Below are positions 1 to 64,000 of a stretch of 64,000 nt of DNA, in pieces. The stretch is from IMG/VR virus record IMGVR_UViG_3300025913_000021, positions 1-64,000 of that record. The stretch is one strand, 5' to 3'. The notes below the pieces were generated by a model, which searched no databases, had not been told where the DNA came from, and saw nothing but the letters and a program-made list of their open reading frames with translations. The stretch is from a virus. Numbering within the stretch: the stretch's first letter is position 1; the number at the start of each line of letters is the position of its first letter. A program made the position numbers and the translations under genes.

Positions 1-350
1 CCCGCGCCGGACATGAGGTCCGAGACGACCTTGAGCGCGGTCGCCGCCTGGTCCTTGTCCTCGTCGTCGCACGTGGCCAGGTACATCGCCAGTGCCTGCC
101 AGGCCGACATGAGCAACTGCTGCTGCTCCGGGGTGTCGTCCTGGTCGGCAGCGTCGGCCACCAACGCCTTCTCGATCAGCTCGGACAGCTCGGCGGTCAG
201 CGTGTAGTCCTGGACCACAGTGGCGACCGGACCCTTGTCCGTGTTGTCGATCCGGATGATCTTCTTCCATTGTGGCGCGCTGGCGCTGACGGCGGCGAAC
301 ACCGACCCGTCGGACGAGGTGCTGGGCACGGCGGCGGCTTCGGTGGTCAT
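1..350 (-). CDS. hypothetical protein, C-terminus cut by window edge
   Basis: Open minus-strand frame starting with ATG at 350 (MTTEAAAVPSTSSDG) and running off the left edge after about 116 codons. A GGAGGG ribosome site lies just upstream. The middle contains QWKKIIRIDNTDKG and the rest is acidic and helical. It is the next gene after the portal and a small structural-like gene on the same strand, so a structural or assembly role is an inference from position only. I do not recognise the family. Confidence 0.7.
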   Translation of the reverse strand, partial: MTTEAAAVPSTSSDGSVFAAVSASAPQWKKIIRIDNTDKGPVATVVQDYTLTAELSELIEKALVADAADQDDTPEQQQLLMSAWQALAMYLATCDDEDKDQAATALKVVSDLMSGA

Positions 351-385
351 GCCCTCCGTATCGGCCTTCGCGGCTGCGCGTTCCA

Positions 386-685
386 CTAGACGAGCCAGAC
401 GGTGCCCGCGCCGGAGCCGGTGCACTCCAGGAACAGGCCGTGCTCGCAGTCGAGTTCGTAGTTCCACGAGTACGTGCCGGGCCCGCCGCAGACGGCCACC
501 ACGTCCCCCGTGGCGTCGGTGCCGTTGTGCACGACGACCTTCGTGAAGCCGTTGTAGGCGATGCCGACGATCTGCTCCTGCGTCGCGCCGACCGGGATCT
601 GCGCGCCGGAGTTCTGGTCGGTCGCGGTGTGCGCTGCGGTGCCCACCTGGCCGGAGCCAGTGAACGCAACGGGCTGAACCTGCAT
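386..685 (-). CDS. small probable virion protein
   Basis: A 99-residue protein (MQVQPVAFTGSGQVG...) with ATG at 685 preceded by AGGAGATCACC. It is rich in Gly, Thr and Val with short alternating beta-like stretches and no membrane segment. Size and composition fit a head decoration or head-fibre-like protein, and it follows the portal gene closely. That role is inferred from place and composition, not from a recognised domain. Confidence 0.65.
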   Translation of the reverse strand: MQVQPVAFTGSGQVGTAAHTATDQNSGAQIPVGATQEQIVGIAYNGFTKVVVHNGTDATGDVVAVCGGPGTYSWNYELDCEHGLFLECTGSGAGTVWLV

Positions 686-694
686 GGTGATCTC

Positions 695-2539
695 CTAGTT
701 CGGGGTGGCGGGCGTCTTGGGTGCGGTCGGTCCCGCAGCCGGGGTTCGGTCACTACCCAGCCCGCCACCGCCCTGCGGACGGCCCCCGGCGTTGCCGGTC
801 TGGAACGGGTTGGTCTCGGGCGAGGAGAACGGCACCGAGGACTTGAACACGTCGTCGATGCCCTTCTCGCGCTTGCGGCGCACGTACTCGACCTGCTGGT
901 CCATCTGGAACTCCTCCAGCTCGGTCTCGCGGCTGATGTCGCCACGGTCGCGGAGCTGGAGCACGAGCTTCATGATGTTCGCGTCCAGGCCGATGACCAC
1001 GCGCTTCGGGTGGAAACTGATGTGCGGCGCTTCGGTCAGCACGGTCTCGTTGCGCTTCATCGTCTGCTCGACGAGGTAGGTCCACAGCGTGTCGGCCAGG
1101 TCGTTGCGCCGCGACTCGATGCCCCGCGCGATCTCGTCGTCCGTGGGCCCGCCGCCGCCCGAGCCGCCCTCCATGCGCGAGCCGGAGCCGTTGAGCTTGA
1201 ACGTGCCGAGCGCCCGCATGATCAGCCGGTGGTCGATCAGGTCGTAGCGCTTCGGATCCAGGACGTGATCGACGGCCGGGGTGACGATTTCGACGGACAG
1301 TCGATGGTCGCCGACGAGGATCGGCATCCTGGCCACGACCCGGCTCTGCTCCCGAAGCTGCTCGACCTCACCGGGCCGCGCGGGGAACTTGTCGCTACCT
1401 CGCTTGAGAACGATGATGAAGTTCGTCGCACCGATCAGCGTCGCTCGGTCCGACGCACGCAGGTGGCTCTTGATGTCCAGGTCCGGCAGCACCGACTTGA
1501 GCCGCACCGACGCGAAGCGCTCGTAGTCCGCGCGGGTCAGCGTGTGCCGGAAGATCGCATCCCGCTTGAACAGCCACAGCCACGCCTTCGTCGCGGGGTC
1601 GCGATGGTTCTCGTGCAGGACGGCCAGCTCCTCGGGCGTCGGCGTGTACGGCCCGTCGAACATCTTGAGCACCAGCGGGTCGGTGCCCTTGCCCTCGAAC
1701 ACGGCCATGAACGCCTGGTGCTCGGCCGGGCTGGCGATGTAGGCGAAGCGCTCGCGGCCGAACATGAGCTGGCCGACCGGCAGGATCTTGGTCGGATCCC
1801 AGATGGTCAGCCCGGCCGGAGCGGTGATGGCGAACTGCTTGCGCCGGGCGCGCTTCTTCGGACCCGGGCGCGGCTCACCACTGGGGTGCAGATCCTCCGC
1901 ACCGGGGATCGGTACGTCGCCCTGCGAGTCGCTGTCCATGTTGGTGAGCGGGATCGTGGGCGTGCGGACCTTGAGGACGAGATCCTGCCAGTCGATGCCG
2001 AAGTACACCTGGCTGACCTTGAACAGCTCGCGCCAGGCGATCTTCATCTTGGTCTGGAGCCGCAGCTTGAGGCCGATCTGGTTCCAGATGTCCTCCTGGT
2101 CTTGATCGACCATCTCGAAGGACACCTGCGAGAAGGCGAGCCCCTCGGTGGCGTCGGCGACGGCCGAGAGGATGTCGTCGAACTCCACGGCGTCGGCCGC
2201 TTGCATCATCTGGTCGTAGACGTTCGTGGTCATCGTGTAGCGGCCACGGAAGAACAGCGAGCTACCCGCGAGGGACGTGCTGTTCATGTTCCGGGTCCAC
2301 TGCGCGACGGCCGAGGCGATCTCGTCTCGAATCGGACGGCCGTCCAAAGTCCGGCCCATCACCATCGCCTGCTCGGCGACCTCCTCCGGCACGCCCGCCT
2401 CGTTGATGTACGAGTAGGAGGCGTTGCCCGGCGCGTCCGTACCGCCCCAGTCCACCTCCAGCGGCAGCACCGTGGTCGGCGGCATGCTGGAGATGTCGAA
2501 CGGTGCGAGCCCCTGGGGCTCGTCGGATAGGACCCTCAC
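695..2539 (-). CDS. putative portal protein
   Basis: A 614-residue protein starting at GTG 2539, which overlaps the upstream stop in a GTGA; longer upstream in-frame starts are unlikely for that reason. Portal proteins form the dodecameric ring through which DNA enters the capsid. Support is contextual: it is long and acidic/helical, directly downstream of the large terminase subunit and one small gene, and it ends in a Gly/Pro-rich tail after a charged helical stretch (EFQMDQQVEYVRRKREKGID). Length is normal to slightly long for siphovirus portals. No single diagnostic motif is visible, so the call is moderate. Confidence 0.6.
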   Translation of the reverse strand: MRVLSDEPQGLAPFDISSMPPTTVLPLEVDWGGTDAPGNASYSYINEAGVPEEVAEQAMVMGRTLDGRPIRDEIASAVAQWTRNMNSTSLAGSSLFFRGRYTMTTNVYDQMMQAADAVEFDDILSAVADATEGLAFSQVSFEMVDQDQEDIWNQIGLKLRLQTKMKIAWRELFKVSQVYFGIDWQDLVLKVRTPTIPLTNMDSDSQGDVPIPGAEDLHPSGEPRPGPKKRARRKQFAITAPAGLTIWDPTKILPVGQLMFGRERFAYIASPAEHQAFMAVFEGKGTDPLVLKMFDGPYTPTPEELAVLHENHRDPATKAWLWLFKRDAIFRHTLTRADYERFASVRLKSVLPDLDIKSHLRASDRATLIGATNFIIVLKRGSDKFPARPGEVEQLREQSRVVARMPILVGDHRLSVEIVTPAVDHVLDPKRYDLIDHRLIMRALGTFKLNGSGSRMEGGSGGGGPTDDEIARGIESRRNDLADTLWTYLVEQTMKRNETVLTEAPHISFHPKRVVIGLDANIMKLVLQLRDRGDISRETELEEFQMDQQVEYVRRKREKGIDDVFKSSVPFSSPETNPFQTGNAGGRPQGGGGLGSDRTPAAGPTAPKTPATPN

Positions 2540-2937
2540 ACCTGACCCCGCCCGCTCGCGTTCCAGTCGAACTCCCGCATCGCGTGCAGCCGCGAGGCAA
2601 CCTGGAACTGGTCCTTCAACGCTGCGATCACCCGCTCGCACTCCTCGCGCACTGGTCGCCACTCGCGTCGGATGTGCTCGATGCGGCTGATCTGGACGAC
2701 GATCTCGACGAGCCGGGCCGAGTGGGCGCTCACGGCGACCATGACCTGATCCGGCTCGAACTTGCTGAACACCTTCATGTCGGCCAGGGCGTCGTCGATC
2801 TCGCTGCGCACGCTCTGCACGCTGCCGAGCGTCGAGTTCACCGGGACGCCCAACGCTGCCGCGCTAGCTGGCGCAAGGGGCGCCTTAGCTTCCGGTAGCC
2901 CTTGGTTAGGTGCCGATTCCAGTTTCAAGGTGGCCAC
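2536..2937 (-). CDS. hypothetical protein between terminase and portal
   Basis: A 133-residue protein from GTG 2937, ending in a GTGA overlap with the portal start. It has an Ala/Pro-rich N-terminus followed by helical segments with evenly spaced hydrophobics (ARLVEIVVQISRIEHIRREW). Translational coupling to the portal suggests a packaging or head-assembly helper, but no family is recognised. The ribosome site before the GTG is weak. Confidence 0.6.
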   Translation of the reverse strand: MATLKLESAPNQGLPEAKAPLAPASAAALGVPVNSTLGSVQSVRSEIDDALADMKVFSKFEPDQVMVAVSAHSARLVEIVVQISRIEHIRREWRPVREECERVIAALKDQFQVASRLHAMREFDWNASGRGQV

Positions 2938-2995
2938 GAGAAACTCATCGGGCTCCGACCTTCACACGATTGAGCCGGAGCTGCCTCTTATAGGT

Positions 2996-3238
2996 ATGAG
3001 CACCTACACCCTGGAGCTGGACGAGCACGACCTGCGCATGCTGATGCACGCGATGAAGGCGTACCGGCGGCAGCTCGACAAGAACCAGCGACGCAACGAG
3101 CGAATCGGATGGACGCCTGAACCTGGGAAGGGAGACCGGCAGAGCGCGCTGATGACGCGCTGGATCGACCTGGACCGACGACTGCGGGCTAGTAGTCGGC
3201 CCAGTCGTACATCGGGTCCATCGGAGCCGCCGCACTGA
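2996..3238 (+). CDS. small plus-strand gene between terminase and portal modules
   Basis: An 80-residue plus-strand frame (MSTYTLELDEHDLRMLMHAM...) in a block otherwise on the minus strand. It fills a gap of about 250 bp that has no minus-strand gene, and its last 50 bases run antisense to the 3' end of the terminase gene. The first 60 residues have normal GC3 bias and a regular helical pattern; the last 15 (SSRPSRTSGPSEPPH) look like read-through into the antisense region. Likely a small inserted gene (moron-like), function unknown. Confidence 0.55.
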   Translation: MSTYTLELDEHDLRMLMHAMKAYRRQLDKNQRRNERIGWTPEPGKGDRQSALMTRWIDLDRRLRASSRPSRTSGPSEPPH

Positions 3239-4877
3239 GGGCCATCGGGTCGTCATCGAACAAGCCGGTGACCAGCACGGAGGTGCGTTCGGGCAGCAGC
3301 TTCATCTGCTTCTCGATCAGCTCCTGGCTGTGCGCGAGAGCGGCCATCCGTGCGGCGTCGAGGGCGTGGAACTTGCCCTTGTTGAACTCCTTCTTGCCGT
3401 ACGGGTTGGTCGCCGACTTGCTGATGTAGTACGCCTGGCCCTGGAACTCCTTGAGCATGTCGATGTCCCACGGCAGCACGAGACGGCCCTGGTCAACGAG
3501 CAGGCGCAGCTCGTCGGAGCTGAACTCCAGCACGTTGCCGAGGATCGCGCGGTCCATCGGGTCGGACCATTCGTTCTCGTCCTCGGGCGGAGGCTCGAAG
3601 CCGACCGGGATCTTCTCCGAGAAGTTGTAGCCCCGAATCGCGTTCCGCAGCTCGTCGCTGACCTCGACGCCCTGGCCGGTGGCCGTGATGAGGTTGAAGA
3701 TCGGCAGGCCGAGACCGGTGCGGTCCATCCCGAAGGCGAGCGGCTTGTAGAACTGCGCGACGTGATCCATCACGCGGAGCTGGTCCATCGTGCCGATGCG
3801 CTCCAGGTGGATGCGCGTGAGGCAGCGCAGCCGCTCGCCGCCGTCCTTGCCCGGCTTGGCCTCTGCGCCGAACACCAGGATCTCGGACGGGTGGTTGGTC
3901 ATACCAACGTCCATCCCGATCCAGAGGCGCTTGAACTGCTTGTGGGAGCCGGGCAGGTCGATCAGTGCCTCGATCGGCAGGCCCGAGTCGCGCAGCGCCT
4001 CGTCGTTGATCCGGATGTGCGTGTAGACGCTGACGTTGTAGTCGCTCTCCTCGCGCGAGTCCACGCAGGCCATGAGGCGGTGCAGCACGAACAGCGAGGA
4101 CATCGCATCGCCGTGCAGGCCCAGGATGTTGCGCCGGTAGTCGGGGTGCTCGCGCGAGCCGTACAGCTCGGCCTTGGCCTTGCGCTCCTTCGCGGTCCAG
4201 TCGGGCCGGTGCATGGCGGTGATGCGGTGGACGTACCAGTCCTCGCTCTGGCTGCGCGTGTAGTAGTCGTCGCGCACGCCTCGGGACACGCCGTGGGCCC
4301 GCCAGCGCGAGGTCTCGTCGCCGTAGCGCAGCGTCTCGGTCAGTTCCACCCATCCGGCATGCGGGTAGTCCTGCGCCTCGTCCATCTCCAGGACGCGGGG
4401 GTGCATGCCCTTGACGCCTCGGCCGTCCTTCTGCGGGATACGGCCGATGATCTTCGCGTCGTTGCGGAACTTCGCCTCGAACGGGCGGTGCGTGATGCCG
4501 GTGGACTGCGAGCCGCTCTTGAGCATTTCCCTGGAGAGGCGAGTGCTGAGCAGGCGATCCTCGATGTGCTTGGTCACCGGGTCGAGGTGGATCATTTCCG
4601 GCGCGGTGATCAGCATGTCGTTGCCAGGGTTCATGAACGGGAAGGCGAACGCCCGCATCTGGATGCCGACCGACTTGCCGATCGCTCGACCGCACTGGTC
4701 GATCTGCTGCTTCGAGTCGTTGCGGTACCAGGCGTACTGGTAGTCGTAGCAGCGGAACAGGTTGTCAGGCTGGTCCGGGTCCTTCCAGAGGAACTCGGCG
4801 ATGTCCACGCCGCTCGAATCCATGAGGATGGCGACGAGGTACTTCTCCCCCTCGGTCAGAGCTTCGAGAACCGCCAT
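3189..4877 (-). CDS. terL: terminase large subunit
   Basis: A 562-residue protein. An N-terminal ATPase part has a Walker A-like GRAIGKS (about residues 63-69) and a Walker B segment VLEMDEAQD (about 162-170). A C-terminal RNase H-like nuclease part begins at LWIGMDVGMTNH (acidic D near 323) and ends with FHALDAARMAALA carrying the late conserved aspartate. The protein drives DNA into the procapsid and cuts concatemers. Length is typical. It is followed by a small gene and the portal, the usual order. The Walker A departs from the classical GxxxxGK[S/T] spacing only at its first residues. A GGACGNNCGTCC palindrome lies just upstream. Confidence 0.9.
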   Translation of the reverse strand: MAVLEALTEGEKYLVAILMDSSGVDIAEFLWKDPDQPDNLFRCYDYQYAWYRNDSKQQIDQCGRAIGKSVGIQMRAFAFPFMNPGNDMLITAPEMIHLDPVTKHIEDRLLSTRLSREMLKSGSQSTGITHRPFEAKFRNDAKIIGRIPQKDGRGVKGMHPRVLEMDEAQDYPHAGWVELTETLRYGDETSRWRAHGVSRGVRDDYYTRSQSEDWYVHRITAMHRPDWTAKERKAKAELYGSREHPDYRRNILGLHGDAMSSLFVLHRLMACVDSREESDYNVSVYTHIRINDEALRDSGLPIEALIDLPGSHKQFKRLWIGMDVGMTNHPSEILVFGAEAKPGKDGGERLRCLTRIHLERIGTMDQLRVMDHVAQFYKPLAFGMDRTGLGLPIFNLITATGQGVEVSDELRNAIRGYNFSEKIPVGFEPPPEDENEWSDPMDRAILGNVLEFSSDELRLLVDQGRLVLPWDIDMLKEFQGQAYYISKSATNPYGKKEFNKGKFHALDAARMAALAHSQELIEKQMKLLPERTSVLVTGLFDDDPMALSAAAPMDPMYDWADY

Positions 4878-4885
4878 ACTTCTTT

Positions 4886-4906
4886 GTTCGGACGCACGTC
4901 CATTCC
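4886..4906. promoter_or_regulatory. candidate operator/promoter element upstream of terL
   Basis: The site contains the perfect 12-bp palindrome GGACGCACGTCC (4890-4901), flanked by GTTC and ATTCC. The same palindrome pattern GGACGNNCGTCC followed by RAA recurs near 30.99, 32.43 and 35.76 kb. Its place 10-30 bp before the terminase start suggests transcriptional control; this is inference. Confidence 0.45.
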
Positions 4907-4920
4907 GACTTAGAAAGCAC

Positions 4921-4955
4921 CGAGCCCCTGGCAGCGGGGGACCGCCAGGGGCTCG
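4921..4955 (-). terminator. strong hairpin terminator upstream of terL
   Basis: A perfect 12-bp stem CGAGCCCCTGGC/GCCAGGGGCTCG with an 11-nt loop. It lies just downstream of the 4992-5486 gene on the minus strand and before the terminase promoter region, so it probably ends the upstream unit. No long U tract follows, as is common in high-GC phages. Confidence 0.7.
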
Positions 4956-4991
4956 ATGCGTCCGGCAGCGGGGGGAGTGCCGGAGTCGTGA

Positions 4992-5486
4992 TCAGGAGAC
5001 GGTCGGAGCCGTCCCGTCACCCGGGGCCGGAGCCGACGGGTCGGTCGTGCCGGTGTCGGTCGTGCCGGTCCCGTCGGTGGCGGTACCGGTCGTGTCCGTG
5101 GTGCCCGGGTCGGTCGTGCCCGGATCGGTGACGACCGTGCCACCGTCGCCGGTGCCGGTGCCGTCGCCCGCCGTGCCCGGATCGACCGGCGTGGTGCCGT
5201 CGGTCGGCGTGGTGCCCGGGTCCGGCGTGGTGCCCGGGTCCGGCGTGGTCGAGCTGCCGGAACCGCCACCGGCCAGCTCGGCGAGCTTGGCGTTCGCGGC
5301 GTTGAGGGCGTCGAGCGCCTTGCTCAGCTCGGCCTCGTCGGCGGCCTCCTGGTTCTGCGACGCGGTGAGCGCGTTCTGGAGGACGGCGGCTGCGGCCTGC
5401 TGAGCGACGATCACGCCGTTGAGCGCGTCGGTCTCGGTGGCGAGCTGGGCGAGAGCAGCGTCCACCTGATCGGTGAGTGCGGACAT
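4992..5486 (-). CDS. coiled-coil protein with Thr/Pro/Gly/Asp repeat tail
   Basis: A 164-residue protein if started at ATG 5486 (MSALTDQVDAALAQL), which has AAAGGAG upstream; an ATG at 5594 would extend it to 200 residues. The first 85 residues form an Ala-rich heptad-like coiled coil. After a GGGSGSS hinge the rest is a low-complexity tail of repeats such as TTPDPGTTPDPG and GTGTTDTGTTDP. The layout resembles small fibrous or linker virion proteins of actinophages, but function is not established. Confidence 0.7.
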   Translation of the reverse strand: MSALTDQVDAALAQLATETDALNGVIVAQQAAAAVLQNALTASQNQEAADEAELSKALDALNAANAKLAELAGGGSGSSTTPDPGTTPDPGTTPTDGTTPVDPGTAGDGTGTGDGGTVVTDPGTTDPGTTDTTGTATDGTGTTDTGTTDPSAPAPGDGTAPTVS

Positions 5487-5669
5487 GAGGAAGTGCAGCT
5501 CCTTTCGGAGTTCGGTGAGCATGTACTGCTCGGCGGGTGAGAGTAGGAGCGCTTCGTAGTCCTCGCGAGGCACTCCGGCGTCCATTTGGGTCACGGGTCT
5601 GACCGTAGCGCAGCAAAGCGACGCATCCTAGTCGTGATCGGCGATTCTCGCGCGTTGATCAAGACAAAA

Positions 5670-5699
5670 CCCCACGCCGCATTAGCAGTGCGGGTGGGG
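5670..5699 (-). terminator. terminator downstream of tRNA-Met
   Basis: Stem CCCCAC + CCGCA paired with TGCGG + GTGGGG, one bulged G and a 7-nt loop. On the minus strand it is followed by GTTTTGTC. It lies about 45 bp past the 3' end of the tRNA gene, in the right place to end its transcript. Confidence 0.65.
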
Positions 5700-5742
5700 C
5701 TCGCGGAGGCTCACAGCAGCCTCTCTAGCTGCCCTCGCCTCG

Positions 5743-5816
5743 TAGCGGGAGCTGGATTCGAACCAGCGACCTACGGATTATGAGTCCGCCGAGCTACCAA
5801 GCTGCTCCATCCCGCC
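5743..5816 (-). tRNA. tRNA-Met (anticodon CAU)
   Basis: A full cloverleaf can be drawn on the minus strand: acceptor GGCGGGA/TCCCGCT (first pair G-U), D stem GAGC/GCTC with GGTA in the loop, anticodon stem GCGGA/TCCGT with loop CTCATAA (anticodon CAT), T stem GCTGG/CCAGC with loop TTCGAAT, and discriminator A. CCA is not encoded. The anticodon stem lacks the three G-C pairs of initiator tRNA, so it looks like an elongator Met tRNA, or a tRNA-Ile with modified CAU. Confidence 0.9.
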
Positions 5817-5821
5817 AGGGT

Positions 5822-5917
5822 GTGCTCCGGGCTGCGGTCTTCCCGATCTGCTGGGCCAGTCGTGAACTGCACCTGCGTGTTCGAGTCACCGCTGGGAGCC
5901 CACTCTCCCCGGAGCAC
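5822..5917. repeat. 10-bp inverted repeat enclosing about 76 bp
   Basis: GTGCTCCGGG (5822-5831) is matched by CCCGGAGCAC (5908-5917). The enclosed sequence has further short pairings and a T-loop-like TTCGAGTC, but no cloverleaf can be closed. It sits between the tRNA and a plus-strand gene and may be part of a structured RNA or a decayed tRNA; no gene is seen here. Confidence 0.4.
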
Positions 5918-5985
5918 GAGGCTGAACATTAGCTCGGGTTGGATGCGCTGTCCATCCCGTTTTCGTCGAAGCCGACGACTCCTGT

Positions 5986-6159
5986 GTGAGCACGACGGAT
6001 CAGCCCAGCGACGATCTTCCGAGTGCCCGGGTGACCTTGGAGACCACCTGGGTGACGACCTGCCCGCACTGCGGGGAGAGGAACCGGACTCATAGCCCGC
6101 CCTCGACGAAACAGCCGTTGGTCTGTTCTGAGTGTGGCTGGAAGTACCTGCCCGCCTGA
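5986..6159 (+). CDS. 57-residue zinc-ribbon protein
   Basis: A GTG-started plus-strand gene (MSTTDQPSDDLPSARVTLE...). It has two CxxC pairs, CPHC and CSEC, about 24 residues apart and ends in GWKYLPA, the pattern of a small zinc ribbon. It points opposite to its neighbours and converges on a shared hairpin with the minus-strand membrane gene at 6287. Function is unknown; nucleic-acid binding is the usual role of such ribbons. Confidence 0.65.
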   Translation: MSTTDQPSDDLPSARVTLETTWVTTCPHCGERNRTHSPPSTKQPLVCSECGWKYLPA

Positions 6160-6233
6160 CCTGGCCGTGTTGTGTGCTGGGGGTGTATGTTCGACTGCGA
6201 TCGGTGCACGGGACACGGTGTGGAACGGGTGAG

Positions 6234-6273
6234 CGAAGGCCGGGCCTGGAGGAAACTCCGGACCCGGCCTTCG
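6234..6273. terminator. bidirectional terminator hairpin
   Basis: CGAAGGCCGGG pairs with CCCGGCCTTCG, with an inner GGAG-GAAA-CTCC stem-loop. It lies between the convergent genes ending at 6159 and 6287 and can serve both. Confidence 0.7.
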
Positions 6274-6286
6274 TCGTTGCTGTAGG

Positions 6287-6451
6287 TCAGACGGGTGTGC
6301 GCGGCCCCCGGCCGATCCCCGTCGCGACGCCCCAGGCGAGGCCGATGACGAGGCACACCAGGCCGATGATCCAGAGCAGACCCACGCCGAAGATCAGGCC
6401 CAGCACCAGCAGCACCACGCCCAGGATGGCGAGACCCCACGGACTCATCAT
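6287..6451 (-). CDS. small two-helix membrane protein
   Basis: About 54 residues (MMSPWGLAILGVVLLVLG...) with two hydrophobic stretches, LAILGVVLLVLGLIFGVG and LLWIIGLVCLVIGLAWG, and a short basic end. ATG at 6451 or 6448, with GGAGGAACTC upstream inside a small hairpin. Small Gly-rich double-spanning proteins occur beside phage lysis genes, but no lysin is seen here, so a holin role is only a possibility. Confidence 0.65.
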   Translation of the reverse strand: MMSPWGLAILGVVLLVLGLIFGVGLLWIIGLVCLVIGLAWGVATGIGRGPRTPV

Positions 6452-6465
6452 GAGTTCCTCCACTC
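6452..6465 (-). promoter_or_regulatory. ribosome site displayed in a hairpin loop
   Basis: Minus-strand GAGT-GGAGGA-ACTC: a 4-bp stem with the Shine-Dalgarno sequence as the loop, directly before the ATG at 6451. One of a set of such hairpins in this window. Confidence 0.45.
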
Positions 6466-6501
6466 TCTCGCCTGAGAGCTTCCCCCGGGACAATCCGAAC
6501 G

Positions 6502-7089
6502 TCACCGAGCGAGGAACGGGCTCTCCTTGCTGACCTGGAGGAAGTCCCGGTAGAGCCGCGTCGCTATCACGGGGCGCTCGGTGATCAGCCGCAAGAACGC
6601 GGCCTGCGCCGCCATCAGCCGGTACTCCAGGAAGTAGCTCGGCGGCTTGTTCAGCGCCTCGGCGATGCGCTCGATGTCCTGCATCGTCGGGTGGTACTTG
6701 TCCGGGTGCGCGTCGGGCAGGAACATCCGCTGGTACATGCGCCGGGACATGAAGATCTTCTCGGCAAACATCTTGTGGTAGCCCTGCCGGACCTTCTTCG
6801 TCAGCACCTCGGTGATCGGGTCGTCCGTGTACTCACCGTGCAGGAGCGCGTTGAGGTTGACCTCCTCCTCCTTGGGCATCGGCCGCTGACCGATGCGCCC
6901 AGGCTTCGCGTACGCCTGCTTGATGAGGTCGGAGAGCATCGTTTCCAACGCCTCGGGGCGCGTGGTGAACGCGGCGACCCAGCTCTTTTCCACGGCCTTC
7001 GCGGTCGGGCCGGTGAGCGTGCGCAGCGAGGGATAGCTGCGCGAGAGGTTGTCGATGTCGTAGTTCGGAGCCTTCTGACGCGTGGTCAT
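6502..7089 (-). CDS. helix-turn-helix regulator-like protein
   Basis: A 195-residue protein from ATG 7089, in an ATGA overlap with the upstream gene. The C-terminal third holds DIERIAEALNKPPSYFLEYR, which matches the second part of Cro/C1-type or EspR-type HTH domains (IAxALxVPPxYFLEYR), followed by a helical LRLITERPVIATRLYRDF. The N-terminal 100 residues are not recognised. It is likely a DNA-binding regulator; co-translation with the 7086-7724 gene may mean a joint role in packaging or control of the late genes. Confidence 0.65.
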   Translation of the reverse strand: MTTRQKAPNYDIDNLSRSYPSLRTLTGPTAKAVEKSWVAAFTTRPEALETMLSDLIKQAYAKPGRIGQRPMPKEEEVNLNALLHGEYTDDPITEVLTKKVRQGYHKMFAEKIFMSRRMYQRMFLPDAHPDKYHPTMQDIERIAEALNKPPSYFLEYRLMAAQAAFLRLITERPVIATRLYRDFLQVSKESPFLAR

Positions 7090-7724
7090 AGGTCGCTGAT
7101 CCAGATCTTCTGGTTGGCGCGAAACGCCTGGTTCAGGCCAGCCCATTCCGGCATCACCTGCTCGCGGACCCACTGGATCATGGAGTCCGAGGACAGGTCC
7201 AGTTCCCGTCTCTCCTGCTCGTCGCAGCGGTCGTAGGTGTTGATCATCGAGATCAACTGCCAGAGGTACGTGACCGCCTTGGCGTACTGCTCGTCCCGGT
7301 GGACCCCGAACTCCTTCGCGCGATCCAGCAGGTTCGCCACGTAGTCGCCGAGGGTCTCGCCCTTGTCCTTCTCTCGTTGTGCCCGGTCGATGCCCAGGCT
7401 GGCCTTCACCAGCCGGATCTCGACGCTGTACTCCTTGATGTTCGACTTCAACTCGGTCTCGTTGACGCGACCGGCGAGGTAGTCGAAGCCCTGCGTGAGC
7501 CAGTTCGACCAACGGTGGACCATGACCTCCAAGGTCAACAACCGACTTAGGTCCTCAACGTCCGAGACGTTGGTGAAGTGGTTGTCGGACATGTACTTGT
7601 CGCGCTGGGACTCGTAGTAGATCGCCTCCCCCTCGTTCTGGAGGTTGATCGTCGAGCCCGACGGCGAGGTGACCTGGTAGAGCTGGAGCCCGTACGGGTT
7701 CTCCACATCGACGGTGGTCGGCAT
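7086..7724 (-). CDS. possible terminase small subunit or packaging helper
   Basis: A 212-residue protein; ATG 7724 has GGGGAGAGC upstream. It is mostly alpha-helical and acidic with the core segment RLVKASLGIDRAQREKDKGE and no zinc or membrane features. It lies two genes upstream of terL on the same strand, and its helical character suits a terminase small subunit or DNA recognition factor. This is inference; the family was not recognised with certainty. Upstream, 7750-7771 holds GAACGAACGTCCGTCC, related to the recurring operator motif. Confidence 0.5.
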   Translation of the reverse strand: MPTTVDVENPYGLQLYQVTSPSGSTINLQNEGEAIYYESQRDKYMSDNHFTNVSDVEDLSRLLTLEVMVHRWSNWLTQGFDYLAGRVNETELKSNIKEYSVEIRLVKASLGIDRAQREKDKGETLGDYVANLLDRAKEFGVHRDEQYAKAVTYLWQLISMINTYDRCDEQERRELDLSSDSMIQWVREQVMPEWAGLNQAFRANQKIWISDL

Positions 7725-7812
7725 GCTCTCTCCCCGACGTTCGTTGGTCGAGAACGAACGTCCGTCCATTCAAGCAGATCATCGGAACTAACGCTCAAAA
7801 TCTGAGCACAGA

Positions 7813-8343
7813 CTAGAACCAGCCGGTCAGCTCGATCTCCACGCCCTCGGGATGCTCGGCGTCGGCGAAGCGCTTGCACGAGTCCATGTCGGTGACCGTC
7901 TTGTCGTTCTCGATGATCCCGACCTTCTGGAGCGCGTCGAGCACGCACTTCTCCAGGTTGTCGAGGTCGCCTGGACGCGAGGTCATCGGGTACTGGACCT
8001 TCTTCGGCAGGCTGGCCGGGCGCTTCACGTTGAAGCGCAGCGACACGACGATGCGCCCCTTGATCGGCAGAACGTCGTACTCGCCGGGGTGGTCCATCAT
8101 CATGGCCGCGAGCGCCTGCTTGGCCTGCCAGGCGATCGTGTCCTCCCAGTTCACCGTCGAGTCCGGCGTGAAGGTCATGATCGCGCCGTTCTTGTCGCGC
8201 ACCGTGCGGGCGCGGGCCTTCGGCTTCGGCGTGCCGACGGCGGTGAACTTGAAGAAGATCAGGGAGTTGGTGCGGATCCATTCGGGCTTGAGCCAACTGG
8301 CTGCGACACCACCTGGAGAGACCTGTGGTGCCGCTCCGCCCAT
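7813..8343 (-). CDS. rusA: RusA-family Holliday junction resolvase
   Basis: A 176-residue protein. It has the RusA fold signature: FKFTAVGTPKPKARAR near the N-terminus, RPGDLDNLEKCVLDALQ (acidic D126, D128, D135), then ENDKTVTDM with a further aspartate and a conserved lysine. RusA enzymes cut four-way junctions symmetrically as dimers; in phages they resolve recombination or branched intermediates before packaging. The N-terminus overlaps the preceding gene by 84 bp, so the true start may be later than 8343. A GC-rich gap with an operator-like sequence follows. Confidence 0.88.
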   Translation of the reverse strand: MGGAAPQVSPGGVAASWLKPEWIRTNSLIFFKFTAVGTPKPKARARTVRDKNGAIMTFTPDSTVNWEDTIAWQAKQALAAMMMDHPGEYDVLPIKGRIVVSLRFNVKRPASLPKKVQYPMTSRPGDLDNLEKCVLDALQKVGIIENDKTVTDMDSCKRFADAEHPEGVEIELTGWF

Positions 8344-8519
8344 GAGACGAGCCCTTCCGTGCGCAACCGGGTGAGGTAGCTGTGCAAGGTCGCCACGGAC
8401 GTATCGGTGACCTCAGCGACCTCGCGCAGTGATGGGGCTCGGCCGTGCTGCTGCGTCAGTCGCTCGATCGCGACGACGATCCCGTCCTTCTTGTAATCGT
8501 AGAGCGACTGGCGCGCCAA
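8259..8519 (-). CDS. LexA-type winged HTH DNA-binding protein
   Basis: An 86-residue protein from TTG 8519, preceded by GAGGAGCAGCC. The pattern IERLTQQHGRAPSLREVAEVTDTS followed by VATLHSYLTRLRTEGLV matches the N-terminal DNA-binding domain of LexA, without the C-terminal autoprotease domain. It probably acts as a small repressor or activator. It is transcribed just before rusA. Recurring CGAAC-type motifs in this genome resemble half of actinobacterial SOS boxes, which makes this protein a candidate reader of those sites, though that is untested. Confidence 0.75.
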   Translation of the reverse strand: MARQSLYDYKKDGIVVAIERLTQQHGRAPSLREVAEVTDTSVATLHSYLTRLRTEGLVSWAERHHRSLQVVSQPVGSSPNGSAPTP

Positions 8520-8600
8520 GGCTGCTCCTCGTTCCGGTCCCCCGAAGCTGTTCCGTCTCCTGTTTCCTCGGCACTTGGTGTTCAGCTTTTGAACAAAGTC

Positions 8601-8634
8601 GTCCCCCAGTGCGGTCGAGGTGGCACTGGGGGAC
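8601..8634 (-). terminator. hairpin terminator
   Basis: Perfect 12-bp stem GTCCCCCAGTGC/GCACTGGGGGAC with a 10-nt loop, just past the stop of the 8641-8844 gene. Confidence 0.7.
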
Positions 8635-8640
8635 GAGGAT

Positions 8641-8844
8641 CTAGTCGTAGGAGACGTACGCGCCGGGCGGCAGCAGCGTGCCTGGCGTACCCGAAGGTAC
8701 GTCGGCCGAAGCCTCGGGCCAGTCGTCGTTGGCCACGGCGGGCGTCGCACTCTCGGACGGATCGAGTTCGATCGCATCCGCTGGCGTCGGCACGTCCGGG
8801 TCCTCGATCTGGCCCTTCGGCGCGCCTGCGTTCCGCTCGCTCAT
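8641..8844 (-). CDS. 67-residue disordered acidic/Pro-rich protein
   Basis: MSERNAGAPKGQIEDPDVPT... is rich in Pro, Ala, Asp and Ser with almost no hydrophobic core, so it is likely disordered. It has its own terminator and a ribosome site held in a hairpin loop, which suggests an independently expressed unit. Function unknown; short disordered proteins near structural genes can be virion-associated. Confidence 0.65.
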   Translation of the reverse strand: MSERNAGAPKGQIEDPDVPTPADAIELDPSESATPAVANDDWPEASADVPSGTPGTLLPPGAYVSYD

Positions 8845-8863
8845 GATCGCCTCCCCTTCGATC
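8845..8863 (-). promoter_or_regulatory. ribosome site in hairpin loop
   Basis: Minus-strand GATCG-AAGGGGAGG-CGATC: a 5-bp stem with the Shine-Dalgarno sequence as the loop, touching the ATG at 8844. Confidence 0.5.
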
Positions 8864-8885
8864 TGAACACTTTATGGGGACAGCA

Positions 8886-8924
8886 CACGGCGGGGCAACA
8901 CGACACGCGCGTTGCCCCGCCGTG
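8886..8924 (-). terminator. hairpin terminator
   Basis: Perfect 14-bp stem CACGGCGGGGCAAC/GTTGCCCCGCCGTG with an 11-nt loop, just past the 8933-9124 gene. Confidence 0.7.
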
Positions 8925-8932
8925 GTTGTCGG

Positions 8933-9124
8933 TCAGGTGCGACCGGGCTGGCCGTCCGCACGCGGATAGCCGTTGGCCCGAGCGGCGGCACCGGGGAAAT
9001 CGGTGTAGTCCGCCGGGTCGTAGTCGTTGCGGTCCGCCGGAGCGAGCGTGCTGTCGGCGTCGCTCACCGCGCGAGCGGCAGCGGCCGAGTAGCTGACCTG
9101 ACCCTGGTAAGCCTGCTGTGCCAT
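8933..9124 (-). CDS. 63-residue hypothetical protein
   Basis: MAQQAYQGQVSYSAAAARAV... has an Ala-rich N-terminal half and an Asp/Tyr/Pro/Gly-rich second half with no recognisable domain. It is bounded by terminators on both sides and preceded by AAAGGAGGAC. Like the preceding gene it looks like a singly transcribed small protein of the virion-side region. Confidence 0.65.
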   Translation of the reverse strand: MAQQAYQGQVSYSAAAARAVSDADSTLAPADRNDYDPADYTDFPGAAARANGYPRADGQPGRT

Positions 9125-9127
9125 GTC

Positions 9128-9144
9128 CGTCCTCCTTTCCGACG
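9128..9144 (-). promoter_or_regulatory. ribosome site in hairpin loop
   Basis: Minus-strand CGTC-GGAAAGGAG-GACG places the Shine-Dalgarno sequence in the loop of a 4-bp stem, 3 nt before the ATG at 9124. Confidence 0.4.
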
Positions 9145-9180
9145 AGAGGCGTGATGTCGATCGACCTCTACTGCATCGGC

Positions 9181-9405
9181 TCAGGAGGCCAGCAGATGCG
9201 CCACTCGATCGGCGTCGCGCACCTCGCCGGTCACGACACGGCTAATTCGACGCTCGTCCAAACGCAGTTCGACCTCCAGCTCGATGATGCGCGTGCCGTG
9301 GTCGAGCAGGAAGTAGAAGTACGAGAGCCCGTCCGCGACGGGCACCTCACCGAGCAGCTCGGCGTCCTCACCCTTCGCCTGGAGGTACTTGGTCGCCGAC
9401 AGCAG
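9181..9405 (-). CDS. hypothetical protein with unusual start
   Basis: The reading frame gives SATKYLQAKGEDAELLGEVP... and ends VRDADRVAHLLAS, with good codon bias and a beta-strand-rich middle (YFYFLLDHGTRIIELEVELR). No ATG, GTG or TTG fits near the natural start. CTG codons at 9405 or 9402, inside the 3' end of the upstream gene, are the best candidates; a frameshift from that gene is the alternative. Function unknown. Confidence 0.5.
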   Translation of the reverse strand: MLSATKYLQAKGEDAELLGEVPVADGLSYFYFLLDHGTRIIELEVELRLDERRISRVVTGEVRDADRVAHLLAS

Positions 9406-9712
9406 GAGCGGATACGGGGAAGTGCTTCCGTTGCAGGGTCTCAGCCACGTTGGTGACGGCGCGCTCGAAGCTGAGGGCGATGGCGCTGAGCCCGTAGACG
9501 ATGGAATCGAGGACGACCTCGCGCTGGATAGGGTCGAGGGTGACACCGGCTGCCTCCCAATACTTGATCATGAGGCCCAGCTCTTGCACGACGAGCTTGG
9601 CATGGTCGTAGCTCACCGCCCTGAGGTGAGCAGCGGCCTTCGGGGACAGCAACCGGATGACGGTCAGAAGTTCCTGACCGTCATCCGGCCCGAGGTCAGG
9701 CTGGTCCGGCAA
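9368..9712 (-). CDS. hypothetical helical protein
   Basis: A 114-residue protein from TTG 9712, overlapping the gene before it by 17 bp. Helical with hydrophobic repeats (AKLVVQELGLMIKYWEAAGV, LDSIVYGLSAIALSFERAV). No domain recognised. It is the middle member of a three-gene overlapping set (10067 to 9181). Confidence 0.65.
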   Translation of the reverse strand: MPDQPDLGPDDGQELLTVIRLLSPKAAAHLRAVSYDHAKLVVQELGLMIKYWEAAGVTLDPIQREVVLDSIVYGLSAIALSFERAVTNVAETLQRKHFPVSAPAVGDQVPPGEG

Positions 9713-10067
9713 CCAGCTCTGCCTGTGCCCGGAGGCTTATCCACGGCCGCGTGAGCTGCTGGACCACGCTCGCCGGGATCATGTCGGCGACGAGGATGGC
9801 CATCACCGCGTCGGCGACCGCGTGCAGCGCCTTGGTGTCAGCAGCCCAATCCTGGTAACGGAACACGGACTCGAACCACCGGCCGTCGATTGCGCGCCCC
9901 GAGACCTCCAGGGCGTCCTGGACCATCGCGCAGTGCGCGAGGTAGTCCCGGTTGGGGTCGCCCTCGTAGGCCCGTGACAACGCGATTGCCTGCTCGCGCG
10001 TCATCGTGAGCGCATCCTCGATGACCTCGTAGCAGTCCTCTGCGTGGGGCCCCGTGAGGGTGCTCAT
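9696..10067 (-). CDS. hypothetical protein heading a three-gene operon
   Basis: A 123-residue protein from ATG 10067 with GGAGGCGAATCACC upstream. Helical, starting MSTLTGPHAEDCYEVIEDAL; the second half includes LHAVADAVMAILVADMIPAS. A palindrome-like CCGAATAACGTTCGG lies 20-35 bp upstream and may be its operator. Function unknown. Confidence 0.65.
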   Translation of the reverse strand: MSTLTGPHAEDCYEVIEDALTMTREQAIALSRAYEGDPNRDYLAHCAMVQDALEVSGRAIDGRWFESVFRYQDWAADTKALHAVADAVMAILVADMIPASVVQQLTRPWISLRAQAELVAGPA

Positions 10068-10152
10068 GGTGATTCGCCTCCTTCCGGCTTACCGAACGTT
10101 ATTCGGATCATCGGTGTCTCGGAAGCGCGAATAGCGAATCGGACATGAAGAA

Positions 10153-10218
10153 GCCAGCCCTGGGAGTCGTGTTGGGCGCTCGCGCAATGCGATTGCCGGT
10201 TCGAGCCGTAGGGCTGGC
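10153..10218. repeat. inverted repeat with inner hairpins in leader region
   Basis: GCCAGCCCT (10153-10161) pairs with AGGGCTGGC (10210-10218). Inside are GCAAT-GCG-ATTGC and CGG-TTCGAG-CCG stem-loops. No tRNA can be folded. The 10068-10247 interval holds no convincing gene, so this is probably a structured leader or regulatory RNA. Confidence 0.4.
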
Positions 10219-10246
10219 AACAAGGTGAACATACTCCGCAGCCCAA

Positions 10247-10275
10247 CCTCGGGCCATCTCAGACATGGCCCGAGG
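10247..10275 (-). terminator. hairpin terminator
   Basis: Perfect 11-bp stem CCTCGGGCCAT/ATGGCCCGAGG with a 7-nt loop, about 65 bp past the last gene (10342) of the minus-strand unit. Confidence 0.7.
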
Positions 10276-10341
10276 CGGGAGATGCGGATCACCCCCTTGA
10301 TCAGGGCTGCGGTGCTGCTATCCAGTTCTGCGCGGCTGGGG

Positions 10342-10536
10342 TCACAGTTCCTCCTCGATGACGTAGGGATGACTCGCTCGGTCCATCTGGAATGGCGAGC
10401 GCTCGGGGCACTTGCTGCACCCCGGCCTGCGGACGCCCTGCTCTGACCACGGAGCCCAGGCGTGGGAGGGTCGCGCCGAGTTCAGCGCGACGATCATGCG
10501 GCGACGACGCTCCTCGGGCGTGACGGCGGTCGTCAT
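10342..10536 (-). CDS. 64-residue protein with EEP-type tail
   Basis: MTTAVTPEERRRRMIVALNS... starts in an ATGA overlap with the upstream gene. It has a CSKC pair and ends SHPYVIEEEL. This is the last gene of its unit; the next start is hundreds of bases away, so the tail cannot be explained as a ribosome site for a following gene. Function unknown, possibly a single-metal zinc finger. Confidence 0.65.
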   Translation of the reverse strand: MTTAVTPEERRRRMIVALNSARPSHAWAPWSEQGVRRPGCSKCPERSPFQMDRASHPYVIEEEL

Positions 10537-10862
10537 GGCTGGATCAGGTTCTCGCTGTCGGCGCGCTCGGAGTTCAGGAACTCGTGCTGCGCGGGCCACT
10601 TCCTCGCGTACTCGTCCAAGAGTCGATCGTGCCACTTGCGAGTGAGGTGCCGGTGGCACGTGGTCCACGCCGTGCCCTCGACGTGGTGCTTGCCGATGCG
10701 GAAGCAGCTCACGCACTTGCGGTGCTGGTAGAACAGCACGACACCCGCGAGCAGCGTGACGTTGCTGATGTTGGCCGCGAAGCCGGACCACCACAGGTAG
10801 TAGGCGCTGTCCGGGCTGTTGACACCCAGAAAGTGCGCCAGCCAGGTCACCCGAGTTCCCAT
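10533..10862 (-). CDS. membrane protein with Cys/His tail
   Basis: A 109-residue protein. The N-terminal MGTRVTWLAHFLGVNSPDSA leads into a predicted membrane span (about residues 24-45, WWSGFAANISNVTLLAGVVL), followed by a CVSCFRIGKHHVEGTAWTTC metal-ligand-like stretch and a charged C-terminus. This arrangement is common among small proteins of actinobacterial phages, where the role is unknown. It overlaps the 10847 gene by 16 bp. Confidence 0.7.
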   Translation of the reverse strand: MGTRVTWLAHFLGVNSPDSAYYLWWSGFAANISNVTLLAGVVLFYQHRKCVSCFRIGKHHVEGTAWTTCHRHLTRKWHDRLLDEYARKWPAQHEFLNSERADSENLIQP

Positions 10863-11221
10863 TCGTGGATGACGTAGAGGTGAGCGCCGGGGTCGTCCAT
10901 GTAGATCGACCCGGCCGCGCAGTCCTGACAGAACAGCCGGTGGTCCATCGCGAAGTCGTAGTACGGACGGCCGTCCGAATCCAGCATCGGGTTGAAGGGA
11001 TGGTCGGGCCGCTCGGAGATCTTCCGCGCCGATTCGACGAGCCCGGGCAGCACCATCGGGAAGCAGCTCGTGCGATCGACGAAGCCACCGCTCGACTGGA
11101 TCGCGGGCTGCTGCCGGATGCGTGGGTCGCCGTTGTAGACGTGACTGGACCCGGCCACGTGCAGGTACCCGTCGGGAGAGCCCGCCGTCGTGATCGTCCA
11201 GGTGACCGTGCTCGTGGCCAT
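10847..11221 (-). CDS. hypothetical protein with EEP-type tail
   Basis: A 124-residue protein from ATG 11221, the first gene after a terminator. Beta-rich start (MATSTVTWTITTAGSPDGYL), a single CQDC pair near residue 104, and the tail HLYVIHEWELG, a variant of the shared tail with two extra residues. It overlaps the next gene by 16 bp rather than 4, so the tail is not tied to the usual NTGA junction. Confidence 0.65.
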   Translation of the reverse strand: MATSTVTWTITTAGSPDGYLHVAGSSHVYNGDPRIRQQPAIQSSGGFVDRTSCFPMVLPGLVESARKISERPDHPFNPMLDSDGRPYYDFAMDHRLFCQDCAAGSIYMDDPGAHLYVIHEWELG

Positions 11222-11273
11222 GCTCTTATCATCGGCCACACACGGAGCTGAGTCACTTGCCCCGGAACGGGCG

Positions 11274-11308
11274 ACAGCCCCCGCCGTTGGAGGACAGGCG
11301 GGGGCTGT
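11274..11308 (-). terminator. hairpin terminator
   Basis: Perfect 12-bp stem ACAGCCCCCGCC/GGCGGGGGCTGT with an 11-nt loop, closing the unit whose last gene ends at 11322. Confidence 0.7.
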
Positions 11309-11321
11309 GCTTGGACCTAGA

Positions 11322-11510
11322 TCATCGGTGCAGACCGGCACCTCGTCCAGAGTCCGACGGCGTGTCGTCGTCCTTCTTCTTCTTCGAGCCGGTCGGCGTC
11401 GCGCTCGCCGCTGCCGTCTCGCTGCCGTTGTCCTGCGGGTCAGGGTTCTTCGGCCCGCTCGCGCTTGCCTGGTCCTGCTTCGACACCTGGGTGCCCTGGT
11501 CGTCAGCCAC
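11322..11510 (-). CDS. 62-residue disordered Lys/Asp/Ser-rich protein
   Basis: From GTG 11510 with AGGAGAGAGAC upstream. Composition is Ser, Ala, Asp and Lys with a KKKKDDD run; no fold expected. It overlaps the end of the 11503 gene and precedes a terminator. Function unknown. Confidence 0.6.
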   Translation of the reverse strand: MADDQGTQVSKQDQASASGPKNPDPQDNGSETAAASATPTGSKKKKDDDTPSDSGRGAGLHR

Positions 11511-11928
11511 GTCTCTCTCCTCGCATCAAGTCCTGGAGGTCAGGCACCTCCTGGATCACGTACTCCGGTGCTCCATGCAGTATGTGCCGCCAGCGACCAC
11601 CGGCAAAGGTCAGCTCGACGGCCACCTGCGACCAGCCGAGGATGTCCTTCGCCCGCACGCGCACACCGGAAGCCTTCCCACCCATCAGCTCGCCACGAAA
11701 CCGAGCAGGCCCCTCGGCGGTGCAGTTGGTGACCATGCCTCGGCCGAGCTTGTTCATGTTCAGCGGCATCCAGCTCGCGCCGCCCGTGTCGGTGATCTCC
11801 AGGACGACGAGTCCACCCTTCTTCTCCGGGTGGAACTCTCCGATCTCGATCAGGAGATTGCCGGTGCCGGTGAAGAACATCGTGATCGCGTCGAAGCTGG
11901 GCACGATCTCCACGCTCGCGCCGATCAC
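11503..11928 (-). CDS. hypothetical protein with extended EEP tail
   Basis: A 141-residue protein from GTG 11928 (GTGA overlap). Beta-rich, with NLLIEIGEFHPEKKGGLVVL. Ends PEYVIQEVPDLQDLMRGERRG: here the shared tail runs on into D-L-Q-D-L, matching the extension seen at 56259 (D-L-M-D-L) and 21825 (D-Q-A-D-L). This supports a real peptide motif rather than a by-product of a ribosome site. Function unknown. Confidence 0.7.
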   Translation of the reverse strand: MIGASVEIVPSFDAITMFFTGTGNLLIEIGEFHPEKKGGLVVLEITDTGGASWMPLNMNKLGRGMVTNCTAEGPARFRGELMGGKASGVRVRAKDILGWSQVAVELTFAGGRWRHILHGAPEYVIQEVPDLQDLMRGERRG

Positions 11929-12290
11929 AGCCCCAGCTCCCGGATCACGTACAGGTGCACCTCGGGCCGGAAGGCGTTGCGGTAGTCGGCGTCCTGCCAG
12001 CAGTCGGCGCACACGATCGCCGGTTCGCTCAGCTCGCCCGCGTCACCGATCGGGTACTGCGCGTCCTTCGGGTGCCACTTGTGCGAGACCTGCGTGGGGG
12101 ACGCGCCGAACGAGCCGAGCGAGGCCCAATCCCTGTCCGCTGGCGCATACACGTTGGGCGGCATGCACACGTGGTCGCGGCGCGCGACGTACGCCTGTCC
12201 TCGATGGACGACGATCGCGCCCGCGTCGTAGCTCTTGGTCGCATCGGCGGTTCCGGCGAAGTGCGTCGGCGCTCCCCTGCTGAATTTCAC
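11925..12290 (-). CDS. hypothetical protein with EEP-type tail
   Basis: A 121-residue protein from GTG 12290 (GTGA overlap). An early segment SYDAGAIVVHRGQAYVARRD looks like a small SH3-like or carbohydrate-binding beta unit of the kind found in tail and chitin-binding modules. CADCW lies near the end and the protein finishes HLYVIRELGL. Role unknown. Confidence 0.65.
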   Translation of the reverse strand: MKFSRGAPTHFAGTADATKSYDAGAIVVHRGQAYVARRDHVCMPPNVYAPADRDWASLGSFGASPTQVSHKWHPKDAQYPIGDAGELSEPAIVCADCWQDADYRNAFRPEVHLYVIRELGL

Positions 12291-12622
12291 GGCTCCTCGT
12301 AGATCACGAAATCTTGCGGGAACGACGAACCGTCCTGTCGGTACGCCAGCACCGGCTGCGTGATCCCGTGCTGGCGCATGAACTCGACCTGCGAGTCGAT
12401 GATCCCCTTCTGCACGTCGCACTCGACCTCCAGCCCGTCGATCCGCTTCTGCAATGCCTCCAGCGTCTGACCCTGCGTCTCCTTCTGGGCATCGAGGCGC
12501 TCGTGCATGCCCTTGATGGCGGCTTCGCGCCGACGCACCAGCTTGAACAGGAGGTGGATCATCCAGCACGCAATCCCCAGGAGGACGGCCAGCACGGCGA
12601 TGATGGTCAGCGCCCACGCCAC
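12287..12622 (-). CDS. membrane-anchored coiled-coil protein with EEP tail
   Basis: A 111-residue protein from GTG 12622. One N-terminal membrane span (about residues 3-27), then a coiled coil with heptads (RREAAIKGMHERLDAQKETQ, LQKRIDGLEVECDVQKGIID), ending QDFVIYEEP. The layout recalls phage spanins or anchored scaffold proteins, but nothing more specific is visible. First gene of its unit, divergent from the plus-strand island. Confidence 0.7.
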   Translation of the reverse strand: MAWALTIIAVLAVLLGIACWMIHLLFKLVRRREAAIKGMHERLDAQKETQGQTLEALQKRIDGLEVECDVQKGIIDSQVEFMRQHGITQPVLAYRQDGSSFPQDFVIYEEP

Positions 12623-12642
12623 GCGACGACTCTAACGTGAGA

Positions 12643-12654
12643 CCGAACATTCCG
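12643..12654. promoter_or_regulatory. CCGAACATTCCG element in divergent promoter region
   Basis: The element sits in the 63-bp gap between the divergent genes starting at 12622 (minus) and 12686 (plus). It is one of the repeated CCGAACA/TGTTCGG sites found at the heads of transcription units in this window. Confidence 0.45.
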
Positions 12655-12685
12655 ACGAGACATTCAGCGAGCAAAGGAGAAGGAC

Positions 12686-12868
12686 ATGGCTTCCGGTAGC
12701 GGCGACCCGCAGTTCGGCCTCCCCTACACCGGCACCCCGGTGCAGCAGGACTCGCGCGACGGCAAGGTCGCCACCGTGCTCGACATGAACCGGATGGCGG
12801 CGCGCACGATCACCGAGCACGCCGACGACGACCACTACACGGACGACGGCAACCTCTACCACGAGTGA
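12686..12868 (+). CDS. 60-residue hypothetical protein
   Basis: Plus-strand gene with AAAGGAGAAGGAC upstream. Starts MASGSGDPQFGLPYTGTPVQ and ends with a very acidic HADDDHYTDDGNLYHE. Probably disordered. First gene of a three-gene plus-strand island inside the minus-strand arm. Confidence 0.65.
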   Translation: MASGSGDPQFGLPYTGTPVQQDSRDGKVATVLDMNRMAARTITEHADDDHYTDDGNLYHE

Positions 12869-12869
12869 A

Positions 12870-13037
12870 GTGATCTGCTCGTCGTGCGGGCTGCGGATCT
12901 TCGCCGACTGGCACGCCATCGCGTCTGATCGACGCGGCCTGCACCACGCGTTCTGCTACTACGACACGACGATGGTGGTCATGCTCGTGCCGCGCATCCG
13001 GCCACCCGTCCGCCGCCCGATCAGGATCTCGCTGTAG
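12870..13037 (+). CDS. 55-residue Cys/His protein
   Basis: GTG start two bases after the previous stop; its TAG stop shares a base with the next GTG (TAGTG). MICSSCGLRIFADWHAIASD... has CSSC and later HHAFC, which could bind one zinc, followed by a hydrophobic strand and a basic Pro/Arg tail. Function unknown. Confidence 0.6.
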   Translation: MICSSCGLRIFADWHAIASDRRGLHHAFCYYDTTMVVMLVPRIRPPVRRPIRISL

Positions 13038-13396
13038 TGGCCCGCCGCCGCATCACGGAGGAGCGCAGGCGCGGATTCGCCCAAGCGATGCGCGAGCACC
13101 CCACCGAGGCCGAGCGAGCCTTGCAGCAGGCGTTCTGGCGGCTACACGTCCGGCCGCGACGCCAAGCGATCGTCTCGGGCTACATCGTGGACTTCTACTT
13201 CCCCCGGGCGAAGCTCATCGTCGAGGTGGACGGCTACTACCACTTCACCTCGAAGGGTCAGTCGGCCGACCGAGTTCGGACGCGCGTCCTTATGAGCAAG
13301 GGCTTCACGGTCATCCGCTTCCCGAACAGTCAAGTCCTCAAGGACCCGGGACGTTGCGCCCGAATCGTGCTGCAAAGGGTTGCGCGAGCCGCATGA
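13037..13396 (+). CDS. DUF559-type endonuclease (Vsr/PD-(D/E)XK-like)
   Basis: A 119-residue protein with the family layout: PTEAERALQQAFW, VRPRRQAIVSGYIVDFYFP (aspartate before FYFP), KLIVEVDGYYH (E and D of the catalytic core), then RVRTRVLMSKGFTVIRFPNS. DUF559 proteins are single-domain relatives of the very-short-patch repair nuclease. In phages they are often mobile or accessory. It lies in a plus-strand island flanked by a promoter-like element and a terminator, consistent with insertion as a unit. Confidence 0.85.
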   Translation: MARRRITEERRRGFAQAMREHPTEAERALQQAFWRLHVRPRRQAIVSGYIVDFYFPRAKLIVEVDGYYHFTSKGQSADRVRTRVLMSKGFTVIRFPNSQVLKDPGRCARIVLQRVARAA

Positions 13397-13415
13397 CGAG
13401 GTAATGTTCGGTTTC

Positions 13416-13480
13416 ACATCGGGCTCGTGGAAGGCGCAGGGTTTCGGGGGGACCTCGGGAGCGATCCACGAGCCCGATGT
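13416..13480. terminator. bidirectional long-stem terminator
   Basis: 15-bp perfect stem ACATCGGGCTCGTGG/CCACGAGCCCGATGT with a 35-nt loop, between the convergent genes ending at 13396 and 13517. A TGTTCGG element lies at its left foot (13403-13411). Confidence 0.65.
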
Positions 13481-13516
13481 CTTGCGTTCGGGGGCGCTCA
13501 GGTTTTGAGCACGAGT

Positions 13517-13711
13517 TCAGTGCACGAAACGCACCATTGAAGCGCCAGTGATGCACGAGAGTCGGTCATTGCAGTAGCGCACGTTCTGCCGGATCGGGAA
13601 ATCCACGCCCTCCACGGCGACATCGAAGCTCAGCACGCTGATCTGTGCATCCGGGCGTTCATCGCCGCACACGTGGCACGTCCAGGTCATCGTCGTGAAG
13701 TCGAGCGTCAT
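13517..13711 (-). CDS. small zinc protein
   Basis: 64 residues with CHVCGDERPD near the start and RYCNDRLSC near the end, giving two Cys pairs about 34 residues apart. Similar small proteins (WTCHVCG.RPD ... VRYCND) are frequent in actinophages, with no known role. Separated from the upstream gene by 17 bp. Confidence 0.7.
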   Translation of the reverse strand: MTLDFTTMTWTCHVCGDERPDAQISVLSFDVAVEGVDFPIRQNVRYCNDRLSCITGASMVRFVH

Positions 13712-13728
13712 CTAACGACCGCCTAACG

Positions 13729-14097
13729 CTAGGGCTGCTCGATGATGACGTAGCCCGGCACGATGTAGGTATCGACGCCAGCAGCGTGCGCGATACCCAC
13801 CATGTGAGCCGTTCCGCGTCCACCCGGGAACGCGATCACCAGATCGGGCTTGAACTCGACCAGCATTCGCTTGTTGCGGATCGCTCCAGCAGCCTTGCCA
13901 TGCTGATCCCAGTCGGCGCGGTACTCACGCCACCGCACCTTGCGATCGACGGCCCAGAACTTGCCCCAGCGGTCGGCACCGGCAGCCCCGCCTTGAGCCA
14001 GTTCCGTGATCGGAGTCGTCTCGTGGATCTTGTCCAGGATCTCGTTGACCCGCTCGTGGTCGGCGTAGTCGCGACCACCGCAGACGAGCACCCTCAT
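13729..14097 (-). CDS. SLOG-family (DUF2493/YspA-like) nucleotide-binding protein with EEP tail
   Basis: A 122-residue protein from ATG 14097, in an ATGA overlap. MRVLVCGGRDYADHERVNEI is the canonical DUF2493 start (VLVCGGRDY). ELAQGGAAGADRWGKFWA and DLVIAFPGGRGTAHMV complete the SLOG Rossmann-like fold, which binds nucleotides or nucleotide-derived ligands. The C-terminus ends PGYVIIEQP, so the shared tail is attached to a well-known fold that normally lacks it. Confidence 0.85.
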   Translation of the reverse strand: MRVLVCGGRDYADHERVNEILDKIHETTPITELAQGGAAGADRWGKFWAVDRKVRWREYRADWDQHGKAAGAIRNKRMLVEFKPDLVIAFPGGRGTAHMVGIAHAAGVDTYIVPGYVIIEQP

Positions 14098-14438
14098 ATG
14101 GACGGACATTCGTGAGCAGGCAGCTCGCAGGGCTCCAACCACCACGCCTGCACCTCGTCGGGACAGCGCAAGAGCTGCTTCATCAGGTCGGCCTCGGTGA
14201 GCTGATAGCCCCGGAACTGCGCCGTAATGATCATCGAGTCGAGACCTTTCTGATCACACGAGGCGTACTTCTCGTAGATCAGATCCAAGACGGCCTGCCG
14301 CTTCGCAGCGTCGATGTCCGGCTGGATCTGCCCCCGCATGACGATGCGGTCGATCGTCTCGTCCAGGGACTTCCGAGCAGCGGCGACCCGTGGGTCACGG
14401 CGTTCCAGCTCCGCCAGGTGTCGTTCCAGGGTGTCCAT
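14094..14438 (-). CDS. hypothetical helical protein
   Basis: A 114-residue protein, MDTLERHLAELERRDPRVAA..., ATG 14438. Mostly charged helices; ends CELPAHECPSI. The ATTCCGAACATTC element lies 17-29 bp upstream, inside the 3' part of the preceding gene's frame. Function unknown. Confidence 0.65.
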   Translation of the reverse strand: MDTLERHLAELERRDPRVAAARKSLDETIDRIVMRGQIQPDIDAAKRQAVLDLIYEKYASCDQKGLDSMIITAQFRGYQLTEADLMKQLLRCPDEVQAWWLEPCELPAHECPSI

Positions 14439-14712
14439 CGAACGTCCTCTCTGCATTCCGAACATTCTTACGTGGACAGCGGGTGTGTGTCACGGGGGCA
14501 GTGCCATCCTTCTTTACCCGCATCCATCGACCACAGGTCGGACAACGCATGTGCCCGCGCAAGCACCGCTTCTGCCAGGGATTCCAGCCACCGTACGGAC
14601 TCGGAAATTCGGACGTTGGTCCATATCCGCGATGACCGCAGACCTGGCACGTCACCTTGCGACTGAGCGGAGTGTCGTAGGCGAACGTGACCTCCGGTCC
14701 AGGAACCGTCAC
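14395..14712 (-). CDS. zinc-ribbon protein
   Basis: A 105-residue protein from GTG 14712 (GTGA overlap). CQVCGHRG, then CLRGHMRCPTCGRWM and TRCPRK give several metal-ligand pairs. The C-terminal 20 residues overlap the next gene by 44 bp and may be poorly conserved. Probable nucleic-acid or protein-binding small zinc protein. Confidence 0.55.
   Translation of the reverse strand: MTVPGPEVTFAYDTPLSRKVTCQVCGHRGYGPTSEFPSPYGGWNPWQKRCLRGHMRCPTCGRWMRVKKDGTAPVTHTRCPRKNVRNAERTFDGHPGTTPGGAGTP
14455..14467. promoter_or_regulatory. ATTCCGAACATTC element
   Basis: The fullest copy of the repeated element, near-palindromic (GAATGTTCGGAAT on the other strand), 17 bp before the ATG at 14438. Confidence 0.45.
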
Positions 14713-14891
14713 GACAGGTTCGGCTGGTACGGCGACGGTCGGCTCATCACGCGACGACGAAGCCACTCGATCTTCTCGAACATGTGCTTCTTGCATGCCC
14801 CCTTGTCGGCCTGGAACGACTTGTACGGGCACCCAGGAACGATGCACGGGTGAGTCGGCTTCTCGTAGCGACCCTCCTTGCCGATGAGCAT
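14709..14891 (-). CDS. C2H2/C2HC-like finger protein
   Basis: 60 residues. CIVPGCPYKSFQADKGACKKH has a Cx4CxnCxxxH arrangement like a single zinc finger, followed by a basic helix EKIEWLRRRVMSR. Starts at ATG 14891, sharing one base with the upstream stop. Probably nucleic-acid binding; role unknown. Confidence 0.65.
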   Translation of the reverse strand: MLIGKEGRYEKPTHPCIVPGCPYKSFQADKGACKKHMFEKIEWLRRRVMSRPSPYQPNLS

Positions 14892-15217
14892 CAGTAGCCA
14901 CGCTCCGCATGGGCATGCTTCTCGAACTCCGAGCGGATGACCTTCTTCCCGCAGGTGTCGCAGACCCAGTAGCCGACCTTGCGATCAGGTCGAAGGTTGA
15001 CGAAGCGCACGAAGCCGCGAGCAGTGGACCACGCCGACTTCTGCACGGTCGGATACGCACGGTCCTGGGAAGGAACGGCGTCCAGGACTCCCAGAATCAC
15101 TTCGGCTTCTCGGAGGAACTGAGCACGGTTCGACTCCCAGTCGTAGTCGTGCTCGCTGTTCGCGATCTCCCACAGCTTCCGCGCGACGACTTCGAGTCGC
15201 TCTTGCTGCTCGTCCAC
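14891..15217 (-). CDS. zinc protein of 108 residues
   Basis: GTG 15217 (MDEQQERLEVVARKLWEIAN) has GAGAGGGG 7 nt upstream. A helical N-terminal two thirds is followed by a zinc finger WVCDTCGKKVIRSEFEKHAH with the C2H2 spacing. The reading frame remains open upstream to about 15541, so a longer protein is possible (see next entry). Confidence 0.65.
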   Translation of the reverse strand: MDEQQERLEVVARKLWEIANSEHDYDWESNRAQFLREAEVILGVLDAVPSQDRAYPTVQKSAWSTARGFVRFVNLRPDRKVGYWVCDTCGKKVIRSEFEKHAHAERGY

Positions 15218-15541
15218 TCCAGGACCCCTCTCCAGGACGGCTCCGCATCCGCAGCGGTGGGCTAGCAGGTGATCATCGTGCCAGCGAGTGCATCCATGCA
15301 CCTCGCCTCGATCATCCCGCCACTCGACCTGCACTCCACCCCGCCCAACTCGCCTCCATGCTCCACGAGCTTTGCATCGAGTGGAGCACCGACGCCGTTG
15401 TCCTCGTCCGCCAGCTCTCCCTGGGTTCCCCACCGCCGAGAAGTCGATCTCGGTGGCCGTCTCCGCCACGTAGCCGTATGGACTGAGGGTTCCGTATGCC
15501 GTACGCCCGCACTCAATACTGCGCCGGGGCCCAACCGGCAT
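15218..15541 (-). other. in-frame open extension upstream of the 14891-15217 gene
   Basis: The same frame continues upstream to an ATG at 15541 (MPVGPRRSIECGRTAYGTLS) with CSTRCKARG and HRCGCGAV Cys clusters. Codon bias is weaker than in neighbouring genes and the ribosome site is poor. It may be a true N-terminal part, a separate older gene fused in frame, or chance. Confidence 0.35.
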
Positions 15542-15630
15542 CGGGCAGTAACCCTGCAACGGGGATCAGTGCCGAGGGTCAATCGGCCCCGGGGCTCGGT
15601 TGACGGTGGCCCGATCACCAAGGTCTCGGT

Positions 15631-15666
15631 TATCGCTGGTATCGCTGTTATCGCTGGTATCGGCTG
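15631..15666. repeat. 9-bp tandem repeat, four copies
   Basis: TATCGCTGG, TATCGCTGT, TATCGCTGG, TATCGGCTG in direct succession in a 290-bp stretch (15542-15830) that has no convincing gene. Could be a protein-binding array or a simple slippage product. Confidence 0.6.
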
Positions 15667-15830
15667 CCCTCGGCGGGACGAAGCTACCACGGCTTCGTTC
15701 GAGATCGGAACATGCTCTCGGGGACGTTTTGACACGCTGAGAGAGCTTGCGACCAAGCATTCGCGTTGGCTACTGTTCGGCTTGCCGGACGGTGACTCGC
15801 ATCCCCCGTGCGCGATCCTCACGGCAACTG

Positions 15831-15871
15831 CGGCCCACCTCGTCGAACCCCACCCCGATAGAGGTGGGCCG
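15831..15871 (-). terminator. hairpin terminator
   Basis: 11-bp stem CGGCCCACCTC/GAGGTGGGCCG with a 19-nt loop, 8 bp past the end of the large minus-strand operon (last gene 15879). Confidence 0.65.
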
Positions 15872-15878
15872 CTCCATG

Positions 15879-16049
15879 TCACGGCTCCTCGGCGATGACG
15901 TACACGCCCTGGAACTCCTCCTCGGTGCTGACGAGCCGGAACCACGAGCCCATCCAGATGTACGCGCAGCCGGTCGCCGGGTCGAACCAGCAGTCGCCCT
16001 CCTCCGGGTTCACCGGCTCCTGGTCACCGACCATCCGCATCGAGATCAC
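15879..16049 (-). CDS. 56-residue protein with EEP tail, last gene of its operon
   Basis: GTG 16049 in GTGA overlap. VNPEEGDCWFDPATGCAYIW followed by MGSWFRLV resembles short tail or cell-surface peptide repeats, then ends GVYVIAEEP. The operon stops here at a terminator, so the tail is not needed to start another gene. Confidence 0.65.
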   Translation of the reverse strand: MISMRMVGDQEPVNPEEGDCWFDPATGCAYIWMGSWFRLVSTEEEFQGVYVIAEEP

Positions 16050-16351
16050 GGCTCCTCCTGGATGGTCGGCGGGTCGAGGTAGCGGCACTCGTACTCGCAC
16101 ATCAGGTAGTCCGGGTGGCCGCACATGCACTGGCCATCGACAGCGGCCGGGTGCATCGACTCGCCGTGGTACTCGAAGTCCGGCTCGTCGATGTCGAAGC
16201 CGATCGGGTCCACGTGCCCTGGGCAAACGCCGAGGATCGCTTCCAGACGAGCGTCGATTTCTTCCTCCGTGATCATCGCGGCCCACTGCTCGGCCAGCTC
16301 GTGCACCTCGGTGAACAGCGCGGCCAGTTCTCTGAGTTCGTCAGCGTCCAT
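16046..16351 (-). CDS. hypothetical protein with EEP tail
   Basis: A 101-residue protein, MDADELRELAALFTEVHELA..., helical first half and CMCGHPDYLMCEYEC near the end (possible zinc site). Ends DPPTIQEEP with CAG GAG GAG CCG TGA, whose last bases give the next GTG start. Confidence 0.7.
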   Translation of the reverse strand: MDADELRELAALFTEVHELAEQWAAMITEEEIDARLEAILGVCPGHVDPIGFDIDEPDFEYHGESMHPAAVDGQCMCGHPDYLMCEYECRYLDPPTIQEEP

Positions 16352-16386
16352 ACCTATTAGGTCCAGCCGACGGCCCAGTCGTGAGG

Positions 16387-16569
16387 TCAGGGCTCCTCTT
16401 GGATCAGATACATGTTGTCGCCGTGCAGCCAGCCGACCTTCTTGGCGATGTCCAGAGCGATCATCCGGTCTCGCGCGCGGCGCAGTTCGTACTCGCTCGT
16501 GAAGATCAGCTCGTGCTCGGTCCCTTCGTGCGTAACCGCCACCAGGATCCAGGTGGGGACGACGGTCAG
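16387..16569 (-). CDS. 60-residue protein with EEP tail and CTG start
   Basis: Frame TVVPTWILVAVTHEGTEHEL... ending NMYLIQEEP. The only junction-type start is CTG 16569, in a CTGA overlap with the upstream EEP-tail gene, which carries GGAGGAG just before it. If correct, all four NTGA overlaps (ATGA, GTGA, TTGA, CTGA) are used in this operon. Function unknown. Confidence 0.55.
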   Translation of the reverse strand: MTVVPTWILVAVTHEGTEHELIFTSEYELRRARDRMIALDIAKKVGWLHGDNMYLIQEEP

Positions 16570-16736
16570 GGCTCCTCCTCGATGATGTAGATCATGAGCG
16601 AGTTGAAGGCGATCGACAGTTCCAAGTACACCTCGTTGAAGGGTCGGTGCTGAGTCGAGGCGACGTTCTCGACCAGCTCGTTGAACAGTTTCCGCGCGTG
16701 CAGATCCTCGTCAAGCGCGGTCTCGATCGGATTCAC
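16566..16736 (-). CDS. 56-residue helical protein with EEP tail
   Basis: GTG 16736 (GTGA overlap). MNPIETALDEDLHARKLFNE..., amphipathic helices, ending LMIYIIEEEP. The last codons GAG GAG GAG CCC TGA carry the ribosome site and CTG start of the following gene. Confidence 0.65.
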   Translation of the reverse strand: MNPIETALDEDLHARKLFNELVENVASTQHRPFNEVYLELSIAFNSLMIYIIEEEP

Positions 16737-17029
16737 ACGAAGGGGCTCAAGGGCGGGAAGTCCATGCGGGCCACGACCATCGTGATGACCTCGATGCTGG
16801 CCGAGCGTGGCCCCATCAGGCCGATGCCCATGAGCTGCGCGTCCATCGGTCGGTCGGCCTCGAAGTGGCTGGAGAACCGCGCGATAGCGAAGCCCTCATT
16901 TGACACGGCCTTCTTCACGACGACGTGCCGTCCTGCCAGGGCTGCCGTCTCCTCGACCCATTTCTGATGCTCGTCCAATTCCGACTCCATGCCGTTCATG
17001 ACGAGTTCGACGTGATACTCCAAACCCAT
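16733..17029 (-). CDS. hypothetical protein
   Basis: A 98-residue protein, ATG 17029 in a TAATG junction. Alpha/beta pattern with ARFSSHFEADRPMDAQLMGI; ends MDFPPLSPFV without the shared tail. Function unknown. Confidence 0.65.
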   Translation of the reverse strand: MGLEYHVELVMNGMESELDEHQKWVEETAALAGRHVVVKKAVSNEGFAIARFSSHFEADRPMDAQLMGIGLMGPRSASIEVITMVVARMDFPPLSPFV

Positions 17030-17304
17030 TAGGGCTCCTCCTGGATGGTGTACTGCCAGGTCGCCCAGCGGTAGATCATGCCGTGCGGTGGCTTGAGGGA
17101 TGGTCGGAAGATCGTCTGTTCACAGCGCAGGCACTCGGCCGTGCTCAGATAGGCCGCGCGCATTTCGTCCACCGGTTCGTGGAACCGCAGTATCCGACCG
17201 TCGAGCGCCTGGCAGAGGAAGCTGAGTCCCCAGCTCCCCGACTTCGGAATGAGCTGGAAGGCTTCGGGCGTCCAGTCCAGATAGATCGTGCGCGTGCCGG
17301 TCAT
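17029..17304 (-). CDS. hypothetical protein with EEP tail
   Basis: A 91-residue protein, ATG 17304 (ATGA). CLRCEQ gives one Cys pair; ends WATWQYTIQEEP. It uses a TAA stop, rare in this window, and still carries the GAGGAG of the tail before the next ATG. Confidence 0.7.
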   Translation of the reverse strand: MTGTRTIYLDWTPEAFQLIPKSGSWGLSFLCQALDGRILRFHEPVDEMRAAYLSTAECLRCEQTIFRPSLKPPHGMIYRWATWQYTIQEEP

Positions 17305-17537
17305 GGCAGCTCCACGATCTCGTAGTCCTCATAGCGCGCCGCGAACTGCTCGTCGGTGTACCAGCGGGAACCGACGACCTTGAGCGCCTTGCAGTGCTGC
17401 CCGCAGTGCGCACACGTGCCCTGGAGGAACGGGAGGGACTCGAACGCGAGCCGTCGCTCTGCCGCCACGCGGTGTAGCCCGTTGACCGCGTAGAAGCAGT
17501 TGACCTCCTCGCGAGGATGGGGGACTTGAATGGTCAC
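17301..17537 (-). CDS. zinc-binding-like protein with EEP-type tail
   Basis: A 78-residue protein, GTG 17537. CAHCGQHCKAL gives a compact metal site; ends YEDYEIVELP, the -ELP form of the tail. Function unknown. Confidence 0.65.
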   Translation of the reverse strand: MTIQVPHPREEVNCFYAVNGLHRVAAERRLAFESLPFLQGTCAHCGQHCKALKVVGSRWYTDEQFAARYEDYEIVELP

Positions 17538-17752
17538 GGCAGCTCCGAGATCACGTACTGCGGCCAGTCGGTTTCCAGGGCCGCGATGTGGTCGGCCTTC
17601 GCCTTCTCAACCCTGGCGACGCGAGCCTCCACGTCGAGTCGGTTCATCAGCACGCTGATCCCGACCTGGACGAGCACGATCGCGACGCAGGCACCGTAGA
17701 TGCAGACGAGCAGCACGTCGCTGATGATGCGACTTGCGAGATCACTGCTCAC
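17534..17752 (-). CDS. membrane-anchored small protein with EEP-type tail
   Basis: A 72-residue protein, GTG 17752. One membrane span (ISDVLLVCIYGACVAIVLVQ), then a short charged helix and the end WPQYVISELP. If the span is inserted N-out, the tail faces the cytoplasm. Confidence 0.7.
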   Translation of the reverse strand: MSSDLASRIISDVLLVCIYGACVAIVLVQVGISVLMNRLDVEARVARVEKAKADHIAALETDWPQYVISELP

Positions 17753-17928
17753 GGTTCCTCCTGGATGACCAGAAGTGGATCTATCTTGCTGTACCGACCG
17801 CGAGAGCTGACCTGCGCCGTATGGGTGATCTTGAAGCCCGGGTAGGGCAGGTGGCACCAACTCAGCGACTGGTCGTCCCAGTAGATGTAGTGGCCGCAGG
17901 TGTAGCACACCCGCATCCAGCGGCTCAC
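17749..17928 (-). CDS. 59-residue zinc-like protein with EEP tail
   Basis: GTG 17928. CYTCGHYIYWDDQSLSWCH gives Cys/Cys/Cys/His ligands; ends DPLLVIQEEP. Function unknown. Confidence 0.7.
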   Translation of the reverse strand: MSRWMRVCYTCGHYIYWDDQSLSWCHLPYPGFKITHTAQVSSRGRYSKIDPLLVIQEEP

Positions 17929-18149
17929 GGTTCTTCCTGGATGACGTACTCCGGGATGCCGGTGCGGTGCTCCATGCACTCGTAGGTCTGTCGAGCGCCG
18001 ACGAACATGCACCCGCAGTGCATCGTGAAGTGGTACTGGTTCACGTTCTTCGCCTCACGCGCGCGGAGCGCTGCGATGCCGAGCGCCTGGTGCACGTCGC
18101 TGCTGACGCGAGGTCGGCGCTGGCCGGTCTCGTACCACTCATCGCTCAC
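17925..18149 (-). CDS. 74-residue protein with EEP tail
   Basis: GTG 18149. Arg-rich helical start, CGCMF and CMEH in the second half, ends GIPEYVIQEEP. Codons TAC GTC ATC CAG GAA GAA CCG show synonymous GAA use for the two glutamates, unlike the GAG GAG in other copies. Confidence 0.7.
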   Translation of the reverse strand: MSDEWYETGQRRPRVSSDVHQALGIAALRAREAKNVNQYHFTMHCGCMFVGARQTYECMEHRTGIPEYVIQEEP

Positions 18150-18439
18150 GGCAGCTCCTCGATGACGAACGGTCGCGTCCGCCACGGTGAGGTGGTGATC
18201 GTGCCTTGGAAGCGCTTGTCCTTCGACGGGTGCGCGGTCACGTCGCGCTCGATGAGTCGCCCGCAGCCGCTACAGGTGGCCTCCTGGCCAACCCGGGGTA
18301 CGGTGCTGGCCGGAGCGCGCTGCGAGTACGCCGCAGGCAAGTGGCCACCGATGCTCGTCGGGCATTCCTCGTTCCACCAGCGCAGCTCCTTGCGGATGCG
18401 TCGGTGCGTGCGCTTGCGCTCGTTGCGGCCACGGGTCAC
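18146..18439 (-). CDS. basic zinc-finger-like protein with EEP-type tail
   Basis: A 97-residue protein, GTG 18439. Very basic N-terminus (RGRNERKRTHRRIRKELRWW), CSGCGRLIERD metal pair, ends RTRPFVIEELP. Probably nucleic-acid binding. Confidence 0.7.
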   Translation of the reverse strand: MTRGRNERKRTHRRIRKELRWWNEECPTSIGGHLPAAYSQRAPASTVPRVGQEATCSGCGRLIERDVTAHPSKDKRFQGTITTSPWRTRPFVIEELP

Positions 18440-18798
18440 GGTTCCTCGCTGATCACGTGGATGCTCTTGCAGCCGACCCAGGCGATCGGCCCACGCTCGT
18501 CGTCGGTCCAGGCGACATCGCGTGCGTCCCAATCGAGGTTGTCGCGATGCACGTCGCGCTCGAACTGGATTGCATCCTCACGATCGAGATCGCACTGCTG
18601 AGCCCAGTCAGGCGTGGGATCTGGACGCACGTCGAAAAGCTCATGGCAGCCGATGCAGCGCCAGGCGGTGCGCTTGCGGATGAAGCCCGCCGACTCCGGG
18701 ATGGTGTTGTGCCGGTGTGGCGTGCCGGTCATCAGCTCCATCTGGTGCTCCTCGATGTGGTCGCACGTCACCGTGCGGCACAGTGGACAGACCCTCAA
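18436..18798 (-). CDS. zinc protein with EEP tail, TTG start
   Basis: A 120-residue protein whose TTG 18798 overlaps the upstream stop as TTGA; a GTG at 18831 is possible but less likely. CPLCRTVTCDH and CIGCHELFD provide metal ligands; ends CKSIHVISEEP. Function unknown. Confidence 0.7.
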   Translation of the reverse strand: MRVCPLCRTVTCDHIEEHQMELMTGTPHRHNTIPESAGFIRKRTAWRCIGCHELFDVRPDPTPDWAQQCDLDREDAIQFERDVHRDNLDWDARDVAWTDDERGPIAWVGCKSIHVISEEP

Positions 18799-19217
18799 AA
18801 CGGGTGATCGTTCGGGTCGGTTTCCCACCACGCAGGCACTGCCTTGTGCGTCTGCGGCGTCTGCGTCTGCGGCGTGTTCATGGCCTGGCGACGCTCGCGG
18901 TCCTCCTTGCGCTTGTAGGCCGCGTCCATGTAGTCCTTCGCCTCCTTGAGTCCGAGGCTGTCGCCGTACGACCCCTTCGTCATGGAGCGACTACGCAGCT
19001 CCTTGATCGCCATGATCTTCTTGTCCGGGAACTCCTCGACCAGCCGGTCGGCGAGCACGACGTTGGGGTCCGGCTGTCCGTACGCCGGGTCGATCGGCGA
19101 ACCGTGGATCAGCTTGCCGAGCCACTCCTGCGTGCCCTCGCGCTGCTGCAAGAGCATGTCGCGCTCCATGCGCAGCGCGGCCACCTCCAGCTCCAGCTCG
19201 CGGCAACGGTCACACAT
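18795..19217 (-). CDS. coiled-coil protein with ribosomal L7/L12 C-terminal-like domain
   Basis: A 140-residue protein, ATG 19217. A coiled-coil N-terminus with CDRC is followed by KKIMAIKELRSRSMTKGSYG and DSLGLKEAKDYMDAAY. The pattern I-x-x-[IV]-[KR]-E-L-R ... LGLKEAKD is that of the bL12 C-terminal domain, which in the ribosome recruits translation factors. Such domains appear in scattered phage proteins; a role at the ribosome is a reasonable but untested inference. Confidence 0.7.
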   Translation of the reverse strand: MCDRCRELELEVAALRMERDMLLQQREGTQEWLGKLIHGSPIDPAYGQPDPNVVLADRLVEEFPDKKIMAIKELRSRSMTKGSYGDSLGLKEAKDYMDAAYKRKEDRERRQAMNTPQTQTPQTHKAVPAWWETDPNDHPF

Positions 19218-19431
19218 GGTGGGTGGTCTCCTTCGGGTCGATCTCGAACTCGGGGACCGTGTAGCCGGTGGGCACCCACTCGGTCGCGCTCACGTTCCCG
19301 TCCCTGTCAATGTTCGGGATGGTGTCCACGTAGTTGCGGCACTCGCGGCAGAACGAGCGCAGCCACTTCGTGCCGTCACGCTCCACGATCATCGCCTCGC
19401 GCACCGAGGCCGAGGTGTGCGGGCAGCTCAC
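19210..19431 (-). CDS. 73-residue protein with Cys pairs
   Basis: GTG 19431 (GTGA). MSCPHTSASVREAMIVERDG..., FCRECRNYVD in the middle, ends DPKETTHHV. Resembles generic small actinophage zinc proteins. Function unknown. Confidence 0.65.
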   Translation of the reverse strand: MSCPHTSASVREAMIVERDGTKWLRSFCRECRNYVDTIPNIDRDGNVSATEWVPTGYTVPEFEIDPKETTHHV

Positions 19432-19622
19432 GGTTCCTCCTGGATGATGTACGGCTGCATCACCTGGAGACCGTGGCCGGGAGGAGTTCTAGGCATGGTG
19501 GCGAACACCTTGCCCAGGTCGCGGAACGCTTGCTGCATCTTCCGGCCGTTCATCGCGAAGTCCACGTAGCTCTTGGTGACCGCATCGTCGGACGGGGGCT
19601 CGACGTTGGAAAGCTCACTCAC
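19428..19622 (-). CDS. 64-residue protein with EEP tail
   Basis: GTG 19622 (GTGA). PPSDDAVTKSYVDFAMNGRK resembles the short phrase VTKSYVD common around tail-fibre repeats, then ends QVMQPYIIQEEP. Function unknown. Confidence 0.65.
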   Translation of the reverse strand: MSELSNVEPPSDDAVTKSYVDFAMNGRKMQQAFRDLGKVFATMPRTPPGHGLQVMQPYIIQEEP

Positions 19623-19975
19623 TCCTTCACCTGACCAGTCCACGGCAGGTGCAGGCCGTCGCCGGGCCGACGAGGCACGTAGTGGATGTGCAGGTGGTAC
19701 ACGCTCTGCGTCGCGTGGAAGCCGTCGCTGGTGATGAGGTTGAAGTCATCGGGCGAGTGAGTGGCGTAGGTGGCAGCAGCCTCGAACACGCGCCCCGTGA
19801 TCATCGGGTCCTCGCTCGCGCGAGCGGTGTGCTTGCGATGGACGAACAGCCGATGACCGGGCACGACGGGGTTCAGCGGCTCGAAGCTCACCACATCGGC
19901 GAACTCGGTGTCCTGGTAGCTGTCCTCCGGCTTCGAGCTGCGCAGCTTCGCGCAGAACACGCAATCAGTCGTCAT
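19619..19975 (-). CDS. HIT-family hydrolase/nucleotide-binding protein
   Basis: A 118-residue protein. CVFCAKL at the N-terminus, the FEPLNPVVPGHRLFVHRKH strand-turn, and the catalytic triad HLHIHYVP near residues 95-102. HIT proteins cleave or transfer nucleoside phosphates (dinucleotide polyphosphates, AMP conjugates). The C-terminal tail is not of the EEP kind. Located within the small-gene operon. Confidence 0.88.
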   Translation of the reverse strand: MTTDCVFCAKLRSSKPEDSYQDTEFADVVSFEPLNPVVPGHRLFVHRKHTARASEDPMITGRVFEAAATYATHSPDDFNLITSDGFHATQSVYHLHIHYVPRRPGDGLHLPWTGQVKE

Positions 19976-20510
19976 CGTGGCTCGACAATCCCATGACGGC
20001 GCGACGAGCGGTGGCGTCGTCCAGGCCGACGAGTCCTACTAACGTGCGTCTGTATTGCTCGTCGAGGTCGGCACGCTGGCACCCTTCGAGGATGCGCACC
20101 GCATGGGTCTGAGCCTGCTCGTAGTCCCACTGACCCTTGTCCTGGCCGTCGATAACGACGGTGAGGAAGGGCTTGCCCTTGATGTTGACACCGGGCCGCA
20201 GACGCAGCCGCTGCACCGAGAGGTTCGGGTTCGAGTAGTCGGCGCGGTCCTTGCGTAGCTCCTGGATGACATCGCCAGCGGCGCGCGGATCATTGGTGGA
20301 GTGGGTGAGCTGACGGAACACCAGGGCGTCGTAGTGCGCGAGCACTGCCTGGTGGAGCACGTACTCGGCCCAGGCCCGCGCCTGGTCTACGTCGAGGAAC
20401 TGGCCGTGGTCCTCGTCGATCTCCAGCTTGAGGCGGTAGGTCCCGCTGGAGTCCGGTTCGGTGCGGACCCAGATGACGCCTGCGCCTTCATCGACGGGTT
20501 GCTGGGTCAA
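19965..20510 (-). CDS. hypothetical protein
   Basis: A 181-residue protein from TTG 20510. Begins MTQQPVDEGAGVIWVRTEPD; has YRLKLEIDEDHGQFLDVDQA and later DLDEQYRRTLVGLVGLDDAT. Two similar halves (a beta hairpin followed by a helix with QA-x-x-x-A) hint at an internal duplication. Function unknown. Confidence 0.65.
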   Translation of the reverse strand: MTQQPVDEGAGVIWVRTEPDSSGTYRLKLEIDEDHGQFLDVDQARAWAEYVLHQAVLAHYDALVFRQLTHSTNDPRAAGDVIQELRKDRADYSNPNLSVQRLRLRPGVNIKGKPFLTVVIDGQDKGQWDYEQAQTHAVRILEGCQRADLDEQYRRTLVGLVGLDDATARRAVMGLSSHDDD

Positions 20511-20766
20511 CGTGCTTCTCCTTCATCGGGGGGATCGGGAACTCGATGGCGAACACGCCGAGCACGTGACGCGCTTCCACGCTCTGCTGCGGACCGCCGA
20601 TCCACGGCGCGAGCACGAAGGACATGAGAGCACCGCTCTCGAAGTAGTGGATGCTGATGACCTTGTGATCGGAGTGCGTGACCCAGCCACGACCGCGCGG
20701 CATCCGAGCGGTGAGGTGAACCCGCATGCCGACCACGATGTCGGTGATCGAGATCTGCCGCCTCAC
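20488..20766 (-). CDS. hypothetical beta-rich protein
   Basis: A 92-residue protein from GTG 20766 (GTGA). ISITDIVVGMRVHLTARMPR then VISIHYFESGALMSFVL, consistent with a small beta barrel. Overlaps the next gene by 23 bp. Function unknown. Confidence 0.65.
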   Translation of the reverse strand: MRRQISITDIVVGMRVHLTARMPRGRGWVTHSDHKVISIHYFESGALMSFVLAPWIGGPQQSVEARHVLGVFAIEFPIPPMKEKHVDPATRR

Positions 20767-21005
20767 AGCGGCGGTGCTCCCCGCTCGGCGCGCTTCTCGT
20801 TCTCGTACGCGCGGCAGTCGTGCTCCGGGTGCTTGACGATGTTGACCTGATGCGAACACCACTCGGTGTGCTCCTGTCCGAGGGTCTCGTACGGCTCGGT
20901 CGGTGTGCGTTGGAGCTGCCGATGGAGTCGCTGGTTGGACTTCCAGGTCGAGCGAGTCGAACTCTCCCGGGCGTTGATGCGGGCCTCACGCCTGCTGATC
21001 GGCAT
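20763..21005 (-). CDS. 80-residue basic protein
   Basis: ATG 21005. MPISRREARINARESSTRST..., Arg/Gln-rich with CSHQVNIVKHPEHDC (possible Cys/His metal site). Probably nucleic-acid binding; no family recognised. Confidence 0.6.
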   Translation of the reverse strand: MPISRREARINARESSTRSTWKSNQRLHRQLQRTPTEPYETLGQEHTEWCSHQVNIVKHPEHDCRAYENEKRAERGAPPL

Positions 21006-21126
21006 CCGACTTCTCCTTGAGCCGACGGTTCCACTCGGTGACGTACTCGGTGAGCTGCTTGCTGAGCACCTCGATCATCCCGGTGATCTGGGCGTCCGTC
21101 AGCCCCTGGATGGAGGGCTTGGCCAC
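20986..21126 (-). CDS. 46-residue helical protein
   Basis: GTG 21126, one base after the previous stop. MAKPSIQGLTDAQITGMIEV... reads as two amphipathic helices; the last 20 bases overlap the next gene. Short but with consistent codon bias and in operon register. Confidence 0.55.
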   Translation of the reverse strand: MAKPSIQGLTDAQITGMIEVLSKQLTEYVTEWNRRLKEKSDADQQA

Positions 21127-21127
21127 C

Positions 21128-21397
21128 TCAGATCTCCTTCCACTGCGTCCCGGGGTTCTCGACCTGCGCCCGGATCGCGAGCTGCGCCGCCACGTCGGCG
21201 GTCGCGGCCGTGGCCATGATCGCGGTCTTGAAGTCGTTCCAGTCGGGGTGCTGCCGCTTCACGATCTCCTCGATGTACGGGTAGAGACCGTGCGGGTCGC
21301 GGCCGGAGTACGGCGTCTCCCAGTACACGCGCAGCACCTCGGCCAGGGCTGCGTCCAGCTCGGCCTGCTTCTCTGGCGACGGGCGCGGGATCTCCAT
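21128..21397 (-). CDS. hypothetical helical protein
   Basis: An 89-residue protein, ATG 21397 (ATGA). MEIPRPSPEKQAELDAALAE..., ends NPGTQWKEI. Charged and helical; function unknown. Confidence 0.65.
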   Translation of the reverse strand: MEIPRPSPEKQAELDAALAEVLRVYWETPYSGRDPHGLYPYIEEIVKRQHPDWNDFKTAIMATAATADVAAQLAIRAQVENPGTQWKEI

Positions 21398-21828
21398 CAG
21401 TTGCTCGGGCAGTCGCTGGAGTGGTCGTACTTGTACGGCGCGATCTCGACGCCACCGCACTTCGGGCAGCGCTCCCTGGGCGTGGCACTGCTCGGGTCGT
21501 GGTAACCCGGCGTGGGCTCGACCTTCTCGGGCGTCGCGTAGCCGGGGATGGTGAAGCCGAGGCTGGCGGCGTTGATGCACTCCATCGCGGTCTGACTGGC
21601 CCACAACGTTGTCCCCTCGCCCGTGACGGCGAAGTGGTGCCGCCCGCCATGCGCGTCGCAGGCCATGATCGAGACGACGGCCAGACGCAGGTCGTGCGAG
21701 TTGCCGAAGGTGATGCCCTCGGTGGCTCCGGCCAGATAGGCGTTGCGCATCCGCGCCGCCTCGATCGCCTTGGCCTGCTGGAGCTGCTCGCTCTCGTCAG
21801 CCGCCGGAATGATGGTCTCGTCGGTCAC
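21397..21828 (-). CDS. hypothetical protein with C-terminal zinc ribbon
   Basis: A 143-residue protein, GTG 21828. The middle has VSIMACDAHGGRHHFAVTGE; the end has RCPKCGGVEIAPYKYDHSSDC. Ribbon-type ligands suggest binding to nucleic acid or a partner protein. Function unknown. Confidence 0.65.
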   Translation of the reverse strand: MTDETIIPAADESEQLQQAKAIEAARMRNAYLAGATEGITFGNSHDLRLAVVSIMACDAHGGRHHFAVTGEGTTLWASQTAMECINAASLGFTIPGYATPEKVEPTPGYHDPSSATPRERCPKCGGVEIAPYKYDHSSDCPSN

Positions 21829-22082
21829 TGCTCTGATCCTTTCGGCTGCTCGTCCAAATCGGCCTGGTCAGGTTCCTCCTGGATCACCTGGCCGAGGATG
21901 AAGGGCGCGAAGATGTCCGCGCCGACGTTCGTCCACATCACGGCCTCGTGGACGCGGAAGTGCTGCTGCGGGTTGGTGACGACGGCGGTGCAGAGATCGC
22001 AGACGAACAGCTCGGGGCTGATCAAGTCGTTGAACGGCGTCGCGGTCAGACGGATCGCGCGCTGGCTGTCGCTGTCGGCCAT
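21825..22082 (-). CDS. zinc protein with extended EEP tail
   Basis: An 85-residue protein, ATG 22082. CDLCTAVVTNPQQHFRVH is a C2H2-type finger; the C-terminus reads GQVIQEEPDQADLDEQ and runs 14 residues past the proline. The D-x-x-D-L extension matches those at 11503 and 56259. First gene of its unit; a GATGTTCGGAAAT element lies upstream. Confidence 0.7.
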   Translation of the reverse strand: MADSDSQRAIRLTATPFNDLISPELFVCDLCTAVVTNPQQHFRVHEAVMWTNVGADIFAPFILGQVIQEEPDQADLDEQPKGSEQ

Positions 22083-22110
22083 GCAGGGACTCCTGATGTT
22101 GCGGTCGAGG

Positions 22111-22123
22111 GATGTTCGGAAAT
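22111..22123. promoter_or_regulatory. GATGTTCGGAAAT element
   Basis: Copy of the repeated CCGAACA/TGTTCGG element, about 30 bp before the ATG at 22082. Confidence 0.4.
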
Positions 22124-22160
22124 GTAGTCGCAGGCGATTACAGCGTCCACCTGCGACTAC
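22124..22160 (-). terminator. hairpin terminator
   Basis: 11-bp stem GTAGTCGCAGG/CCTGCGACTAC with a 15-nt loop, after the 22180-22446 gene. Confidence 0.6.
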
Positions 22161-22179
22161 CTCCGACGACCGCCGACCG

Positions 22180-22446
22180 CTACGGGACGGTGTTGTACTC
22201 CGTCTTGGGCAGGGCGATCTCCACCGTGTCGGTGTCCCACTGGTAGGACCAGTCGTGGCTCAGCACGAGCTGGTCGGCCCAGGGGAACGAGCTGGCAGCG
22301 GCGGAAGCGAGCGCGACCTTGAGCGCGTCCACGGCCTCCTGGACCCGCGTGAAGCGGATGTCCCGGCGCAGGCCCTGCGGCACGCGCAGCTCGGCGGTGA
22401 TGGTGAGAACGCGCGGCGAGTAGCCGTCGTTCGAGGTGCTGGTCAT
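22180..22446 (-). CDS. hypothetical protein
   Basis: An 88-residue protein, ATG 22446 with GGAGGTCTCC upstream and CATTCCGAACAA about 13-24 bp upstream. MTSTSNDGYSPRVLTITAEL..., mixed alpha/beta, ends PKTEYNTVP. Monocistronic between a promoter-like element and a terminator. Confidence 0.65.
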   Translation of the reverse strand: MTSTSNDGYSPRVLTITAELRVPQGLRRDIRFTRVQEAVDALKVALASAAASSFPWADQLVLSHDWSYQWDTDTVEIALPKTEYNTVP

Positions 22447-22520
22447 GGAGACCTCCGGTTGTTCGGAATGGGCTCCGTGAGCATAGGCCAACTCGGCGAG
22501 ATTCGCCAATCTCGGCGAGA

Positions 22521-22853
22521 TTAGTCGCGGCCGGGGAACTCGGGGATCACGTAGATCCGGTACGCGCCGCGCAGGGTGAAGTTGCACCGCTCGCAGTACC
22601 AGAGCTTGGTCACCCGCAGCTCATCGACGGTGTGCGACACCAGCGGCATCGACGCGGCGCAGAAGTCGCACTCTGCCTCGTACTCGCGTAGCGCCTGCCA
22701 CCACGGCATGCTCGCAACCCGACGCCCTGTCGTCGGCCGCTCGCGCTGCTCCTCGGGCGAGTAGATCCCGGTGCGCCGCATCTTCGACCGCTCGGCGGCA
22801 CGACTCATGGCGCGCCGGAGCTGGGCGCGCTCGATCTCGTCCCGCAGAGCCAT
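22521..22853 (-). CDS. zinc protein with EEP-type tail
   Basis: A 110-residue protein, ATG 22853. Basic helical first half, then CDFCAASM and CERCNFTLRG metal pairs, ending RIYVIPEFPGRD. The GRD ending after the proline is shared with the 23943 gene (YVIQEEPGRDG). No gene overlaps its end; the next start is 75 bp away. Confidence 0.7.
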   Translation of the reverse strand: MALRDEIERAQLRRAMSRAAERSKMRRTGIYSPEEQRERPTTGRRVASMPWWQALREYEAECDFCAASMPLVSHTVDELRVTKLWYCERCNFTLRGAYRIYVIPEFPGRD

Positions 22854-22866
22854 ACCGAACATTCTC
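22854..22866. promoter_or_regulatory. ACCGAACATTCTC element abutting a start codon
   Basis: The repeated element lies immediately before the ATG at 22853, where a normal ribosome site would be. Either the element overlaps the leader or the transcript is nearly leaderless. Confidence 0.4.
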
Positions 22867-22880
22867 CCCGGTGGACGCAA

Positions 22881-22914
22881 ACCGGCCCCGGAGCACGACA
22901 ACTCCGGGGCCGGT
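22881..22914 (-). terminator. hairpin terminator
   Basis: 13-bp perfect stem ACCGGCCCCGGAG/CTCCGGGGCCGGT with an 8-nt loop, after the 22927-23118 gene. Confidence 0.7.
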
Positions 22915-22926
22915 TCAGGCACCTCG

Positions 22927-23118
22927 TCAGCGACGGCGAGCGGCGAGCAACTGGCCGTAGCGGACGAGGAAGTACGTGATCACGCCGGTCACGACGATGA
23001 GCGTCGTGCCGATCCAGAAGCTCACTCGGCCCGTCACCGCGACGACGGCGATCAGGACGAGCATCCAAATCGCCAGCCACGCGACGGCGGCGACTGGCCG
23101 GAGACGGACGGTGTGCAT
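22927..23118 (-). CDS. two-span membrane protein
   Basis: 63 residues: VAAVAWLAIWMLVLIAVVAV and IGTTLIVVTGVITYFLV spans with a basic C-terminus AARRR. CATGTTCGGAATCC overlaps its ATG. Holin-like size, but no lysis cassette is visible around it. Confidence 0.65.
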   Translation of the reverse strand: MHTVRLRPVAAVAWLAIWMLVLIAVVAVTGRVSFWIGTTLIVVTGVITYFLVRYGQLLAARRR

Positions 23119-23128
23119 GTTCGGAATC

Positions 23129-23737
23129 CTAGACGTGCCAGAAGAACGTGACCAGACCGCCGACGCAGCCGCCGCCGAGCGTGGCGACCACGCCGATGCC
23201 GGTGGCCTCGCCTGCCGTCTTGAGGATGATCGCCGTGGCACCGCCACCGACCATGCCGCGCGTGCACGCCTGGACGCCCCGGTTGTGGAACAGATGCTTC
23301 ACCACGCTCCACATGCCTTCGGAGTGCGTGATGTTGTACGCCTGGGCTGGACCGCAGTGGTACGGGTAGTAGTAGCCCGACCAATACTGCATGCAGATCA
23401 GGTGCGCGACGCCGCGCGAGTAGCAGCGCTTCACGAGGTGCTTGGCTGCCCACTCACACGACGGTCCGCCTGGACCAGCGGGCTGCATGGTCGTCGCGGG
23501 CTGCACGCTCGGGGCCGGGCTCGCGTAGCGCACGGCAGGGCTGGGCTCCTTGACCGTGTAGACGTCGTAGCGGATGTGGAGGCAGTTGAGGAAGTGCTCC
23601 ATCGCCACGACCTTGCCGGTGAAGCGGTCGGTGCTCTTGCACGCGTACGCCTGCGCCGGGCTGGTGCCGACGACGAGCGGCACGATCAGGGTGGCGATGG
23701 CGAGCGTCAGCGTGGCCAGGATGCGAGAGGTTCTCAC
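23129..23737 (-). CDS. secreted cysteine-rich protein with glycine-rich membrane segment
   Basis: A 202-residue protein from GTG 23737 with AAGGAG upstream. A clear Sec signal peptide (about residues 1-30, ending SPAQA) precedes a mature part with many cysteines (YACKSTDRFTG, NCLHIRYDVY, SCEWAAKHLVKRC, CMQYW, YHCGPAQAYN). A Gly/Ala-rich hydrophobic end follows, MVGGGATAIILKTAGEATGI and GGGCVGGLVTFFW, with GxxxG-type packing. The layout resembles secreted pore-forming or membrane-inserting peptides (holin-like or bacteriocin-like), but homology is not established. It sits next to the triple 31-bp repeats. Confidence 0.7.
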   Translation of the reverse strand: MRTSRILATLTLAIATLIVPLVVGTSPAQAYACKSTDRFTGKVVAMEHFLNCLHIRYDVYTVKEPSPAVRYASPAPSVQPATTMQPAGPGGPSCEWAAKHLVKRCYSRGVAHLICMQYWSGYYYPYHCGPAQAYNITHSEGMWSVVKHLFHNRGVQACTRGMVGGGATAIILKTAGEATGIGVVATLGGGCVGGLVTFFWHV

Positions 23738-23778
23738 GGGACTCCTTCCAGTGATCGGTAGCGCGATCATGGACCCGT

Positions 23779-23793
23779 GATGTTCGGAATGTC
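23779..23793. promoter_or_regulatory. GATGTTCGGAATGTC element
   Basis: Copy of the repeated element about 40-55 bp upstream of the secreted-protein gene, a normal promoter distance. Confidence 0.45.
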
Positions 23794-23859
23794 TGTATGC
23801 GGTAAGTGACCACTTGGTGACTGGCAGCTATTGGACACTAAGACGAGCTTGATTCGACC

Positions 23860-23939
23860 TAACGTCCATTTTTCGGCCCTGAAACTGGCTTAGCGTCCAT
23901 TTTTCGGTACCTAAACCGAGTTAGCGTCCTCTTTTCGGG
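23860..23939. repeat. three 31-bp tandem repeats (iteron-like)
   Basis: Units begin TAACGTCCATTTTTCGG (23860), TAGCGTCCATTTTTCGG (23891) and TAGCGTCCTCTTTTCGG (23922), each followed by a less conserved CCT-AAAC-type spacer. The 31-bp period is three helical turns. The run of T makes this the most AT-rich spot nearby. It lies between genes at 23737 and 23943. Iterons at an origin, or an operator array for the secreted-protein gene, are the main possibilities. Confidence 0.75.
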
Positions 23940-23942
23940 ACC

Positions 23943-24137
23943 TTAGCCGTCACGACCAGGCTCCTCCTGGATGACGTACAGCGTCGGTATGCCGCGATGA
24001 CGCTGCACGATCGTGTGCCGCCAACCGCCCACGATGTGCAGCTCGCCCTCGAAGTCCGGCTGCATGCTGGCGTAGAGCATGTACCCGCACTTCGCACAGG
24101 GCATCTGGATCGACCAGGGCGAGCGGCCGGGCTGCAC
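23943..24137 (-). CDS. 64-residue protein with EEP tail
   Basis: GTG 24137 sharing a base with the TAG stop upstream. CAKCGYMLYASM gives one Cys pair; ends TLYVIQEEPGRDG. Last gene of its operon, so the tail is not followed by another start. Confidence 0.7.
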   Translation of the reverse strand: MQPGRSPWSIQMPCAKCGYMLYASMQPDFEGELHIVGGWRHTIVQRHRGIPTLYVIQEEPGRDG

Positions 24138-24520
24138 TACTGGTGCCAGATGTCCTCGTGGACGTTGTAGAGCAGCGACGCGAGGTCCGGGCGCTCCTGG
24201 CGCAGCATCGAGACCTGTTCGGTCGTCAGGATGCTCCACAGGTGATCGAGTGCCTCGCGCAGCGTCGGCTTCGGGTTCGGATCACCGATCGCGTCGAGCA
24301 CTGCCGGATCGGCCGGGAAGTCCGTGGCTGGAGCCGCGCCGTTCATAGACTCCAGTCGATGCTCGCCGAGCAGGTCGCGGTAATCGCCCTCGGCCACGGC
24401 CATCAGCGCCGCCACCAGCGAGTGCACCGTGAAGCCGTCCACCACGAACGTGCGCCGTCCGAACCACGTCGCCTCGGGCGTGATCCACGAATCGACGATC
24501 ACGCGCCACTGGCCGCTCAT
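24137..24520 (-). CDS. hypothetical protein
   Basis: A 127-residue protein, ATG 24520. MSGQWRVIVDSWITPEATWF..., alpha/beta start and helical, acidic second half (LREALDHLWSILTTEQVSML). No EEP tail. Function unknown. Confidence 0.65.
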   Translation of the reverse strand: MSGQWRVIVDSWITPEATWFGRRTFVVDGFTVHSLVAALMAVAEGDYRDLLGEHRLESMNGAAPATDFPADPAVLDAIGDPNPKPTLREALDHLWSILTTEQVSMLRQERPDLASLLYNVHEDIWHQ

Positions 24521-24705
24521 CGCTTCTTCTTTCCCTTCGAGTTGTCGGACTGCTCCCTCCACCGGACCTCGACCTCCTTGCTGCCGATCCTGGCGGTGCC
24601 GTGGTGGGTGTGACGAGTAGACGGCTCGCCCTCGCAGCGGATGGGGACTCGCCTGCCGATGATCTCGAACTCAGCGTCGCAACGTTCAGTCACAGGAGTG
24701 ACCAT
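24517..24705 (-). CDS. 62-residue protein with Lys-rich tail
   Basis: ATG 24705. RCDAEFEIIGRRVPIRCEGE then HTHHGTA (Cys/His ligands), ends SDNSKGKKKR. Resembles short actinophage proteins that chelate one zinc. Function unknown. Confidence 0.6.
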   Translation of the reverse strand: MVTPVTERCDAEFEIIGRRVPIRCEGEPSTRHTHHGTARIGSKEVEVRWREQSDNSKGKKKR

Positions 24706-24925
24706 CGCACGAGGCGCAATGGTGATGTTCGAGGTGCGCCAGCGACCGGTCGTCGTGCACGTAGTGGACGACCTCGCGGTGCTCGTGCGGGATGCTGGGC
24801 CGACCACAGCTCTCGGACAGGCAGTCGTAGACCTTCGTGCACGGCGCGTTGATCGGTGCCTCGCACAGCTCGTACGGACACGCGGTGGTCGTGATGACCT
24901 CGCGCCGGTACTCGATCAGGTTCAT
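24686..24925 (-). CDS. 79-residue Cys/His-rich zinc protein
   Basis: ATG 24925 (ATGA). CPYELCEAPINAPCTK and CLSESCGRP, then HLEHHHCASCDGHSCD at the end: at least eight Cys and many His, enough for two zinc sites. The CPxxxCxAPxGxPC-like pattern recurs in actinobacterial zinc-finger proteins. Function unknown. Confidence 0.7.
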   Translation of the reverse strand: MNLIEYRREVITTTACPYELCEAPINAPCTKVYDCLSESCGRPSIPHEHREVVHYVHDDRSLAHLEHHHCASCDGHSCD

Positions 24926-25170
24926 CAGCCGATCCTCTCGAAGGTGCCGTCGTCGAGGCCGTCGAGCACCGACTGGATCATCGCGCGGAAGTCGTCCTTG
25001 CTCATGCCGTTCCGACTCCAGATTTCGACGGTCGTCGTTTTCGAGTGCTTGCCGGTCGGGTCCTTGAAGCGCAGCACCAGGATGTCGTCGTCCTGGGGAA
25101 CGGCAGTGCGGGCCTGGTCGCTCAGCTCGCGCAGTCGCGAGCCCGGCACCTCGTACATGGGCTCGCTCAT
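24925..25170 (-). CDS. hypothetical protein
   Basis: An 81-residue protein, ATG 25170. MSEPMYEVPGSRLRELSDQA..., alpha/beta with a charged C-terminal helix. Junctions on both sides are ATGA-like, so it is translationally coupled. Function unknown. Confidence 0.65.
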   Translation of the reverse strand: MSEPMYEVPGSRLRELSDQARTAVPQDDDILVLRFKDPTGKHSKTTTVEIWSRNGMSKDDFRAMIQSVLDGLDDGTFERIG

Positions 25171-25319
25171 CAGTCGATCTCCTTCTCGTAGCGCGTGGTC
25201 GAACCGTCCGGGTACGTGACCTCCAGGTCGATCCGGTCGTCCGGGTGCAGATCGGGGATGCTCAGCTCCATCCAGACGCGCTCGCTCTCGCCGATCACGC
25301 GGATCCGCAGCTCGCTCAT
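25170..25319 (-). CDS. 49-residue hypothetical protein
   Basis: ATG 25319 (ATGA). MSELRIRVIGESERVWMELS..., a short beta-rich peptide with DRIDLEVTYPDGSTT. Possibly a beta sandwich half. Function unknown. Confidence 0.6.
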   Translation of the reverse strand: MSELRIRVIGESERVWMELSIPDLHPDDRIDLEVTYPDGSTTRYEKEID

Positions 25320-25624
25320 CGCGCCACCTCCGGCTTGAAGGGCTTGGCCTCGCCGTTGCGGATATGAACGCACGTCGCTTTCGGTGGGTAGTCGTAGTGG
25401 GTCGCGCACCACTCGCACGACTGCGGCTCCTGGAGGTCGTACGCGTTCGGGTCGCCGACCCACTCCAGGAGCGAGCGCAGCCACGCCTCGATGTGCTCGT
25501 CGCCGTTGTCCTTCTCCCAGCGCGACTTCCAGTAGCTGCTCTCGCGCCGGTCCACGTCGAGCTGGTGCAGCACGCGGCGCACGTCGCGCACGTCCGGCGC
25601 GCGAGTGGGCATGGGCCGCGTCAC
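25316..25624 (-). CDS. hypothetical protein with Cys/His cluster
   Basis: A 102-residue protein starting at 25624. Helical charged N-terminal part, then CEWCATHYDYPPKATCVH giving Cys/Cys/His/Cys/His ligands. Function unknown. Confidence 0.65.
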   Translation of the reverse strand: MTRPMPTRAPDVRDVRRVLHQLDVDRRESSYWKSRWEKDNGDEHIEAWLRSLLEWVGDPNAYDLQEPQSCEWCATHYDYPPKATCVHIRNGEAKPFKPEVAR

Positions 25625-25833
25625 GGCGTCTCCTGGCTGGAGCGATAGGTGACCGGGATCGGCGCGGACGGGCTCCAGGCTTGCAGCGGCAGCACCTGGG
25701 CGAACACGAAGTGGTCGGGGTTCTCCGCGCGCCAGCGGTTGATGAATGCCGTGGTCTCGTCGCCCGACACGACATAAGCGATCTCGCTGGGCGCGCGGTT
25801 CTGCACGATCTTCACTACATGGTCGTTCGTCAT
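25621..25833 (-). CDS. 70-residue hypothetical protein
   Basis: ATG 25833. MTNDHVVKIVQNRAPSEIAY..., alpha/beta; ends VTYRSSQETP, which keeps the Q-E-T-P end seen at 56059 but not the V-I core. Function unknown. Confidence 0.65.
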   Translation of the reverse strand: MTNDHVVKIVQNRAPSEIAYVVSGDETTAFINRWRAENPDHFVFAQVLPLQAWSPSAPIPVTYRSSQETP

Positions 25834-25843
25834 GGCCGTCCCT

Positions 25844-26104
25844 TCATGAGCACGAGTGGTAGTCCTGGCGATGACCAGCCCAGAGCTGGCACTTCCAGGA
25901 GTGATCGACGTTCGGGTCCTGCCAGAGGCACAGTGGCGCTTCGGCCGCTAGGAAGATGAACAAGGGGTTGAGCTGCGCGAACTCGTCCTTCGCGCGCTGC
26001 TCGCCCTTGTCGATGCGATCGGACAGCTCATGGAAGTAGTCCTGCATCGCCTCCAGCAGTCGCGTGAGCGTCGGCGGGTTCGCGCGCGGACTGAGATCCT
26101 TCAC
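25844..26104 (-). CDS. hypothetical protein
   Basis: An 86-residue protein, GTG 26104 (GTGA). Helical start (LTRLLEAMQDYFHELSDRID), then CLWQDPNVDHSWKCQLWAGH, whose Cys/His pairs suggest a metal site. Ends RQDYHSCS. Function unknown. Confidence 0.65.
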   Translation of the reverse strand: MKDLSPRANPPTLTRLLEAMQDYFHELSDRIDKGEQRAKDEFAQLNPLFIFLAAEAPLCLWQDPNVDHSWKCQLWAGHRQDYHSCS

Positions 26105-26358
26105 GGCTTCTTCTCCTCGTCCTCGACGAACCCGTGCAGCTTGTTCCACTCCTCGCTGTCCTGGTCGTGCAGCGACGCCGTGATGAGCCCGAAGATGCCA
26201 CCGAGGATCGCCACGACGAGCCCAGCAGCGATCAGGTCCTTGTGCAGCGGCTTGTGGTGCACGAACTGCGCGGCGACGAACAGTCCGGCCGCGCTCATCG
26301 CCACGAGCGTGAACATCACCGCGAAGAAGATGGTCAGCCCGCGCCAGCGCTTCGTCAC
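26101..26358 (-). CDS. two-span membrane protein
   Basis: An 85-residue protein, GTG 26358. Spans LTIFFAVMFTLVAMSAAGLF and LIAAGLVVAILGGIFGLITA with a charged loop and an acidic/basic C-terminus. Coupled on both sides. Function unknown. Confidence 0.7.
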   Translation of the reverse strand: MTKRWRGLTIFFAVMFTLVAMSAAGLFVAAQFVHHKPLHKDLIAAGLVVAILGGIFGLITASLHDQDSEEWNKLHGFVEDEEKKP

Positions 26359-26858
26359 TCGGGCCTCCGGTCGCGGCGCACCGTCGGGCTCTCCATCGCC
26401 TGCTTGAGTTCGGCCTGGAGGTCGGCCTGCTTGCCCGCCTCGATATAGACGCGCGTCTGATTCGGTTCGGCCTGGTAGACGTCCAGCAGGTCACGGGTCG
26501 CGTCGCCCGAGAGGATCAGCTCCTCGTACTTGCACCCGCCCACGACGCCGGGCGCGAACTTCGTCGTCCAGCGCTGCATCGTGTCGTCCCAGGTCCACGT
26601 GTAGCCCGCTGGGTCGGTGATCTGCTTGATCTCCATGTCTCTCCAGTCCGGTTCGTTCGGCATCCGCCAGCCGTGCAGGTGTCCGTGGGCGTCCACGAGG
26701 AACAGCCGCGCGCAGCCGTCCAGCGCGGCGGGGTGGCATTGGAGCACGCCTCGGTCGGGCGGCGCGGCCCACATCCCGTCGGGTTCGGTCAGCGGCACGC
26801 CGTCGAACGGGCAGTGCGGCAGGCGGAGGTTGTGCAGGAGGTCGTCCTGGAATCTCAC
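26355..26858 (-). CDS. hypothetical protein
   Basis: A 167-residue protein with GTG 26858 preferred (GGAAGGGG upstream); an earlier start at 26897 would overlap the previous gene more. Contains CPFDGVPLTEPDG and CKYEEL, and a helical Gln/Glu-rich end. Possibly one metal site; function unknown. Confidence 0.6.
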   Translation of the reverse strand: MRFQDDLLHNLRLPHCPFDGVPLTEPDGMWAAPPDRGVLQCHPAALDGCARLFLVDAHGHLHGWRMPNEPDWRDMEIKQITDPAGYTWTWDDTMQRWTTKFAPGVVGGCKYEELILSGDATRDLLDVYQAEPNQTRVYIEAGKQADLQAELKQAMESPTVRRDRRPE

Positions 26859-26868
26859 GCGCGGCACC

Positions 26869-27144
26869 CTATTCCCCTTCCGCCAGCGCAGCGGCACTCG
26901 AATTTTTCATTTTCGCCATGTAGAGCGCGGCGCGGTGTTGGAAGCCGGGGTCGTTGCGGCGGGTGTGCAAGTAGGCGTTGATGGCGCGGCGCACGACTTC
27001 GTTCTGGGAGCACTTGTCGATGCGGGCCACCAGTTCCAGTTCTTCGGCCAGCGCCAGCGGCAGTCGCAGCGTGAGGGCTTTCGCGGTTTGTGCAGGCGCT
27101 CCTGCGGAGACGCCTAGCTGACCCGAGGGTTCCGGCTCGCTCAT
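26869..27144 (-). CDS. ribbon-helix-helix DNA-binding protein
   Basis: A 91-residue protein, ATG 27144. ALTLRLPLALAEELELVARI followed by DKCSQNEVVRRAINAYLHTR matches the RHH pattern: a strand with alternating basic residues, then two helices. Such proteins are usually dimeric repressors. With the next gene it forms a pair near the divergent control region at 27.6-28.0 kb, a natural place for early regulators. Confidence 0.75.
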   Translation of the reverse strand: MSEPEPSGQLGVSAGAPAQTAKALTLRLPLALAEELELVARIDKCSQNEVVRRAINAYLHTRRNDPGFQHRAALYMAKMKNSSAAALAEGE

Positions 27145-27332
27145 AGCCCACTCTCCGAGCTGACCTGCTTGAGCCGCTCCTTGAGGGCACGCTGGTTCTG
27201 GAGCGCCACGGAGCACATGACGCGGATGACGACGGCGCGGGGCAGGCCGAACTCGTGGACGAGGGTGTCGATCTCGGCCATCCCCTTGTTCGAGAATCGG
27301 ACGGTCATCAGATTCCCGCGCTGCTGAGCCAC
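27141..27332 (-). CDS. second ribbon-helix-helix-like protein
   Basis: Up to 63 residues (start 27332), or 55 from ATG 27308 (MTVRFSNKGMAEIDTLVHEF). The strand TVRFSNKG and the helices AEIDTLVHEFGLPRAVVIRV fit an RHH fold. Overlaps the first RHH gene by 4 bp, so the two may act together as regulators of the divergent arms. Confidence 0.65.
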   Translation of the reverse strand: MAQQRGNLMTVRFSNKGMAEIDTLVHEFGLPRAVVIRVMCSVALQNQRALKERLKQVSSESGL

Positions 27333-27402
27333 GAGGCGACCTCCCGGGTCGAGTGTTCTGAGGAGTTCTGAGGAAAACCTAGCCCAGCCCCCGTGAGGGC
27401 GT

Positions 27403-27606
27403 CTACGGCCACTCCGGGATCACGTAGGTGACCGAGATGGAGGCCGACCACGGCTCCCCCACGTGCCCCGGGACGGCCCCGAAGCCGTCCTCGTGCCACC
27501 ACCGGTCCTTGTACCCGCTAACCCGAACAAGCACCTCGTGGCAGGTCCTACAGAGGCCCTCGTAGCGCAGACGATCACCGCTTCTCCCGTCGTGAATCCT
27601 GGACAA
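27403..27606 (-). CDS. 67-residue Cys protein with EEP-type tail
   Basis: TTG 27606 with AGGAGGACG upstream. RYEGLCRTCHEVLVR gives a Cys/Cys/His site; ends SVTYVIPEWP. The next gene begins 70 bp further, so the tail is not a junction signal here. It is the most promoter-proximal gene of the left arm. Confidence 0.65.
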   Translation of the reverse strand: MSRIHDGRSGDRLRYEGLCRTCHEVLVRVSGYKDRWWHEDGFGAVPGHVGEPWSASISVTYVIPEWP

Positions 27607-27763
27607 AGAGGGCGTCCTCCTGCCTATGTTCGCCTATTTAGCCGAACGTCCGAATGCTCGGATGATCTCCGCTGATCATCGGAACAAGCACGCGGAGATC
27701 GTATCCCTCCCGATCCCTCTCCAGGGGCAAATGCGTCTGGGCCAGCAAATCTGGGGCCTAGAG

Positions 27764-27776
27764 CATTCCGAACAAG
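27764..27776. promoter_or_regulatory. CATTCCGAACAAG element in the divergent control region
   Basis: Copy of the repeated element about 260 bp before the first right-arm gene; a second, CCGAACGTCCGAATG, lies at about 27645-27659 towards the left arm. Together they bracket the switch point where gene direction changes. Confidence 0.45.
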
Positions 27777-27840
27777 GAAAAACGGGACAGGGTTGCTGCG
27801 TCTAGCTACCACGCGAGTCGTAGATCAGTGGTGTCCGAAA

Positions 27841-27918
27841 TACACCCCAGAAAGGCGGGGGGTGACTTCGAAAACGAATACTCCACCATTTCTGGTCCAG
27901 GTCGAGTATTTGGGGTGT
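27841..27918. repeat. nested inverted repeats in the strand-switch region
   Basis: Outer arms ACACCCCA (27842-27849) and TGGGGTGT (27911-27918); inner arms AATACTC-c-ACC and GGT-c-GAGTATT (27877-27910). They could form a branched stem or cruciform. The 27607-28023 interval contains no convincing gene and separates the leftward from the rightward arm, so a control region or replication start is plausible. Confidence 0.5.
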
Positions 27919-28023
27919 CAGGGCAACACCTGGCACGACGTGAGGCACCCGGGTGGTCACACACCGCGCGTCGCACGCACACCCATCCACGCGCAGATCT
28001 GCGCACACACGAAAGGCACCGCC

Positions 28024-28326
28024 ATGCTCACCATCGAGGCTTGCACCAACGGCACCATCACCCGCGCCTGCGCCCGTGCGTTGAACCGCGCGCTCGGTAC
28101 GGCGTTCTCCGGCTCGACCCTGGTGGACGACGTGCTCGCGCACGTGCACACGCTCGGGCGGGACGACGTGCGCGTCGTTGGCGCTTCGTCGCTCACCGGG
28201 CAGGACAAGGCCCGCCACACCCGCGAGGTCACGCGCTCGCGCAACGCCCAGGCGCGTCGGGTCGAGCGCAAGGCTGCCGAGGCTGCCCCGCGTCGCCCGA
28301 TGCCGTACCCGCGCGCTGCCGCGTGA
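28024..28326 (+). CDS. 100-residue basic protein, first gene of the right arm
   Basis: MLTIEACTNGTITRACARAL... with a helical middle (STLVDDVLAHVHTLGRDDVR) and a strongly basic, Arg/Ala-rich C-terminus ending RRPMPYPRAAA. Probably nucleic-acid binding. Upstream is the divergent control region; no strong ribosome site is visible. Confidence 0.6.
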   Translation: MLTIEACTNGTITRACARALNRALGTAFSGSTLVDDVLAHVHTLGRDDVRVVGASSLTGQDKARHTREVTRSRNAQARRVERKAAEAAPRRPMPYPRAAA

Positions 28327-28426
28327 CGTACGCCCGCAAGGCCGAAACGCGCTCGCCCGACCCGAGCGCGTCCGCACGTACATGCGTGCGCTGACGAGGC
28401 CAGATCGCCCCACGAGAGGACCGACC

Positions 28427-28642
28427 ATGAACCGCACGCTGTCCACCCGCACGCTCGCGCTCACCCACACGCCCGCTCAGGCGCTCGCCTGGTACGAGTG
28501 CGGCGAGTTGGCCACCGAGATCGACCGCCTCAAGGGCCTGCGCGTGCAGCCGGGCGCGAACGTGAGCGCCATCAACGCCCGCATCACCACGCTGGAGGGC
28601 GACCTCGCCGCGCACCTGCGCACGTACGACGCGAGCCTCTAG
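28427..28642 (+). CDS. 71-residue helical protein
   Basis: ATG 28427 with GAGAGGACCGACC upstream. MNRTLSTRTLALTHTPAQAL..., a helical hairpin with ARITTLEGDLAAHLR. Function unknown. A near-palindrome GGACGAGCGTCT follows 8 bp after the stop. Confidence 0.65.
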   Translation: MNRTLSTRTLALTHTPAQALAWYECGELATEIDRLKGLRVQPGANVSAINARITTLEGDLAAHLRTYDASL

Positions 28643-28763
28643 CGCAAACGGACGAGCGTCTGTTTTGATTCCGAGCGCACCTCGTGCGCCTGCCTGCGGG
28701 CGGGCGTACGGCGAGCCGCTCGGCTCACACCCTCGCACGCGCCATCCGAGCGCGCGTGCCCTA

Positions 28764-28778
28764 GTGCCCAGGAGGCAC
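28764..28778 (+). promoter_or_regulatory. Shine-Dalgarno hairpin
   Basis: GTGCC-CAGGA-GGCAC: 5-bp stem, 5-nt loop, with GGAGG spanning loop and 3' strand, before the ATG at 28782. Confidence 0.5.
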
Positions 28779-28781
28779 CAG

Positions 28782-29444
28782 ATGTCCAGCAACACCACCA
28801 CCACGCCCGCCCGCCCGACCGTGCGTCAGGCGCTCGACGAGATCGCGGCCGTCCGCGCCGAGATCGCCGCCTTCCGGGGCGACCTGGCCACCGTGGCGGG
28901 CGCGGTCACCAGCGTGGCCGAGATCGTCGCCCGCTCGCAGGCGTTCGCCCCTGCGGCCGTGGCCGAGGCCACCGTGACGGCGATCGGCGACGCGCCGAGC
29001 GCCAAGCCCGCCCGCAAGAGCGCGCCGCGCAAGGCCGCTGCCAGCAAGGCCACCAGCAAGCCCGCCCGCAAGGCGACCGTGCAGGAGGCCGCGCAGGCGA
29101 CCGTGCAGGGGCTGCCCACGATCGACGAGGCTCGTGCGCTCGTGGACGCGGGCGGGGACGCCTGGAAGATCCGCGTGCTCAGCACCGAGGGCAACCCGAT
29201 CCCGTTCGGGCTCGTGCTGCGCGCCGAGAAGGCCGCTGCGCGCAAGGCCGCGCCTGCGCCCAAGGCCCCGGCCAAGAAGGCTCCGGCCAAGGCGCGCAAG
29301 GGCAAGGCCGCGCAGGTGAGCGCCGAGGACGCCAAGCGCGTGTTCGTGCTCGGCGGCAAGGATCTGGCCGCGCTCGCGGCCAAGGGTGACGCGGCTGCGC
29401 AGGCGGAGATCGACCGCCGCGCCGCCAAGCGCACCGCCAAGTAG
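28782..29444 (+). CDS. Ala/Lys/Pro-rich histone-like protein
   Basis: A 220-residue protein. The N-terminal 60 residues are helical (VRQALDEIAAVRAEIAAFRG). Two blocks rich in Ala-Lys-Pro (KPARKSAPRKAAASKATSK; KAAPAPKAPAKKAPAKARKG) resemble histone H1 or the tails of actinobacterial HupB. Between and after them are two similar short units (LPTIDEARALVDAGGDAWKI; SAEDAKRVFVLGGKDLAALA). Likely binds or compacts DNA; it could also alter host nucleoid structure. No enzymatic motif. Confidence 0.7.
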   Translation: MSSNTTTTPARPTVRQALDEIAAVRAEIAAFRGDLATVAGAVTSVAEIVARSQAFAPAAVAEATVTAIGDAPSAKPARKSAPRKAAASKATSKPARKATVQEAAQATVQGLPTIDEARALVDAGGDAWKIRVLSTEGNPIPFGLVLRAEKAAARKAAPAPKAPAKKAPAKARKGKAAQVSAEDAKRVFVLGGKDLAALAAKGDAAAQAEIDRRAAKRTAK

Positions 29445-29462
29445 CCCGATCCGGGTTGCGCT

Positions 29463-29500
29463 CCAGCGCGCAGGCGTCCACACGGGCGTCTGCGCGCTGG
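29463..29500. repeat. intergenic hairpin
   Basis: CCAGCGCGCAG/CTGCGCGCTGG 11-bp stem with a 16-nt loop, between the stop at 29444 and the ATG at 29545. Either a terminator or part of a structured leader that recurs near 28.7 and 30.1 kb. Confidence 0.5.
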
Positions 29501-29544
29501 CTGAGCTGCCCGGCTCACCCACACCCCCGAGAGAGGACACCACC

Positions 29545-29706
29545 ATGAGCGACACCCTGCGCCTGGCCACGATCGTGCCCGACGGCGTGTACGACGACGG
29601 CATCCACCAGCCGCGCGAGCACACGGTCCCGTGCGCGATCTGCCACCGCCCGACCTGGAACCACAACGCGCACTGCAACGCGCACCAGCCCGTGAGTGCG
29701 AAATGA
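29545..29706 (+). CDS. 53-residue zinc-like protein
   Basis: ATG 29545 with GAGAGAGGACACC upstream. Contains CAICHRPTWNHNAHCNAH: Cys, Cys, His, Cys and His ligands in a compact span. Ends HQPVSAK in an ATGA overlap with the next gene. Function unknown. Confidence 0.7.
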   Translation: MSDTLRLATIVPDGVYDDGIHQPREHTVPCAICHRPTWNHNAHCNAHQPVSAK

Positions 29707-30104
29707 GCGTGTGGCTGCACGACTGCGAATCGTGCGAGTTCCTGGGAACCGTGAACATCGACGGCCGAACGTTCGACCTCTACACGTGCGCGCAGGGCGG
29801 GCTCGGGCGCACGTTCATCGCCCGCTACGGCGACGACGGTCCCGACTACTCGTCGGGGCTCAACTTCCCGAACGTGCCCGCGCTCAACGCTGCAATGGCG
29901 CTGCACCCGGTCGGGCGTGAGCTGATCGGGCTCAACGCGCGGCTGGACGCCTTGCAAGCTGCGATGCGCGCGACGAGCGCGCAGTGGCGCGCAACGCCTC
30001 GTGCCGACCGCGATCGGCGTGAGGCGCTCAACGTGCAGCGCGAGCAGCTCGACACGCTCGCGCACGAGCTTGAGCGCGAGATCGAGAAGCTCCGCAAGGT
30101 CTGA
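29703..30104 (+). CDS. hypothetical coiled-coil protein
   Basis: A 133-residue protein, ATG 29703. CESCEFLGTVNIDGRTFDLY at the N-terminus suggests a small beta unit with one Cys pair. The second half is a long charged coiled coil ending EREIEKLRKV. Function unknown. Confidence 0.65.
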   Translation: MSVWLHDCESCEFLGTVNIDGRTFDLYTCAQGGLGRTFIARYGDDGPDYSSGLNFPNVPALNAAMALHPVGRELIGLNARLDALQAAMRATSAQWRATPRADRDRREALNVQREQLDTLAHELEREIEKLRKV

Positions 30105-30111
30105 GCACTAA

Positions 30112-30138
30112 CCAGCGCACGGCTCGCTCGTGCGTTGG
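30112..30138 (+). terminator. intergenic hairpin, possible terminator
   Basis: CCAGCGCACG/CGTGCGTTGG 10-bp stem (one G-U) with a 7-nt loop, just after the stop at 30104. Confidence 0.5.
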
Positions 30139-30191
30139 CTGGGCTGCTCAGCCCGAACAAACCCCGCACGCAGGATCCGCCTGTGTGCCCA

Positions 30192-30204
30192 TGCCCAGGA
30201 GGCA
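30192..30204 (+). promoter_or_regulatory. Shine-Dalgarno hairpin
   Basis: TGCC-CAGGA-GGCA before the ATG at 30212. Confidence 0.45.
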
Positions 30205-30211
30205 GAGAGCA

Positions 30212-30616
30212 ATGAGCAAGAGCGACCACAGCAAGTCCCGCAAGCAGGAGCGCCCCGGCGCGATGCGCATCAACGGCGAGCTGTTCGCGGTGCCGCGCCG
30301 CTGGCACGCGGCCATGCCTGAGCGCGAGGCCATCGCCGAGAGCCTGGCCGACCACGTGACCGAGGTCGCGGTCACGCCCGAGCACGAGCCGGTGCGCTAC
30401 ACGAGCGAGACCACGCACATGGCCCCGCGCAGCCCGTTCGCGGTGCTCACGCAGCCGATCGCCGCGCCGCGCAAGCGCGTGCAGCACGTGCACAACCGCG
30501 AGCGCACGATCAGCCGCGACCTCACCCGCGCGTCGCACTCGATGGTGGACGCGGGCTGCGACGCGCCCACGCCCATGCAGATGGCCAAGGCGCGCGCCAA
30601 GGCGCTCGGGCTGTGA
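30212..30616 (+). CDS. hypothetical basic protein
   Basis: A 134-residue protein, MSKSDHSKSRKQERPGAMRI..., rich in Arg, His, Lys and Pro with little hydrophobic core. Ends PMQMAKARAKALGL. Likely nucleic-acid associated or disordered; function unknown. Confidence 0.65.
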   Translation: MSKSDHSKSRKQERPGAMRINGELFAVPRRWHAAMPEREAIAESLADHVTEVAVTPEHEPVRYTSETTHMAPRSPFAVLTQPIAAPRKRVQHVHNRERTISRDLTRASHSMVDAGCDAPTPMQMAKARAKALGL

Positions 30617-30981
30617 CCGCCACGGTCACGTACCGCGAGGTTGCGCTCGGCGACGTGATCGTCGGGCGCGACACCGCGCGGCTGTACGAGGTGCTGTCCA
30701 TCGAGCCCGTGGGCGAGCTGCTGCGCGTGAGCACCTGGGAGGACGTGACGCGCCAGGTGCTCACGTTCGACCTGGAGCCCAACCGCACGTGCGTGGTGGA
30801 CAACGACCGGCTGACGCACTGCGAGAAGTGCAACGGCTCGGGCGTGTACGCCTGGGGCGGCACCGTCAACGGCAAGCCCGTGCACGAGGGCGAGTGCTTC
30901 CGCTGCGGTGGCAAGGGCAAGCAGGACGCGGCCGACCGCAAGCGCAACCACAACTACGACCGCTACGGCATCCGCCTGTAG
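30613..30981 (+). CDS. DnaJ-type zinc-finger protein
   Basis: A 122-residue protein from GTG 30613 (GTGA). The second half has CEKCNGSGVYAWGG and CFRCGGKGK, the CxxCxGxG repeats of the DnaJ cysteine-rich domain, in one pair of repeats rather than two. No J domain is present, so this is a stand-alone zinc module that may bind protein clients or RNA. Confidence 0.75.
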   Translation: MTATVTYREVALGDVIVGRDTARLYEVLSIEPVGELLRVSTWEDVTRQVLTFDLEPNRTCVVDNDRLTHCEKCNGSGVYAWGGTVNGKPVHEGECFRCGGKGKQDAADRKRNHNYDRYGIRL

Positions 30982-30987
30982 CGCAAA

Positions 30988-31001
30988 CGGACGCACGTCC
31001 G
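30988..31001. promoter_or_regulatory. GGACGCACGTCC palindrome
   Basis: Perfect palindrome followed by GAATC, 20 bp before the ATG at 31021. A clean copy of the candidate operator; it shares GCAAACGGACG with the near-copy at 28650. Confidence 0.5.
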
Positions 31002-31020
31002 AATCGAAGGGAGCAAGATC

Positions 31021-31443
31021 ATGATGCACATGCGTGGCGGAGGAGGTGGGCACGGGATCGAGGGCATGACGCCCCCGATCGGCCCGATCGCCAGCGCGTC
31101 GAGCATCGGCGCGTTCCTCGCGTTCGTCGCCCTGGTCGTCAAGCACCCGCGTGTCGCGTTCAACTGCGCGCTCACGGGGCTGGGTGTCGCCTGGCTGTTC
31201 GCGCTGTTCGGCGCGGGCACGGGCGGCACGGGCGTGAGCAACAGCGTGTTCACGTTCGTGCTCGTGATCGTCCTGGGCTGCCTGCTCGGCGACGGCAAGA
31301 GCTACTGGCGCAGGCCCGACAAGCCTGCGCGTGTCCAACCGCCTGTCATCGACCCGGTGACCAGGCCCGACCGCATCACCACCAACCACATGCTCGCGTA
31401 CGCAACCGCGATGACGAGCCAATCGAAGGGAAATGACCGATGA
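31021..31443 (+). CDS. membrane protein
   Basis: A 140-residue protein, ATG 31021. Gly/His/Met-rich start (MMHMRGGGGGHGIEGM), then three hydrophobic segments (GAFLAFVALVV, CALTGLGVAWLFALFGAG, FTFVLVIVLGCLLG) and a hydrophilic C-terminus. Function unknown; ATGA overlap with the next gene. Confidence 0.7.
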   Translation: MMHMRGGGGGHGIEGMTPPIGPIASASSIGAFLAFVALVVKHPRVAFNCALTGLGVAWLFALFGAGTGGTGVSNSVFTFVLVIVLGCLLGDGKSYWRRPDKPARVQPPVIDPVTRPDRITTNHMLAYATAMTSQSKGNDR

Positions 31444-32558
31444 CCGCCACGACCGCAGTGTTGCTGCCCGTGCAGAAGAAGCGCGTACGCGCCGCGATCA
31501 TGAACGCGCTGGGACGCCACGGCGTCAGCCAGCAGACCGCCGAGTCGATCTGGACGGACCTGACCACGGGCAACGACCCGCGTCCGGCCAACCTGCCCGA
31601 GAGCTTCCACTATCGGGGCATCGCGCTCATGTGGCCGAACGGGCGTCACCTGCGCCCGGTGCGCAACGACGAGATCAAGTCGCTCAACGCCGCGCTCTCG
31701 TCCGCAGGCGTGCGCAAGAGCAGCGGCAAGCTGCTCGACCAGGACGACAACGCCGCTGGTGCGCGCGCTGCGTACACGTTCCTGTGGACGCACAAGAACG
31801 GCACGCCGAGCACCGAGTACGGGCCGTACAACCCCGAGCCGGTGCGTGCGGCCAAGCTGCGTGCCCTGGTGGAGGAGGCCACCGAGGCTCGCGAGATCGC
31901 CAACGCGCCGATCATCGTGGACGCGCCCGAGCCCGTGTGGGACGAGGACGTGCCGCTGCTGACCGGTCACGACACGTGCACGAGCACGAGCCCGAAGGGC
32001 AAGGCGTGCACCCTGGTCGGCACCCACGACGGCCAGCACGCCAACGGCAGCACGCGCTGGGGCAAGCGTGACCGCGTGTACGTCGAGCCGGTGGCTGAGC
32101 CGGTGCTGGCCACGTGCGGCGTGGCTGGTCCGTTCGAGGGTGTCGCGTGCGAGCGCGAGGCGCACGAGGACGACCAGCACAACGGCAACGGCTACGCCTG
32201 GACGGGCGTGAGCGAGCCCGTGAGCGTGCCGGAGCCGGTGGCCGAGGTCATCGCCTGCCCGTTCGAGCGGGACGAGTGCCTGGCCATGCAAGAGGGCGGC
32301 GAGGGTGCGTGCGACGAGCACCCGATGCCCACGCGGCTGGAGATCCTCTCGGCTGCGATGACGGCCGGGCGCAAGTCGCCCGCACGGGCCAAGGCGAAGG
32401 CTGCCAAGGCCAAGGCCAAGGAACGGACGAACGTCCAAATCGTCACCACGCCTGAGCGCGTGGCCACGGCACAGGCCGTGCCGCTGGAGGCGACCACGGA
32501 CGTGGACGCGCTGCTCGCCGAGCTGCGTGAGCTGAGCATCCGATTGGAGGGCAAGTGA
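31440..32558 (+). CDS. hypothetical multi-region protein
   Basis: A 372-residue protein. The N-terminal third has an alpha/beta look (AAIMNALGRHGVSQQTAESI). The middle has two related Cys/His segments, LLTGHDTCTSTSPKGKACTL and VAGPFEGVACEREAHEDDQH, each with a GxHxG or DDQHNG-like turn (a repeated small zinc motif). The end is Lys/Ala-rich (ARAKAKAAKAKAKERTN). A GGACGAACGTCC palindrome lies inside the gene at 32425-32436. Function unknown. Confidence 0.7.
   Translation: MTATTAVLLPVQKKRVRAAIMNALGRHGVSQQTAESIWTDLTTGNDPRPANLPESFHYRGIALMWPNGRHLRPVRNDEIKSLNAALSSAGVRKSSGKLLDQDDNAAGARAAYTFLWTHKNGTPSTEYGPYNPEPVRAAKLRALVEEATEAREIANAPIIVDAPEPVWDEDVPLLTGHDTCTSTSPKGKACTLVGTHDGQHANGSTRWGKRDRVYVEPVAEPVLATCGVAGPFEGVACEREAHEDDQHNGNGYAWTGVSEPVSVPEPVAEVIACPFERDECLAMQEGGEGACDEHPMPTRLEILSAAMTAGRKSPARAKAKAAKAKAKERTNVQIVTTPERVATAQAVPLEATTDVDALLAELRELSIRLEGK
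32425..32436. promoter_or_regulatory. GGACGAACGTCC palindrome inside coding sequence
   Basis: Perfect copy followed by AAATC, about 120 bp before the GTG at 32555. It may be an internal promoter or operator for the downstream genes. Confidence 0.4.
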
Positions 32559-33031
32559 CTCAGCAGATGATCGACCCCGCCCTTTCGCAGACGCTGATCG
32601 CGGCTGCGTGCGGGACGGGCAACCCACCCACCAGCGACACGCCGGAGGCTCCGGCGACAAACGATCATGCCGAGGCGCTCGCAGAGATCCTGCGCAAGGC
32701 CAAGGGCGTGCGCAGCACGGGCGAGAAGCTCGTGGATGCGTACGTGGATCGGCTCTGGTCCGAGCGCAAGCTGAGCAAGATCGAGGCTGCGCGCATGGGC
32801 CTGGTCGCGGGTGAGCACAACCCCGAGGTCTGGAAGCAACTCCAGACCCTGCGCGGCGAGCTGAAAGCAGCCGTGCGCAAGGACGCGCGTGCTCACGCGC
32901 ACGTCGCACCGAAGATCGCGGCCAGCACGAAGGTGCGCAAGGACGGCCGCACGCCGGAGCTGGATGCGTTCCTGCTCCAACACGCCGATGACCAAGGCGT
33001 GCAACAGCTCGCGCAACTGCTCGGGCTCTGA
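32555..33031 (+). CDS. hypothetical helical protein
   Basis: A 158-residue protein, GTG 32555 (GTGA). Helical and charged, including HAEALAEILRKAKGVRSTGE and ends QQLAQLLGL. It precedes the sigma-like gene by 19 bp, so the two may be linked. Function unknown. Confidence 0.65.
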   Translation: MTQQMIDPALSQTLIAAACGTGNPPTSDTPEAPATNDHAEALAEILRKAKGVRSTGEKLVDAYVDRLWSERKLSKIEAARMGLVAGEHNPEVWKQLQTLRGELKAAVRKDARAHAHVAPKIAASTKVRKDGRTPELDAFLLQHADDQGVQQLAQLLGL

Positions 33032-33050
33032 CACACGGGAAGGCACGCAA

Positions 33051-34415
33051 GTGAACGACACCATCGAGATCGACAACGAACTCGACGAACTCGCACGAGC
33101 GCTCGACGAGCTGGACGCGCAGGTCGCAACCGCGACTGTCGTCGAGGCTGAGGTCGAGGGCACCACCGACGACGACTACCTCGCACGGCTGGACCTGGAC
33201 GCGATCCTGGGTGGCGCGCTGCTGCTCAAGGGCGACCAGACGGCACGCACGTTCGTGAAGTCGAAGGAGATTTACCGCAACCCGGACGTGCTCGCGGCCG
33301 AGCGCGCTGCACGTGAGCGCAACCGCGACAAGCTGCGCAAGCGCATCGCTCGCCAGCGCGTGAAGCGGGCTGCGTTCGACAAGGAGCGCGAGGCCAAGCC
33401 GATCGACCAGGCGCGCATGAGCGCGTGCCTCCAGATGCTCGGCAACCTCTCGCACGTGATCGCGGACCTGACCATGCAGCGGTACAACCGGTTCCGCCGC
33501 ACGCTCGGGGACGTGATGGTCGAGGACATCGCGCAGGACGCGATCATCGCCATTGCCGAGGCCATGTCGCGCTCGGACACGGACCTGAGCGCGTACGCCG
33601 CGTGCTGCCTGTGGCTCAAGCGTGCGCCGCAACCGTTCGTGGCTGCCGACGGGCCGGAGGGCACGGGGCGACTGCTGGGCACGATCATCCGCGTGATCGG
33701 CACGACGATCATCGCGGTCTACCGCAAGTCCACGATCAAGACGTGGACGCTCGCGGTCGGACCCGAGGGCAAGGACGTGTGGGTGCGTCGCGACACGACG
33801 ATCGAGAGCCTCGACAAGCTCGCGACCATCGCGGCCAACACGTACACGGACGTGGACACGCTGATCGCCAAGCACAAGGCGAGCGGCAAGCCCAAGCAGA
33901 AGTCCACGCCCCCGGGCATGCGCGAGAAGCGCCTGTTCGCACGTGCGGTGATCGACTCGGCGATCGAGGCGCGTGGACTCGGCTGGCTGGCGACGATGCT
34001 CCTGGACGACGACCGCAGGCGCACGGACGGCAGCTTCAAGTGGACCGAGAACGCGGACACGGTGTGGGCTGGCTTCGGCTTCCCGCCGATGACCGTGGAC
34101 AGCCCGCGCCTGCGCGCTGACTTCGCACGTCAGGCGGTCAAGCTCGCGTTCGCGGACATGCCCGCGATCGTCAGCGAGGTCTACGGGCTGATCGACTCGC
34201 CCGAGCTGATGTGGTTCATCGACGTGTTCGGCGACAACGCCGCGCACGTGGTGGCGGGCAAGATCATCGCCAACCGCGCCAACCAGGAGCACCAGTGGGC
34301 GATCGACGGTGGGCGCTCGCTGGAGATGACCATGCGCATGATCGAGGACCCGGCCTACCGGCAGGACTCGCTCGCATGCATCATCGCGGCCGAGTTGGAC
34401 GATGACGACGAGTGA
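33051..34415 (+). CDS. sigma-70-like protein (distant)
   Basis: A 454-residue protein from GTG 33051. After an acidic N-terminus, residues about 140-200 read MQRYNRFRRTLGDVMVEDIA then QDAIIAIAEAMSR. The segment [ED]D[IL][AV]QDAIIAIAEA resembles region 2 of sigma-70 factors (DLxQEAxLAxxxA). The middle is a beta-rich insert (GTTIIAVYRKSTIKTWTLAV) and the C-terminal 200 residues are helical without an obvious region 4. If the resemblance is real, this is a divergent phage sigma factor that could read the recurring promoter-like motifs. Moderate to low certainty. Confidence 0.5.
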   Translation: MNDTIEIDNELDELARALDELDAQVATATVVEAEVEGTTDDDYLARLDLDAILGGALLLKGDQTARTFVKSKEIYRNPDVLAAERAARERNRDKLRKRIARQRVKRAAFDKEREAKPIDQARMSACLQMLGNLSHVIADLTMQRYNRFRRTLGDVMVEDIAQDAIIAIAEAMSRSDTDLSAYAACCLWLKRAPQPFVAADGPEGTGRLLGTIIRVIGTTIIAVYRKSTIKTWTLAVGPEGKDVWVRRDTTIESLDKLATIAANTYTDVDTLIAKHKASGKPKQKSTPPGMREKRLFARAVIDSAIEARGLGWLATMLLDDDRRRTDGSFKWTENADTVWAGFGFPPMTVDSPRLRADFARQAVKLAFADMPAIVSEVYGLIDSPELMWFIDVFGDNAAHVVAGKIIANRANQEHQWAIDGGRSLEMTMRMIEDPAYRQDSLACIIAAELDDDDE

Positions 34416-34591
34416 GCCCGTGGGTCGCGTCGTACCGCACGTGTGCCTGGTGTGGTCGCCAGTGCACCGTGCGGGACGACGAATGGGTGCACGTCCTGGA
34501 CAACGACCGCAGGTGTTGGCCCAACGTCCACACGACGGGCGAGTACGTGCGGTTCGCCACTCCGGAGTACCTGATCCGCGAGGAGCCTTAG
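34412..34591 (+). CDS. 59-residue zinc protein with EEP tail
   Basis: GTG 34412 (GTGA). CAWCGRQCTVRDD provides Cys ligands; ends TPEYLIREEP and stops with TAG. The next gene is on the opposite strand, converging with a 4-bp overlap, so the GAGGAG in the tail codons serves no downstream start. This is a key case for peptide-level conservation of the tail. Confidence 0.75.
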   Translation: MSPWVASYRTCAWCGRQCTVRDDEWVHVLDNDRRCWPNVHTTGEYVRFATPEYLIREEP

Positions 34592-34938
34592 AGCGAGTCG
34601 TACCAGTCGAGAAACCGACGCGCGTCCGTAGCGCGTCGGTTTCCCAACCACGGAAGGAGGTCGCGAATCACATGCGCGATGTCATCACGACGACGCACGA
34701 CCCAAACCCACTGCGGCTTCCATCCCACCTGCCGACGCGGGAGCGCGTAGACGTAGCCAACCCCGGCGATCTCGTGCGCACGACGCACGGTGTCCTCGTC
34801 GGTCATCGGCAGGCGCAGGTGATAGCTCACCGAGCCATTGCGCGCGTCTGTCTGGCGATACAGGGTGCCTTCACCTTCGTACAGCCCGGCAAGCCAAGCG
34901 CACTGCGCGTCACGCGTCAGGCGTGCGGGTCGCGTCAC
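34588..34938 (-). CDS. LAGLIDADG homing endonuclease-like protein
   Basis: A 116-residue protein, GTG 34938, on the minus strand within a plus-strand arm. CAWLAGLYEGEGTLYRQTDA is a LAGLIDADG motif in which the catalytic position is the E of GEGT. It is followed by SYHLRLPMTDEDTVRRAHEI and ends RRFLDWYDSL, the usual single-motif homodimer size. Free-standing, with repeats and hairpins next to it, consistent with a mobile insertion. Confidence 0.85.
   Translation of the reverse strand: MTRPARLTRDAQCAWLAGLYEGEGTLYRQTDARNGSVSYHLRLPMTDEDTVRRAHEIAGVGYVYALPRRQVGWKPQWVWVVRRRDDIAHVIRDLLPWLGNRRATDARRFLDWYDSL
34611..34643. terminator. hairpin between convergent genes
   Basis: Perfect 13-bp stem GAAACCGACGCGC/GCGCGTCGGTTTC with a 7-nt loop. 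It lies in the 3' coding part of the LAGLIDADG gene and just past the stop of the plus-strand EEP-tail gene, so it can terminate rightward transcription. Confidence 0.55.
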
Positions 34939-34980
34939 GCGTCACACGTTACGCGACGTTACGCGGCGCATCACGTGACG
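34908..34980. repeat. cluster of TCACGCG/TTACGCG repeats
   Basis: At least six close copies of [GC][TC][TC]ACGCG with phrases such as GCGTCACGCGTCA and GTTACGCGACGTTACGCGG, followed by GCCGGACAG. A similar but shorter cluster with the same GCCGGACAG end occurs at 48348-48405. The position at the 5' end of the homing nuclease gene suggests an element boundary. Confidence 0.5.
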
Positions 34981-35024
34981 ACTCGACGGGACAGCCGGAC
35001 AGTTTCGCTATTACCCAGTGTCAG

Positions 35025-35073
35025 CCCAGCAACCCGCTGGGTACGCCGCACGCACCGTGCACGACGCACGGTG
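35025..35073. repeat. two small hairpins in a gene-free stretch
   Basis: CCCAGC-AACCC-GCTGGG (35025-35041) and CACCGTGC-ACGAC-GCACGGTG (35053-35073). The 34939-35144 interval has no gene; it holds the repeat cluster and these hairpins. Confidence 0.5.
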
Positions 35074-35144
35074 TGAGCGATCCATCCACCACGACGCGCA
35101 AGGCGCGCGTCAGGGCCTGGTGCCCATCACACGAGGAGGCGCAC

Positions 35145-35540
35145 ATGAGCGCATCGAACCCGACCAAGGCCGAACTCGCGGCGTTGGTCGCCCAGCAGGC
35201 GCAGGCCATCGCGGAGCTGCGTGGCCAGCTCGCCACGCCCGCCGCCGTCGCCGAGGTCGCCGCCGCCGCGACCGAGGTCGTCAAGCCCGAGAGCGCGAGC
35301 GACAAGCTCAAGGCGTTCGTCGAGAGCAACGGCCACCTGTTCGCGCGGGGCGGTCGCACGATCTGGACCATCGCGAACCTCAAGGCCGCGACCAAGGTGC
35401 TCCAGACCGGCGAGCCCACGATCCTGCCCGTCGAGGGCCTCGGCTCGCTCGCCAAGCGCGGCGTGTCCGGCATCGCGGTCGGCCGCGCGGACGACGGCAA
35501 GTCGATCATCACGCAGAACGTCTACACGCCCGAGGTCTGA
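35145..35540 (+). CDS. hypothetical protein
   Basis: A 131-residue protein, ATG 35145, ACGAGGAGGCGCAC upstream. Coiled-coil N-terminus (LAALVAQQAQAIAELRGQLA), a Val/Ala linker, then an alpha/beta part (HLFARGGRTIWTIANLKAAT). Plain ending NVYTPEV. Function unknown. Confidence 0.7.
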   Translation: MSASNPTKAELAALVAQQAQAIAELRGQLATPAAVAEVAAAATEVVKPESASDKLKAFVESNGHLFARGGRTIWTIANLKAATKVLQTGEPTILPVEGLGSLAKRGVSGIAVGRADDGKSIITQNVYTPEV

Positions 35541-35753
35541 GCGTGTACGTGCTGCTCTCGTGGTGGTACCAGATGCGCGGCCGCAACGCCGACTGGTAGC
35601 CACCACGGCGCGCAGGTGACCCATGTGGCTGCGCACAACCGGACCGGGTGACCGTCACTAGCCCGTGTCCACCTCAACGCAACGCGCGCACGCGCGTACG
35701 GCACGAACTGCTTTTCCCGCCCAGGTACGAACTACGCGGCCCTGAGCGGTGAT

Positions 35754-35765
35754 GGACGTTCGTCC
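35754..35765. promoter_or_regulatory. GGACGTTCGTCC palindrome before a double hairpin
   Basis: Perfect copy followed by AAATC. It is the last feature before the hairpin/terminator structure at 35774-35864, so it is well placed to drive that short RNA. The 35600-35753 stretch shows no gene. Confidence 0.5.
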
Positions 35766-35773
35766 AAATCTGT

Positions 35774-35864
35774 GCTGGCCGTGGTCGGTCTGTCGGGATC
35801 ACCACGGCCAGCGCGTAGGCCGGAGAGTGCACGCTTCGCGCGTGTGCTTTCCGGCCTTTTTTTT
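35774..35864 (+). terminator. double hairpin with U8 tract: terminator, attenuator or short RNA
   Basis: First stem GCTGGCCGTGGT/ACCACGGCCAGC (12 bp, 35774-35812). Second stem AGGCCGGA + inner pairs closing at TCCGGCCT (35817-35857), followed by eight T (35857-35864). This is the clearest intrinsic terminator in the window. It lies about 100 bp before the next ATG and just after the GGACGTTCGTCC element. Confidence 0.8.
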
Positions 35865-35962
35865 GTGCCTTTTTCCGGGCGCGCGAACGCGTCCGGGAGG
35901 TCGTTCCCAAAATGCCCTATAGGCGATTTTCCTAGGGGCCCGACCCGACCGGAGGAGATCCT

Positions 35963-36166
35963 ATGGCCTTCTATCAGACGCTCGGCGAGTTGGTCGAGGC
36001 GATCAAGCACAAGCGCGAGGTCGAGGTCGTCGCGATGATCGACAACGACAACGTGACGTTCTACTCGCGCCAGGACGACTACTCGCGCGACCTGCTCGAA
36101 CTGCACCCGTACGACCTGCAACAGCAGGCGCTTACGCTCCTGGGCATCGAGAGCGAAAGCGTCTGA
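35963..36166 (+). CDS. 67-residue hypothetical protein
   Basis: ATG 35963 with CCGGAGGAGATCCT upstream. MAFYQTLGELVEAIKHKREV..., alpha/beta, acidic; includes YSRDLLELHPYDLQQQALTL. Function unknown. Confidence 0.7.
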   Translation: MAFYQTLGELVEAIKHKREVEVVAMIDNDNVTFYSRQDDYSRDLLELHPYDLQQQALTLLGIESESV

Positions 36167-36324
36167 TGGCCGCGTGCCGCTGCTACGAGGGCGGCTACTA
36201 CACATCCTGCCCAGTGCACCGCGAACGAAAGGAACGTCCATGCCCATCACGCGCATCGTCAGCTTCGAACTCAAGCCGAACGACGAGATCGAACTCGCCT
36301 TCGGTCACGGCACCACGAACGTAG
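36166..36324 (+). CDS. small Cys-rich frame, uncertain
   Basis: ATG 36166 in a TGATG junction. The first 20 residues (MAACRCYEGGYYTSCPVHRE) look like a small metal-binding peptide, but the frame then runs 84 bp into the next gene with poor composition. The gene may be real with an overlapping tail, or only the remains of one. Confidence 0.4.
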   Translation: MAACRCYEGGYYTSCPVHRERKERPCPSRASSASNSSRTTRSNSPSVTAPRT

Positions 36325-36794
36325 TCACCCGCCAGGGCTTGAGCGACATGTACCAGCTCAAGCTGATCTTCGTGGTCACCATCGAGCCCACGGGCGGCGA
36401 GGGTGGCGTCGGCGGCTTCGAGTGGCGCACCGAGTACCGCGCTGCCGAGGAGTTCTACGTCGGGCTCGTGCAGGATCTCCAGCGCTTGCACGACCCGAAC
36501 CTGCTCACGCTGTGGGCATGCCTGGTGCCCGACTCGCTCGTGCCCGAGGAGATCAGCAACTACGTGGACGACGGGTTCATCACCAACGACCCGGAGACCG
36601 CCGTGCCGTACGTCAAGAAGATCAACGAGACGGTCACCGAGCCTCCGCACGTGGTCATGGTCGGCAACCCGATCGACGGCATTGAGCTGTTCGGCCCGTT
36701 CGGCACGGGCGCGGAGGCGACCGAGTACGCCGAGCAGCAGCGCTTCCAGAGCGACTGGTGGGTCGCGCCGATCACCCGCCCGGCCGAGTCGTGA
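36241..36794 (+). CDS. hypothetical protein
   Basis: A 184-residue protein, ATG 36241, AAAGGAACGTCC upstream. MPITRIVSFELKPNDEIELA..., a beta-rich N-terminus and a helical, acidic middle with DPNLLTLWACLVPDSLVPEE; ends APITRPAES. Function unknown. Confidence 0.65.
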
Positions 36795-36883
36795 AGGCGT
36801 TCGCCTGGGGTATCGCGCTCGGATTCGTGTTCGGCGCGTCGTTCTGGCCCCTGTTCTACATCCTCGGCGGCAATGGCTCGTGA
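36791..36883 (+). CDS. 30-residue single-span membrane peptide
   Basis: GTG 36791 (GTGA). MKAFAWGIALGFVFGASFWP then LFYILGGNGS: one membrane helix with almost no soluble part. Coupled to the preceding gene. Short but in the overlap register of real genes here. Confidence 0.55.
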   Translation: MKAFAWGIALGFVFGASFWPLFYILGGNGS

Positions 36884-36924
36884 GCGACCCCAACACCCAA
36901 TAACCCACGAGAGCACCGCTCTCA

Positions 36925-36937
36925 GTCCCAGGAGGAC
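36925..36937 (+). promoter_or_regulatory. Shine-Dalgarno hairpin
   Basis: GTCC-CAGGA-GGAC before the ATG at 36942; an additional GAGAGC-ACC-GCTCTC hairpin lies just upstream. Confidence 0.5.
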
Positions 36938-36941
36938 AGCA

Positions 36942-37421
36942 ATGCAGATCACCGGAGTGACCCCTAGCCAGCTCGCGTTCGCCGTCAACTGGGCGAACGA
37001 GCAGCGCTACGAGGGCAACCTCGCCATCGCCGAGATCACCGACCACCACGGCGTGCGTCGGCCGCGCCTGACCGCGCGCATCGGCACGCACGAGGGCAAG
37101 GGTGAGGGTCGTGACCCCGCAATCGGCGCTCGCAAGTCGTCGTCGGGTCGCCGTGGCCCGTGGGCGTGCTGGCACGCCATCCGCGACGTGCTCAACGTGA
37201 TGTTCGAGCAGGTGCCGGACGCCGTGGTCATCGCGGGCATCCACTGGCGCGTGAAGTACGAGGGACTCGACGGCTTCCGCGAGGTCTACCCCGAGACCGC
37301 GTACAAGAACGTCGGCTCGATGATCGAGTTCACGACGATGCCGGATCTATGCGTGTGTACCGACTGGCGACGTGAGGCGCTCAGCGCGCCGCCCGCCTAC
37401 GTCATCACCTTCCCGGTCTGA
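36942..37421 (+). CDS. hypothetical protein
   Basis: A 159-residue protein. Early alpha/beta (LAFAVNWANEQRYEGNLAIA), then basic GKGEGRDPAIGARKSSSGRR and an aromatic-rich middle (GPWACWHAIRDVLNVMFEQV). Ends PPAYVITFPV, which keeps only the YVI core of the shared tail. Function unknown. Confidence 0.7.
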   Translation: MQITGVTPSQLAFAVNWANEQRYEGNLAIAEITDHHGVRRPRLTARIGTHEGKGEGRDPAIGARKSSSGRRGPWACWHAIRDVLNVMFEQVPDAVVIAGIHWRVKYEGLDGFREVYPETAYKNVGSMIEFTTMPDLCVCTDWRREALSAPPAYVITFPV

Positions 37422-37430
37422 GGAGGAGCC

Positions 37431-38111
37431 GTGAGCTACTGGGCAGGGGTCAGTAACCGTCCACCCAACACGTTCCAGGGCCGCACGTACGCCGCTGCCA
37501 AGGAGTATTTGGACGGGGGTCTGAATCCGAAGAACCGGCGTGTCGGCAAGACGAGCTACCTGGCCATGCAGCCGGACGACTCGATCTCGCTGGTGCTGCA
37601 CCGCACGAGCGTGGTGACGTACATGCCGGACGGGACGTTCATCCTCGACCACGGCGGCTTCCGCACCGTGACCACGCAGACGTGGATCAACACGTTCTCG
37701 CCCTTCTACGTCGGCTCGACGCACGACCGCAAGAACAAGGGCTGGACGGTCGGCGACACCGACGAGCTGACTCCGCCGCGCGTGCAGAAGTGCCGCACGT
37801 GCTCGGGTACCGGCTGGGATCCCTGGTGCATGGCGCAGTCGCGCAAGACGCCAGGCGGCTGGCCCAACAGCAAGATGACCAAGTGCTACCGCTGCGACGG
37901 GGCGAAGGTCGTGGACTACGGCTCGCGACCGATCCCGATCATGTTCGAGTGGCCGATCCAGTTGGCCGAGGGCGCGGAGTGGCGCAAGCCGATCGTCATC
38001 GACGACCACGTGATCCGGCACTACCCGCCGGAGTACGAGCCGTACGAGCGCTGGCGTCCGACGTACGTGATCTCGGGCTACAGCAACTCGATGCTCAAGG
38101 CGATGGCCTGA
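37431..38111 (+). CDS. conserved phage protein with two zinc-type pairs
   Basis: A 226-residue protein from GTG 37431. The first half (YLDGGLNPKNRRVGKTSYLA, then LVLHRTSVVTYMPDGTFILD and GGFRTVTTQTWIN) matches a widespread actinophage pattern of unknown function. The second half has CRTCSGTGWDP and CYRCDGAK. No enzyme motif. It might be a nucleic-acid-binding regulator, which is inference. Confidence 0.75.
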   Translation: MSYWAGVSNRPPNTFQGRTYAAAKEYLDGGLNPKNRRVGKTSYLAMQPDDSISLVLHRTSVVTYMPDGTFILDHGGFRTVTTQTWINTFSPFYVGSTHDRKNKGWTVGDTDELTPPRVQKCRTCSGTGWDPWCMAQSRKTPGGWPNSKMTKCYRCDGAKVVDYGSRPIPIMFEWPIQLAEGAEWRKPIVIDDHVIRHYPPEYEPYERWRPTYVISGYSNSMLKAMA

Positions 38112-38149
38112 GCATGCACGGCCCAGCGGGGTTACGCTCCGCTGGTACT

Positions 38150-38216
38150 GGCCCGGCAAGGCAGGCATTGGGGCTTTATATCCCTAAATGCGTGGGTTCG
38201 AATCCCACCTGGGCCT
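38150..38216 (+). tRNA. tRNA-like element with aberrant D arm
   Basis: The 3' half is a perfect tRNA: T arm GTGGG-TTCGAAT-CCCAC and acceptor CTGGGCC. The acceptor can pair with GGCCCGG at 38150-38156 or, exactly, with GGCCCAG at 38120-38126. An anticodon-like arm GGGG-CTTTATA-TCCC would place UUA at the anticodon, reading the stop codon UAA, with an unusual U at position 37. The D arm is too short in the first version and cannot be folded in the second. A decayed tRNA, a tRNA mimic, or an attachment-site-like remnant are all possible. Confidence 0.45.
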
Positions 38217-38232
38217 CCTAGCTCATGTTCCA

Positions 38233-38256
38233 CGGATGTTCGCCGATCGAACATTC
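38233..38256. promoter_or_regulatory. double GTTCG/CGAAC element
   Basis: GGATGTTCGCCGATCGAACATTC contains two opposed copies of the recurring element, directly before an ATG at 38257 and 140 bp before the 38394 gene. Confidence 0.45.
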
Positions 38257-38487
38257 ATGGTGCAATTGCTTCTCGCGTCCGTGATCGTTGTGGAGATCGC
38301 AGGCGTGGGAGTCCTGCTGCTGATAGGGCAGCGGCGGGACAGCACCACCTCGGCACGACATGGAGTCGAGCCGCAGACCCTCTGGAGGTCATCATGTCCA
38401 ACACCCGCGTCGCCTACCGCTCCAGCACGGGCGCTCTCACCGGAGCCCAGCGTGCCGAGCAGCGCGAGAAGCGCATCCAGTTCGTGA
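38257..38487 (+). CDS. possible small membrane protein
   Basis: MVQLLLASVIVVEIAGVGVL... reads as a membrane span followed by a basic then Ser/Pro-rich region. The second half overlaps the 38394 gene by 94 bp with poor composition, and no ribosome site is visible, so the gene is uncertain. Confidence 0.4.
   Translation: MVQLLLASVIVVEIAGVGVLLLIGQRRDSTTSARHGVEPQTLWRSSCPTPASPTAPARALSPEPSVPSSARSASSS
38376..38390 (+). promoter_or_regulatory. Shine-Dalgarno hairpin
   Basis: GACC-CTCTGGA-GGTC before the ATG at 38394. Confidence 0.45.
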
Positions 38488-38699
38488 CGGCGCGCAACAC
38501 CGCGCTCATGGGCCAGCGCTCGCTGGCCGCGCACCGGCTCGCCGTGCTGCGCCACGACATCGCCAACGTGCACCGCGCGATCGTCAGCGGTGCCGAGCTG
38601 AGCGACGCGCAGATGGTCGAGCGCGTGCTGGAGCACGCCCGGGCCTCCGAGCGCAAGCTCGTGGACGAGATCACCCGCCTCAGCAGCAAGATCCGCTGA
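38394..38699 (+). CDS. hypothetical helical protein
   Basis: A 101-residue protein. MSNTRVAYRSSTGALTGAQR..., then a long helical hairpin (AHRLAVLRHDIANVHRAIVS; HARASERKLVDEITRLSSKI). Likely oligomeric; function unknown. It directly precedes the surface-protein gene. Confidence 0.7.
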   Translation: MSNTRVAYRSSTGALTGAQRAEQREKRIQFVTARNTALMGQRSLAAHRLAVLRHDIANVHRAIVSGAELSDAQMVERVLEHARASERKLVDEITRLSSKIR

Positions 38700-38722
38700 C
38701 CACCACCAACGAAGGGAACTAC

Positions 38723-39802
38723 ATGAAGCGAACCAGGGTCATCCCCGGCGTCATCGCGTTCGTCCTCGGCGTCCTGCTGCTGACGTTCGCGATGCCGGGC
38801 CTGTCCGACGCGCACACGCCGTCGGCCAAGGGCACGTCGTCCTGCAAGAACCCCAACGACGGGTCCTGGACGGCGAAGTTCACGGTCTACAACGACCCGA
38901 ACTCGTCCTACGGCCAGGCCACGATCAGCGGTACCGGCACCGGGCTCGACGGCCAGACCATCACGGCCGGTGGGCACATCGCGCTCGACATCGACGAGCC
39001 CAGCTCGGTCACCAGCGTGACCCTGAGCGGCACACTGACGTGGACGAAGGACAACTACTCCGCCCCGTTCAGCGCCACGGCCACGCCGCCCAACGGCTGC
39101 AAGCCGAGTGCCACCCAGACGGCCACCACGACCGTCACGGCCACGGCCACGGTGCCCGGCCCCACGGTGACGGTGCCCGGCCCGACGCAGACCGCGACGG
39201 TGGTCGTCAGCAACACGGTGACCGTGACCGACACGCCTCCGGCCAGCACCGTCACGGTGCCCGGCCCGACCTCGACGGTGATCGTGCCCGGCCCGACCGT
39301 GACGGTTACCAAGACCGACACCGCGACCGAGACCGCCACGGCGACCGAGACTCAGACGGCGACCGAGACGGCCACGGCCACGGAGACCGCCACGGAGACG
39401 GCTACCGCGACCGCGACGGAGACTGCGACCGAGACCCAGACGGCCACTGCCACGGTCACCGCCGTGCAGACCGTCACGGCCACGGAGACGGTCAACAACA
39501 CCGTCACGGCCACGGTGACCCAGACGGTCGCTGGCCCGGCCACCACGGTCACCGTGACGGCTTCGGGCGGCAAGGTCACCGAGACCAAGACGGAGACCGC
39601 CACGGTCACGCAGACGGCGACGGTGACCAAGTACCAGTGCCCGCCGAACTCGACCACGCACAACGGTCACACCACGTATCTGGCCTCCACGGGTCCGGCC
39701 AACGCTGGCTGGCTCAGCGCGGTCGGCGGTGGCCTGCTCGTGCTCGGCATGGCGCTGACGTTCTCGGGTCGTTCGCGTCGAACGAAGCCGAATCACGCCT
39801 GA
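38723..39802 (+). CDS. sortase-anchored surface protein (LAXTG) with Thr/Val/Ala stalk
   Basis: A 359-residue protein. Signal peptide about residues 1-30 (IPGVIAFVLGVLLLTFAMPG, cut near SDA-HT). Then a globular region of about 110 residues with CKNPNDGSWTAKFTVYNDPN and NGCKP. Next is a stalk of about 180 residues made of T-V/A/E-T repeats and PGPTVTVPGPT units. Finally come LASTG (about 320-324), a hydrophobic span and an RSRRTKPNHA tail. LAXTG plus span plus basic tail is the cell-wall sorting signal used by class E sortases of Streptomyces-like actinobacteria. The product should end up on the host cell wall, where it could block further infection or alter the surface. Confidence 0.85.
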   Translation: MKRTRVIPGVIAFVLGVLLLTFAMPGLSDAHTPSAKGTSSCKNPNDGSWTAKFTVYNDPNSSYGQATISGTGTGLDGQTITAGGHIALDIDEPSSVTSVTLSGTLTWTKDNYSAPFSATATPPNGCKPSATQTATTTVTATATVPGPTVTVPGPTQTATVVVSNTVTVTDTPPASTVTVPGPTSTVIVPGPTVTVTKTDTATETATATETQTATETATATETATETATATATETATETQTATATVTAVQTVTATETVNNTVTATVTQTVAGPATTVTVTASGGKVTETKTETATVTQTATVTKYQCPPNSTTHNGHTTYLASTGPANAGWLSAVGGGLLVLGMALTFSGRSRRTKPNHA

Positions 39803-39832
39803 CGCGGAGCGTAAGTTCCGTGTAAGGTCCGG

Positions 39833-39870
39833 GTGGGCGGCGGTTACCTGCGGGGGGAACCGCCGCCCAC
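39833..39870 (+). terminator. strong hairpin terminator after the surface-protein gene
   Basis: 13-bp perfect stem GTGGGCGGCGGTT/AACCGCCGCCCAC with a 12-nt loop, 30 bp past the stop. Confidence 0.75.
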
Positions 39871-39895
39871 TCTCGTCTTGCGAGAGAGGTCGCGC

Positions 39896-40138
39896 ATGAC
39901 CAAGGCCAAGCTCACCGTGTGGATCAACTGGGATCCGGACGGTACGGGCGTCGGGGCAGACCTGCCCGGCCCGGACGCGATGGAGTTCGACATCGAGGTC
40001 ACCAAGCCCGAGGACACCATCACGATCACCATCGACCACGAGAAGGTGTCGATGACCACCCCTCACGAGCCCAGGTTCGTGACCTTGCCCCAGGAGGCAA
40101 CCGATGGCACCCACCAGGAATCGGACGAACATCCGTAG
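39896..40138 (+). CDS. 80-residue beta-rich protein
   Basis: ATG 39896, MTKAKLTVWINWDPDGTGVG..., alternating strands (FDIEVTKPEDTITITIDHEK) like a small beta sandwich, then a loose acidic end. The ribosome hairpin of the next gene lies within its coding sequence (40085-40100). Function unknown. Confidence 0.65.
   Translation: MTKAKLTVWINWDPDGTGVGADLPGPDAMEFDIEVTKPEDTITITIDHEKVSMTTPHEPRFVTLPQEATDGTHQESDEHP
40085..40100 (+). promoter_or_regulatory. Shine-Dalgarno hairpin inside coding sequence
   Basis: TTGCC-CCAGGA-GGCAA (5-bp stem) before the ATG at 40104. It is preserved although it also encodes part of the previous protein. Confidence 0.5.
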
Positions 40139-40352
40139 CGTTCCGGCGCTCACGGACGCGCCCGTCGGCACCAAGATCAGCTTCAAGGGCCTGCGCACCG
40201 AGTTCCGCTACGCCAAGCAGGACGACGGCATGTGGCGCGAGACCGCGCCGCTCATCGCCGGAGCGCAGAACGCCCGCGTGTGCGGCTCCGAGGAGCTGAA
40301 CCGGACCATCGACCGGACCACGCACGGCGGCTGGGCGCAGGTGCTCCAGTGA
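40104..40352 (+). CDS. 82-residue hypothetical protein
   Basis: MAPTRNRTNIRSVPALTDAP..., basic start, then RYAKQDDGMWRETAPLIAGA. A GGACGAACATCC near-palindrome lies inside its beginning (40123-40134). GTGA overlap at its end. Function unknown. Confidence 0.65.
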   Translation: MAPTRNRTNIRSVPALTDAPVGTKISFKGLRTEFRYAKQDDGMWRETAPLIAGAQNARVCGSEELNRTIDRTTHGGWAQVLQ

Positions 40353-40660
40353 CCACGCCCGCGCCTGACCCGCGCTTCCCGGATCGCCCCGACCACCCGG
40401 ACTTCTGGCGGCTCTCGCGGGCCGTCATCGCCAACGACACCCTGGCCGACAAGGGCATGCCGATCGAGGCGATCCTGGTCAGCCGAGGGCTCGACAACAT
40501 CGAGTCGCTGAGGTACATGGCCGAGCAGCGCGTCTTGCGCGCCTTCGGCCACAACTTCATCAGCACCGATGCCAAGGCGCTCATGGTCTCGCTCTACATG
40601 GACGCCTTCGCGGCTGCGCTCGGCTACGTCCAGGAGCGCGCGATCGAGGAGGGCAAGTGA
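40349..40660 (+). CDS. hypothetical helical protein
   Basis: A 103-residue protein, GTG 40349. PDPRFPDRPDHPDFWRLSRA is a common opening in actinophage proteins. Helical thereafter; ends VQERAIEEGK. Function unknown. Confidence 0.7.
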   Translation: MTTPAPDPRFPDRPDHPDFWRLSRAVIANDTLADKGMPIEAILVSRGLDNIESLRYMAEQRVLRAFGHNFISTDAKALMVSLYMDAFAAALGYVQERAIEEGK

Positions 40661-41214
40661 AGATCGCACACACCGACTTCGACACGCAGCACCCGTGGCC
40701 CGAGGGCATGTTCATCCAGGGTGGTAGCTCGGGCCTGGTGATCCGGCCGCAGAGCAAGGGCGGCAACTACGGCACGGCGTTCGTCGAGGCGTTCCCCGAC
40801 GGCACGTTCATCCGTGGCGAGGGCGCGACCGTGCCCGAGGCGGAGACGGCGTGCTGGGAGAAGTACCAGCGCTACGAGAACTGCCCCGGCCTGAACGGGC
40901 ACGAGTATGTGCCTCACAACAAGGCCGGGCACGTCTACCGCAACGGCGCTGGCTTCTGCAAGCACTGCTGGCGGTTCGCCTCGCAGGTGTTCACGCCCGA
41001 GCAGCTCGGCTGCTTCTGCAAGACGTGCGGCACGCCGACGTTCTGGTCCCGGATCGGCGAGGACATGTTCTGCGAGGAACACGCCGACGACCCGGACACG
41101 CGGTGGCTCAAGCGTGAGCGGCTGCGTGCGGTTGAAGGTACCGAGGAGACCGTCACCGGCTCCGTGCTCGGGGACTTCTTCGAGCGCCTGGACCTGGAGA
41201 GGGAGGGCGGATGA
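40657..41214 (+). CDS. zinc-binding hypothetical protein
   Basis: A 185-residue protein, GTG 40657. A beta-rich first third (GSSGLVIRPQSKGGNYGTAF), then three Cys pairs: CKHCWRFASQ, CFCKTCGTPTFW and FCEEH. At least two zinc sites are likely. Function unknown; coupled on both sides. Confidence 0.7.
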   Translation: MKIAHTDFDTQHPWPEGMFIQGGSSGLVIRPQSKGGNYGTAFVEAFPDGTFIRGEGATVPEAETACWEKYQRYENCPGLNGHEYVPHNKAGHVYRNGAGFCKHCWRFASQVFTPEQLGCFCKTCGTPTFWSRIGEDMFCEEHADDPDTRWLKRERLRAVEGTEETVTGSVLGDFFERLDLEREGG

Positions 41215-41594
41215 CCACCTTCGACGACCTCACGCCCGGCCCGCTCATCATCGACGACAAGCTCGTCGAGGTGGCGCTCGTGGGCGACCGTGAACTCACG
41301 ATCACGTGGACCAAGGAGGACGGCTCGAAGCACACCACGTCGCTGTCCTGGCCGACCACGCAGGAGCGCGAGGCCAACTGGCGCAACGCCGTGAAGCTGT
41401 GGGCCGAGCGGCGGATCAGCGGCTGGTTCGAGGTCGCTGGCCAGGCGCAGTTCACGCGGCGGCTCGGGCACGGCTGGTACTTCGCCGTGCTGTCCGGCCC
41501 GCCGACGTGGTGGCTGCCGCGCGTGAAGGTCAAGCGCTGGCGGCTCATGGTGGGCTGGCTGCGACGGGGCTACGTTCTCAGCCGTGCCCGGTGA
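41211..41594 (+). CDS. hypothetical protein
   Basis: A 127-residue protein, ATG 41211 (ATGA). Alpha/beta start (PLIIDDKLVEVALVGDRELT) and a Trp/Arg-rich C-terminus (WWLPRVKVKRWRLMVGWLRR) that may bind a membrane or nucleic acid. Function unknown. Confidence 0.65.
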   Translation: MTTFDDLTPGPLIIDDKLVEVALVGDRELTITWTKEDGSKHTTSLSWPTTQEREANWRNAVKLWAERRISGWFEVAGQAQFTRRLGHGWYFAVLSGPPTWWLPRVKVKRWRLMVGWLRRGYVLSRAR

Positions 41595-41835
41595 CCCGCT
41601 CGAAGAAATACTGACGAGCATCGAAAACGGCGAGCATGCCACGACCGGCCGAGACTTCGGTCGTGGCATGGCCTACGCCGTGCGCCTGATCCGCGCCGCA
41701 CTCAATCCGAACGAGCCTGGTGCCGCTGAGGAAGTCGAACGTTCGACGACCTCGGGAGCTGGAAATGCCACTGCTCGTTCTGATGAACACGCCCTGCACG
41801 ACCTGCGGAAGCCAGGACGCCAGGCTGGTCGATGA
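41584..41835 (+). CDS. hypothetical protein
   Basis: GTG 41584, 83 residues: MPGDPLEEILTSIENGEHAT... and DFGRGMAYAVRLIRAALNPN. The last third overlaps the next gene by 71 bp. The first 55 residues have normal bias. A GAACGTTCGA palindrome sits at about 41738-41747. Confidence 0.5.
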   Translation: MPGDPLEEILTSIENGEHATTGRDFGRGMAYAVRLIRAALNPNEPGAAEEVERSTTSGAGNATARSDEHALHDLRKPGRQAGR

Positions 41836-41950
41836 CGACCGCTGCCTGGAGCGCTACCTGGACGCCGGTGGCGAGCTGGACGACTACAACCCGGTGGAGC
41901 ACTGCGAGCACTTCGAGTGCACGAACTGCGGGAGCCGTTTCGACGGCTGA
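41765..41950 (+). CDS. 61-residue zinc-ribbon protein
   Basis: ATG 41765 with GGGAGCTGGAA upstream. CTTCGSQDARLVDDDRC and CEHFECTNCGSRFDG give four to five Cys at ribbon spacing. It overlaps the preceding frame by 71 bp. Function unknown, probably nucleic-acid binding. Confidence 0.7.
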   Translation: MPLLVLMNTPCTTCGSQDARLVDDDRCLERYLDAGGELDDYNPVEHCEHFECTNCGSRFDG

Positions 41951-41974
41951 CTAGCCCGCCTCTCCACTGGCATG

Positions 41975-41990
41975 ATTCAATCCGAACAAG
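41975..41990. promoter_or_regulatory. ATTCAATCCGAACAAG element
   Basis: Copy of the repeated element in the 58-bp gap before the ATG at 42009, following the stop of the previous unit. Confidence 0.45.
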
Positions 41991-42008
41991 CCGGAGAGAG
42001 AGGCAGCC

Positions 42009-42881
42009 ATGACGATGTGGGGTGGGGGTGGATTCGACCCCGGCCTGAGCAGCAAGATCGACCAGATGCTCGCAGGGAAGCCCAGCGCGAAACAGCGTGT
42101 CGAGGAGTTCCTGGTCGATGAGCTGCACGTGGACCCGAGCAAGATCCCGCTGTCGTTCAAGGACGCCCGTGTTCTGATCAATCAGAAGATGGGCGAGCGC
42201 GACGCGGGATCTGCTCGTCTCCAGGGCAACTCGATGGGCCTGGTCTACGTCGAGTTCTTCAAGCAGGACCAGGATGAGCCCGACTCGTGCCCGAACTGCT
42301 CGGCCACGCGCATGGGCGGGGCCTACTTCTACCGATCCGGCAAGGACTGGATGTGCGACGACTGCGAGCAGTCGTTCACCTGGACGCCGACGAAGGCAGG
42401 CGGCGAGAAGGTCACCGAGCGCACCCACGCCTCGCTGTGGCCGGACCTGCTGCGCGTCTACACGTCCTTCCTCAAGCACGTCGAGCCCGAGGCCGTGGGC
42501 GATGCGCCCGACTGCGAGGGCTGCGGCGCATCCAACGCCGGTAGTCGTCGTGCACCGCACCTGTGTGACACGTGCGAGAAGCGACTCCAGGGTGGCAAGC
42601 CGATCGTACGGCCACCGGCCTTCACGAAGTTCATGGTCACGCACTCGTGGGCCGAGGCCGACGTGACCGGCGTGCCGGACAAGAAGCCCAAGTGGAAGCG
42701 GGCCGACAAGTACCCGACCGGCGCTCAGCTTCGGATCACCGACGGCACGGAGTTGATCTACGTGCGCATCGGCGGGCTGTTCTCGGATACCGATGTCGTC
42801 AACCTGGCCACGATGAAGCCGATCCAGAAGGTATCGGCCTGGACCGTCGTGGAGGTGCTCGATGACGAAGCCACTGGATGA
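42009..42881 (+). CDS. multi-zinc hypothetical protein
   Basis: A 290-residue protein, ATG 42009, GGAGAGAGAGGCAGCC upstream. The middle has CPNCSATRMGGAYFY and MCDDCEQSFTW (a zinc ribbon), then CEGCGASNAG and CDTCEKRLQ (a second). The flanks are alpha/beta without enzyme motifs. Two ribbons with long linkers suggest a nucleic-acid or transcription-related scaffold, which is inference. The element at 41975 heads this unit. Confidence 0.7.
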   Translation: MTMWGGGGFDPGLSSKIDQMLAGKPSAKQRVEEFLVDELHVDPSKIPLSFKDARVLINQKMGERDAGSARLQGNSMGLVYVEFFKQDQDEPDSCPNCSATRMGGAYFYRSGKDWMCDDCEQSFTWTPTKAGGEKVTERTHASLWPDLLRVYTSFLKHVEPEAVGDAPDCEGCGASNAGSRRAPHLCDTCEKRLQGGKPIVRPPAFTKFMVTHSWAEADVTGVPDKKPKWKRADKYPTGAQLRITDGTELIYVRIGGLFSDTDVVNLATMKPIQKVSAWTVVEVLDDEATG

Positions 42882-43098
42882 CAACCTGCACGAAATGGAG
42901 CCGCTCTCCACGGCCGACCGCTGCGATCGTTGCGGCGCTCAGGCGTGGGTGCGCGTCGGGATCGGCGACAGCAGCCTGCTGTTCTGCGGGCACCACTTCG
43001 CCGAGAGCGAGGACCGGCTGCGGCCGATCGCTTCCTACGTGCACGACGAGAGGGAGCACCTCCGTGCGAGCGAGAAGAAGGCTGCGACCGTCGGTTAG
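42862..43098 (+). CDS. DUF7455-like zinc protein
   Basis: A 78-residue protein, ATG 42862. TADRCDRCGAQAWVRVGIGD then SSLLFCGHHFAESEDRL is the pattern of a small actinobacterial protein family often annotated near sigma-factor genes and also found in phages; it holds one zinc through two CxxC/CxHH pairs. Function not established. Confidence 0.75.
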   Translation: MTKPLDDNLHEMEPLSTADRCDRCGAQAWVRVGIGDSSLLFCGHHFAESEDRLRPIASYVHDEREHLRASEKKAATVG

Positions 43099-43168
43099 CT
43101 TCCGCATCCGCGCCTGGCTGCATCGCCGGGCTCGGGAACGGGAGATCGCGGCCCTGCGCCGCCAGTGA
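43064..43168 (+). CDS. 34-residue very basic peptide
   Basis: GTG 43064, overlapping the previous gene and joining the next in a GTGA. Reads MRARRRLRPSVSFRIRAWLH..., mostly Arg. It fills the register between two genes, so translation is plausible, but its composition could be chance. Confidence 0.4.
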   Translation: MRARRRLRPSVSFRIRAWLHRRAREREIAALRRQ

Positions 43169-43533
43169 CCACCTACGACCTGTCCACCGCCGTCCGTGAC
43201 GAGTGGGACGACGGATTCGAGGACTGCGACGACTGCGCAGAACCGTGGGAGCAGCCCAAGTGGGACTGCGGCTGCTCACGATGCAAGCCCGGCCTTCGCG
43301 ACTCGGAGCGCTGCATCTGTCCCGCCAATCTCGTCATCAACGACGACGGCACCCGCCAGTGGCACGGCACCCTCAAGGGCAATACGGACGGGTGTCCAAT
43401 TCACATCCAGCCTGGTTGCCCACAATGCGGCGAGACCTGGATCAAGTCTTGGCGCTGGCCGAAGTGCGACTCGTGCGGCTGGACCGCACCGATCATCGAA
43501 GAAGAACCATCCGCGCTCGACCTGAGCGCCTAG
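43165..43533 (+). CDS. zinc-rich protein with extended EEP tail
   Basis: A 122-residue protein, GTG 43165. CDDCAEPWEQPKWDCGCSRC, CICPANL and CPQCGETW/CDSCGW make three or more zinc pairs. The C-terminus reads APIIEEEPSALDLSA: the shared tail plus the S-x-x-D-L form of the extension. The next ATG is 17 bp away, with its own hairpin ribosome site. Function unknown. Confidence 0.75.
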   Translation: MTTYDLSTAVRDEWDDGFEDCDDCAEPWEQPKWDCGCSRCKPGLRDSERCICPANLVINDDGTRQWHGTLKGNTDGCPIHIQPGCPQCGETWIKSWRWPKCDSCGWTAPIIEEEPSALDLSA

Positions 43534-43546
43534 GACCCTGGAGGTC
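43534..43546 (+). promoter_or_regulatory. Shine-Dalgarno hairpin
   Basis: GACC-CTGGA-GGTC before the ATG at 43551. Confidence 0.5.
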
Positions 43547-43550
43547 ACTC

Positions 43551-44030
43551 ATGGGAATGTCCCTGTCCGTCAACCGCGAGAAGCTGCTCGCCCAGTTGAC
43601 CGAGAAACTCGACAAGATCGACAAGTTCTACGACGACGAGAAGGTCAAGCTCGAAGCGGCACTCACCGCGCTGACCACCGGCAAGGACGCCTGGGCCAAC
43701 TACCACCGCGAGATTGCCGAGGGTCTCGACAACGGCGACTACGTGTACGACAACGGCCGCATCAAGGTGGCGCGGGACCGGCACGGTCGCCAGGCGACCG
43801 GCAAGCCGTTGCCCGACAAGCCGGACAGCAAGCAGGCCAACAACTACGGCAACCGCCAGCAGATCGAGAACAACCTGGAGTGGCTGGAGCAGTACCGCCA
43901 GCGTGACCTGGAACCGGTGCGCGCCGCGATCAGCATCCTGAACCTCTCCGAGGACGAGTCGATCACCATCGAGGGCTCGGACTACGACCGGCTGCTCTCG
44001 CAGTCCGTCGGCCGCAACTTCGCCTGGTAG
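43551..44030 (+). CDS. coiled-coil hypothetical protein
   Basis: A 159-residue protein. MGMSLSVNREKLLAQLTEKL... is a charged coiled coil over the first 60 residues. A Lys/Asp/Asn-rich loop and a second helical part follow, ending QSVGRNFAW. Function unknown; its own hairpin ribosome site suggests separate control. Confidence 0.7.
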   Translation: MGMSLSVNREKLLAQLTEKLDKIDKFYDDEKVKLEAALTALTTGKDAWANYHREIAEGLDNGDYVYDNGRIKVARDRHGRQATGKPLPDKPDSKQANNYGNRQQIENNLEWLEQYRQRDLEPVRAAISILNLSEDESITIEGSDYDRLLSQSVGRNFAW

Positions 44031-44033
44031 ATC

Positions 44034-44402
44034 GTGATCTCCATCGAGGTCACCTCGCGCAACCGCATGGTGACCCTGCGTCGTAACCCGCCGAGGATGA
44101 TCTTCCTCACGGATCGGCCGATCGGCTTCTGGAAGCGCATGCAGCGCCTGCTCAACCGGTTCCCGCTCAACCCGACCCGTCGTCACCACGAGACCCTCAA
44201 GCCGCTGTTCGGCACCCAACGAGGTACGAGCAACGAGCCGGTCGCGAGCCGCAACGACCACCTGATGAAGCAGACCAACTGCTACACGTGGCTCGGCTTC
44301 GAACTCCTGATCTCCACGCGTTACCCGCTCACCGCAGAGGAGAGCGCGCAGTGGACGAGTCCGAGTCACCGAGACCGCTCGACGGCACTTCGCCACTTCT
44401 GA
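44034..44402 (+). CDS. hypothetical protein
   Basis: A 122-residue protein, GTG 44034. Basic first half (NRMVTLRRNPPRMIFLTDRP), aromatic middle (QTNCYTWLGFELLISTRYPL). Good third-position GC over most of its length. Function unknown. It directly precedes the Ku gene. Confidence 0.6.
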   Translation: MISIEVTSRNRMVTLRRNPPRMIFLTDRPIGFWKRMQRLLNRFPLNPTRRHHETLKPLFGTQRGTSNEPVASRNDHLMKQTNCYTWLGFELLISTRYPLTAEESAQWTSPSHRDRSTALRHF

Positions 44403-44430
44403 TCCGACCCGACGGCACCTGCCGTCCTGA

Positions 44431-44443
44431 GTCCCTGGAGGAC
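44431..44443 (+). promoter_or_regulatory. Shine-Dalgarno hairpin of the Ku gene
   Basis: GTCC-CTGGA-GGAC before the ATG at 44446. The same sequence precedes the MoxR gene at 48497. Confidence 0.5.
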
Positions 44444-44445
44444 AC

Positions 44446-45243
44446 ATGCCCGCACCCGCACCCGGCAAGGCGACCATGAAGCTCACGCTCACCATCGGGA
44501 TGATCCCGCTGGCCCTGGACGTGTTCAGCGCGGTCGAGGAGTCCAACATCAGCCGATCCATGTACGTCAAGGACGGCGGCACCCTGCACAAGGTCGGCAT
44601 GACGACCTACGACACCGTGACCGGCAAGAACGTCGAGCGCAGCGACGTGATCAAGTGCGTCGAGACGCCCGAGGGTGACCTCGTGGAGGTCAGCGACGAC
44701 GAGTTGCAGGCCATGCTCGCCAGCGAGAACGGCACCTGCTCGTTCCTCGGCTTCCTGCCCCAGGACCAGTTCGACTACTCGACCGAGAAGCCGTACCAGG
44801 TGCGCCCGCAGCGGGCCAAGACGAAGCAGAACCCGTACGAGAAGCCGTTCGTGCTCATCATGGAAGCCATGCGCGAGACCAGCACCGTCGCGCTGCTCAG
44901 CTTCGTCAGCCGGGGCAAGACGCGCTACGCCGCGATCGACTGCGACGGCCACCTCGCCACGCTGCGCTTCGATGAGGAGGTGCGCGCCGAGCGGCCGATG
45001 CCGACCGTCACGCTCACCGCCCAGGAGAAGGCGATGGGCGTGTCGTTCATCGACAACTTCAAGGTGGACGAGGCCCCGGTGTTCCACGACGACGACTCCG
45101 AGCGCCTCATGCAGTTCGCCGTCCAGAAGGTCAAGACGCTGGCCGAGGGCGGCGAGGTCGTGATCCCGACGGTCGAGAGCGCGGCTCCGGCTGCCGGTGA
45201 CGACCTCATGGCGCTCATGGCCGCGAGCCTCCAGCAGAAGTGA
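44446..45243 (+). CDS. ku: Ku-family DNA end-binding protein
   Basis: A 265-residue protein. The order of segments follows bacterial Ku: a first strand MKLTLTIGMIPLALDVFSAV; MYVKDGGTLHKVGMTTYDTV; VIKCVETPEGDLVEVSDDEL; a beta-barrel segment YEKPFVLIMEAMRETSTVAL then LSFVSRGKTRYAAIDCDGHL; and TLRFDEEVR, the hallmark of the ring-forming core. Length matches short bacterial Ku with a minimal C-terminus. Ku dimers thread onto DNA ends and recruit LigD for end joining; phage Ku has been linked to genome circularisation in some mycobacteriophages. No ligase is in this window. It heads a short overlapping operon. Confidence 0.88.
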   Translation: MPAPAPGKATMKLTLTIGMIPLALDVFSAVEESNISRSMYVKDGGTLHKVGMTTYDTVTGKNVERSDVIKCVETPEGDLVEVSDDELQAMLASENGTCSFLGFLPQDQFDYSTEKPYQVRPQRAKTKQNPYEKPFVLIMEAMRETSTVALLSFVSRGKTRYAAIDCDGHLATLRFDEEVRAERPMPTVTLTAQEKAMGVSFIDNFKVDEAPVFHDDDSERLMQFAVQKVKTLAEGGEVVIPTVESAAPAAGDDLMALMAASLQQK

Positions 45244-45491
45244 CCGAGGAACGCAGCCCGGCCGCACTCAGGGCGTGGAAGCAGTCGCAACCACCGAGGC
45301 CAGCGAACCGATCGTTCGCGTCGCTGGCCGAGCTGGGCGCGTACCTCGACCAACTCGCGCCGGACGTGATCATCAAGTTCCACCTCGATCTCCTGGACAA
45401 CGCACGAGAGCGAGCGCTCTACACGATCGCCACGCTATTCGAGGGCACCTACACGGTCCACGTTCACGCCGAGGTCAAGGAGACACCCTGA
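45240..45491 (+). CDS. hypothetical protein coupled to Ku
   Basis: An 83-residue protein, GTG 45240 (GTGA with the Ku stop). Includes SFASLAELGAYLDQLAPDVI and a beta segment ending VHVHAEVKETP. Coupling suggests it is made with Ku, but no link in function can be shown. Confidence 0.65.
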   Translation: MTEERSPAALRAWKQSQPPRPANRSFASLAELGAYLDQLAPDVIIKFHLDLLDNARERALYTIATLFEGTYTVHVHAEVKETP

Positions 45492-45661
45492 TGCAGGGCG
45501 AGATCATCAGTCACTCGAAGATGCGACAGGCGAGTGACATTGCCGACCGGCTTCGGGCTCAAGCACAGCAGATCGCCGTGCTCCCGAAGCCCCTCTACGA
45601 CGCGATCCAGGAGGCCCAGCGCTTCCTGGACGAGATCGCGTGGCTAGGAGCCGAACGATGA
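45491..45661 (+). CDS. 56-residue helical protein
   Basis: ATG 45491. MQGEIISHSKMRQASDIADR..., a charged helical hairpin ending ARGAER-like (EIAWLGAER). ATGA overlap at its 3' end. Function unknown. Confidence 0.65.
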   Translation: MQGEIISHSKMRQASDIADRLRAQAQQIAVLPKPLYDAIQEAQRFLDEIAWLGAER

Positions 45662-45861
45662 GCGCAACACCGCTGGAGCTGCTCCAGTCGATCGTGCAGA
45701 CGGCGTACGACCTCCAGCAGGCTCCCGACGACCTGCTGGCCAACTACGCCAAGGGCCTGAGCGACGTGGACGACATGCTCGACAGCATCAGCTCGGCCGT
45801 CGAGGACGAGAAGAACGAGCGCGAGGTCCCCGGTGACCTGCTCGGGAGGGACCTGCCATGA
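45658..45861 (+). CDS. 67-residue acidic helical protein
   Basis: ATG 45658 (ATGA). MSATPLELLQSIVQTAYDLQ..., acidic throughout, ends LLGRDLP with an ATGA overlap. Function unknown. Confidence 0.65.
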   Translation: MSATPLELLQSIVQTAYDLQQAPDDLLANYAKGLSDVDDMLDSISSAVEDEKNEREVPGDLLGRDLP

Positions 45862-46112
45862 CCACCATCAAGATCACCGATCCGGTGATCGAGGAGCGAC
45901 GGGCGAAGCGACAGACGCTCGTGTTCGTAATGCTCACGATTCTGACGGCCGTCGTAATCGTCTGCGACCTGCTCAGCGACATCTTCCTCCGGCCGCGTCA
46001 CCAGACGGCCGCGTACCACGTCGTCAACATCGCCACCGACTACGACCTCCAGGCGAGCGCGTTCGTGCTCGCTTGGATCATCGTGGCCGTCCGGGTCTGG
46101 AGGCGTCGGTGA
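45858..46112 (+). CDS. two-span membrane protein
   Basis: An 84-residue protein, ATG 45858. Hydrophobic spans TLVFVMLTILTAVVIVCDLL and SAFVLAWIIVAVRVW with a basic end WRRR. Function unknown. Confidence 0.7.
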   Translation: MTTIKITDPVIEERRAKRQTLVFVMLTILTAVVIVCDLLSDIFLRPRHQTAAYHVVNIATDYDLQASAFVLAWIIVAVRVWRRR

Positions 46113-46285
46113 CCAGCGAGGACATCGTGGAGAGCGTCCACAACCTCGCGGTCGAACTGAGCGATCTCGACGGCATGACCGCCCGGGTGTTCCAGGCTGA
46201 CGACTGGTTGAAGGAGCGCGAGGAGCTGCGCAGTCGGCTGGAGACCGTACGCAACGACATCAGCGCGATCCTGGACGAGATCTGA
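46109..46285 (+). CDS. 58-residue helical protein
   Basis: GTG 46109 (GTGA). MTSEDIVESVHNLAVELSDL..., acidic amphipathic helices, ends NDISAILDEI. Function unknown. Confidence 0.65.
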   Translation: MTSEDIVESVHNLAVELSDLDGMTARVFQADDWLKEREELRSRLETVRNDISAILDEI

Positions 46286-46641
46286 TGGCCAGTGCACGAC
46301 CCGGCCCGAAGCAGTTCAGCGCGCCGATGCCGGAGATCCTGTTCGTGCTCGACAACGACTTCGAGCAGCGGTACTACCGCTCGCCGGAGACGGCTGCGCG
46401 GGGCATGGGTTGGCTCGCCAGGGACTACGGCCAGGTCGTTGCCTACCGGCGCATCGACGAGGGTGGGCCGAACATGGCGCAGGTCCGGAAGATCATGACC
46501 GACGCCGAGGCCGACTTCGCGAAGAAGTACCCGCGCGGTTGGCAACCAGGGATCTCGCAGGCCGACTTCCAGAAGGACTCGCAAGCGATGGACAAGCGCG
46601 TCCGCGAGGAGCTGGCGAAGCTGTTCGCGCAAGTGCGCTGA
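46285..46641 (+). CDS. hypothetical protein
   Basis: A 118-residue protein, ATG 46285 (TGATG). EILFVLDNDFEQRYYRSPET suggests an alpha/beta start; the end is basic and helical (RVREELAKLFAQVR). Last gene of the Ku unit. Function unknown. Confidence 0.65.
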   Translation: MASARPGPKQFSAPMPEILFVLDNDFEQRYYRSPETAARGMGWLARDYGQVVAYRRIDEGGPNMAQVRKIMTDAEADFAKKYPRGWQPGISQADFQKDSQAMDKRVREELAKLFAQVR

Positions 46642-46653
46642 ACCTATCCACAT

Positions 46654-46689
46654 GATCGGACTCGGGGGCTAGTATTCCCGAGTCCGATC
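46654..46689 (+). terminator. hairpin terminator
   Basis: 13-bp perfect stem GATCGGACTCGGG/CCCGAGTCCGATC with a 10-nt loop, 12 bp past the stop at 46641. CGAATGTTCG at 46689-46698 abuts it, so one unit ends where the next promoter-like element begins. Confidence 0.7.
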
Positions 46690-46739
46690 GAATGTTCGTG
46701 ATCGCGAGGAAACAGCCCCGCGATCTTGGGGAGGAACCC

Positions 46740-47132
46740 GTGTCACAACCCCACATCACCGAGCTGGGGGCATTCGATCCGATCCAGGCGTTCTACGAGA
46801 CGTTCTCCAACCTGACGCGGCTGTTCGACGGCCTCAACCAGGACCCGGAGGCATTGCCTCCCGAGGAGATCATCCGCGCGACGATCGTGTCGGTGGATCT
46901 CCTGGAAGCGATCACGGAGACGACGCTGCACTCGATGCTCCTGATGCTGGCGAAGTTCGTGCCGCCCGAGGTCTACGAGGCCGCACGTACCGAGTACATG
47001 CTCGCCAAGGAGACGCGCACTCCCGACGAGGCGCGCGAGTACAAGATGACGTTGATGCGCAAGATCACGACGTTCATCCCGCACGAGGCTGCCTATCCGA
47101 AGGACGAGCCGCCTCCGGCACCCGACGCCTGA
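46740..47132 (+). CDS. hypothetical protein
   Basis: A 130-residue protein, GTG 46740 with GGGGAGGAACCC upstream (the Shine-Dalgarno sits between GGG and CCC, a possible 3-bp stem). Helical and acidic: MSQPHITELGAFDPIQAFYE ... LLEAITETTLHSMLLMLAKF, Pro-rich end. Function unknown. Confidence 0.7.
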   Translation: MSQPHITELGAFDPIQAFYETFSNLTRLFDGLNQDPEALPPEEIIRATIVSVDLLEAITETTLHSMLLMLAKFVPPEVYEAARTEYMLAKETRTPDEAREYKMTLMRKITTFIPHEAAYPKDEPPPAPDA

Positions 47133-47155
47133 TCCATCCACGTGCTTCGGCACCC

Positions 47156-47170
47156 TGACCCTGGAGGTCA
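47156..47170 (+). promoter_or_regulatory. Shine-Dalgarno hairpin
   Basis: TGACC-CTGGA-GGTCA (5-bp stem) before the TTG at 47173. Confidence 0.5.
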
Positions 47171-47172
47171 AC

Positions 47173-48354
47173 TTGGGAAAGACCGCCTGGCGACCCGCAC
47201 CGTGGTTCGGACGGGGGAGCTGGCTGTTCACGGACGGAACCATCGAGCAGGCCCCCACGGTCGAGACCACGCCGTCGCAGCGGCGGTGGCGGATCAGCGG
47301 GACCGACATGTCCGTCCAGAAATACGACCTGCGCGACAAGATCGTCGCCTACATGCAGAACCGGGCGCGTGCGGCCGGGACGACGCTGTGGATGGAACTG
47401 ACGGACGACGAGGACAACGACGTGGCCCTGCACGAGAAGGTCGCGTGCGGCACCCACCAGAAGTTCTCGTTCGACAAGACGCCGCCCGTCAGCCTGGAGC
47501 GCGGGAAGATCCTCCCGATCGCCTTCGAATTCCGGCACGCCACCTACCCGCTGCGCGCGATGATCTGGGTGGTGCTCCGTACCGACGCGTACGGCGCGGC
47601 ATCGGTGTCCGCTGGCATCACCTACCGCGCCGGGGACACCATGCGCGCTGGCGATCACAGCGTGTCGCTCTACAACAAGGACCGTGGTTGGGCGCTGAAC
47701 CAGAAGTTCAAGCCCGACCTCGGATTCGAGTTGACCGAGACGCGCTTCGGTAGTCGGCCACGACAGGCGGCGGCGAAGTTCGTCGAGCTGTTGCAGCAGG
47801 CGCAGGAGGTCGATACGGTCCAGATCCCCGACGGTCGTGACCCGAAGGGACGCACGACGCTGGAGTTCCAGTTCGTGCGATCGAACTACACGCAGGACTT
47901 CTATCGCCAGTTGCTCGACATCGTGCAGTCGGGCCCGGCGATGGAGCGTTTGGCCGAGCATCTGAAAGGCATCCGCCGCGAGTTGAGCAACCTCGGCCTG
48001 GTCGCCCAGGACAAGGACGGCTTCGATCTCAACGCGCTGCTCAACGGCAAGCTCTCCGAGTTCCAGGTGCAGCTCGTCCCGCAAGAGCCGAGCGACACCG
48101 ACAAGGACGGCCACGGTCGCGACCCGCACCACAAGGTCCACCTGGACCTGGCGCACGGCGTGTTCGCCGTGAGCTGCAACCGGCACGACCTGGAGGAGGT
48201 CGCGGAGCAGTGGAACATCGCCAAGTTCAAGGCGGAGGTGACGGGCGAGACCGATGCGCTGCTGGCCTACGCTGAGGCGTACAACGACCCAGCCGAACGT
48301 GCTCGGATCAAGAAGATCGTCAACGAGCGACGGCTCCCCGCGCGTGGCGCGTGA
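47173..48354 (+). CDS. large hypothetical protein
   Basis: A 393-residue protein from TTG 47173. N-terminal half beta-rich (GISYRAGD-like turns, RAMIWVVLRTDAYGAASVSA). Second half helical (AAAKFVELLQQAQEVDTVQI, AEHLKGIRRELSNLGL) with a DTDKDGHGRDPHHK loop that could hold a metal. No family recognised. It lies just upstream of the MoxR/VWA pair but is separated from it by 160 bp with its own promoter-like element. Confidence 0.65.
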   Translation: MGKTAWRPAPWFGRGSWLFTDGTIEQAPTVETTPSQRRWRISGTDMSVQKYDLRDKIVAYMQNRARAAGTTLWMELTDDEDNDVALHEKVACGTHQKFSFDKTPPVSLERGKILPIAFEFRHATYPLRAMIWVVLRTDAYGAASVSAGITYRAGDTMRAGDHSVSLYNKDRGWALNQKFKPDLGFELTETRFGSRPRQAAAKFVELLQQAQEVDTVQIPDGRDPKGRTTLEFQFVRSNYTQDFYRQLLDIVQSGPAMERLAEHLKGIRRELSNLGLVAQDKDGFDLNALLNGKLSEFQVQLVPQEPSDTDKDGHGRDPHHKVHLDLAHGVFAVSCNRHDLEEVAEQWNIAKFKAEVTGETDALLAYAEAYNDPAERARIKKIVNERRLPARGA

Positions 48355-48405
48355 CGCATGACGTGACGTTACGTGCACCTCACGTAGCGACGCGAGGCAC
48401 CGCCG
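48348..48405. repeat. ACG-rich repeat cluster, second copy
   Basis: GACGCATGACGTGACGTTACGTGCACCTCACGTAGCGACGCG, followed by GCCGGACAG. It shares both the TnACG units and the GCCGGACAG end with 34908-34998, next to the LAGLIDADG gene. No gene lies in 48355-48514. Confidence 0.45.
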
Positions 48406-48463
48406 GACAGAAATCCCACTTTCCACTGGACCCAAATCGTCAGACCCAAGCCGTACCATCCAA

Positions 48464-48477
48464 CCCGAACGTTCGAG
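48464..48477. promoter_or_regulatory. CCCGAACGTTCGAG element
   Basis: A palindromic copy (CGAACGTTCG) of the repeated element, about 40-50 bp before the GTG of the MoxR gene. Confidence 0.45.
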
Positions 48478-48496
48478 ACTTCACCCGTCTCCCTGA

Positions 48497-48509
48497 GTCC
48501 CTGGAGGAC
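48497..48509 (+). promoter_or_regulatory. Shine-Dalgarno hairpin of the MoxR gene
   Basis: GTCC-CTGGA-GGAC before the GTG at 48515. Confidence 0.5.
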
Positions 48510-48514
48510 ACACC

Positions 48515-49765
48515 GTGACCAGTACCGTCAAGAGCAAGCCCGTCGCCGCCGCCGCTACCCCGGCGACGGAGAACACCCAGCAGCAGATCCAGCGCATCAT
48601 CGCCGAGATGGGCGAGACGCACTTCGAGCGCCGCGAGATCATCGAGGCGATCTGGACCGCCGCCGTCAGCCAGCAGCACCTGCTCATGGTCGGCCCGGGC
48701 GGCACCGGCAAGTCGATGATCTCCCGCGACTTCGCCTCCCGCGTGGACGGCGCGGCGTACTTCGAGATCGCGATGGACGAGACCACCACGCCCGACCAGA
48801 TCCTCGGCCCGCCGGACATCAAGAGCATGGTCGAGGAGGGCAAGACCCGTCGGGTCACCGACGGCATGCTGCCGACGGCGCACTACGCCTTCCTGGACGA
48901 GTTCTTCAACGCCAACGGCCCGGCGCTGCACTGCTGCATGCCGATCCTCAACGAGCGGATCGTGCACAACAACGGCAAGCCGGTCCCGACGCCGCTGCGC
49001 TCGGCCGTCATGGGCACCAACAAGCTCAACGCCGACCAGGACCAGGCGGCGCTCTGGGACCGGGTGCACCTGCGGCACCAGATCGGCTACGTCACCGACC
49101 GCGACAACCTGAACGCGCTGCTCAACGCGGCCGTCCTGCGCTCGGTGTCCACGTTCCAGACGCCGCAGCGGACCACGGTCAGCCTCGGTGACCTGGACAT
49201 GGCGCACGACGAGGCCATGCTCCTGCCGTACAGCGACCTCGCGGCCGAGACGTTCCTCAACCTCTACGAGGAGCTGGCGCGCAAGGGCATCGTGATCTCG
49301 ACCCGGCGTGCCGTCGAGGGCCGCAAGGCCGTGCTGGCGAGCGCGTGGCTCAACGGCCACGACGAGGTGCTCGTCGGCGACCTGTCGATCCTCCGGCACC
49401 TGTTCTGGAACCGGCAGGAGGAGGTCAACGAGGTCAAGAACACGATCCTCTCGGCCTGCAACCCGGGCGAGAAGGCGGCGCTGGAGTTCCTGGAGCAGCT
49501 CGACAAGCTCAAGGTGGACTACCAGGCGGCGTGCGACCTGGACGACATCAAGCGCAACACCGCCGCGATCGACGTGTTCAAGAAGGCGCAGGGCCTGATC
49601 GACAAGGCCGCGCCGCTCCGGGACACCGCCGTCGCGGCCGGTGCGGGCACGCAGCGCATCGACGACCTGATCGAGTCCAGCAAGGCGCTGCGGCTCAAGA
49701 TCGGCGTCGAGTGCTTCGACATGGACCCGAGCGACATCGACAAGGTGCCGTCCGGCCGTCGATGA
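48515..49765 (+). CDS. MoxR-type AAA+ ATPase
   Basis: A 416-residue protein. Walker A GPGGTGKS (about 60-67), Walker B YAFLDEFF (about 124-131), a following NERIVHNNGKPV segment, sensor region MGTNKLNADQDQAALWDRVH with an arginine finger candidate, and a C-terminal lid. MoxR ATPases act as chaperones, typically paired with a von Willebrand A protein that binds the substrate (as in RavA-ViaA or CobS-CobT). The VWA partner is two genes downstream. In the phage this pair may remodel host or virion complexes; the target is unknown. Confidence 0.88.
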   Translation: MTSTVKSKPVAAAATPATENTQQQIQRIIAEMGETHFERREIIEAIWTAAVSQQHLLMVGPGGTGKSMISRDFASRVDGAAYFEIAMDETTTPDQILGPPDIKSMVEEGKTRRVTDGMLPTAHYAFLDEFFNANGPALHCCMPILNERIVHNNGKPVPTPLRSAVMGTNKLNADQDQAALWDRVHLRHQIGYVTDRDNLNALLNAAVLRSVSTFQTPQRTTVSLGDLDMAHDEAMLLPYSDLAAETFLNLYEELARKGIVISTRRAVEGRKAVLASAWLNGHDEVLVGDLSILRHLFWNRQEEVNEVKNTILSACNPGEKAALEFLEQLDKLKVDYQAACDLDDIKRNTAAIDVFKKAQGLIDKAAPLRDTAVAAGAGTQRIDDLIESSKALRLKIGVECFDMDPSDIDKVPSGRR

Positions 49766-49983
49766 GCAGGATGGTCATGGTCGCGCTGACGGACGAGCAG
49801 GTAGCTGTTCTCCGTCAGCGCGGCCTCACCTCCGACGAGGAGATCCGCCAGGTCATGCTCAAGGGCATGGGCACGCTGTTCGACCTCTACGACGTGACCA
49901 ACGACGGCCAGCTCGTGGTTCTTCGGCCAGGCGCGAAGGTCCGTGGCCGATTCCGCCGCATCACCCTCGACATCGACACCTGA
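49762..49983 (+). CDS. hypothetical protein between MoxR and VWA genes
   Basis: A 73-residue protein, ATG 49762 (ATGA). MSRMVMVALTDEQVAVLRQR..., alpha then beta (DGQLVVLRPGAKVRGRFRRI). It is made together with the ATPase and may be a small adaptor, inferred only from position. Confidence 0.65.
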   Translation: MSRMVMVALTDEQVAVLRQRGLTSDEEIRQVMLKGMGTLFDLYDVTNDGQLVVLRPGAKVRGRFRRITLDIDT

Positions 49984-50005
49984 CACGACGGCGAGCACCC
50001 GTCTC

Positions 50006-50020
50006 TAGCCCTGGAGGCTA
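50006..50020 (+). promoter_or_regulatory. Shine-Dalgarno hairpin of the VWA gene
   Basis: TAGCC-CTGGA-GGCTA (5-bp stem) before the ATG at 50024. Confidence 0.5.
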
Positions 50021-50023
50021 CGC

Positions 50024-51973
50024 ATGACCAACCCCAACCTGCCCAGTCCGCTCAACTTCGCCGACAAGTTCGCGGCCAAGGCCGGGCGCGCCGGGCGGAT
50101 CCTCAACCCGTTCCGGCAGAAGGTGAAGCGCGAGTTCACCCGCCAGATCATCAAGACGACCTCCTGGGACGAGTTCGACTGGAAAACCGTCCGCAAGGAC
50201 AAGGAGATCGACAAGGCGATCACCGACCTGTACCTCGGCGACCTCAAGAACCCCGAGGAGCGGCCCGGCTACCTCAACGCGCCGGAGCTGATCCAGGACA
50301 TCTTCATGTGCTTCCTCAAGCCCGTGCCGATGCTGCACAAGAAGCACGAGGTGAAAAGGGACGCCCGCCTGAATGGCAAGTTCGTGGAGCAGCTCATGGC
50401 TCTCACGGACTACGAGCGGCTGCACGACCAGACCATGACCGACGTGATGCTGTCCCGCATGGCGACGATCGTCGTCATCGAGGCGCTCCAGGAAATGATC
50501 AAGCAGCACCGCGAGGCCGTGAAGGCTGCCAACGAGGAGCGCCGCAAGCAGGGCGACATCCCGCAGGACAAGCTGCCGCCCAGCAACGGTGGCGACTCCT
50601 GGGACGAGGAGAGTGGCCAGGGCCAGTCCAAGTCCAGCGGCTCGGGCGGCGGCGAGGGCAACGCGGAGGGCACGCCCGGCAAGAACGAGAACACCGGCCA
50701 GTCCCAGCAGCAGGGCCAGGACCCCGGCGAGCCCGGCCAGGAGAACGAGCAGCCGGAGACGCCGTGGGACAACGAGCAGGAAATGCGCGAGCAGATGCGC
50801 AAGGAGCTGGAGGAGCAGCGCAAGCGCGAGCAGGAGTCCGGCGCGTCCCAGGGCGAGTTCTCCGGTCAGAACGACGCGACCGGCGAGCACGGCGAGGGCG
50901 AGGGCGACGAGTCCGAGGGTGAGGGCGAGGGCGACGACGAGGGCAACCTCGACGACCTGGAGCGCGAGTTCGACGACATGGACCTGGACGAGATCGAGGA
51001 GACCGACTGGGAGCAGATGTTCGAGGGCGTGGACTTCGGTCGGCACGTCAACTCGGCTCTCGGCAAGGCGGCGGACTCGATCCAGGAACTCGACGACCTG
51101 CGCAAGGGCGTCGGCATCGACGACGCCGAGTGGAAGGCGATGGACCCCACCGAGCGGCTCAAGATCGCCGAGCGGCTCAACACGCCACGGATGAAGCAGA
51201 TCGCCGACATGGTGGGCCGGATGAAGCGCTTCGCGCTGTCCAAGCAGGCCACGAAGGTGATCGACGCGCCCCACGAGATCTACGACGTGGAAATGGGCAA
51301 CGACATCCGGCGCGTGCTGCGCAGCGAGTTCGCGTTCCTCGGTCACCCGGACACGAAGATCCTGTTCTACAAGAAGTACATCGACCACGAGCTGCTCCAG
51401 TACAAGGAGCGTGGGCACGAGGACGTGGGCAAGGGCCCGATGATCGTGTGCATCGACAACTCGGGCTCGATGGGTGGAGCGCCGGAGAACTGGGCGAAGG
51501 GCGTGGCCGAGGCGATGCGTCGCGTCTGCGCCGACCAGCGCCGGGACTTCTACGCGATGTACTTCGAGACCAACCGACACCGTGAGCGGTTCGACTTCCC
51601 GATGGGCCAGGGCCCGTTCGAGAAGGTGCTCTCGTTCCTGGCGGTCAGCGCGGGTGGTGGCACCGAGTTCGACGGCGTGCTCACCGAGGCGCTCCAGCGG
51701 TGCGAGACGATGTTCGAGTCCGAGGGCAAGGGCAAGGCCGACATCGTGTTCATCACCGACGGCGAGGCGTACCTCGACCAGGCGTGGATCGACAAGTTCG
51801 TGAAGCGGCGGGACGAGATCGGTGCCCGGATCTTCGGCATCTACATCAGCGCCTACGACTCCAGCCGGGGCAGCGCCACGCGCCTGCTGGAGAAGTTCTG
51901 CCAGGTGGTCGTGCCCGTCAAGGCCCTGGAGGTCAACGACGACGCCAGCGACCTGCTGTTCAGCTCGCTGTGA
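50024..51973 (+). CDS. VWA-domain (CobT/ViaA-like) partner of the MoxR ATPase
   Basis: A 649-residue protein. Helical N-terminal 170 residues. A Gln/Gly/Glu-rich acidic linker follows at about 180-330 (EGEGDESEGEGEGDDEGNLD). Then comes a helical part and a C-terminal von Willebrand A domain with the metal-ion-dependent adhesion site IDNSGSMGG (about 476-484), later T and D positions (GGGTEFDGVL, IVFITDGEAYLD). This three-part layout, including the acidic linker, is that of CobT-type proteins that work with MoxR/CobS ATPases. Confidence 0.88.
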   Translation: MTNPNLPSPLNFADKFAAKAGRAGRILNPFRQKVKREFTRQIIKTTSWDEFDWKTVRKDKEIDKAITDLYLGDLKNPEERPGYLNAPELIQDIFMCFLKPVPMLHKKHEVKRDARLNGKFVEQLMALTDYERLHDQTMTDVMLSRMATIVVIEALQEMIKQHREAVKAANEERRKQGDIPQDKLPPSNGGDSWDEESGQGQSKSSGSGGGEGNAEGTPGKNENTGQSQQQGQDPGEPGQENEQPETPWDNEQEMREQMRKELEEQRKREQESGASQGEFSGQNDATGEHGEGEGDESEGEGEGDDEGNLDDLEREFDDMDLDEIEETDWEQMFEGVDFGRHVNSALGKAADSIQELDDLRKGVGIDDAEWKAMDPTERLKIAERLNTPRMKQIADMVGRMKRFALSKQATKVIDAPHEIYDVEMGNDIRRVLRSEFAFLGHPDTKILFYKKYIDHELLQYKERGHEDVGKGPMIVCIDNSGSMGGAPENWAKGVAEAMRRVCADQRRDFYAMYFETNRHRERFDFPMGQGPFEKVLSFLAVSAGGGTEFDGVLTEALQRCETMFESEGKGKADIVFITDGEAYLDQAWIDKFVKRRDEIGARIFGIYISAYDSSRGSATRLLEKFCQVVVPVKALEVNDDASDLLFSSL

Positions 51974-52203
51974 CCGAGAAGTCGCCCGCCGAGCTGCGCG
52001 CCGAGGGCCTCCAGATGATCGACGAGTCGCGTGTTCGTAACGCGGCTCATCGTCTGGAGGTCCAGCGCGCGCTCGGCAGTGCCTACATCCAGTGGAAATA
52101 CTGCCCGCGCCGCTACTGGCGCGAGCGGGGTCGTCTGCGGCGCGCCTTCCGAGCGATCGAGGCGGAGGCGCGCCGCATCTACGGCGGACGGCTGTTCCAG
52201 TGA
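51970..52203 (+). CDS. 77-residue basic helical protein
   Basis: GTG 51970 (GTGA). MTEKSPAELRAEGLQMIDES..., Arg-rich second half (YWRERGRLRRAFRAIEAEAR). Coupled to the VWA gene. Function unknown. Confidence 0.65.
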   Translation: MTEKSPAELRAEGLQMIDESRVRNAAHRLEVQRALGSAYIQWKYCPRRYWRERGRLRRAFRAIEAEARRIYGGRLFQ

Positions 52204-52538
52204 CCACGCGGATGACGTACGCCGAGGCGCAGCGGGCCAACCGTCTGTACTCGGTGCTACCGACCCTGCCCAAGACCAACCGGCCCGAGTGGGCCACGTT
52301 CATCTACGGTCGATCGCCGGAGTTCAAGCAGCACAGCAACATCGGACACGCCAAGAGCGCGATCCACTCGGCTGGGCACGGCGTGCTCTACCGCTGGATG
52401 ACCTGGGACCACGAGGAGCCGAATTGGACGCCCGTCGCAATCGTCGAGAAGGGCGAGGTCAAGACCCACCCGGCAATGCAGACGGGGGCGAAGCCGATGA
52501 CTCCGGCGGTCGCGCACATGATCGAGGAGGAGCCGTGA
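52200..52538 (+). CDS. hypothetical protein with EEP tail
   Basis: A 112-residue protein, GTG 52200 (GTGA). Mixed fold with FIYGRSPEFKQHSNIGHAKS and WTPVAIVEKGEVKTHPAMQT; ends PAVAHMIEEEP. The codons ATG ATC GAG GAG GAG CCG TGA include the ribosome site and GTG of the next gene. Confidence 0.7.
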   Translation: MTTRMTYAEAQRANRLYSVLPTLPKTNRPEWATFIYGRSPEFKQHSNIGHAKSAIHSAGHGVLYRWMTWDHEEPNWTPVAIVEKGEVKTHPAMQTGAKPMTPAVAHMIEEEP

Positions 52539-52957
52539 AGCGACTAGCCCGCGCGTTTCCTCGGGCGATCTTCGCCGCTGCGTCGGTCGCGTTCGTGTTC
52601 ATGGCGGTCAGCCATGCCGTGCACCTCGTACATGACCCGACAAGGTTCTACTACAGGGACTCCGAGCGAGCATTGGCCCTGTTCACGGTCATCGTCGTTT
52701 CGTGGGTCCTGGGCCTGTTGAGCTGCTACGTGCTGTTCCAGTACCAGCTCCGGAAGCGTCGGCGGGCCAACCCGCCGATCATGACGTTGCAGTGCCCACG
52801 ATGTCGAAACCCGTTCCCGATCACCGAGATCGCTGCTCACGTCGATGAGCACATCGCCGAGGCGCGTGCACTGTCCACGCACAACGGACCACCGATCACG
52901 GCGATCGTGCGCAACCCGAGCGACTCGGAGTGGCGCATCATCCAGGAGGGAGTCTGA
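52535..52957 (+). CDS. membrane protein with zinc finger and EEP-like tail
   Basis: A 140-residue protein, GTG 52535. Two spans (FPRAIFAAASVAFVFMAVSH; LALFTVIVVSWVLGLLSCYV), then CPRCRNPFPITEIAAHVDEH, a C2H2 finger, and the end SEWRIIQEGV, a drifted tail. The cytoplasmic finger may bind nucleic acid near the membrane. Confidence 0.7.
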   Translation: MKRLARAFPRAIFAAASVAFVFMAVSHAVHLVHDPTRFYYRDSERALALFTVIVVSWVLGLLSCYVLFQYQLRKRRRANPPIMTLQCPRCRNPFPITEIAAHVDEHIAEARALSTHNGPPITAIVRNPSDSEWRIIQEGV

Positions 52958-53874
52958 TGGCGAAGGTCTATTGCCCAGGCTGCAAGCAACTGCTCGAACA
53001 CGATCGCGGCCACCTGCCGCTGCACATGACCGACATCCAGCGCGGCCTGCTCGTCACCGGCTCGAAGGTGTGCGACTACAGCAACAAGAAGATCGTCACC
53101 GAGAAGGCGACCGCCGAGTACACGTACGACTGCCCGGACTGCGGGATGGAGACCTCGCTCAAGATCACCGAGGACTACCCGGGCGCATTCACCGACGGCA
53201 TCAAGCCCTGGATCGAGATCGACTGCATCGGCTGCTCGGTGAGCCACGACGGCTACTACTGCTCGAACCCGGGCTGTGGCATCGAAGTCCTGGAGCGGAC
53301 GAACGAGTTCTACCGCGTGTCCGATTCCGAGGGCAGATACCTGCCGAAGGAAACCGGCGAGGACAAGCCGGTCATGCACCGGGACTTCGACACCGAGGCC
53401 GACGCGGGGTCCTACATCGCGTCGATCACTCAGCCGGACGACGAGCCGGATCGGTACAACCTCGACGCCATGCCCTCGGGCTGGTACGAGGTACGCAACG
53501 GCGTCGCTGGTGACAGCGACTGCCGAGCAGCGCTGCACGACCCGAAGCTGCTGCTGATGTCCGGTGGCAGCGCCTACCACGTGGGCGTGCTCAGGCCCGA
53601 GTTCCACAAGACGGTGCGCGTGACCGACGGTCACGTCATCGACGAGGAGCCCGAGCCCGGCGAGGTCATCCTGGCCACGGACGCCGAACCGGTCGCAGTG
53701 GACGGGATGCTCATCTGCGACTGCTGCAACCTTGCTCGACCCGAACTGCCCTACGAACACCAGTACGACGACGGGCGTCCCTCGCAGGTCTACTGCCAGG
53801 AGTGCTACGACGCCGGATGTGACGACGAATGCGCCGTGCGCGCCCGAGCCCGACAGGGGAGGACCCATGCCTGA
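52957..53874 (+). CDS. large multi-zinc protein
   Basis: A 305-residue protein, ATG 52957. CPGCKQLLEHDRGHLPLH (finger), CPDCGMETS, CIGCSVSHDGYYCSNPGC, then an acidic middle and CDCCNLARPELPYEHQ with CQECYDAGCDDEC. Four or more zinc sites. An internal GHVIDEEPEPGEVIL echoes the shared tail inside the chain. Probably a scaffold or nucleic-acid-binding protein; function unknown. Confidence 0.7.
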   Translation: MAKVYCPGCKQLLEHDRGHLPLHMTDIQRGLLVTGSKVCDYSNKKIVTEKATAEYTYDCPDCGMETSLKITEDYPGAFTDGIKPWIEIDCIGCSVSHDGYYCSNPGCGIEVLERTNEFYRVSDSEGRYLPKETGEDKPVMHRDFDTEADAGSYIASITQPDDEPDRYNLDAMPSGWYEVRNGVAGDSDCRAALHDPKLLLMSGGSAYHVGVLRPEFHKTVRVTDGHVIDEEPEPGEVILATDAEPVAVDGMLICDCCNLARPELPYEHQYDDGRPSQVYCQECYDAGCDDECAVRARARQGRTHA

Positions 53875-54247
53875 CAAGAGCACCCTCACGAAGATCGAAA
53901 TCCGCTACATCCCGAACGCCAAGGTCGGGCCGTTGTTCATGAAGGCGCAGCTCGGTGACCCGAGCGCGTTCCTTCCGGTCAACGAGCTGGACCTGATCGA
54001 CATGCCCGGCATGGACGCCAGCCGCCGGGCCGTCTCCCACCCGAAGAACCTGGAGACGATCTACAAGCACTACCAGCGCATCGACGACACGCCGGACGAG
54101 CGCTGCACGCAGCTCAAGGTCCGCTCGATGTCGGTCGGGGATGCGATCGTCGTGAAGGGCAAGGCGTACTACGTCGTGTCCGACGGCTTCGCCTTCAAGG
54201 ACGAGAGCGGTGCTCTCGTGCCGGTGACCCCCGAGAACTGCGGCTGA
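53867..54247 (+). CDS. hypothetical protein
   Basis: A 126-residue protein, ATG 53867 within GGGGAGGACCC (Shine-Dalgarno between GGG and CCC). Beta-rich (YIPNAKVGPLFMKAQLGDPS; SVGDAIVVKGKAYYVVSDGF), a compact small-barrel look. Function unknown. Confidence 0.7.
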   Translation: MPDKSTLTKIEIRYIPNAKVGPLFMKAQLGDPSAFLPVNELDLIDMPGMDASRRAVSHPKNLETIYKHYQRIDDTPDERCTQLKVRSMSVGDAIVVKGKAYYVVSDGFAFKDESGALVPVTPENCG

Positions 54248-54259
54248 TCGGAGACCGTC

Positions 54260-54625
54260 GTGTCCGCACCCACCGTCGTCGGCACCTTCCGGTGCACCTG
54301 CTGCTGTAGCGGCAACCGGATCGAGCACACCGACGAGGACTGCGAAGTTGGCTACATGCGCTGCTCTGGATGCAATTGCGTCAAGGCACGCATGGGGTCG
54401 GCCACGCAGATCACGCTGCGGGTGCAGGTGTCGGGCGCACTCACGATCGACACCGTAGAGCGGGCTGCCGAGCTGGCGCGAGCGCTCGGAGCCACGGACG
54501 ACCTGGCGATGGTCCGTGGCTCCGACAACGTGCACTACTTCGAGGTCTCCGGCCAGGGCGCGGTCAACGCGCTGGAGATCGCGAAGCTGCGTCGTGACCA
54601 CCACGGCAGGGCACACAGGAGCTGA
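54260..54625 (+). CDS. hypothetical protein with zinc cluster
   Basis: A 121-residue protein, GTG 54260. RCTCCCSGNRIEHTDEDC and MRCSGCNCVK give a dense Cys/His site. The second half is alpha/beta (ITLRVQVSGALTIDTVERAA). Function unknown. Confidence 0.65.
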   Translation: MSAPTVVGTFRCTCCCSGNRIEHTDEDCEVGYMRCSGCNCVKARMGSATQITLRVQVSGALTIDTVERAAELARALGATDDLAMVRGSDNVHYFEVSGQGAVNALEIAKLRRDHHGRAHRS

Positions 54626-54626
54626 G

Positions 54627-55013
54627 TTGCCGAAGCTGACCCTCCAGGGGTGTAAGCATCCGATCCTCCAACCGTGGGGAGCGGACTACGACCCGTGGAC
54701 GAGCGAGGGCTCGAAGCAGGTCACCTGCATGGTCTGCTACGAGCGCCTGATCGTCGAGGACGACCAGCCCGCCAACCGCATCTTTGGTCGTCGCGGCGGC
54801 GCAATGGACAACTCGAAGCTGCCTCGCGCCCAGCCAGCTCTGCCGTGCGAGCACCGAAGCAAGACGCCCATCCAGAAGCCCGAGAAGTTCACTCACGGCG
54901 ACTACACCGATGCGCTCTGCGAGACGTGCGGCGTCGTGCTGCGTCACCCCGAAGGCCCCGGCCAGTGGGAGGAGGTGATCTTCAATGGCTATGTCATCCG
55001 AGAGGAGCCCTGA
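54627..55013 (+). CDS. zinc protein with EEP tail
   Basis: A 128-residue protein, TTG 54627 with AGGAG upstream. CKHPILQPWGADYDPW, CMVCYERLIVEDD, CEHRSK and CETCGVVLRHPEG suggest two zinc sites; ends FNGYVIREEP. The next GTG lies 1 bp past the stop and uses the GAGAGGAG of the tail codons. Confidence 0.7.
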   Translation: MPKLTLQGCKHPILQPWGADYDPWTSEGSKQVTCMVCYERLIVEDDQPANRIFGRRGGAMDNSKLPRAQPALPCEHRSKTPIQKPEKFTHGDYTDALCETCGVVLRHPEGPGQWEEVIFNGYVIREEP

Positions 55014-55014
55014 C

Positions 55015-55323
55015 GTGCCCACCTGCATGCGCTGCGAGCGGACGTTCAGCTCGCATCGGGGTTTGGACATCCATCGAAATCGGGCTCACCCGGTCTCGGA
55101 CAACTTCGTCATCGACTTCCTCAACCTCCCGCACGCACAGCAGGAGGAGGTTCTGCGCATCGTCGCGCCGGACGGCAAGCCGATCGACCTGGACCAGATC
55201 GTGCCTCGGATGCTGGCGATCGTCAGTTCACCGCAGAGCCGTGCCGAGAACACGACACTGCGCTCGGCGCTGGCGAAGATCACCGGAGTCGAGTACCGCT
55301 ACATGATTTCGGAGGAGCCGTGA
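55015..55323 (+). CDS. C2H2 zinc-finger protein with EEP tail
   Basis: A 102-residue protein, GTG 55015. CMRCERTFSSHRGLDIHRNR with AH is a textbook C2H2 finger (C-x2-C-x12-H-x4/5-H). Then a helical acidic part with DLDQIVPRMLAIVSS; ends YRYMISEEP. Likely DNA or RNA binding. Confidence 0.75.
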   Translation: MPTCMRCERTFSSHRGLDIHRNRAHPVSDNFVIDFLNLPHAQQEEVLRIVAPDGKPIDLDQIVPRMLAIVSSPQSRAENTTLRSALAKITGVEYRYMISEEP

Positions 55324-55589
55324 CGATGACACTGCCTCCGGCGATGCCCGCCTGGCAGCCCCAGGACAAGCGCCCACTGCCTGATGCGATCGGCACGGGC
55401 ACGCAGTACGTCAAGGAGTGCGCCAACAGCCAGCGCGACAACGGCTACCACTTCCCGAAGTGCGGCGTGCTGATGTCACCGGACGAGCGCTCGGACTGGT
55501 GCGCGTCCTGCGGTCTGCGGATCTTCTTCCACCCGGCTTCGCAGAACTGGTACAGCGCCACGTGGCACCTGATCATCGAGGAACCATGA
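55320..55589 (+). CDS. zinc protein with EEP tail
   Basis: An 89-residue protein, GTG 55320 (GTGA). CANSQRDNGYHFPKCGVLMS and CASCGLRIFFH give metal pairs; ends ATWHLIIEEP. Codons ATC ATC GAG GAA CCA TGA provide the next ATG. Confidence 0.7.
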   Translation: MTMTLPPAMPAWQPQDKRPLPDAIGTGTQYVKECANSQRDNGYHFPKCGVLMSPDERSDWCASCGLRIFFHPASQNWYSATWHLIIEEP

Positions 55590-56062
55590 GCGGCGTCGGG
55601 CACGCGGCACTCACGTGGTACTGCATCGACTGCGCGCACTACTTCGACGACCCGATGGACTCCAACGCTCACGTCCGCAAGACCGGGCACACCGCGCGCT
55701 GCGTCAACATGGCCGATCACGACACGTGGGTCCATGACGAACGCGACGACGTACCGCTCACCCGCAAGACGCAGCTCGTCAGAAAGGCTGCTCGTCAGTT
55801 TCGGACGGGCGAGGTGCTGTACCTGTTCGGGTGCGACACCGGGCCGGAACTCTACGGCGTGCTGCGCGGCGCGTTCGTCATCACCGAGAAGAAGCACCAG
55901 TCCGACACGGGCGTGAGCTTCTTCCTGCGTCACCAGTACGTCCAGCCCAACAAGCCGTGGTCGGGTCCGGGTCGCAGCTACTTGGTCGAGTTCGCACGCG
56001 ACCAGTTGCTGTACCGGCTCTCGGGCACGCCGGTCACATTCGTCATTCGGGAACTGCCGTGA
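55586..56062 (+). CDS. hypothetical protein with EEP-type tail
   Basis: A 158-residue protein, ATG 55586 (ATGA). YCIDCAHYFDDPMDSNAHVR resembles a Cys/His finger; the second half is beta-rich (GELYGVLRGAFVI-like; SYLVEFARDQLLYRLSGTPV) and ends VTFVIRELP. Function unknown. Confidence 0.7.
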   Translation: MSGVGHAALTWYCIDCAHYFDDPMDSNAHVRKTGHTARCVNMADHDTWVHDERDDVPLTRKTQLVRKAARQFRTGEVLYLFGCDTGPELYGVLRGAFVITEKKHQSDTGVSFFLRHQYVQPNKPWSGPGRSYLVEFARDQLLYRLSGTPVTFVIRELP

Positions 56063-56262
56063 CCGCCGAACTGCCACAGCTACGCGATGCGCTCGTGGAG
56101 CTATTCAGAGAGCACGAAGATGAGATCACCGAGGAGTACGGCGACTACGGCTACGGCGGCGAATGGCACGACCTCGGTCGTCGTCTCGTTCCCGAGTCTG
56201 CTGCCGACTTGGTGATCCGATTCCTGGCTTCCAGGACGTACGTCATACAGGAGACGCCATGA
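56059..56262 (+). CDS. 67-residue protein with EEP-type tail
   Basis: GTG 56059 (GTGA). Helical and acidic, MTAELPQLRDALVELFREHE..., ends LASRTYVIQETP; the ACG CCA TGA end gives the next ATG. Function unknown. Confidence 0.7.
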   Translation: MTAELPQLRDALVELFREHEDEITEEYGDYGYGGEWHDLGRRLVPESAADLVIRFLASRTYVIQETP

Positions 56263-56693
56263 CGAGACCAGCAAGCAAACGCGCCCGCATCCTGGTCAAG
56301 GGGACGGCGCTGCACTTCTTCGACGCGGGCCTCGGCCAGCGCGGCAGTGACAAGTTCTATCGGGCTTTCGTGTACGAGCACCCGGCGGGCCAGTGGCACG
56401 CCGTAATGTGCTGGGGCCGCGACGGCACCTACGGCCAGAGCAAGGCCGAGGACTTCCCCACCGAGTACGACGCCAACAAGGTGATCCAGCGGAAGATCGC
56501 CGAGAAGATGCGCCACGGCTACGAGATCATCGGCAACGGCGACGCGGTGCTCGACATCGCCTCGTCCATCCGGCTGGAAATGCTCGGCGTGGAGTTCATG
56601 CACGCCGTCGCGCAGCGCGACCCGGACAAGAGCCGGATGAGTGGAGGCATCATCATCCAGGAGGAACCGGACCTGATGGACTTGCTGGGCTGA
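56259..56693 (+). CDS. WGR-domain-like protein with extended EEP tail
   Basis: A 144-residue protein, ATG 56259 (ATGA). KFYRAFVYEHPAGQWHAVMC, WGRDGTYGQSKAEDF, then a helix with KVIQRKIAEKMRHGYE follow the WGR domain order seen in PARP-type and bacterial nucleic-acid-binding proteins. The C-terminus reads GGIIIQEEPDLMDLLG, the fullest version of the extended tail, followed only by a unit boundary. It stands out as a case where the tail continues past the proline. Confidence 0.75.
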   Translation: MTRPASKRARILVKGTALHFFDAGLGQRGSDKFYRAFVYEHPAGQWHAVMCWGRDGTYGQSKAEDFPTEYDANKVIQRKIAEKMRHGYEIIGNGDAVLDIASSIRLEMLGVEFMHAVAQRDPDKSRMSGGIIIQEEPDLMDLLG

Positions 56694-56704
56694 GCCCCTA
56701 GTCC

Positions 56705-56718
56705 AATCCGAACATCGG
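56705..56718. promoter_or_regulatory. AATCCGAACATCGG element in a small stem
   Basis: TAGTCC-AATCCGAACATC-GGACTA (56699-56722): the repeated element lies in the loop of a 6-bp inverted repeat, 40-50 bp before the ATG at 56759. Confidence 0.45.
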
Positions 56719-56758
56719 ACTACGCTCAACCTCAACTTCACCCGTCGATAGGACTCCG

Positions 56759-57118
56759 ATGAACAAGATCGCCTCAACACGTCAGGTCGCCCAAGTCGCT
56801 CAAGGACTGAGCGACGCGTTCCTGCGGTGCCGCGACATCGGCCACCAGTGGAGGCTCTACTACCAGCACCGCGAAGGCTCCGTGATCGTGCGGAAGATGT
56901 GGTGCCCATCGTGCAAGACGAACCGCAAGACGAAGATCAACCGCTACGGCGAGGTCGTGTCCAACAGCTACGACTACGACGACGGTTACCTCATCGAGGG
57001 ACTCGGCCGCGTGCAGGGTCGCAGCAAGGCGCTGCTCCGAGCCGAAGCGATCAACCGCACACCCGAGATCGACCTCGACTACCGCATCTTCGAGGAACCC
57101 AGCACTGCCGACCTGTAG
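56759..57118 (+). CDS. zinc protein with extended EEP-type tail
   Basis: A 119-residue protein, ATG 56759. Helical start, CRDIGHQWRLYYQH and CPSCKTNRKTKINR (metal pair), ends DYRIFEEPSTADL, which is the tail plus S-x-x-D-L. First gene of its unit; the next ATG is 9 bp away with GTAGGAGGCCGAC. Confidence 0.7.
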   Translation: MNKIASTRQVAQVAQGLSDAFLRCRDIGHQWRLYYQHREGSVIVRKMWCPSCKTNRKTKINRYGEVVSNSYDYDDGYLIEGLGRVQGRSKALLRAEAINRTPEIDLDYRIFEEPSTADL

Positions 57119-57127
57119 GAGGCCGAC

Positions 57128-58009
57128 ATGACCGAGCCCACGGCTCCCACGCCCACGGAGGCGACCCCGTACAACCCGGGTGGCGACATGACCCAGGGCG
57201 TCGCCCGAGCGCACATCGAGACGCCCGAGGAGATCGCCGCCAACCCGATCGACGACGAGCCCAACACAACCTGCATGGCCTGCCTCGGCGGCGGCTCCGA
57301 CCTGGACGAGCCCTGCCCGGCCAGTGAGTCCGGCGAGCACGTGTTCGACGCGACCGAGGACGAGCTGCCGACGCCGTACCCGACCGACGAGGACGACGAG
57401 CGCACCCGCCGCGAGTGGCAGGAGGCGCACCCGGAGGCTCGTGAGCGTCCGACCGCTCCGCCGACCACGACGACCCCGCCGACCGAACTGCCGATCAGTG
57501 ATCTCGCCGACCAGGCCAAGGGTCTCCTCAACCAGTGGAAGGACCAGCCTGCCGAGCCGTACAGCACCCAGCACGCCAAGGTGCTGCGCTTCGAGCTGAG
57601 CATCGGCAAGAACGACGACGCCCGCACGCTGGAGCGCTTCGAACAGGACATCCGCGCCGCCCTGGCGAAGATCGAGGGCGAGCCGATCCACAACGTCACG
57701 CTCCAGGGCGGCTACTACATCATCGACGGCAAGGTCTGCCTCCCGGCCGACTACGACCCGGCGACGAAGAACCGCAAGCCCGGCACGTACCCGCCCTCGT
57801 GGGCCGGTGGCCCGGAGAAGGGCAAGGAGCGCGAGTACCTCGCCGCCCAGGACGACGAGCCGGTGGCCAGTCTGCCCCCGGTGAAGGCGCAGCCCGCCAA
57901 GACCCGCAAGCCGCGTGCGAAGCGCGAGGAGCCCGCTCCGACCGACTCCGCCGAGGACGTGGTGGCGAAGCTGGCCGGGAACATGACCCGAGAGGTGCAG
58001 GCACAGTGA
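57128..58009 (+). CDS. Pro/Thr/Glu-rich hypothetical protein
   Basis: A 293-residue protein, ATG 57128. N-terminal disordered acidic region with TCMACLGGGSDLDEPC (zinc-knuckle-like). A folded middle follows (HAKVLRFELSIGKNDDARTL, then EPIHNVTLQGGYYIIDGKVC). The C-terminus is basic and Lys/Pro-rich (AQPAKTRKPRAKREEPAPTD). Function unknown; could be a virion or scaffold protein. Confidence 0.65.
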   Translation: MTEPTAPTPTEATPYNPGGDMTQGVARAHIETPEEIAANPIDDEPNTTCMACLGGGSDLDEPCPASESGEHVFDATEDELPTPYPTDEDDERTRREWQEAHPEARERPTAPPTTTTPPTELPISDLADQAKGLLNQWKDQPAEPYSTQHAKVLRFELSIGKNDDARTLERFEQDIRAALAKIEGEPIHNVTLQGGYYIIDGKVCLPADYDPATKNRKPGTYPPSWAGGPEKGKEREYLAAQDDEPVASLPPVKAQPAKTRKPRAKREEPAPTDSAEDVVAKLAGNMTREVQAQ

Positions 58010-58392
58010 CCGAGGCGACCGCAGCGCCGGACGAGCGTCCGGTCGAGGAGCAGGACGAACCGCAGCCGTACGTCGTGCGTCTGCTGGCCACGGTGCCCGC
58101 TCACAGCCCCGAGGAGGCGGTGCTCGGCTTCATCGAGCAACTCACTGCCAACGGGCTGCGTAACTGGGTGTACGGCGTCCTGGACGCTGAGACCGGCGAG
58201 ACGGTCGCCGAACTGAACGGCTACGCCCAGGACCAGAGCGAGCTGATCGAGCGGCTCAGCGCCGAGCAGGAGGCCGCAGAGCGCGACCGAGAGCCCGACG
58301 ACGACGAGCCCGAGCCGGACGAGGCTGCCACGCCGGACAGCGACGAGGAGCTGACCCGACTCGCGGAGGGCCTCAATGCCGGACAGCAGTGA
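58006..58392 (+). CDS. acidic hypothetical protein
   Basis: A 128-residue protein, GTG 58006 (GTGA). Folded core PYVVRLLATVPAHSPEEAVL with NWVYGVLDAETGETVAELNG (a ferredoxin-like alpha/beta unit), then a very acidic C-terminus (DREPDDDEPEPDEAATPDSD). Function unknown. Confidence 0.7.
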   Translation: MTEATAAPDERPVEEQDEPQPYVVRLLATVPAHSPEEAVLGFIEQLTANGLRNWVYGVLDAETGETVAELNGYAQDQSELIERLSAEQEAAERDREPDDDEPEPDEAATPDSDEELTRLAEGLNAGQQ

Positions 58393-58597
58393 TCTCGGTG
58401 CCCTGCCGGAGCCCCGGGCCAGCGAGGACGAGGAGTACGCGCGACTCCTCGCGGCCCGGCGGCAGGCGGTCGCCGCGATCATGGACGCCGAGCAGATCGA
58501 GCGCGAGGCAAGTGCGGCCCGGCGCAAAGCCGCACGACTGACGAAAACGTACGAAAGACTCCTTCTGGAGTGGCACGGCCAGCAACGGTTGCTCTAG
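58376..58597 (+). CDS. 73-residue coiled-coil protein
   Basis: ATG 58376, MPDSSDLGALPEPRASEDEE..., then a charged coiled coil (AVAAIMDAEQIEREASAARR). Shares one base of its TAG stop with the GTG of the HNH gene. Function unknown. Confidence 0.65.
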   Translation: MPDSSDLGALPEPRASEDEEYARLLAARRQAVAAIMDAEQIEREASAARRKAARLTKTYERLLLEWHGQQRLL

Positions 58598-58950
58598 TGG
58601 TCAAGACATTCAGCCGCGTGCCCATTTTCGATCGGCTCATGGCCCGATCGGAGTACCGGCCGTCTCCACCAGGCATCCCGACGCCGTGCCTCGTATGGAC
58701 GGGCGCGAGGACCAAGTTCGGATACGGCAACATCCGCTACCAGGGTCGAGTCGTGCTGATCCACCGCCTCGTCTGGGAGCTGCGCAACGGGCCGATTCCG
58801 CCCGGTATGCACGTCCTCCATCGGTGCGACAATCCGCCCTGCTGGGCGGAGGGGCATCACTGGCTGGGCACCAACGCCGAGAACACGGCGGATCGACAGC
58901 GAAAGGGTCGCTTCAAGGCTCGCGGGCCGAATAGAGTGCGGCCAAACTGA
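58597..58950 (+). CDS. HNH homing-type endonuclease
   Basis: A 117-residue protein, GTG 58597. PCLVWTGARTKFGYGNIRYQ then HRLVWELRNGPIPPGMHVLH, RCDNPPCWAEGHHWLGTNAE and NTADRQRKGR match the HNH_3 family: H-R-x-x-[WY] ... HxCDNPxC ... H-LxxGTxxENxxD. These nick DNA and are often mobile. The neighbourhood shows no split host gene, so it appears free-standing. Confidence 0.9.
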   Translation: MVKTFSRVPIFDRLMARSEYRPSPPGIPTPCLVWTGARTKFGYGNIRYQGRVVLIHRLVWELRNGPIPPGMHVLHRCDNPPCWAEGHHWLGTNAENTADRQRKGRFKARGPNRVRPN

Positions 58951-59008
58951 ATCAATGATCGGATTGCGCGGCAGGTCCGCCGCCGATTTTCACCAGAGGG
59001 AGAAGCCG

Positions 59009-59737
59009 ATGACCGACCTCACGGCGCGCAAGAAGATGCTCGACACCCTCAGCGACGATCTCGTCTACGAGGGCTGGGACCTACCGTGCAAGCTCTGGAT
59101 GGTCCTGGGCAGCAACGAGGACCCGTACCTGGAGTTCGTCGGGAACTACAACATGGACCCGAACCACTGGTGGATGCACCGCGCCGAGGAGGGCTCCGTC
59201 AAGGACCACGTGATCGGCCTGGTGACGTGCTGGGAGTCGTGGTGCTACCCGAAGGCGCTCGGCGACTACTTCGACCAGCACCGCGAGAAGGGCGGCGTCG
59301 CGCTCCAGGCGTACAGCGCGATCATCGGCCCGCAGGGCCACCCGGACCACGGGAACCTGCGCTCGATGATGGCCGTGTTCCGCGACGGCGAGGTCATCAA
59401 GGTCGAGCACTTCGACACGGGCGAGAAGAAGTTCAACGCGATGTCCGATCACCCGCTCACCGGGTCCGTCGGCGACGAACTCGTGGACTACATGCGCTGC
59501 GTCATCGGCATCCACTCCTACGACCCGAACCCGCTGCACCGGATCTCGGAGCTGTTCACCAGCAGCGCGGAGATCCAGTCGATCATCGACACGGCGAAGC
59601 GCGAGAACTGGCCGTCGGTGCGGCTCTCGGCCGAGATCTTCAAGCACGCCCCCGAGGACGTGCAGCAGGAGCTGGCCCGCACGATGCCGGAGGAAGTGCG
59701 GAGGTACCTCGATGCCGAGTCCCACCCGCAACCCTGA
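59009..59737 (+). CDS. hypothetical protein
   Basis: A 242-residue protein, ATG 59009. Begins MTDLTARKKMLDTLSDDLVY; alpha/beta with LVTCWESWCYPKALGDYFDQ and SMMAVFRDGEVIKVEHFDTG, then a helical end (AEIFKHAPEDVQQELARTMP). No zinc pairs and no EEP tail. Function unknown. Confidence 0.7.
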   Translation: MTDLTARKKMLDTLSDDLVYEGWDLPCKLWMVLGSNEDPYLEFVGNYNMDPNHWWMHRAEEGSVKDHVIGLVTCWESWCYPKALGDYFDQHREKGGVALQAYSAIIGPQGHPDHGNLRSMMAVFRDGEVIKVEHFDTGEKKFNAMSDHPLTGSVGDELVDYMRCVIGIHSYDPNPLHRISELFTSSAEIQSIIDTAKRENWPSVRLSAEIFKHAPEDVQQELARTMPEEVRRYLDAESHPQP

Positions 59738-60068
59738 GGCGCTGAACCAGCGCTGCCTGGAGCTGCTCACGGAGCAGCCAAACGCGCAGATCATGGCGTG
59801 CCGTCCTGCCGACTGGAACGACTACCCGCCCGAATGTCAGCCGGAGGCGATGGGACTCACTCTCGCTCCACTCGACCCGGGCTGGATCGACGTGCCGTGC
59901 CAGGTCTGTGGCATCACCTGCCGGATGGGGCCACGTCAGCGCACGCAGTACGAGGCGTTCCCGAACTCCTTCCTGATCGGCGACTTCCTGTGCGCTGCCC
60001 GGATCGCAGCGATCTGCGACGCGCAACCCGGTGGCTCGGCGTCGATTCGCCACCTCGGCGGGCGCTGA
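59712..60068 (+). CDS. hypothetical protein with Cys pairs
   Basis: A 118-residue protein, ATG 59712, overlapping the previous gene by 26 bp. CQVCGITCRMGPRQRTQYEA offers one metal site; ends SIRHLGGR. Function unknown. Confidence 0.65.
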   Translation: MPSPTRNPEALNQRCLELLTEQPNAQIMACRPADWNDYPPECQPEAMGLTLAPLDPGWIDVPCQVCGITCRMGPRQRTQYEAFPNSFLIGDFLCAARIAAICDAQPGGSASIRHLGGR

Positions 60069-60244
60069 TGCCCGGCCGTCAGTACGAGGTCGTCGCCTAC
60101 GACCGGGAGACGCGCCAGATCACGCTGTGCTCGAAGGACACGCACGAACTGACCACGGTCACGTGCATGGACGACACCCTCATCAACGCCCTGACCGCCC
60201 TGGAGAGGACACCGCATGGCCCAGTGGGGAACGACGGAATCTGA
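60068..60244 (+). CDS. 58-residue hypothetical protein
   Basis: ATG 60068 (TGATG). A beta-rich start, MPGRQYEVVAYDRETRQITL..., with CSKDTHELTTVTC; the last 10 residues overlap the next gene. Function unknown. Confidence 0.65.
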   Translation: MPGRQYEVVAYDRETRQITLCSKDTHELTTVTCMDDTLINALTALERTPHGPVGNDGI

Positions 60245-60800
60245 CGAGCAGCCGATTCGGGGACAGCGCATCTTCGCTCCCTGGACCGACGAGCAGGTGA
60301 CACAGCTCAACGCTTGGCAGCAGTCCGGGTACATGCATCCCTTTACGTGCGGCGGCTCCGTGCACGACGGCAACGTGCACGGCGAGCGACCCACGCTGTT
60401 CGCCGAGCGTGACGGCTGGGTCTGTCCCGACACGAACTGCGACTATCGGCAGAACTGGGCGCACTCGTTCATGGCGAGCCCGGAAGTGCTGACCAACATG
60501 GACGACCAGCACAACCGACTGCTCAGTGAGTTCTTCGACGCCCAGCGTCAGCGGGCACGGGCATCCGCCAAGCGTCTGCCGTCCCCCGAGCCGGAACCCC
60601 AGTGGGCTCCGACGGAGCAGCTCATCGAGGAAGCGTGCGAGGTCATGCACGACGCCTACGAGAAGGCCGCTCTCGGCACTGGTTGGGCCACGAATCCCGC
60701 ATCACGCAAGCCGTGGGCGGACGTGCCCGAGGCCAACAAGGAGACGATGCGTGCTGCCGTTCACGCGCTGCTCGTCTGGCTCCAGAAGGGGGCGCCATGA
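60216..60800 (+). CDS. hypothetical protein
   Basis: A 194-residue protein, ATG 60216 with GGAGAGGACACCGC upstream. Early FAPWTDEQVTQLNAWQQSGY, a common actinophage phrase, then TCGGSVHDGNVHGERPTLFA and a CPDTNCDY zinc pair. Helical second half (LIEEACEVMHDAYEKAALGT). Function unknown; widely seen pattern in actinophages. Confidence 0.75.
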   Translation: MAQWGTTESDEQPIRGQRIFAPWTDEQVTQLNAWQQSGYMHPFTCGGSVHDGNVHGERPTLFAERDGWVCPDTNCDYRQNWAHSFMASPEVLTNMDDQHNRLLSEFFDAQRQRARASAKRLPSPEPEPQWAPTEQLIEEACEVMHDAYEKAALGTGWATNPASRKPWADVPEANKETMRAAVHALLVWLQKGAP

Positions 60801-61126
60801 GGCAGGTCAAGACGAAAGAGGACTTCGCCGAGATCACGGCGATGGGCTGGTCGGGCTGCATGCACGACAGCGACTGCGCGTGCAGCGACGCCACGCAGGA
60901 GCGCGACCGCAGGATCTTGAACGATTGGGCGCAGCGTCCTCGTCGTCGTCGGCGCACTCCAGCCAAGCCGAAACCCGATCGCACCCTGCTCGACGGTGAG
61001 TCGATGATGATCCAGACACCGCACGGCCTCGTCTGGATCAGCGCGCTGGTCGGCACGAGCGTCGTTGTCTACGACAACCCGGAGCACAACCCGGTAGCGA
61101 TGATCAACCTGCCGAGCCACGCATGA
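60797..61126 (+). CDS. hypothetical protein
   Basis: A 109-residue protein, ATG 60797 (ATGA). CMHDSDCACSDATQERDRRI gives a Cys cluster; a basic stretch RPRRRRRTPAKPKP follows and a beta-rich end (GLVWISALVGTSVVVYDNPE). Function unknown. Confidence 0.65.
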   Translation: MRQVKTKEDFAEITAMGWSGCMHDSDCACSDATQERDRRILNDWAQRPRRRRRTPAKPKPDRTLLDGESMMIQTPHGLVWISALVGTSVVVYDNPEHNPVAMINLPSHA

Positions 61127-61311
61127 GCAGCAAGATCAAGGACGTGATCAACGGCCCGTGGCCGTTCGTCGCGCCGACACCCATAGGTGAGGGCTGGGGC
61201 TGGGGCTCACGCCTCATCGAGATCGCCTTCACTCCGGTCGGCATCGTCTTTTGGACGTGCGTCTGGATCGGACGTGGCTTCATGTGGATCGGCGAACGGC
61301 TGTTCCGATGA
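61123..61311 (+). CDS. 62-residue membrane-associated protein
   Basis: ATG 61123 (ATGA). Trp/Gly-rich: GEGWGWGSRLIEIAFTPVGI and VFWTCVWIGRGFMWIGERLF, probably one or two membrane segments. Function unknown. Confidence 0.65.
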   Translation: MSSKIKDVINGPWPFVAPTPIGEGWGWGSRLIEIAFTPVGIVFWTCVWIGRGFMWIGERLFR

Positions 61312-61478
61312 AGGCGTATCCGTATATCCCAGGCGTTCCCGCCGCTGGTCACGTAACGTCGTCCGGCTACTGGCATCCAGGAGCGATTCACAACTGCTGC
61401 AAGTGCGAACCCAAGGAGACACGTGACCGCCGTCCGACTCGACAATCCGTACTGGCGGATCGTCGAGAAGTTCCCTAA
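61308..61478 (+). CDS. 56-residue hypothetical protein
   Basis: ATG 61308 (ATGA). MKAYPYIPGVPAAGHVTSSG..., Cys pair in HNCCKCEPKE. The last third overlaps the next gene by 56 bp, so the C-terminus is uncertain. Confidence 0.5.
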   Translation: MKAYPYIPGVPAAGHVTSSGYWHPGAIHNCCKCEPKETRDRRPTRQSVLADRREVP

Positions 61479-62154
61479 CTCGGGCCTGCGCTGGAGTAAG
61501 GGCAGGTTCGAGCCTGAGAGTTACCCCATCATCAGCGACCTGATGGAAGCCCATCGCAAGGGCACGCCACTGCCGGACCTCGCGAACTTCGACGAGAACA
61601 AGAGCCCGACGCGCTCGTCGCTGGTGAAGCAGTTCGCCTGGGCGATCCCGTCGGATCAGACGCTCGCCTGGATTCGCAAGAGGCTGCTCGGCCGCGAGGT
61701 CGTGGAGATCGGCGCGGGTCGTGGCTACTGGGCGTGGATGTTGGAGCAGGTCGGCATCCCGGTCACCGCCTACGACGAGAAGCTGCTCGGCCTGGGCGAG
61801 GAGATCGGCTACTTCAAGGACGCGGGCGAGCACACGTACCACGAGATCCTGCGTGGTGGTCCGGAGAAGGCGGCGCTGCACCCGGACAAGGTGCTGTTCC
61901 TGTGCTGGCCTCCGTACGACGACGACATGGCCGTGAACTGCCTGCGCGCCTACCAGGGCGACACGCTGATGTTCGAAGGCGAGGGCGAGGGTGGCTGCAC
62001 GGCCAACGACGCCTTCTTCACCGAGCTGGCGGTCAACTGGGTGGAAGTCGATCAGCACTACCCGACGCAGTGGTCGGGCATCCACGACTTCCTGACGATC
62101 TACCGACGCAGCGAGCGCCAGATCGACCTGACGATCATCCGAGAGGAGCCCTGA
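61423..62154 (+). CDS. SAM-dependent methyltransferase-like protein with EEP tail
   Basis: A 243-residue protein, GTG 61423. VVEIGAGRGYWAWMLEQVGI is motif I of class I methyltransferases (E-x-G-x-G-x-G), VTAYDE follows as the acidic residue after strand 2, and VLFLCWPPYDDDMA is a motif IV-like stretch. Length suits a single domain. The C-terminus ends QIDLTIIREEP. Target not visible (nucleic acid or small molecule). A methyltransferase fold carrying the shared tail is a further case of tail plus known domain. Confidence 0.8.
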   Translation: MTAVRLDNPYWRIVEKFPNSGLRWSKGRFEPESYPIISDLMEAHRKGTPLPDLANFDENKSPTRSSLVKQFAWAIPSDQTLAWIRKRLLGREVVEIGAGRGYWAWMLEQVGIPVTAYDEKLLGLGEEIGYFKDAGEHTYHEILRGGPEKAALHPDKVLFLCWPPYDDDMAVNCLRAYQGDTLMFEGEGEGGCTANDAFFTELAVNWVEVDQHYPTQWSGIHDFLTIYRRSERQIDLTIIREEP

Positions 62155-62555
62155 TGAGCTTCGACAGCACCACGAGGGTGCACGTCACCGACCCGGCCTT
62201 CATGAACGCCCTGCTCGGTCGTCGCATCGTGGCCATCGACGACGAGGCGACCACGCTGATCCTGGACAACGGGGTCCGCATGGAGTTCGAGGTCGATATC
62301 TCGGACTGCTGCTCGTCGGTCGTGCTCAAGAGCCTGGCCACCGACGAGAACGTCATCACCAACGTCGAGGTCGCCGACAACGAGGACGAGACCGGTGGCG
62401 AGGGTGCGTACCGCGCGTGGATCCACGTGATCACCGAGGCGGGCGAGCTGAACATCGCCGAGGCCGAGGGCGACGCCTCGAACGGCTACTACCTGCACGG
62501 CTTCGCACTCGCCGTCACCATCACCACTCCGCACCTCATCCAGGAGCACCCATGA
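62154..62555 (+). CDS. DUF7448-like protein with EEP-type tail
   Basis: A 133-residue protein, ATG 62154 (TGATG). IVAIDDEATTLILDNGVRME, DISDCCSSVVLKSL and ITNVEVADNEDETGGEGAYR match a beta-rich family common in actinophages. Ends TTPHLIQEHP; the CAC CCA TGA end gives the next ATG. Function unknown. Confidence 0.7.
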   Translation: MSFDSTTRVHVTDPAFMNALLGRRIVAIDDEATTLILDNGVRMEFEVDISDCCSSVVLKSLATDENVITNVEVADNEDETGGEGAYRAWIHVITEAGELNIAEAEGDASNGYYLHGFALAVTITTPHLIQEHP

Positions 62556-63184
62556 CCACACCGATCGAGACGCCCACCAAGACCCACAACGACGTGCGCC
62601 TGGAGATCCGCGCTGGCTTCGGCGGGATGCCGCTGAGCATGGCCGGGTTCCTGCTCCAGGCGATCGGCACCGCCTACCCGCACACGCAGATCGAGACCCA
62701 GCACGCGACGGGCATCAACCTGCGCATCCCGTACGAGGACTTCCTCGACTTCGAGGGCCTGCCCGAGGGCGCGCTCGACGAGGTGCTGCCCGGCAAGGAC
62801 GACCCGGAGACCATCGCGTTCACGAACGGCTTCACGAAGGGCGGCGCGGGGATCAGCCCGCCGCCGTGGCTGGCACAACTGCTGGCCACGACGGCGGGCA
62901 TGCTGGAGGAGCAGCTCACCGACGACGTGGCTCCGAACTACATGGAGCTGACGATCATGCCGCAGGACGGCGGCGAGCCCTTCAAGTGGATCATCTGCAA
63001 GCGGGGCAAGCCGTCGCCGCACGATTTCAGACGAGCAGCCGAATCCCAGGTCGAGGCTCTGCTCCAGTGCATCCGCGACGCGATGGCCGAGATCGAGATC
63101 CAGGTGAACGAGGTCGAGGCCGCTGGCCTGAACGCCCTGCACCTCAAGAAGGCGTGGGGAAACCTCAACTCGCTGATCTCGTGA
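62552..63184 (+). CDS. hypothetical protein
   Basis: A 210-residue protein, ATG 62552 (ATGA). Contains ISPPPWLAQLLATTAGMLEE and IMPQDGGEPFKWIICKRGKP, mixed fold, with a helical end. No recognised motif. Function unknown. Confidence 0.65.
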   Translation: MTTPIETPTKTHNDVRLEIRAGFGGMPLSMAGFLLQAIGTAYPHTQIETQHATGINLRIPYEDFLDFEGLPEGALDEVLPGKDDPETIAFTNGFTKGGAGISPPPWLAQLLATTAGMLEEQLTDDVAPNYMELTIMPQDGGEPFKWIICKRGKPSPHDFRRAAESQVEALLQCIRDAMAEIEIQVNEVEAAGLNALHLKKAWGNLNSLIS

Positions 63185-63390
63185 AGGGTCCGCCGTCCGG
63201 CGACCCAGCCGCGCTCCAGAGGTGGTGCGAGGACGTGCGCTCACGCAACGAGCGAGAGCGGCAAGACCGCTGGTGGCACGAGATCGCACTCGAACGAGCC
63301 CGTCGCTACTGGGATGACGGCACCGGCTACGGCGCGGAGGTCTGGGATCAGAACATGCCGATCCTCGTGATCGTCGAACTGCCCAGCTAG
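63181..63390 (+). CDS. 69-residue protein with EEP-type tail
   Basis: GTG 63181 (GTGA). Arg/Trp/Glu-rich helices (RNERERQDRWWHEIALERAR), ends MPILVIVELPS. Last gene of its unit; the next start is 75 bp away, so this tail is not a junction signal. Confidence 0.65.
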   Translation: MKGPPSGDPAALQRWCEDVRSRNERERQDRWWHEIALERARRYWDDGTGYGAEVWDQNMPILVIVELPS

Positions 63391-63398
63391 TATCCGAG

Positions 63399-63413
63399 CG
63401 AATGTTCCGAATG
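63399..63413. promoter_or_regulatory. CGAATGTTCCGAATG element
   Basis: Copy of the repeated element in the gap between 63390 and 63465. Confidence 0.45.
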
Positions 63414-63447
63414 ACCTGACACCCGCCCGCCGATTTTTGGTAGGCCC

Positions 63448-63463
63448 TGGCCCGAGGAGGCCA
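63448..63463 (+). promoter_or_regulatory. Shine-Dalgarno hairpin
   Basis: TGGCC-CGAGGA-GGCCA (5-bp stem) before the ATG at 63465. Confidence 0.5.
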
Positions 63464-63464
63464 C

Positions 63465-63743
63465 ATGAAGAAGGACCCGCGAAACAAGAGCGGCTACGAG
63501 AAGGCCGTGCTGCTCGAACTGATCATCGCCCGCGTCTGTGCCTGGGTGCTGTACCTGGCAGTGGTCACCGTCATCGCCCTCGCCGCGAGCGGCATCGCCA
63601 AGATCAGCTTCTGGCAGGGGGTGACGACCTGCCTTGTACTCGCATGGGCTGCCGGGATGTCGGCCCGCTGCGAGTACAAGGCCGAGAAGCAGCTCAAGGA
63701 CATCTGGGAGGCCGACGGCCTGGAGCGGCTGGTGAACGGATGA
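63465..63743 (+). CDS. membrane protein
   Basis: A 92-residue protein, ATG 63465. Charged start MKKDPRNKSGYEKAVLLELI, hydrophobic segments (VLYLAVVTVIALAAS; GVTTCLVLAWAAGM), charged end. Function unknown. Confidence 0.7.
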   Translation: MKKDPRNKSGYEKAVLLELIIARVCAWVLYLAVVTVIALAASGIAKISFWQGVTTCLVLAWAAGMSARCEYKAEKQLKDIWEADGLERLVNG

Positions 63744-63838
63744 GACGCCGCCGCGACGAGGCCGAGGAGAAGGTGGACCGCCGCGAGCTGTATCGCACCA
63801 TGTCAGCCGACCTGATGGACGAGGAGGTCAAGCCGTGA
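63740..63838 (+). CDS. 32-residue charged peptide
   Basis: ATG 63740 (ATGA), MRRRRDEAEEKVDRRELYRT..., a helical charged peptide ending with a GTGA overlap. Short but fully in operon register. Confidence 0.5.
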   Translation: MRRRRDEAEEKVDRRELYRTMSADLMDEEVKP

Positions 63839-64000
63839 CCGTTGCCAACGACACGATCAAGGACCTGGACGCAGCGATCAAGCGCTTCGGGACCTACCAG
63901 CTCCACGACAAGGGCGCGTCCGAGGTCATGGACGTGAAGAAGATCGAGCTGCGCCTGTCGCACGCCGGGATCGAGCCCACCATCGAGACGCTCCGTGCGC
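63835..64000 (+). CDS. hypothetical protein, cut by window edge
   Basis: GTG 63835 (GTGA), running off the right edge. MTVANDTIKDLDAAIKRFGT..., then ASEVMDVKKIELRLSHAGIE. Cannot be classified from 55 residues. Confidence 0.65.
   Translation, partial: MTVANDTIKDLDAAIKRFGTYQLHDKGASEVMDVKKIELRLSHAGIEPTIETLRA

Follow-up and report, generated by a model that had tools for sequence, protein, structure and literature searches.

In phage T4, a short peptide is common to the otherwise highly diverse internal proteins (PMC3012670). This capsid-targeting sequence is N-terminal and is cleaved by the prohead protease. Cluster K mycobacteriophages harbor the SAS, GGGATAGGAGCCC, a DNA-level repeat located directly upstream of starts. 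The C-terminal tip of SSB and the bacterial sliding-clamp-binding peptides are acidic/hydrophobic linear motifs that dock onto a hub. The closest analogue in design of the tail described here appears to be the T4 capsid-targeting sequence, as one short peptide is borne by otherwise diverse small phage proteins. However, it is not a member of that class: it is C-terminal and fails the criterion of an N-terminal position, it occurs on more than 40 genes, and there is no evidence for a protease or for presence in the virion. The SAS is resembled through its core AGGAGCC (PMC3203893), which occurs many times over at gene boundaries, but the tail is conserved in the peptide frame and independently of starts. 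The criteria for an SAS are unmet, as the tail is not confined to sites immediately upstream of starts and GGGATAGGAGCCC is not conserved at the DNA level. Some tails in relatives end in EEEPF, EEEPW or EEEPY, like the acid-x-P-F tip of SSB, and extended tails ending in DLMDLL or LEDLF vaguely resemble the clamp motif. The Y-x-I-x-E core, in contrast, has no counterpart in either, and the tails analyzed here end in E-x-P without the final Phe of an SSB-like tip (acidic residues followed by an I/L-P-F end). No precedent for such a tail was found in the literature searched, which left out most subscription papers.

The window analyzed covers the initial 64 kb of an IMG/VR phage record (149,260 bases) with a G+C content of 66%, in which genes were called with a simple codon-usage caller. 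The gene at 34412 has the C-terminus FATPEYLIREEP-TAG. Its start and the stop of gene 33051-34415 overlap at GTGA, and 553 bp separate its stop from the next called plus-strand gene at 35145. The first-pass annotation had described this gene as ending in YLIREEP-TAG against a convergent minus-strand gene. This held: the convergent gene overlaps the stop by 4 bp and its match to PHROG 5046 shows that it is a real gene, which is also LAGLIDADG-like by eye and by a weak Pfam match. A perfect 13-bp GC-rich hairpin (34608-34642) is located within this convergent gene, about 16-20 bp past the 34412 stop, and transcription from either side may end there.

The tail follows the consensus [Y/H/F]-[V/I/L]-I-x-E-x-P, is frequently positioned right at the stop codon and is present on 35 genes of the window, roughly a quarter of its genes (Table 1). 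About 45 tailed genes were found in the 97 kb searched of the 149-kb record, including further ones at 64-97 kb. The core peptide occurred within the last 18 residues of 43 of 215 called genes, compared with 2.7 expected from its rate inside the same proteins; some of the 43 are weak, e.g. 19210. The DNA pattern ATHNNNGARSARCC was found 24 times in the window versus 0.5 times in shuffled sequences. These results show that the tail recurs and that its position is C-terminal in all cases. Thus the initial observation of a tail held, and the tail is more widespread than had been noted.

Table 1. Tails and associated features in the window.
Feature	Position	Strand	Remarks
YVIEEEL, gene 10342-10536	10342..10365	-	retained at unit ends in all six homologous contigs
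YVIHEWELG	10847..10876	-	gene-end core search
Extended tail YVIQEVPDLQDLMRGERRG	11503..11562	-	
YVIRELGL	11925..11951	-	homologue in L062 (body-only search) ends YVIQEMP
FVIYEEP	12287..12310	-	membrane/coiled-coil protein
YVIIEQP	13729..13752	-	YspA-SLOG protein (13729-14091)
YVIAEEP	15879..15902	-	unit end, gap 661 bp
PTIQEEP	16046..16069	-	gene-end core search
YLIQEEP	16387..16410	-	gene-end core search
YIIEEEP	16566..16589	-	gene-end core search
YTIQEEP	17029..17052	-	gene-end core search
YEIVELP	17301..17324	-	without purine run, still -4 overlap with next gene
YVISELP	17534..17557	-	gene-end core search
LVIQEEP	17749..17772	-	gene-end core search
YVIQEEP	17925..17948	-	gene-end core search
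FVIEELP	18146..18169	-	gene-end core search
HVISEEP	18436..18459	-	gene-end core search
YIIQEEP	19428..19451	-	gene-end core search
Extended tail QVIQEEPDQADLDEQPKGSEQ	21825..21890	-	
YVIPEFPGRD	22521..22553	-	unit end
YVIQEEPGRDG	23943..23978	-	unit end
YVIPEWP	27403..27426	-	unit end
34412 gene	34412-34591	+	59-aa CxxC protein; body CAWCGRQ..WVH..C..FATP; tail YLIREEP
YLIREEP-TAG tail	34568-34591	+	C-terminal end of 34412 gene
Convergent homing-endonuclease-like gene	34588-34938	-	PHROG 5046 endonuclease, E=3.6e-19
Extended tail PIIEEEPSALDLSA	43489..43533	+	gene-end core search
HMIEEEP	52515..52538	+	gap 191
YVIREEP	54990..55013	+	gene-end core search
YMISEEP	55300..55323	+	gene-end core search
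HLIIEEP	55566..55589	+	gene-end core search
FVIRELP	56039..56062	+	gene-end core search
YVIQETP	56239..56262	+	67-aa gene 56059-56262, not called by gene caller
Extended tail IIIQEEPDLMDLLG	56649..56693	+	WGR-domain protein
Extended tail YRIFEEPSTADL	57080..57118	+	homologue in tail-less G020 without tail
TIIREEP	62131..62154	+	methyltransferase-like protein
HLIQEHP	62532..62555	+	DUF7448 protein
LVIVELPS	63364..63390	+	unit end

Six other genes had been named as carrying the tail at unit ends or before gaps of about 70 bp or more. All six are tailed, several with variants, and the distances to the following gene called on the same strand agree: 10342 (ending PYVIEEEL, 274 bp), 15879 (YVIAEEP, 661 bp), 23943 (YVIQEEPGRDG, 205 bp), 22521 (YVIPEFPGRD, 74 bp), 27403 (YVIPEWP, 70 bp) and 63181 (LVIVELPS, 74 bp). 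Since several of these carry a variant tail or one to four residues beyond it, they favor a reading as peptide. Gene 52200 (HMIEEEP) is a further unit-end case.

The main rival explanation is that the tail is the ribosome-binding site (GAGGAG) of the next gene and the peptide a by-product, as in the cluster K SAS. In favor of this, GAGGAGCC is similar to the SAS core, and a Shine-Dalgarno-like run is present in most tailed overlapping genes versus half of the other overlapping genes. However, the tail is equally frequent with or without a following gene: no association was detected between tail and downstream coupling (p=0.56), nor between EE within the tail and coupling (p=0.73). Of 34 tailed genes counted, 13 lack a start within 20 bp. 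Among these, 55586 was so counted only since gene 56059-56262 had been missed and is therefore coupled; the coupling tests were not re-run and should not shift materially. The third codon positions of the tail vary as predicted from genome codon usage, indicating synonymous drift. Glutamate at the sixth residue is encoded by GAG in 15 of 22 cases, which is rarer than the genome average of 0.89, and GAA is commoner than average. This sixth residue, which would form the Shine-Dalgarno run, is itself variable (E, L, W, F, H, Q, T or V, giving EEP, ELP, EWP, EFP, EHP, EQP and ETP). The purine run is weakened or lost in ELP, EWP, EFP, EHP and ETP tails, whereas frame, I, E and P are retained while the sixth residue changes. 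ELP, EWP, EFP and EHP tails lack the run even ahead of a start, and ELP and EHP tails are found also where the next start overlaps by -4. Furthermore, conservation extends back to Y-V-I. The ribosome-site explanation is thus very unlikely, and the tail is conserved as a peptide, not as a ribosome site. GAGGAG may nevertheless double as one where another gene comes next.

Conservation along the tail alternates as Y-x-I-x-E-x-P. Among tails ending in E-x-P at the stop, per-position entropies are 2.0 (Y), 2.5 (V), 0.44 (I), 2.9 (x), 0 (E), 1.7 (x) and 0 (P) bits; the values for E and the final P are zero because both are fixed by the E-x-P selection. With a looser core selection, I occurred in 34 of 34 tails (V and F also being allowed) and P, which was not required, in 31 of 34. 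The invariance of E is partly built in, as the search pattern requires it; this applies less to I and P. Judged from sequence alone, the alternation would point to a strand that makes contact through one face rather than to an mRNA signal.

Relatives were gathered blind to the tail by a terminase search, which yielded 53 loci of 42-100% identity. Homologues of the unit-end gene 10342 were identified by its body only in five further phages on six contigs (L009, L010, L011, L015, L018 and L023, the first two being nearly identical). Their bodies are 34-53% identical and the next recognizable gene is 120-300 bp off in all six. None has lost the tail, which reads YVIEEEP, YVIEEEPF, YVIEEEPS or YIVKEWP. 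This retention at unit ends is shown and again contradicts a ribosome site. A profile search of the 10342 family, in which seven of seven members were tailed, is not evidence because the tail itself was its pattern. For the 34412 gene, a homologue (L062:14301-14489) with matching body layout (CxxC/W-x-H/ATP) ends in YEIQEEAL and retains YEIQEE; this match (tblastn, E=0.003) included the tail in the query. In total six homologous groups retain the tail, three of them known from relatives only; the groups are few and the relatives mostly short fragments. Outside the tailed relatives, the homologue of 56759 in tail-less G020 (body-only search) and the YspA and DUF7448 relatives in Rhodobacter, Microcystis and Corynebacterium phages lack the tail.

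Substitution patterns show constraint at the peptide level. Over all pairs, the tail core has pN 0.19 and pS 0.56, compared with pN 0.45 and pS 0.71 for the bodies; these pairs are non-independent and pS is close to saturation. Between G000 and the near-identical G001, the tails differ by one synonymous and no non-synonymous substitution in 126 codons and the bodies by 29 and 10 in 1421, which is too few for a test. The first-pass annotation had inferred selection on the peptide from the missing downstream start. That argument is weak if standing alone, but its conclusion is supported by the homologues, and the stronger evidence is synonymous drift, loss of the purine run even ahead of a start, the absent link to coupling and the alternation.

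The motif is degenerate and the exact end of the tail is not fixed, as relatives extend it to EEPF, EEPW, EEMEP or EEMxLEDLL. A second piece often follows the core in relatives (FVIDEEMTLEDLLSD, YLIDEEMGLEDLFNP, FIIDEEIPWSDRLAS) and also occurs in the window (IIIQEEPDLMDLLG); we infer that core plus second piece is perhaps a fuller ancestral form. In L009, L015 and L018 the tail is often one residue longer, mainly by an aromatic residue (EEEPF, EEEPW, EEEPY), giving an SSB-tip-like end. Near 1282-2669 of L015, L018 and L023, small proteins end in PKINMQDLFGLS, KIDMDELFGL or NVDLQHLFGMH. Such endings are a second recurring C-terminal motif, which resembles DLMDLL in the extended tails and, loosely, clamp-binding peptides.

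The tail could also act as a termination or stalling signal, with a C-terminal Glu-Pro ahead of the stop delaying release and thereby promoting tmRNA tagging or coupling. A C-terminal proline slows termination, and most tails in the window end in proline followed by a stop, mainly TGA. However, proline is not last in EEPF, EEPGRDG and EEPDLMDLLG, and EEEL and EEAL show together with the EEPF of relatives that a terminal proline is dispensable. The conserved Ile and aromatic residue are distant from the peptidyl-transferase center, no link to coupling exists, and the share of TGA is the same as in all genes. This explanation is considered very unlikely.

In an all-against-all comparison the tailed bodies were unrelated, save one short weak pair. 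Their domains include YspA-SLOG, WGR, DUF7448 and methyltransferase-like ones; others are transmembrane/coiled-coil proteins (by eye) and many are CxxC proteins. Due to this diversity the tail is regarded as a module appended to the ends of different proteins. The YspA-like SLOG protein belongs to a family common in phages and here bears an added YVIIEQP. CxxC was found in 19 of 35 tailed versus 18 of 92 other proteins (p=0.0003), so part of the tailed set could share ancestry or fold. This enrichment supports an alternative in which the tail is no free motif but the final strand of a small zinc-binding fold that has been duplicated repeatedly, as does the repeated layout C-x2-C ... D-x-A-x-H-x-Y-V-I-x-E in 10342, 10847, 11925 and relatives. 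Against it, 16 tailed proteins lack CxxC, several have YspA, DUF7448 or WGR domains, and the bodies show almost no sequence relation. Moreover, in the one usable structure model, of the 10342 family, the tail is coil of low confidence (pLDDT 56); the model of the YspA protein, made from a single sequence, was of too low quality for use. A duplicated zinc fold is therefore unlikely as an explanation of the tail.

The tails cluster among non-structural genes, and none of 31 structural genes carries one. Tailed phages form a clade with terminases at least 70% identical (G000, G001, G002, in which tails are sparse, G003/4, G005, G009, G012 and G017). Two near-full-length relatives (144 kb, 66%, and 148 kb, 62%) lack any match to ATHNNNGARGARCC and have only one to two loose core matches each, and no alternative shared tail was found in the sampled parts of tail-less relatives. 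Among the stretches matched in two scans of viral contigs, none outside the clade's own contigs had a tail cluster. Bacterial genomes contained ten scattered single matches to the tail pattern without any cluster, which are therefore ascribed to chance, and no relative of the phage terminase. The tail is thus shown to sit on unrelated domains and to be absent both from structural genes and from homologues beyond the clade.

This distribution also bears on the possibility that the tail is a procapsid-targeting tag and that tailed proteins are loaded into the capsid and injected along with the DNA, like T4 internal proteins. The design is the same, with diverse small proteins that have only a targeting peptide in common (PMC3012670), and the T4 prohead protease cleaves after I/L-x-E, which is present in the tail. 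However, no protease family match was found among the structural genes, the tail is C-terminal and missing from structural genes, some tailed proteins appear membrane-anchored, and more than 40 species are many for internal proteins. We consider this possibility unlikely.

The reading that we favor, with modest confidence, is that the tail is a short linear motif, C-terminal and specific to this lineage, through which diverse accessory proteins are recruited to one receptor. Few fixed positions and recurrence on unrelated proteins, as required of such a motif, are observed; for a disordered or free terminus there is only the low-confidence coil of a single model. The simplest account is a motif docking onto one receptor; docking, strand addition and a single receptor are all inferred in the absence of binding or other interaction data, and the receptor is unidentified. 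The last seven residues would form a free and flexible terminus, which joins the edge of the shared receptor as an additional, extended beta-strand. Alternate side chains (aromatic, Ile, Glu, Pro) would point toward the receptor, leaving the intervening residues free to vary; this strand addition rests on the alternating pattern alone. The tag would thereby bring many proteins with accessory or host-takeover roles together at a single site or on a single machine, which could be the replication site, RNA polymerase, the membrane or the procapsid, through a receptor of either phage or host origin.

Among receptor candidates, 42009-42881 is common to G000 and G009 and was not found in G013 or G020. 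Gene 33051-34415, also common to G000 and G009, is absent in G013 and has a weak match in G020. These are at most weak leads. At 48515-51973, a MoxR-type AAA+ ATPase (Pfam bpMoxR, 2.6e-36) adjoins a VWA-domain protein, a pair shared by relatives at about 50% identity. As a receptor this pair is unsupported because tail-less G013 and G020 have both genes. MoxR and methyltransferase homologues gave no match in the viral contigs searched. A tail-bearing phage SSB was also considered, but the search of the record turned up no SSB gene.

A bolder reading, offered only tentatively since we lean slightly against it, is a clade-specific address system in which one receptor would direct dozens of accessory proteins, unrelated to one another, to the same compartment or machine, with a tag gained once and spread by appending. 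It would cover zinc-knuckle, nucleotide-binding, methyltransferase-like and membrane-anchored proteins and their delivery during infection.

Gene 56059-56262 overlaps each neighbor by 4 bp; calling by codon usage missed it and the tail alone revealed it. The tail could thus help to detect genuine short genes. For most small accessory proteins of phages no function is known, and they are studied singly. A common tag would mean that much of the accessory gene set of one phage acts at one place, and it would provide a single bait for finding that place together with a sequence rule for spotting clients. It would also be a clean example of unrelated proteins tagged in a bacteriophage, a setting in which few linear motifs have been mapped.
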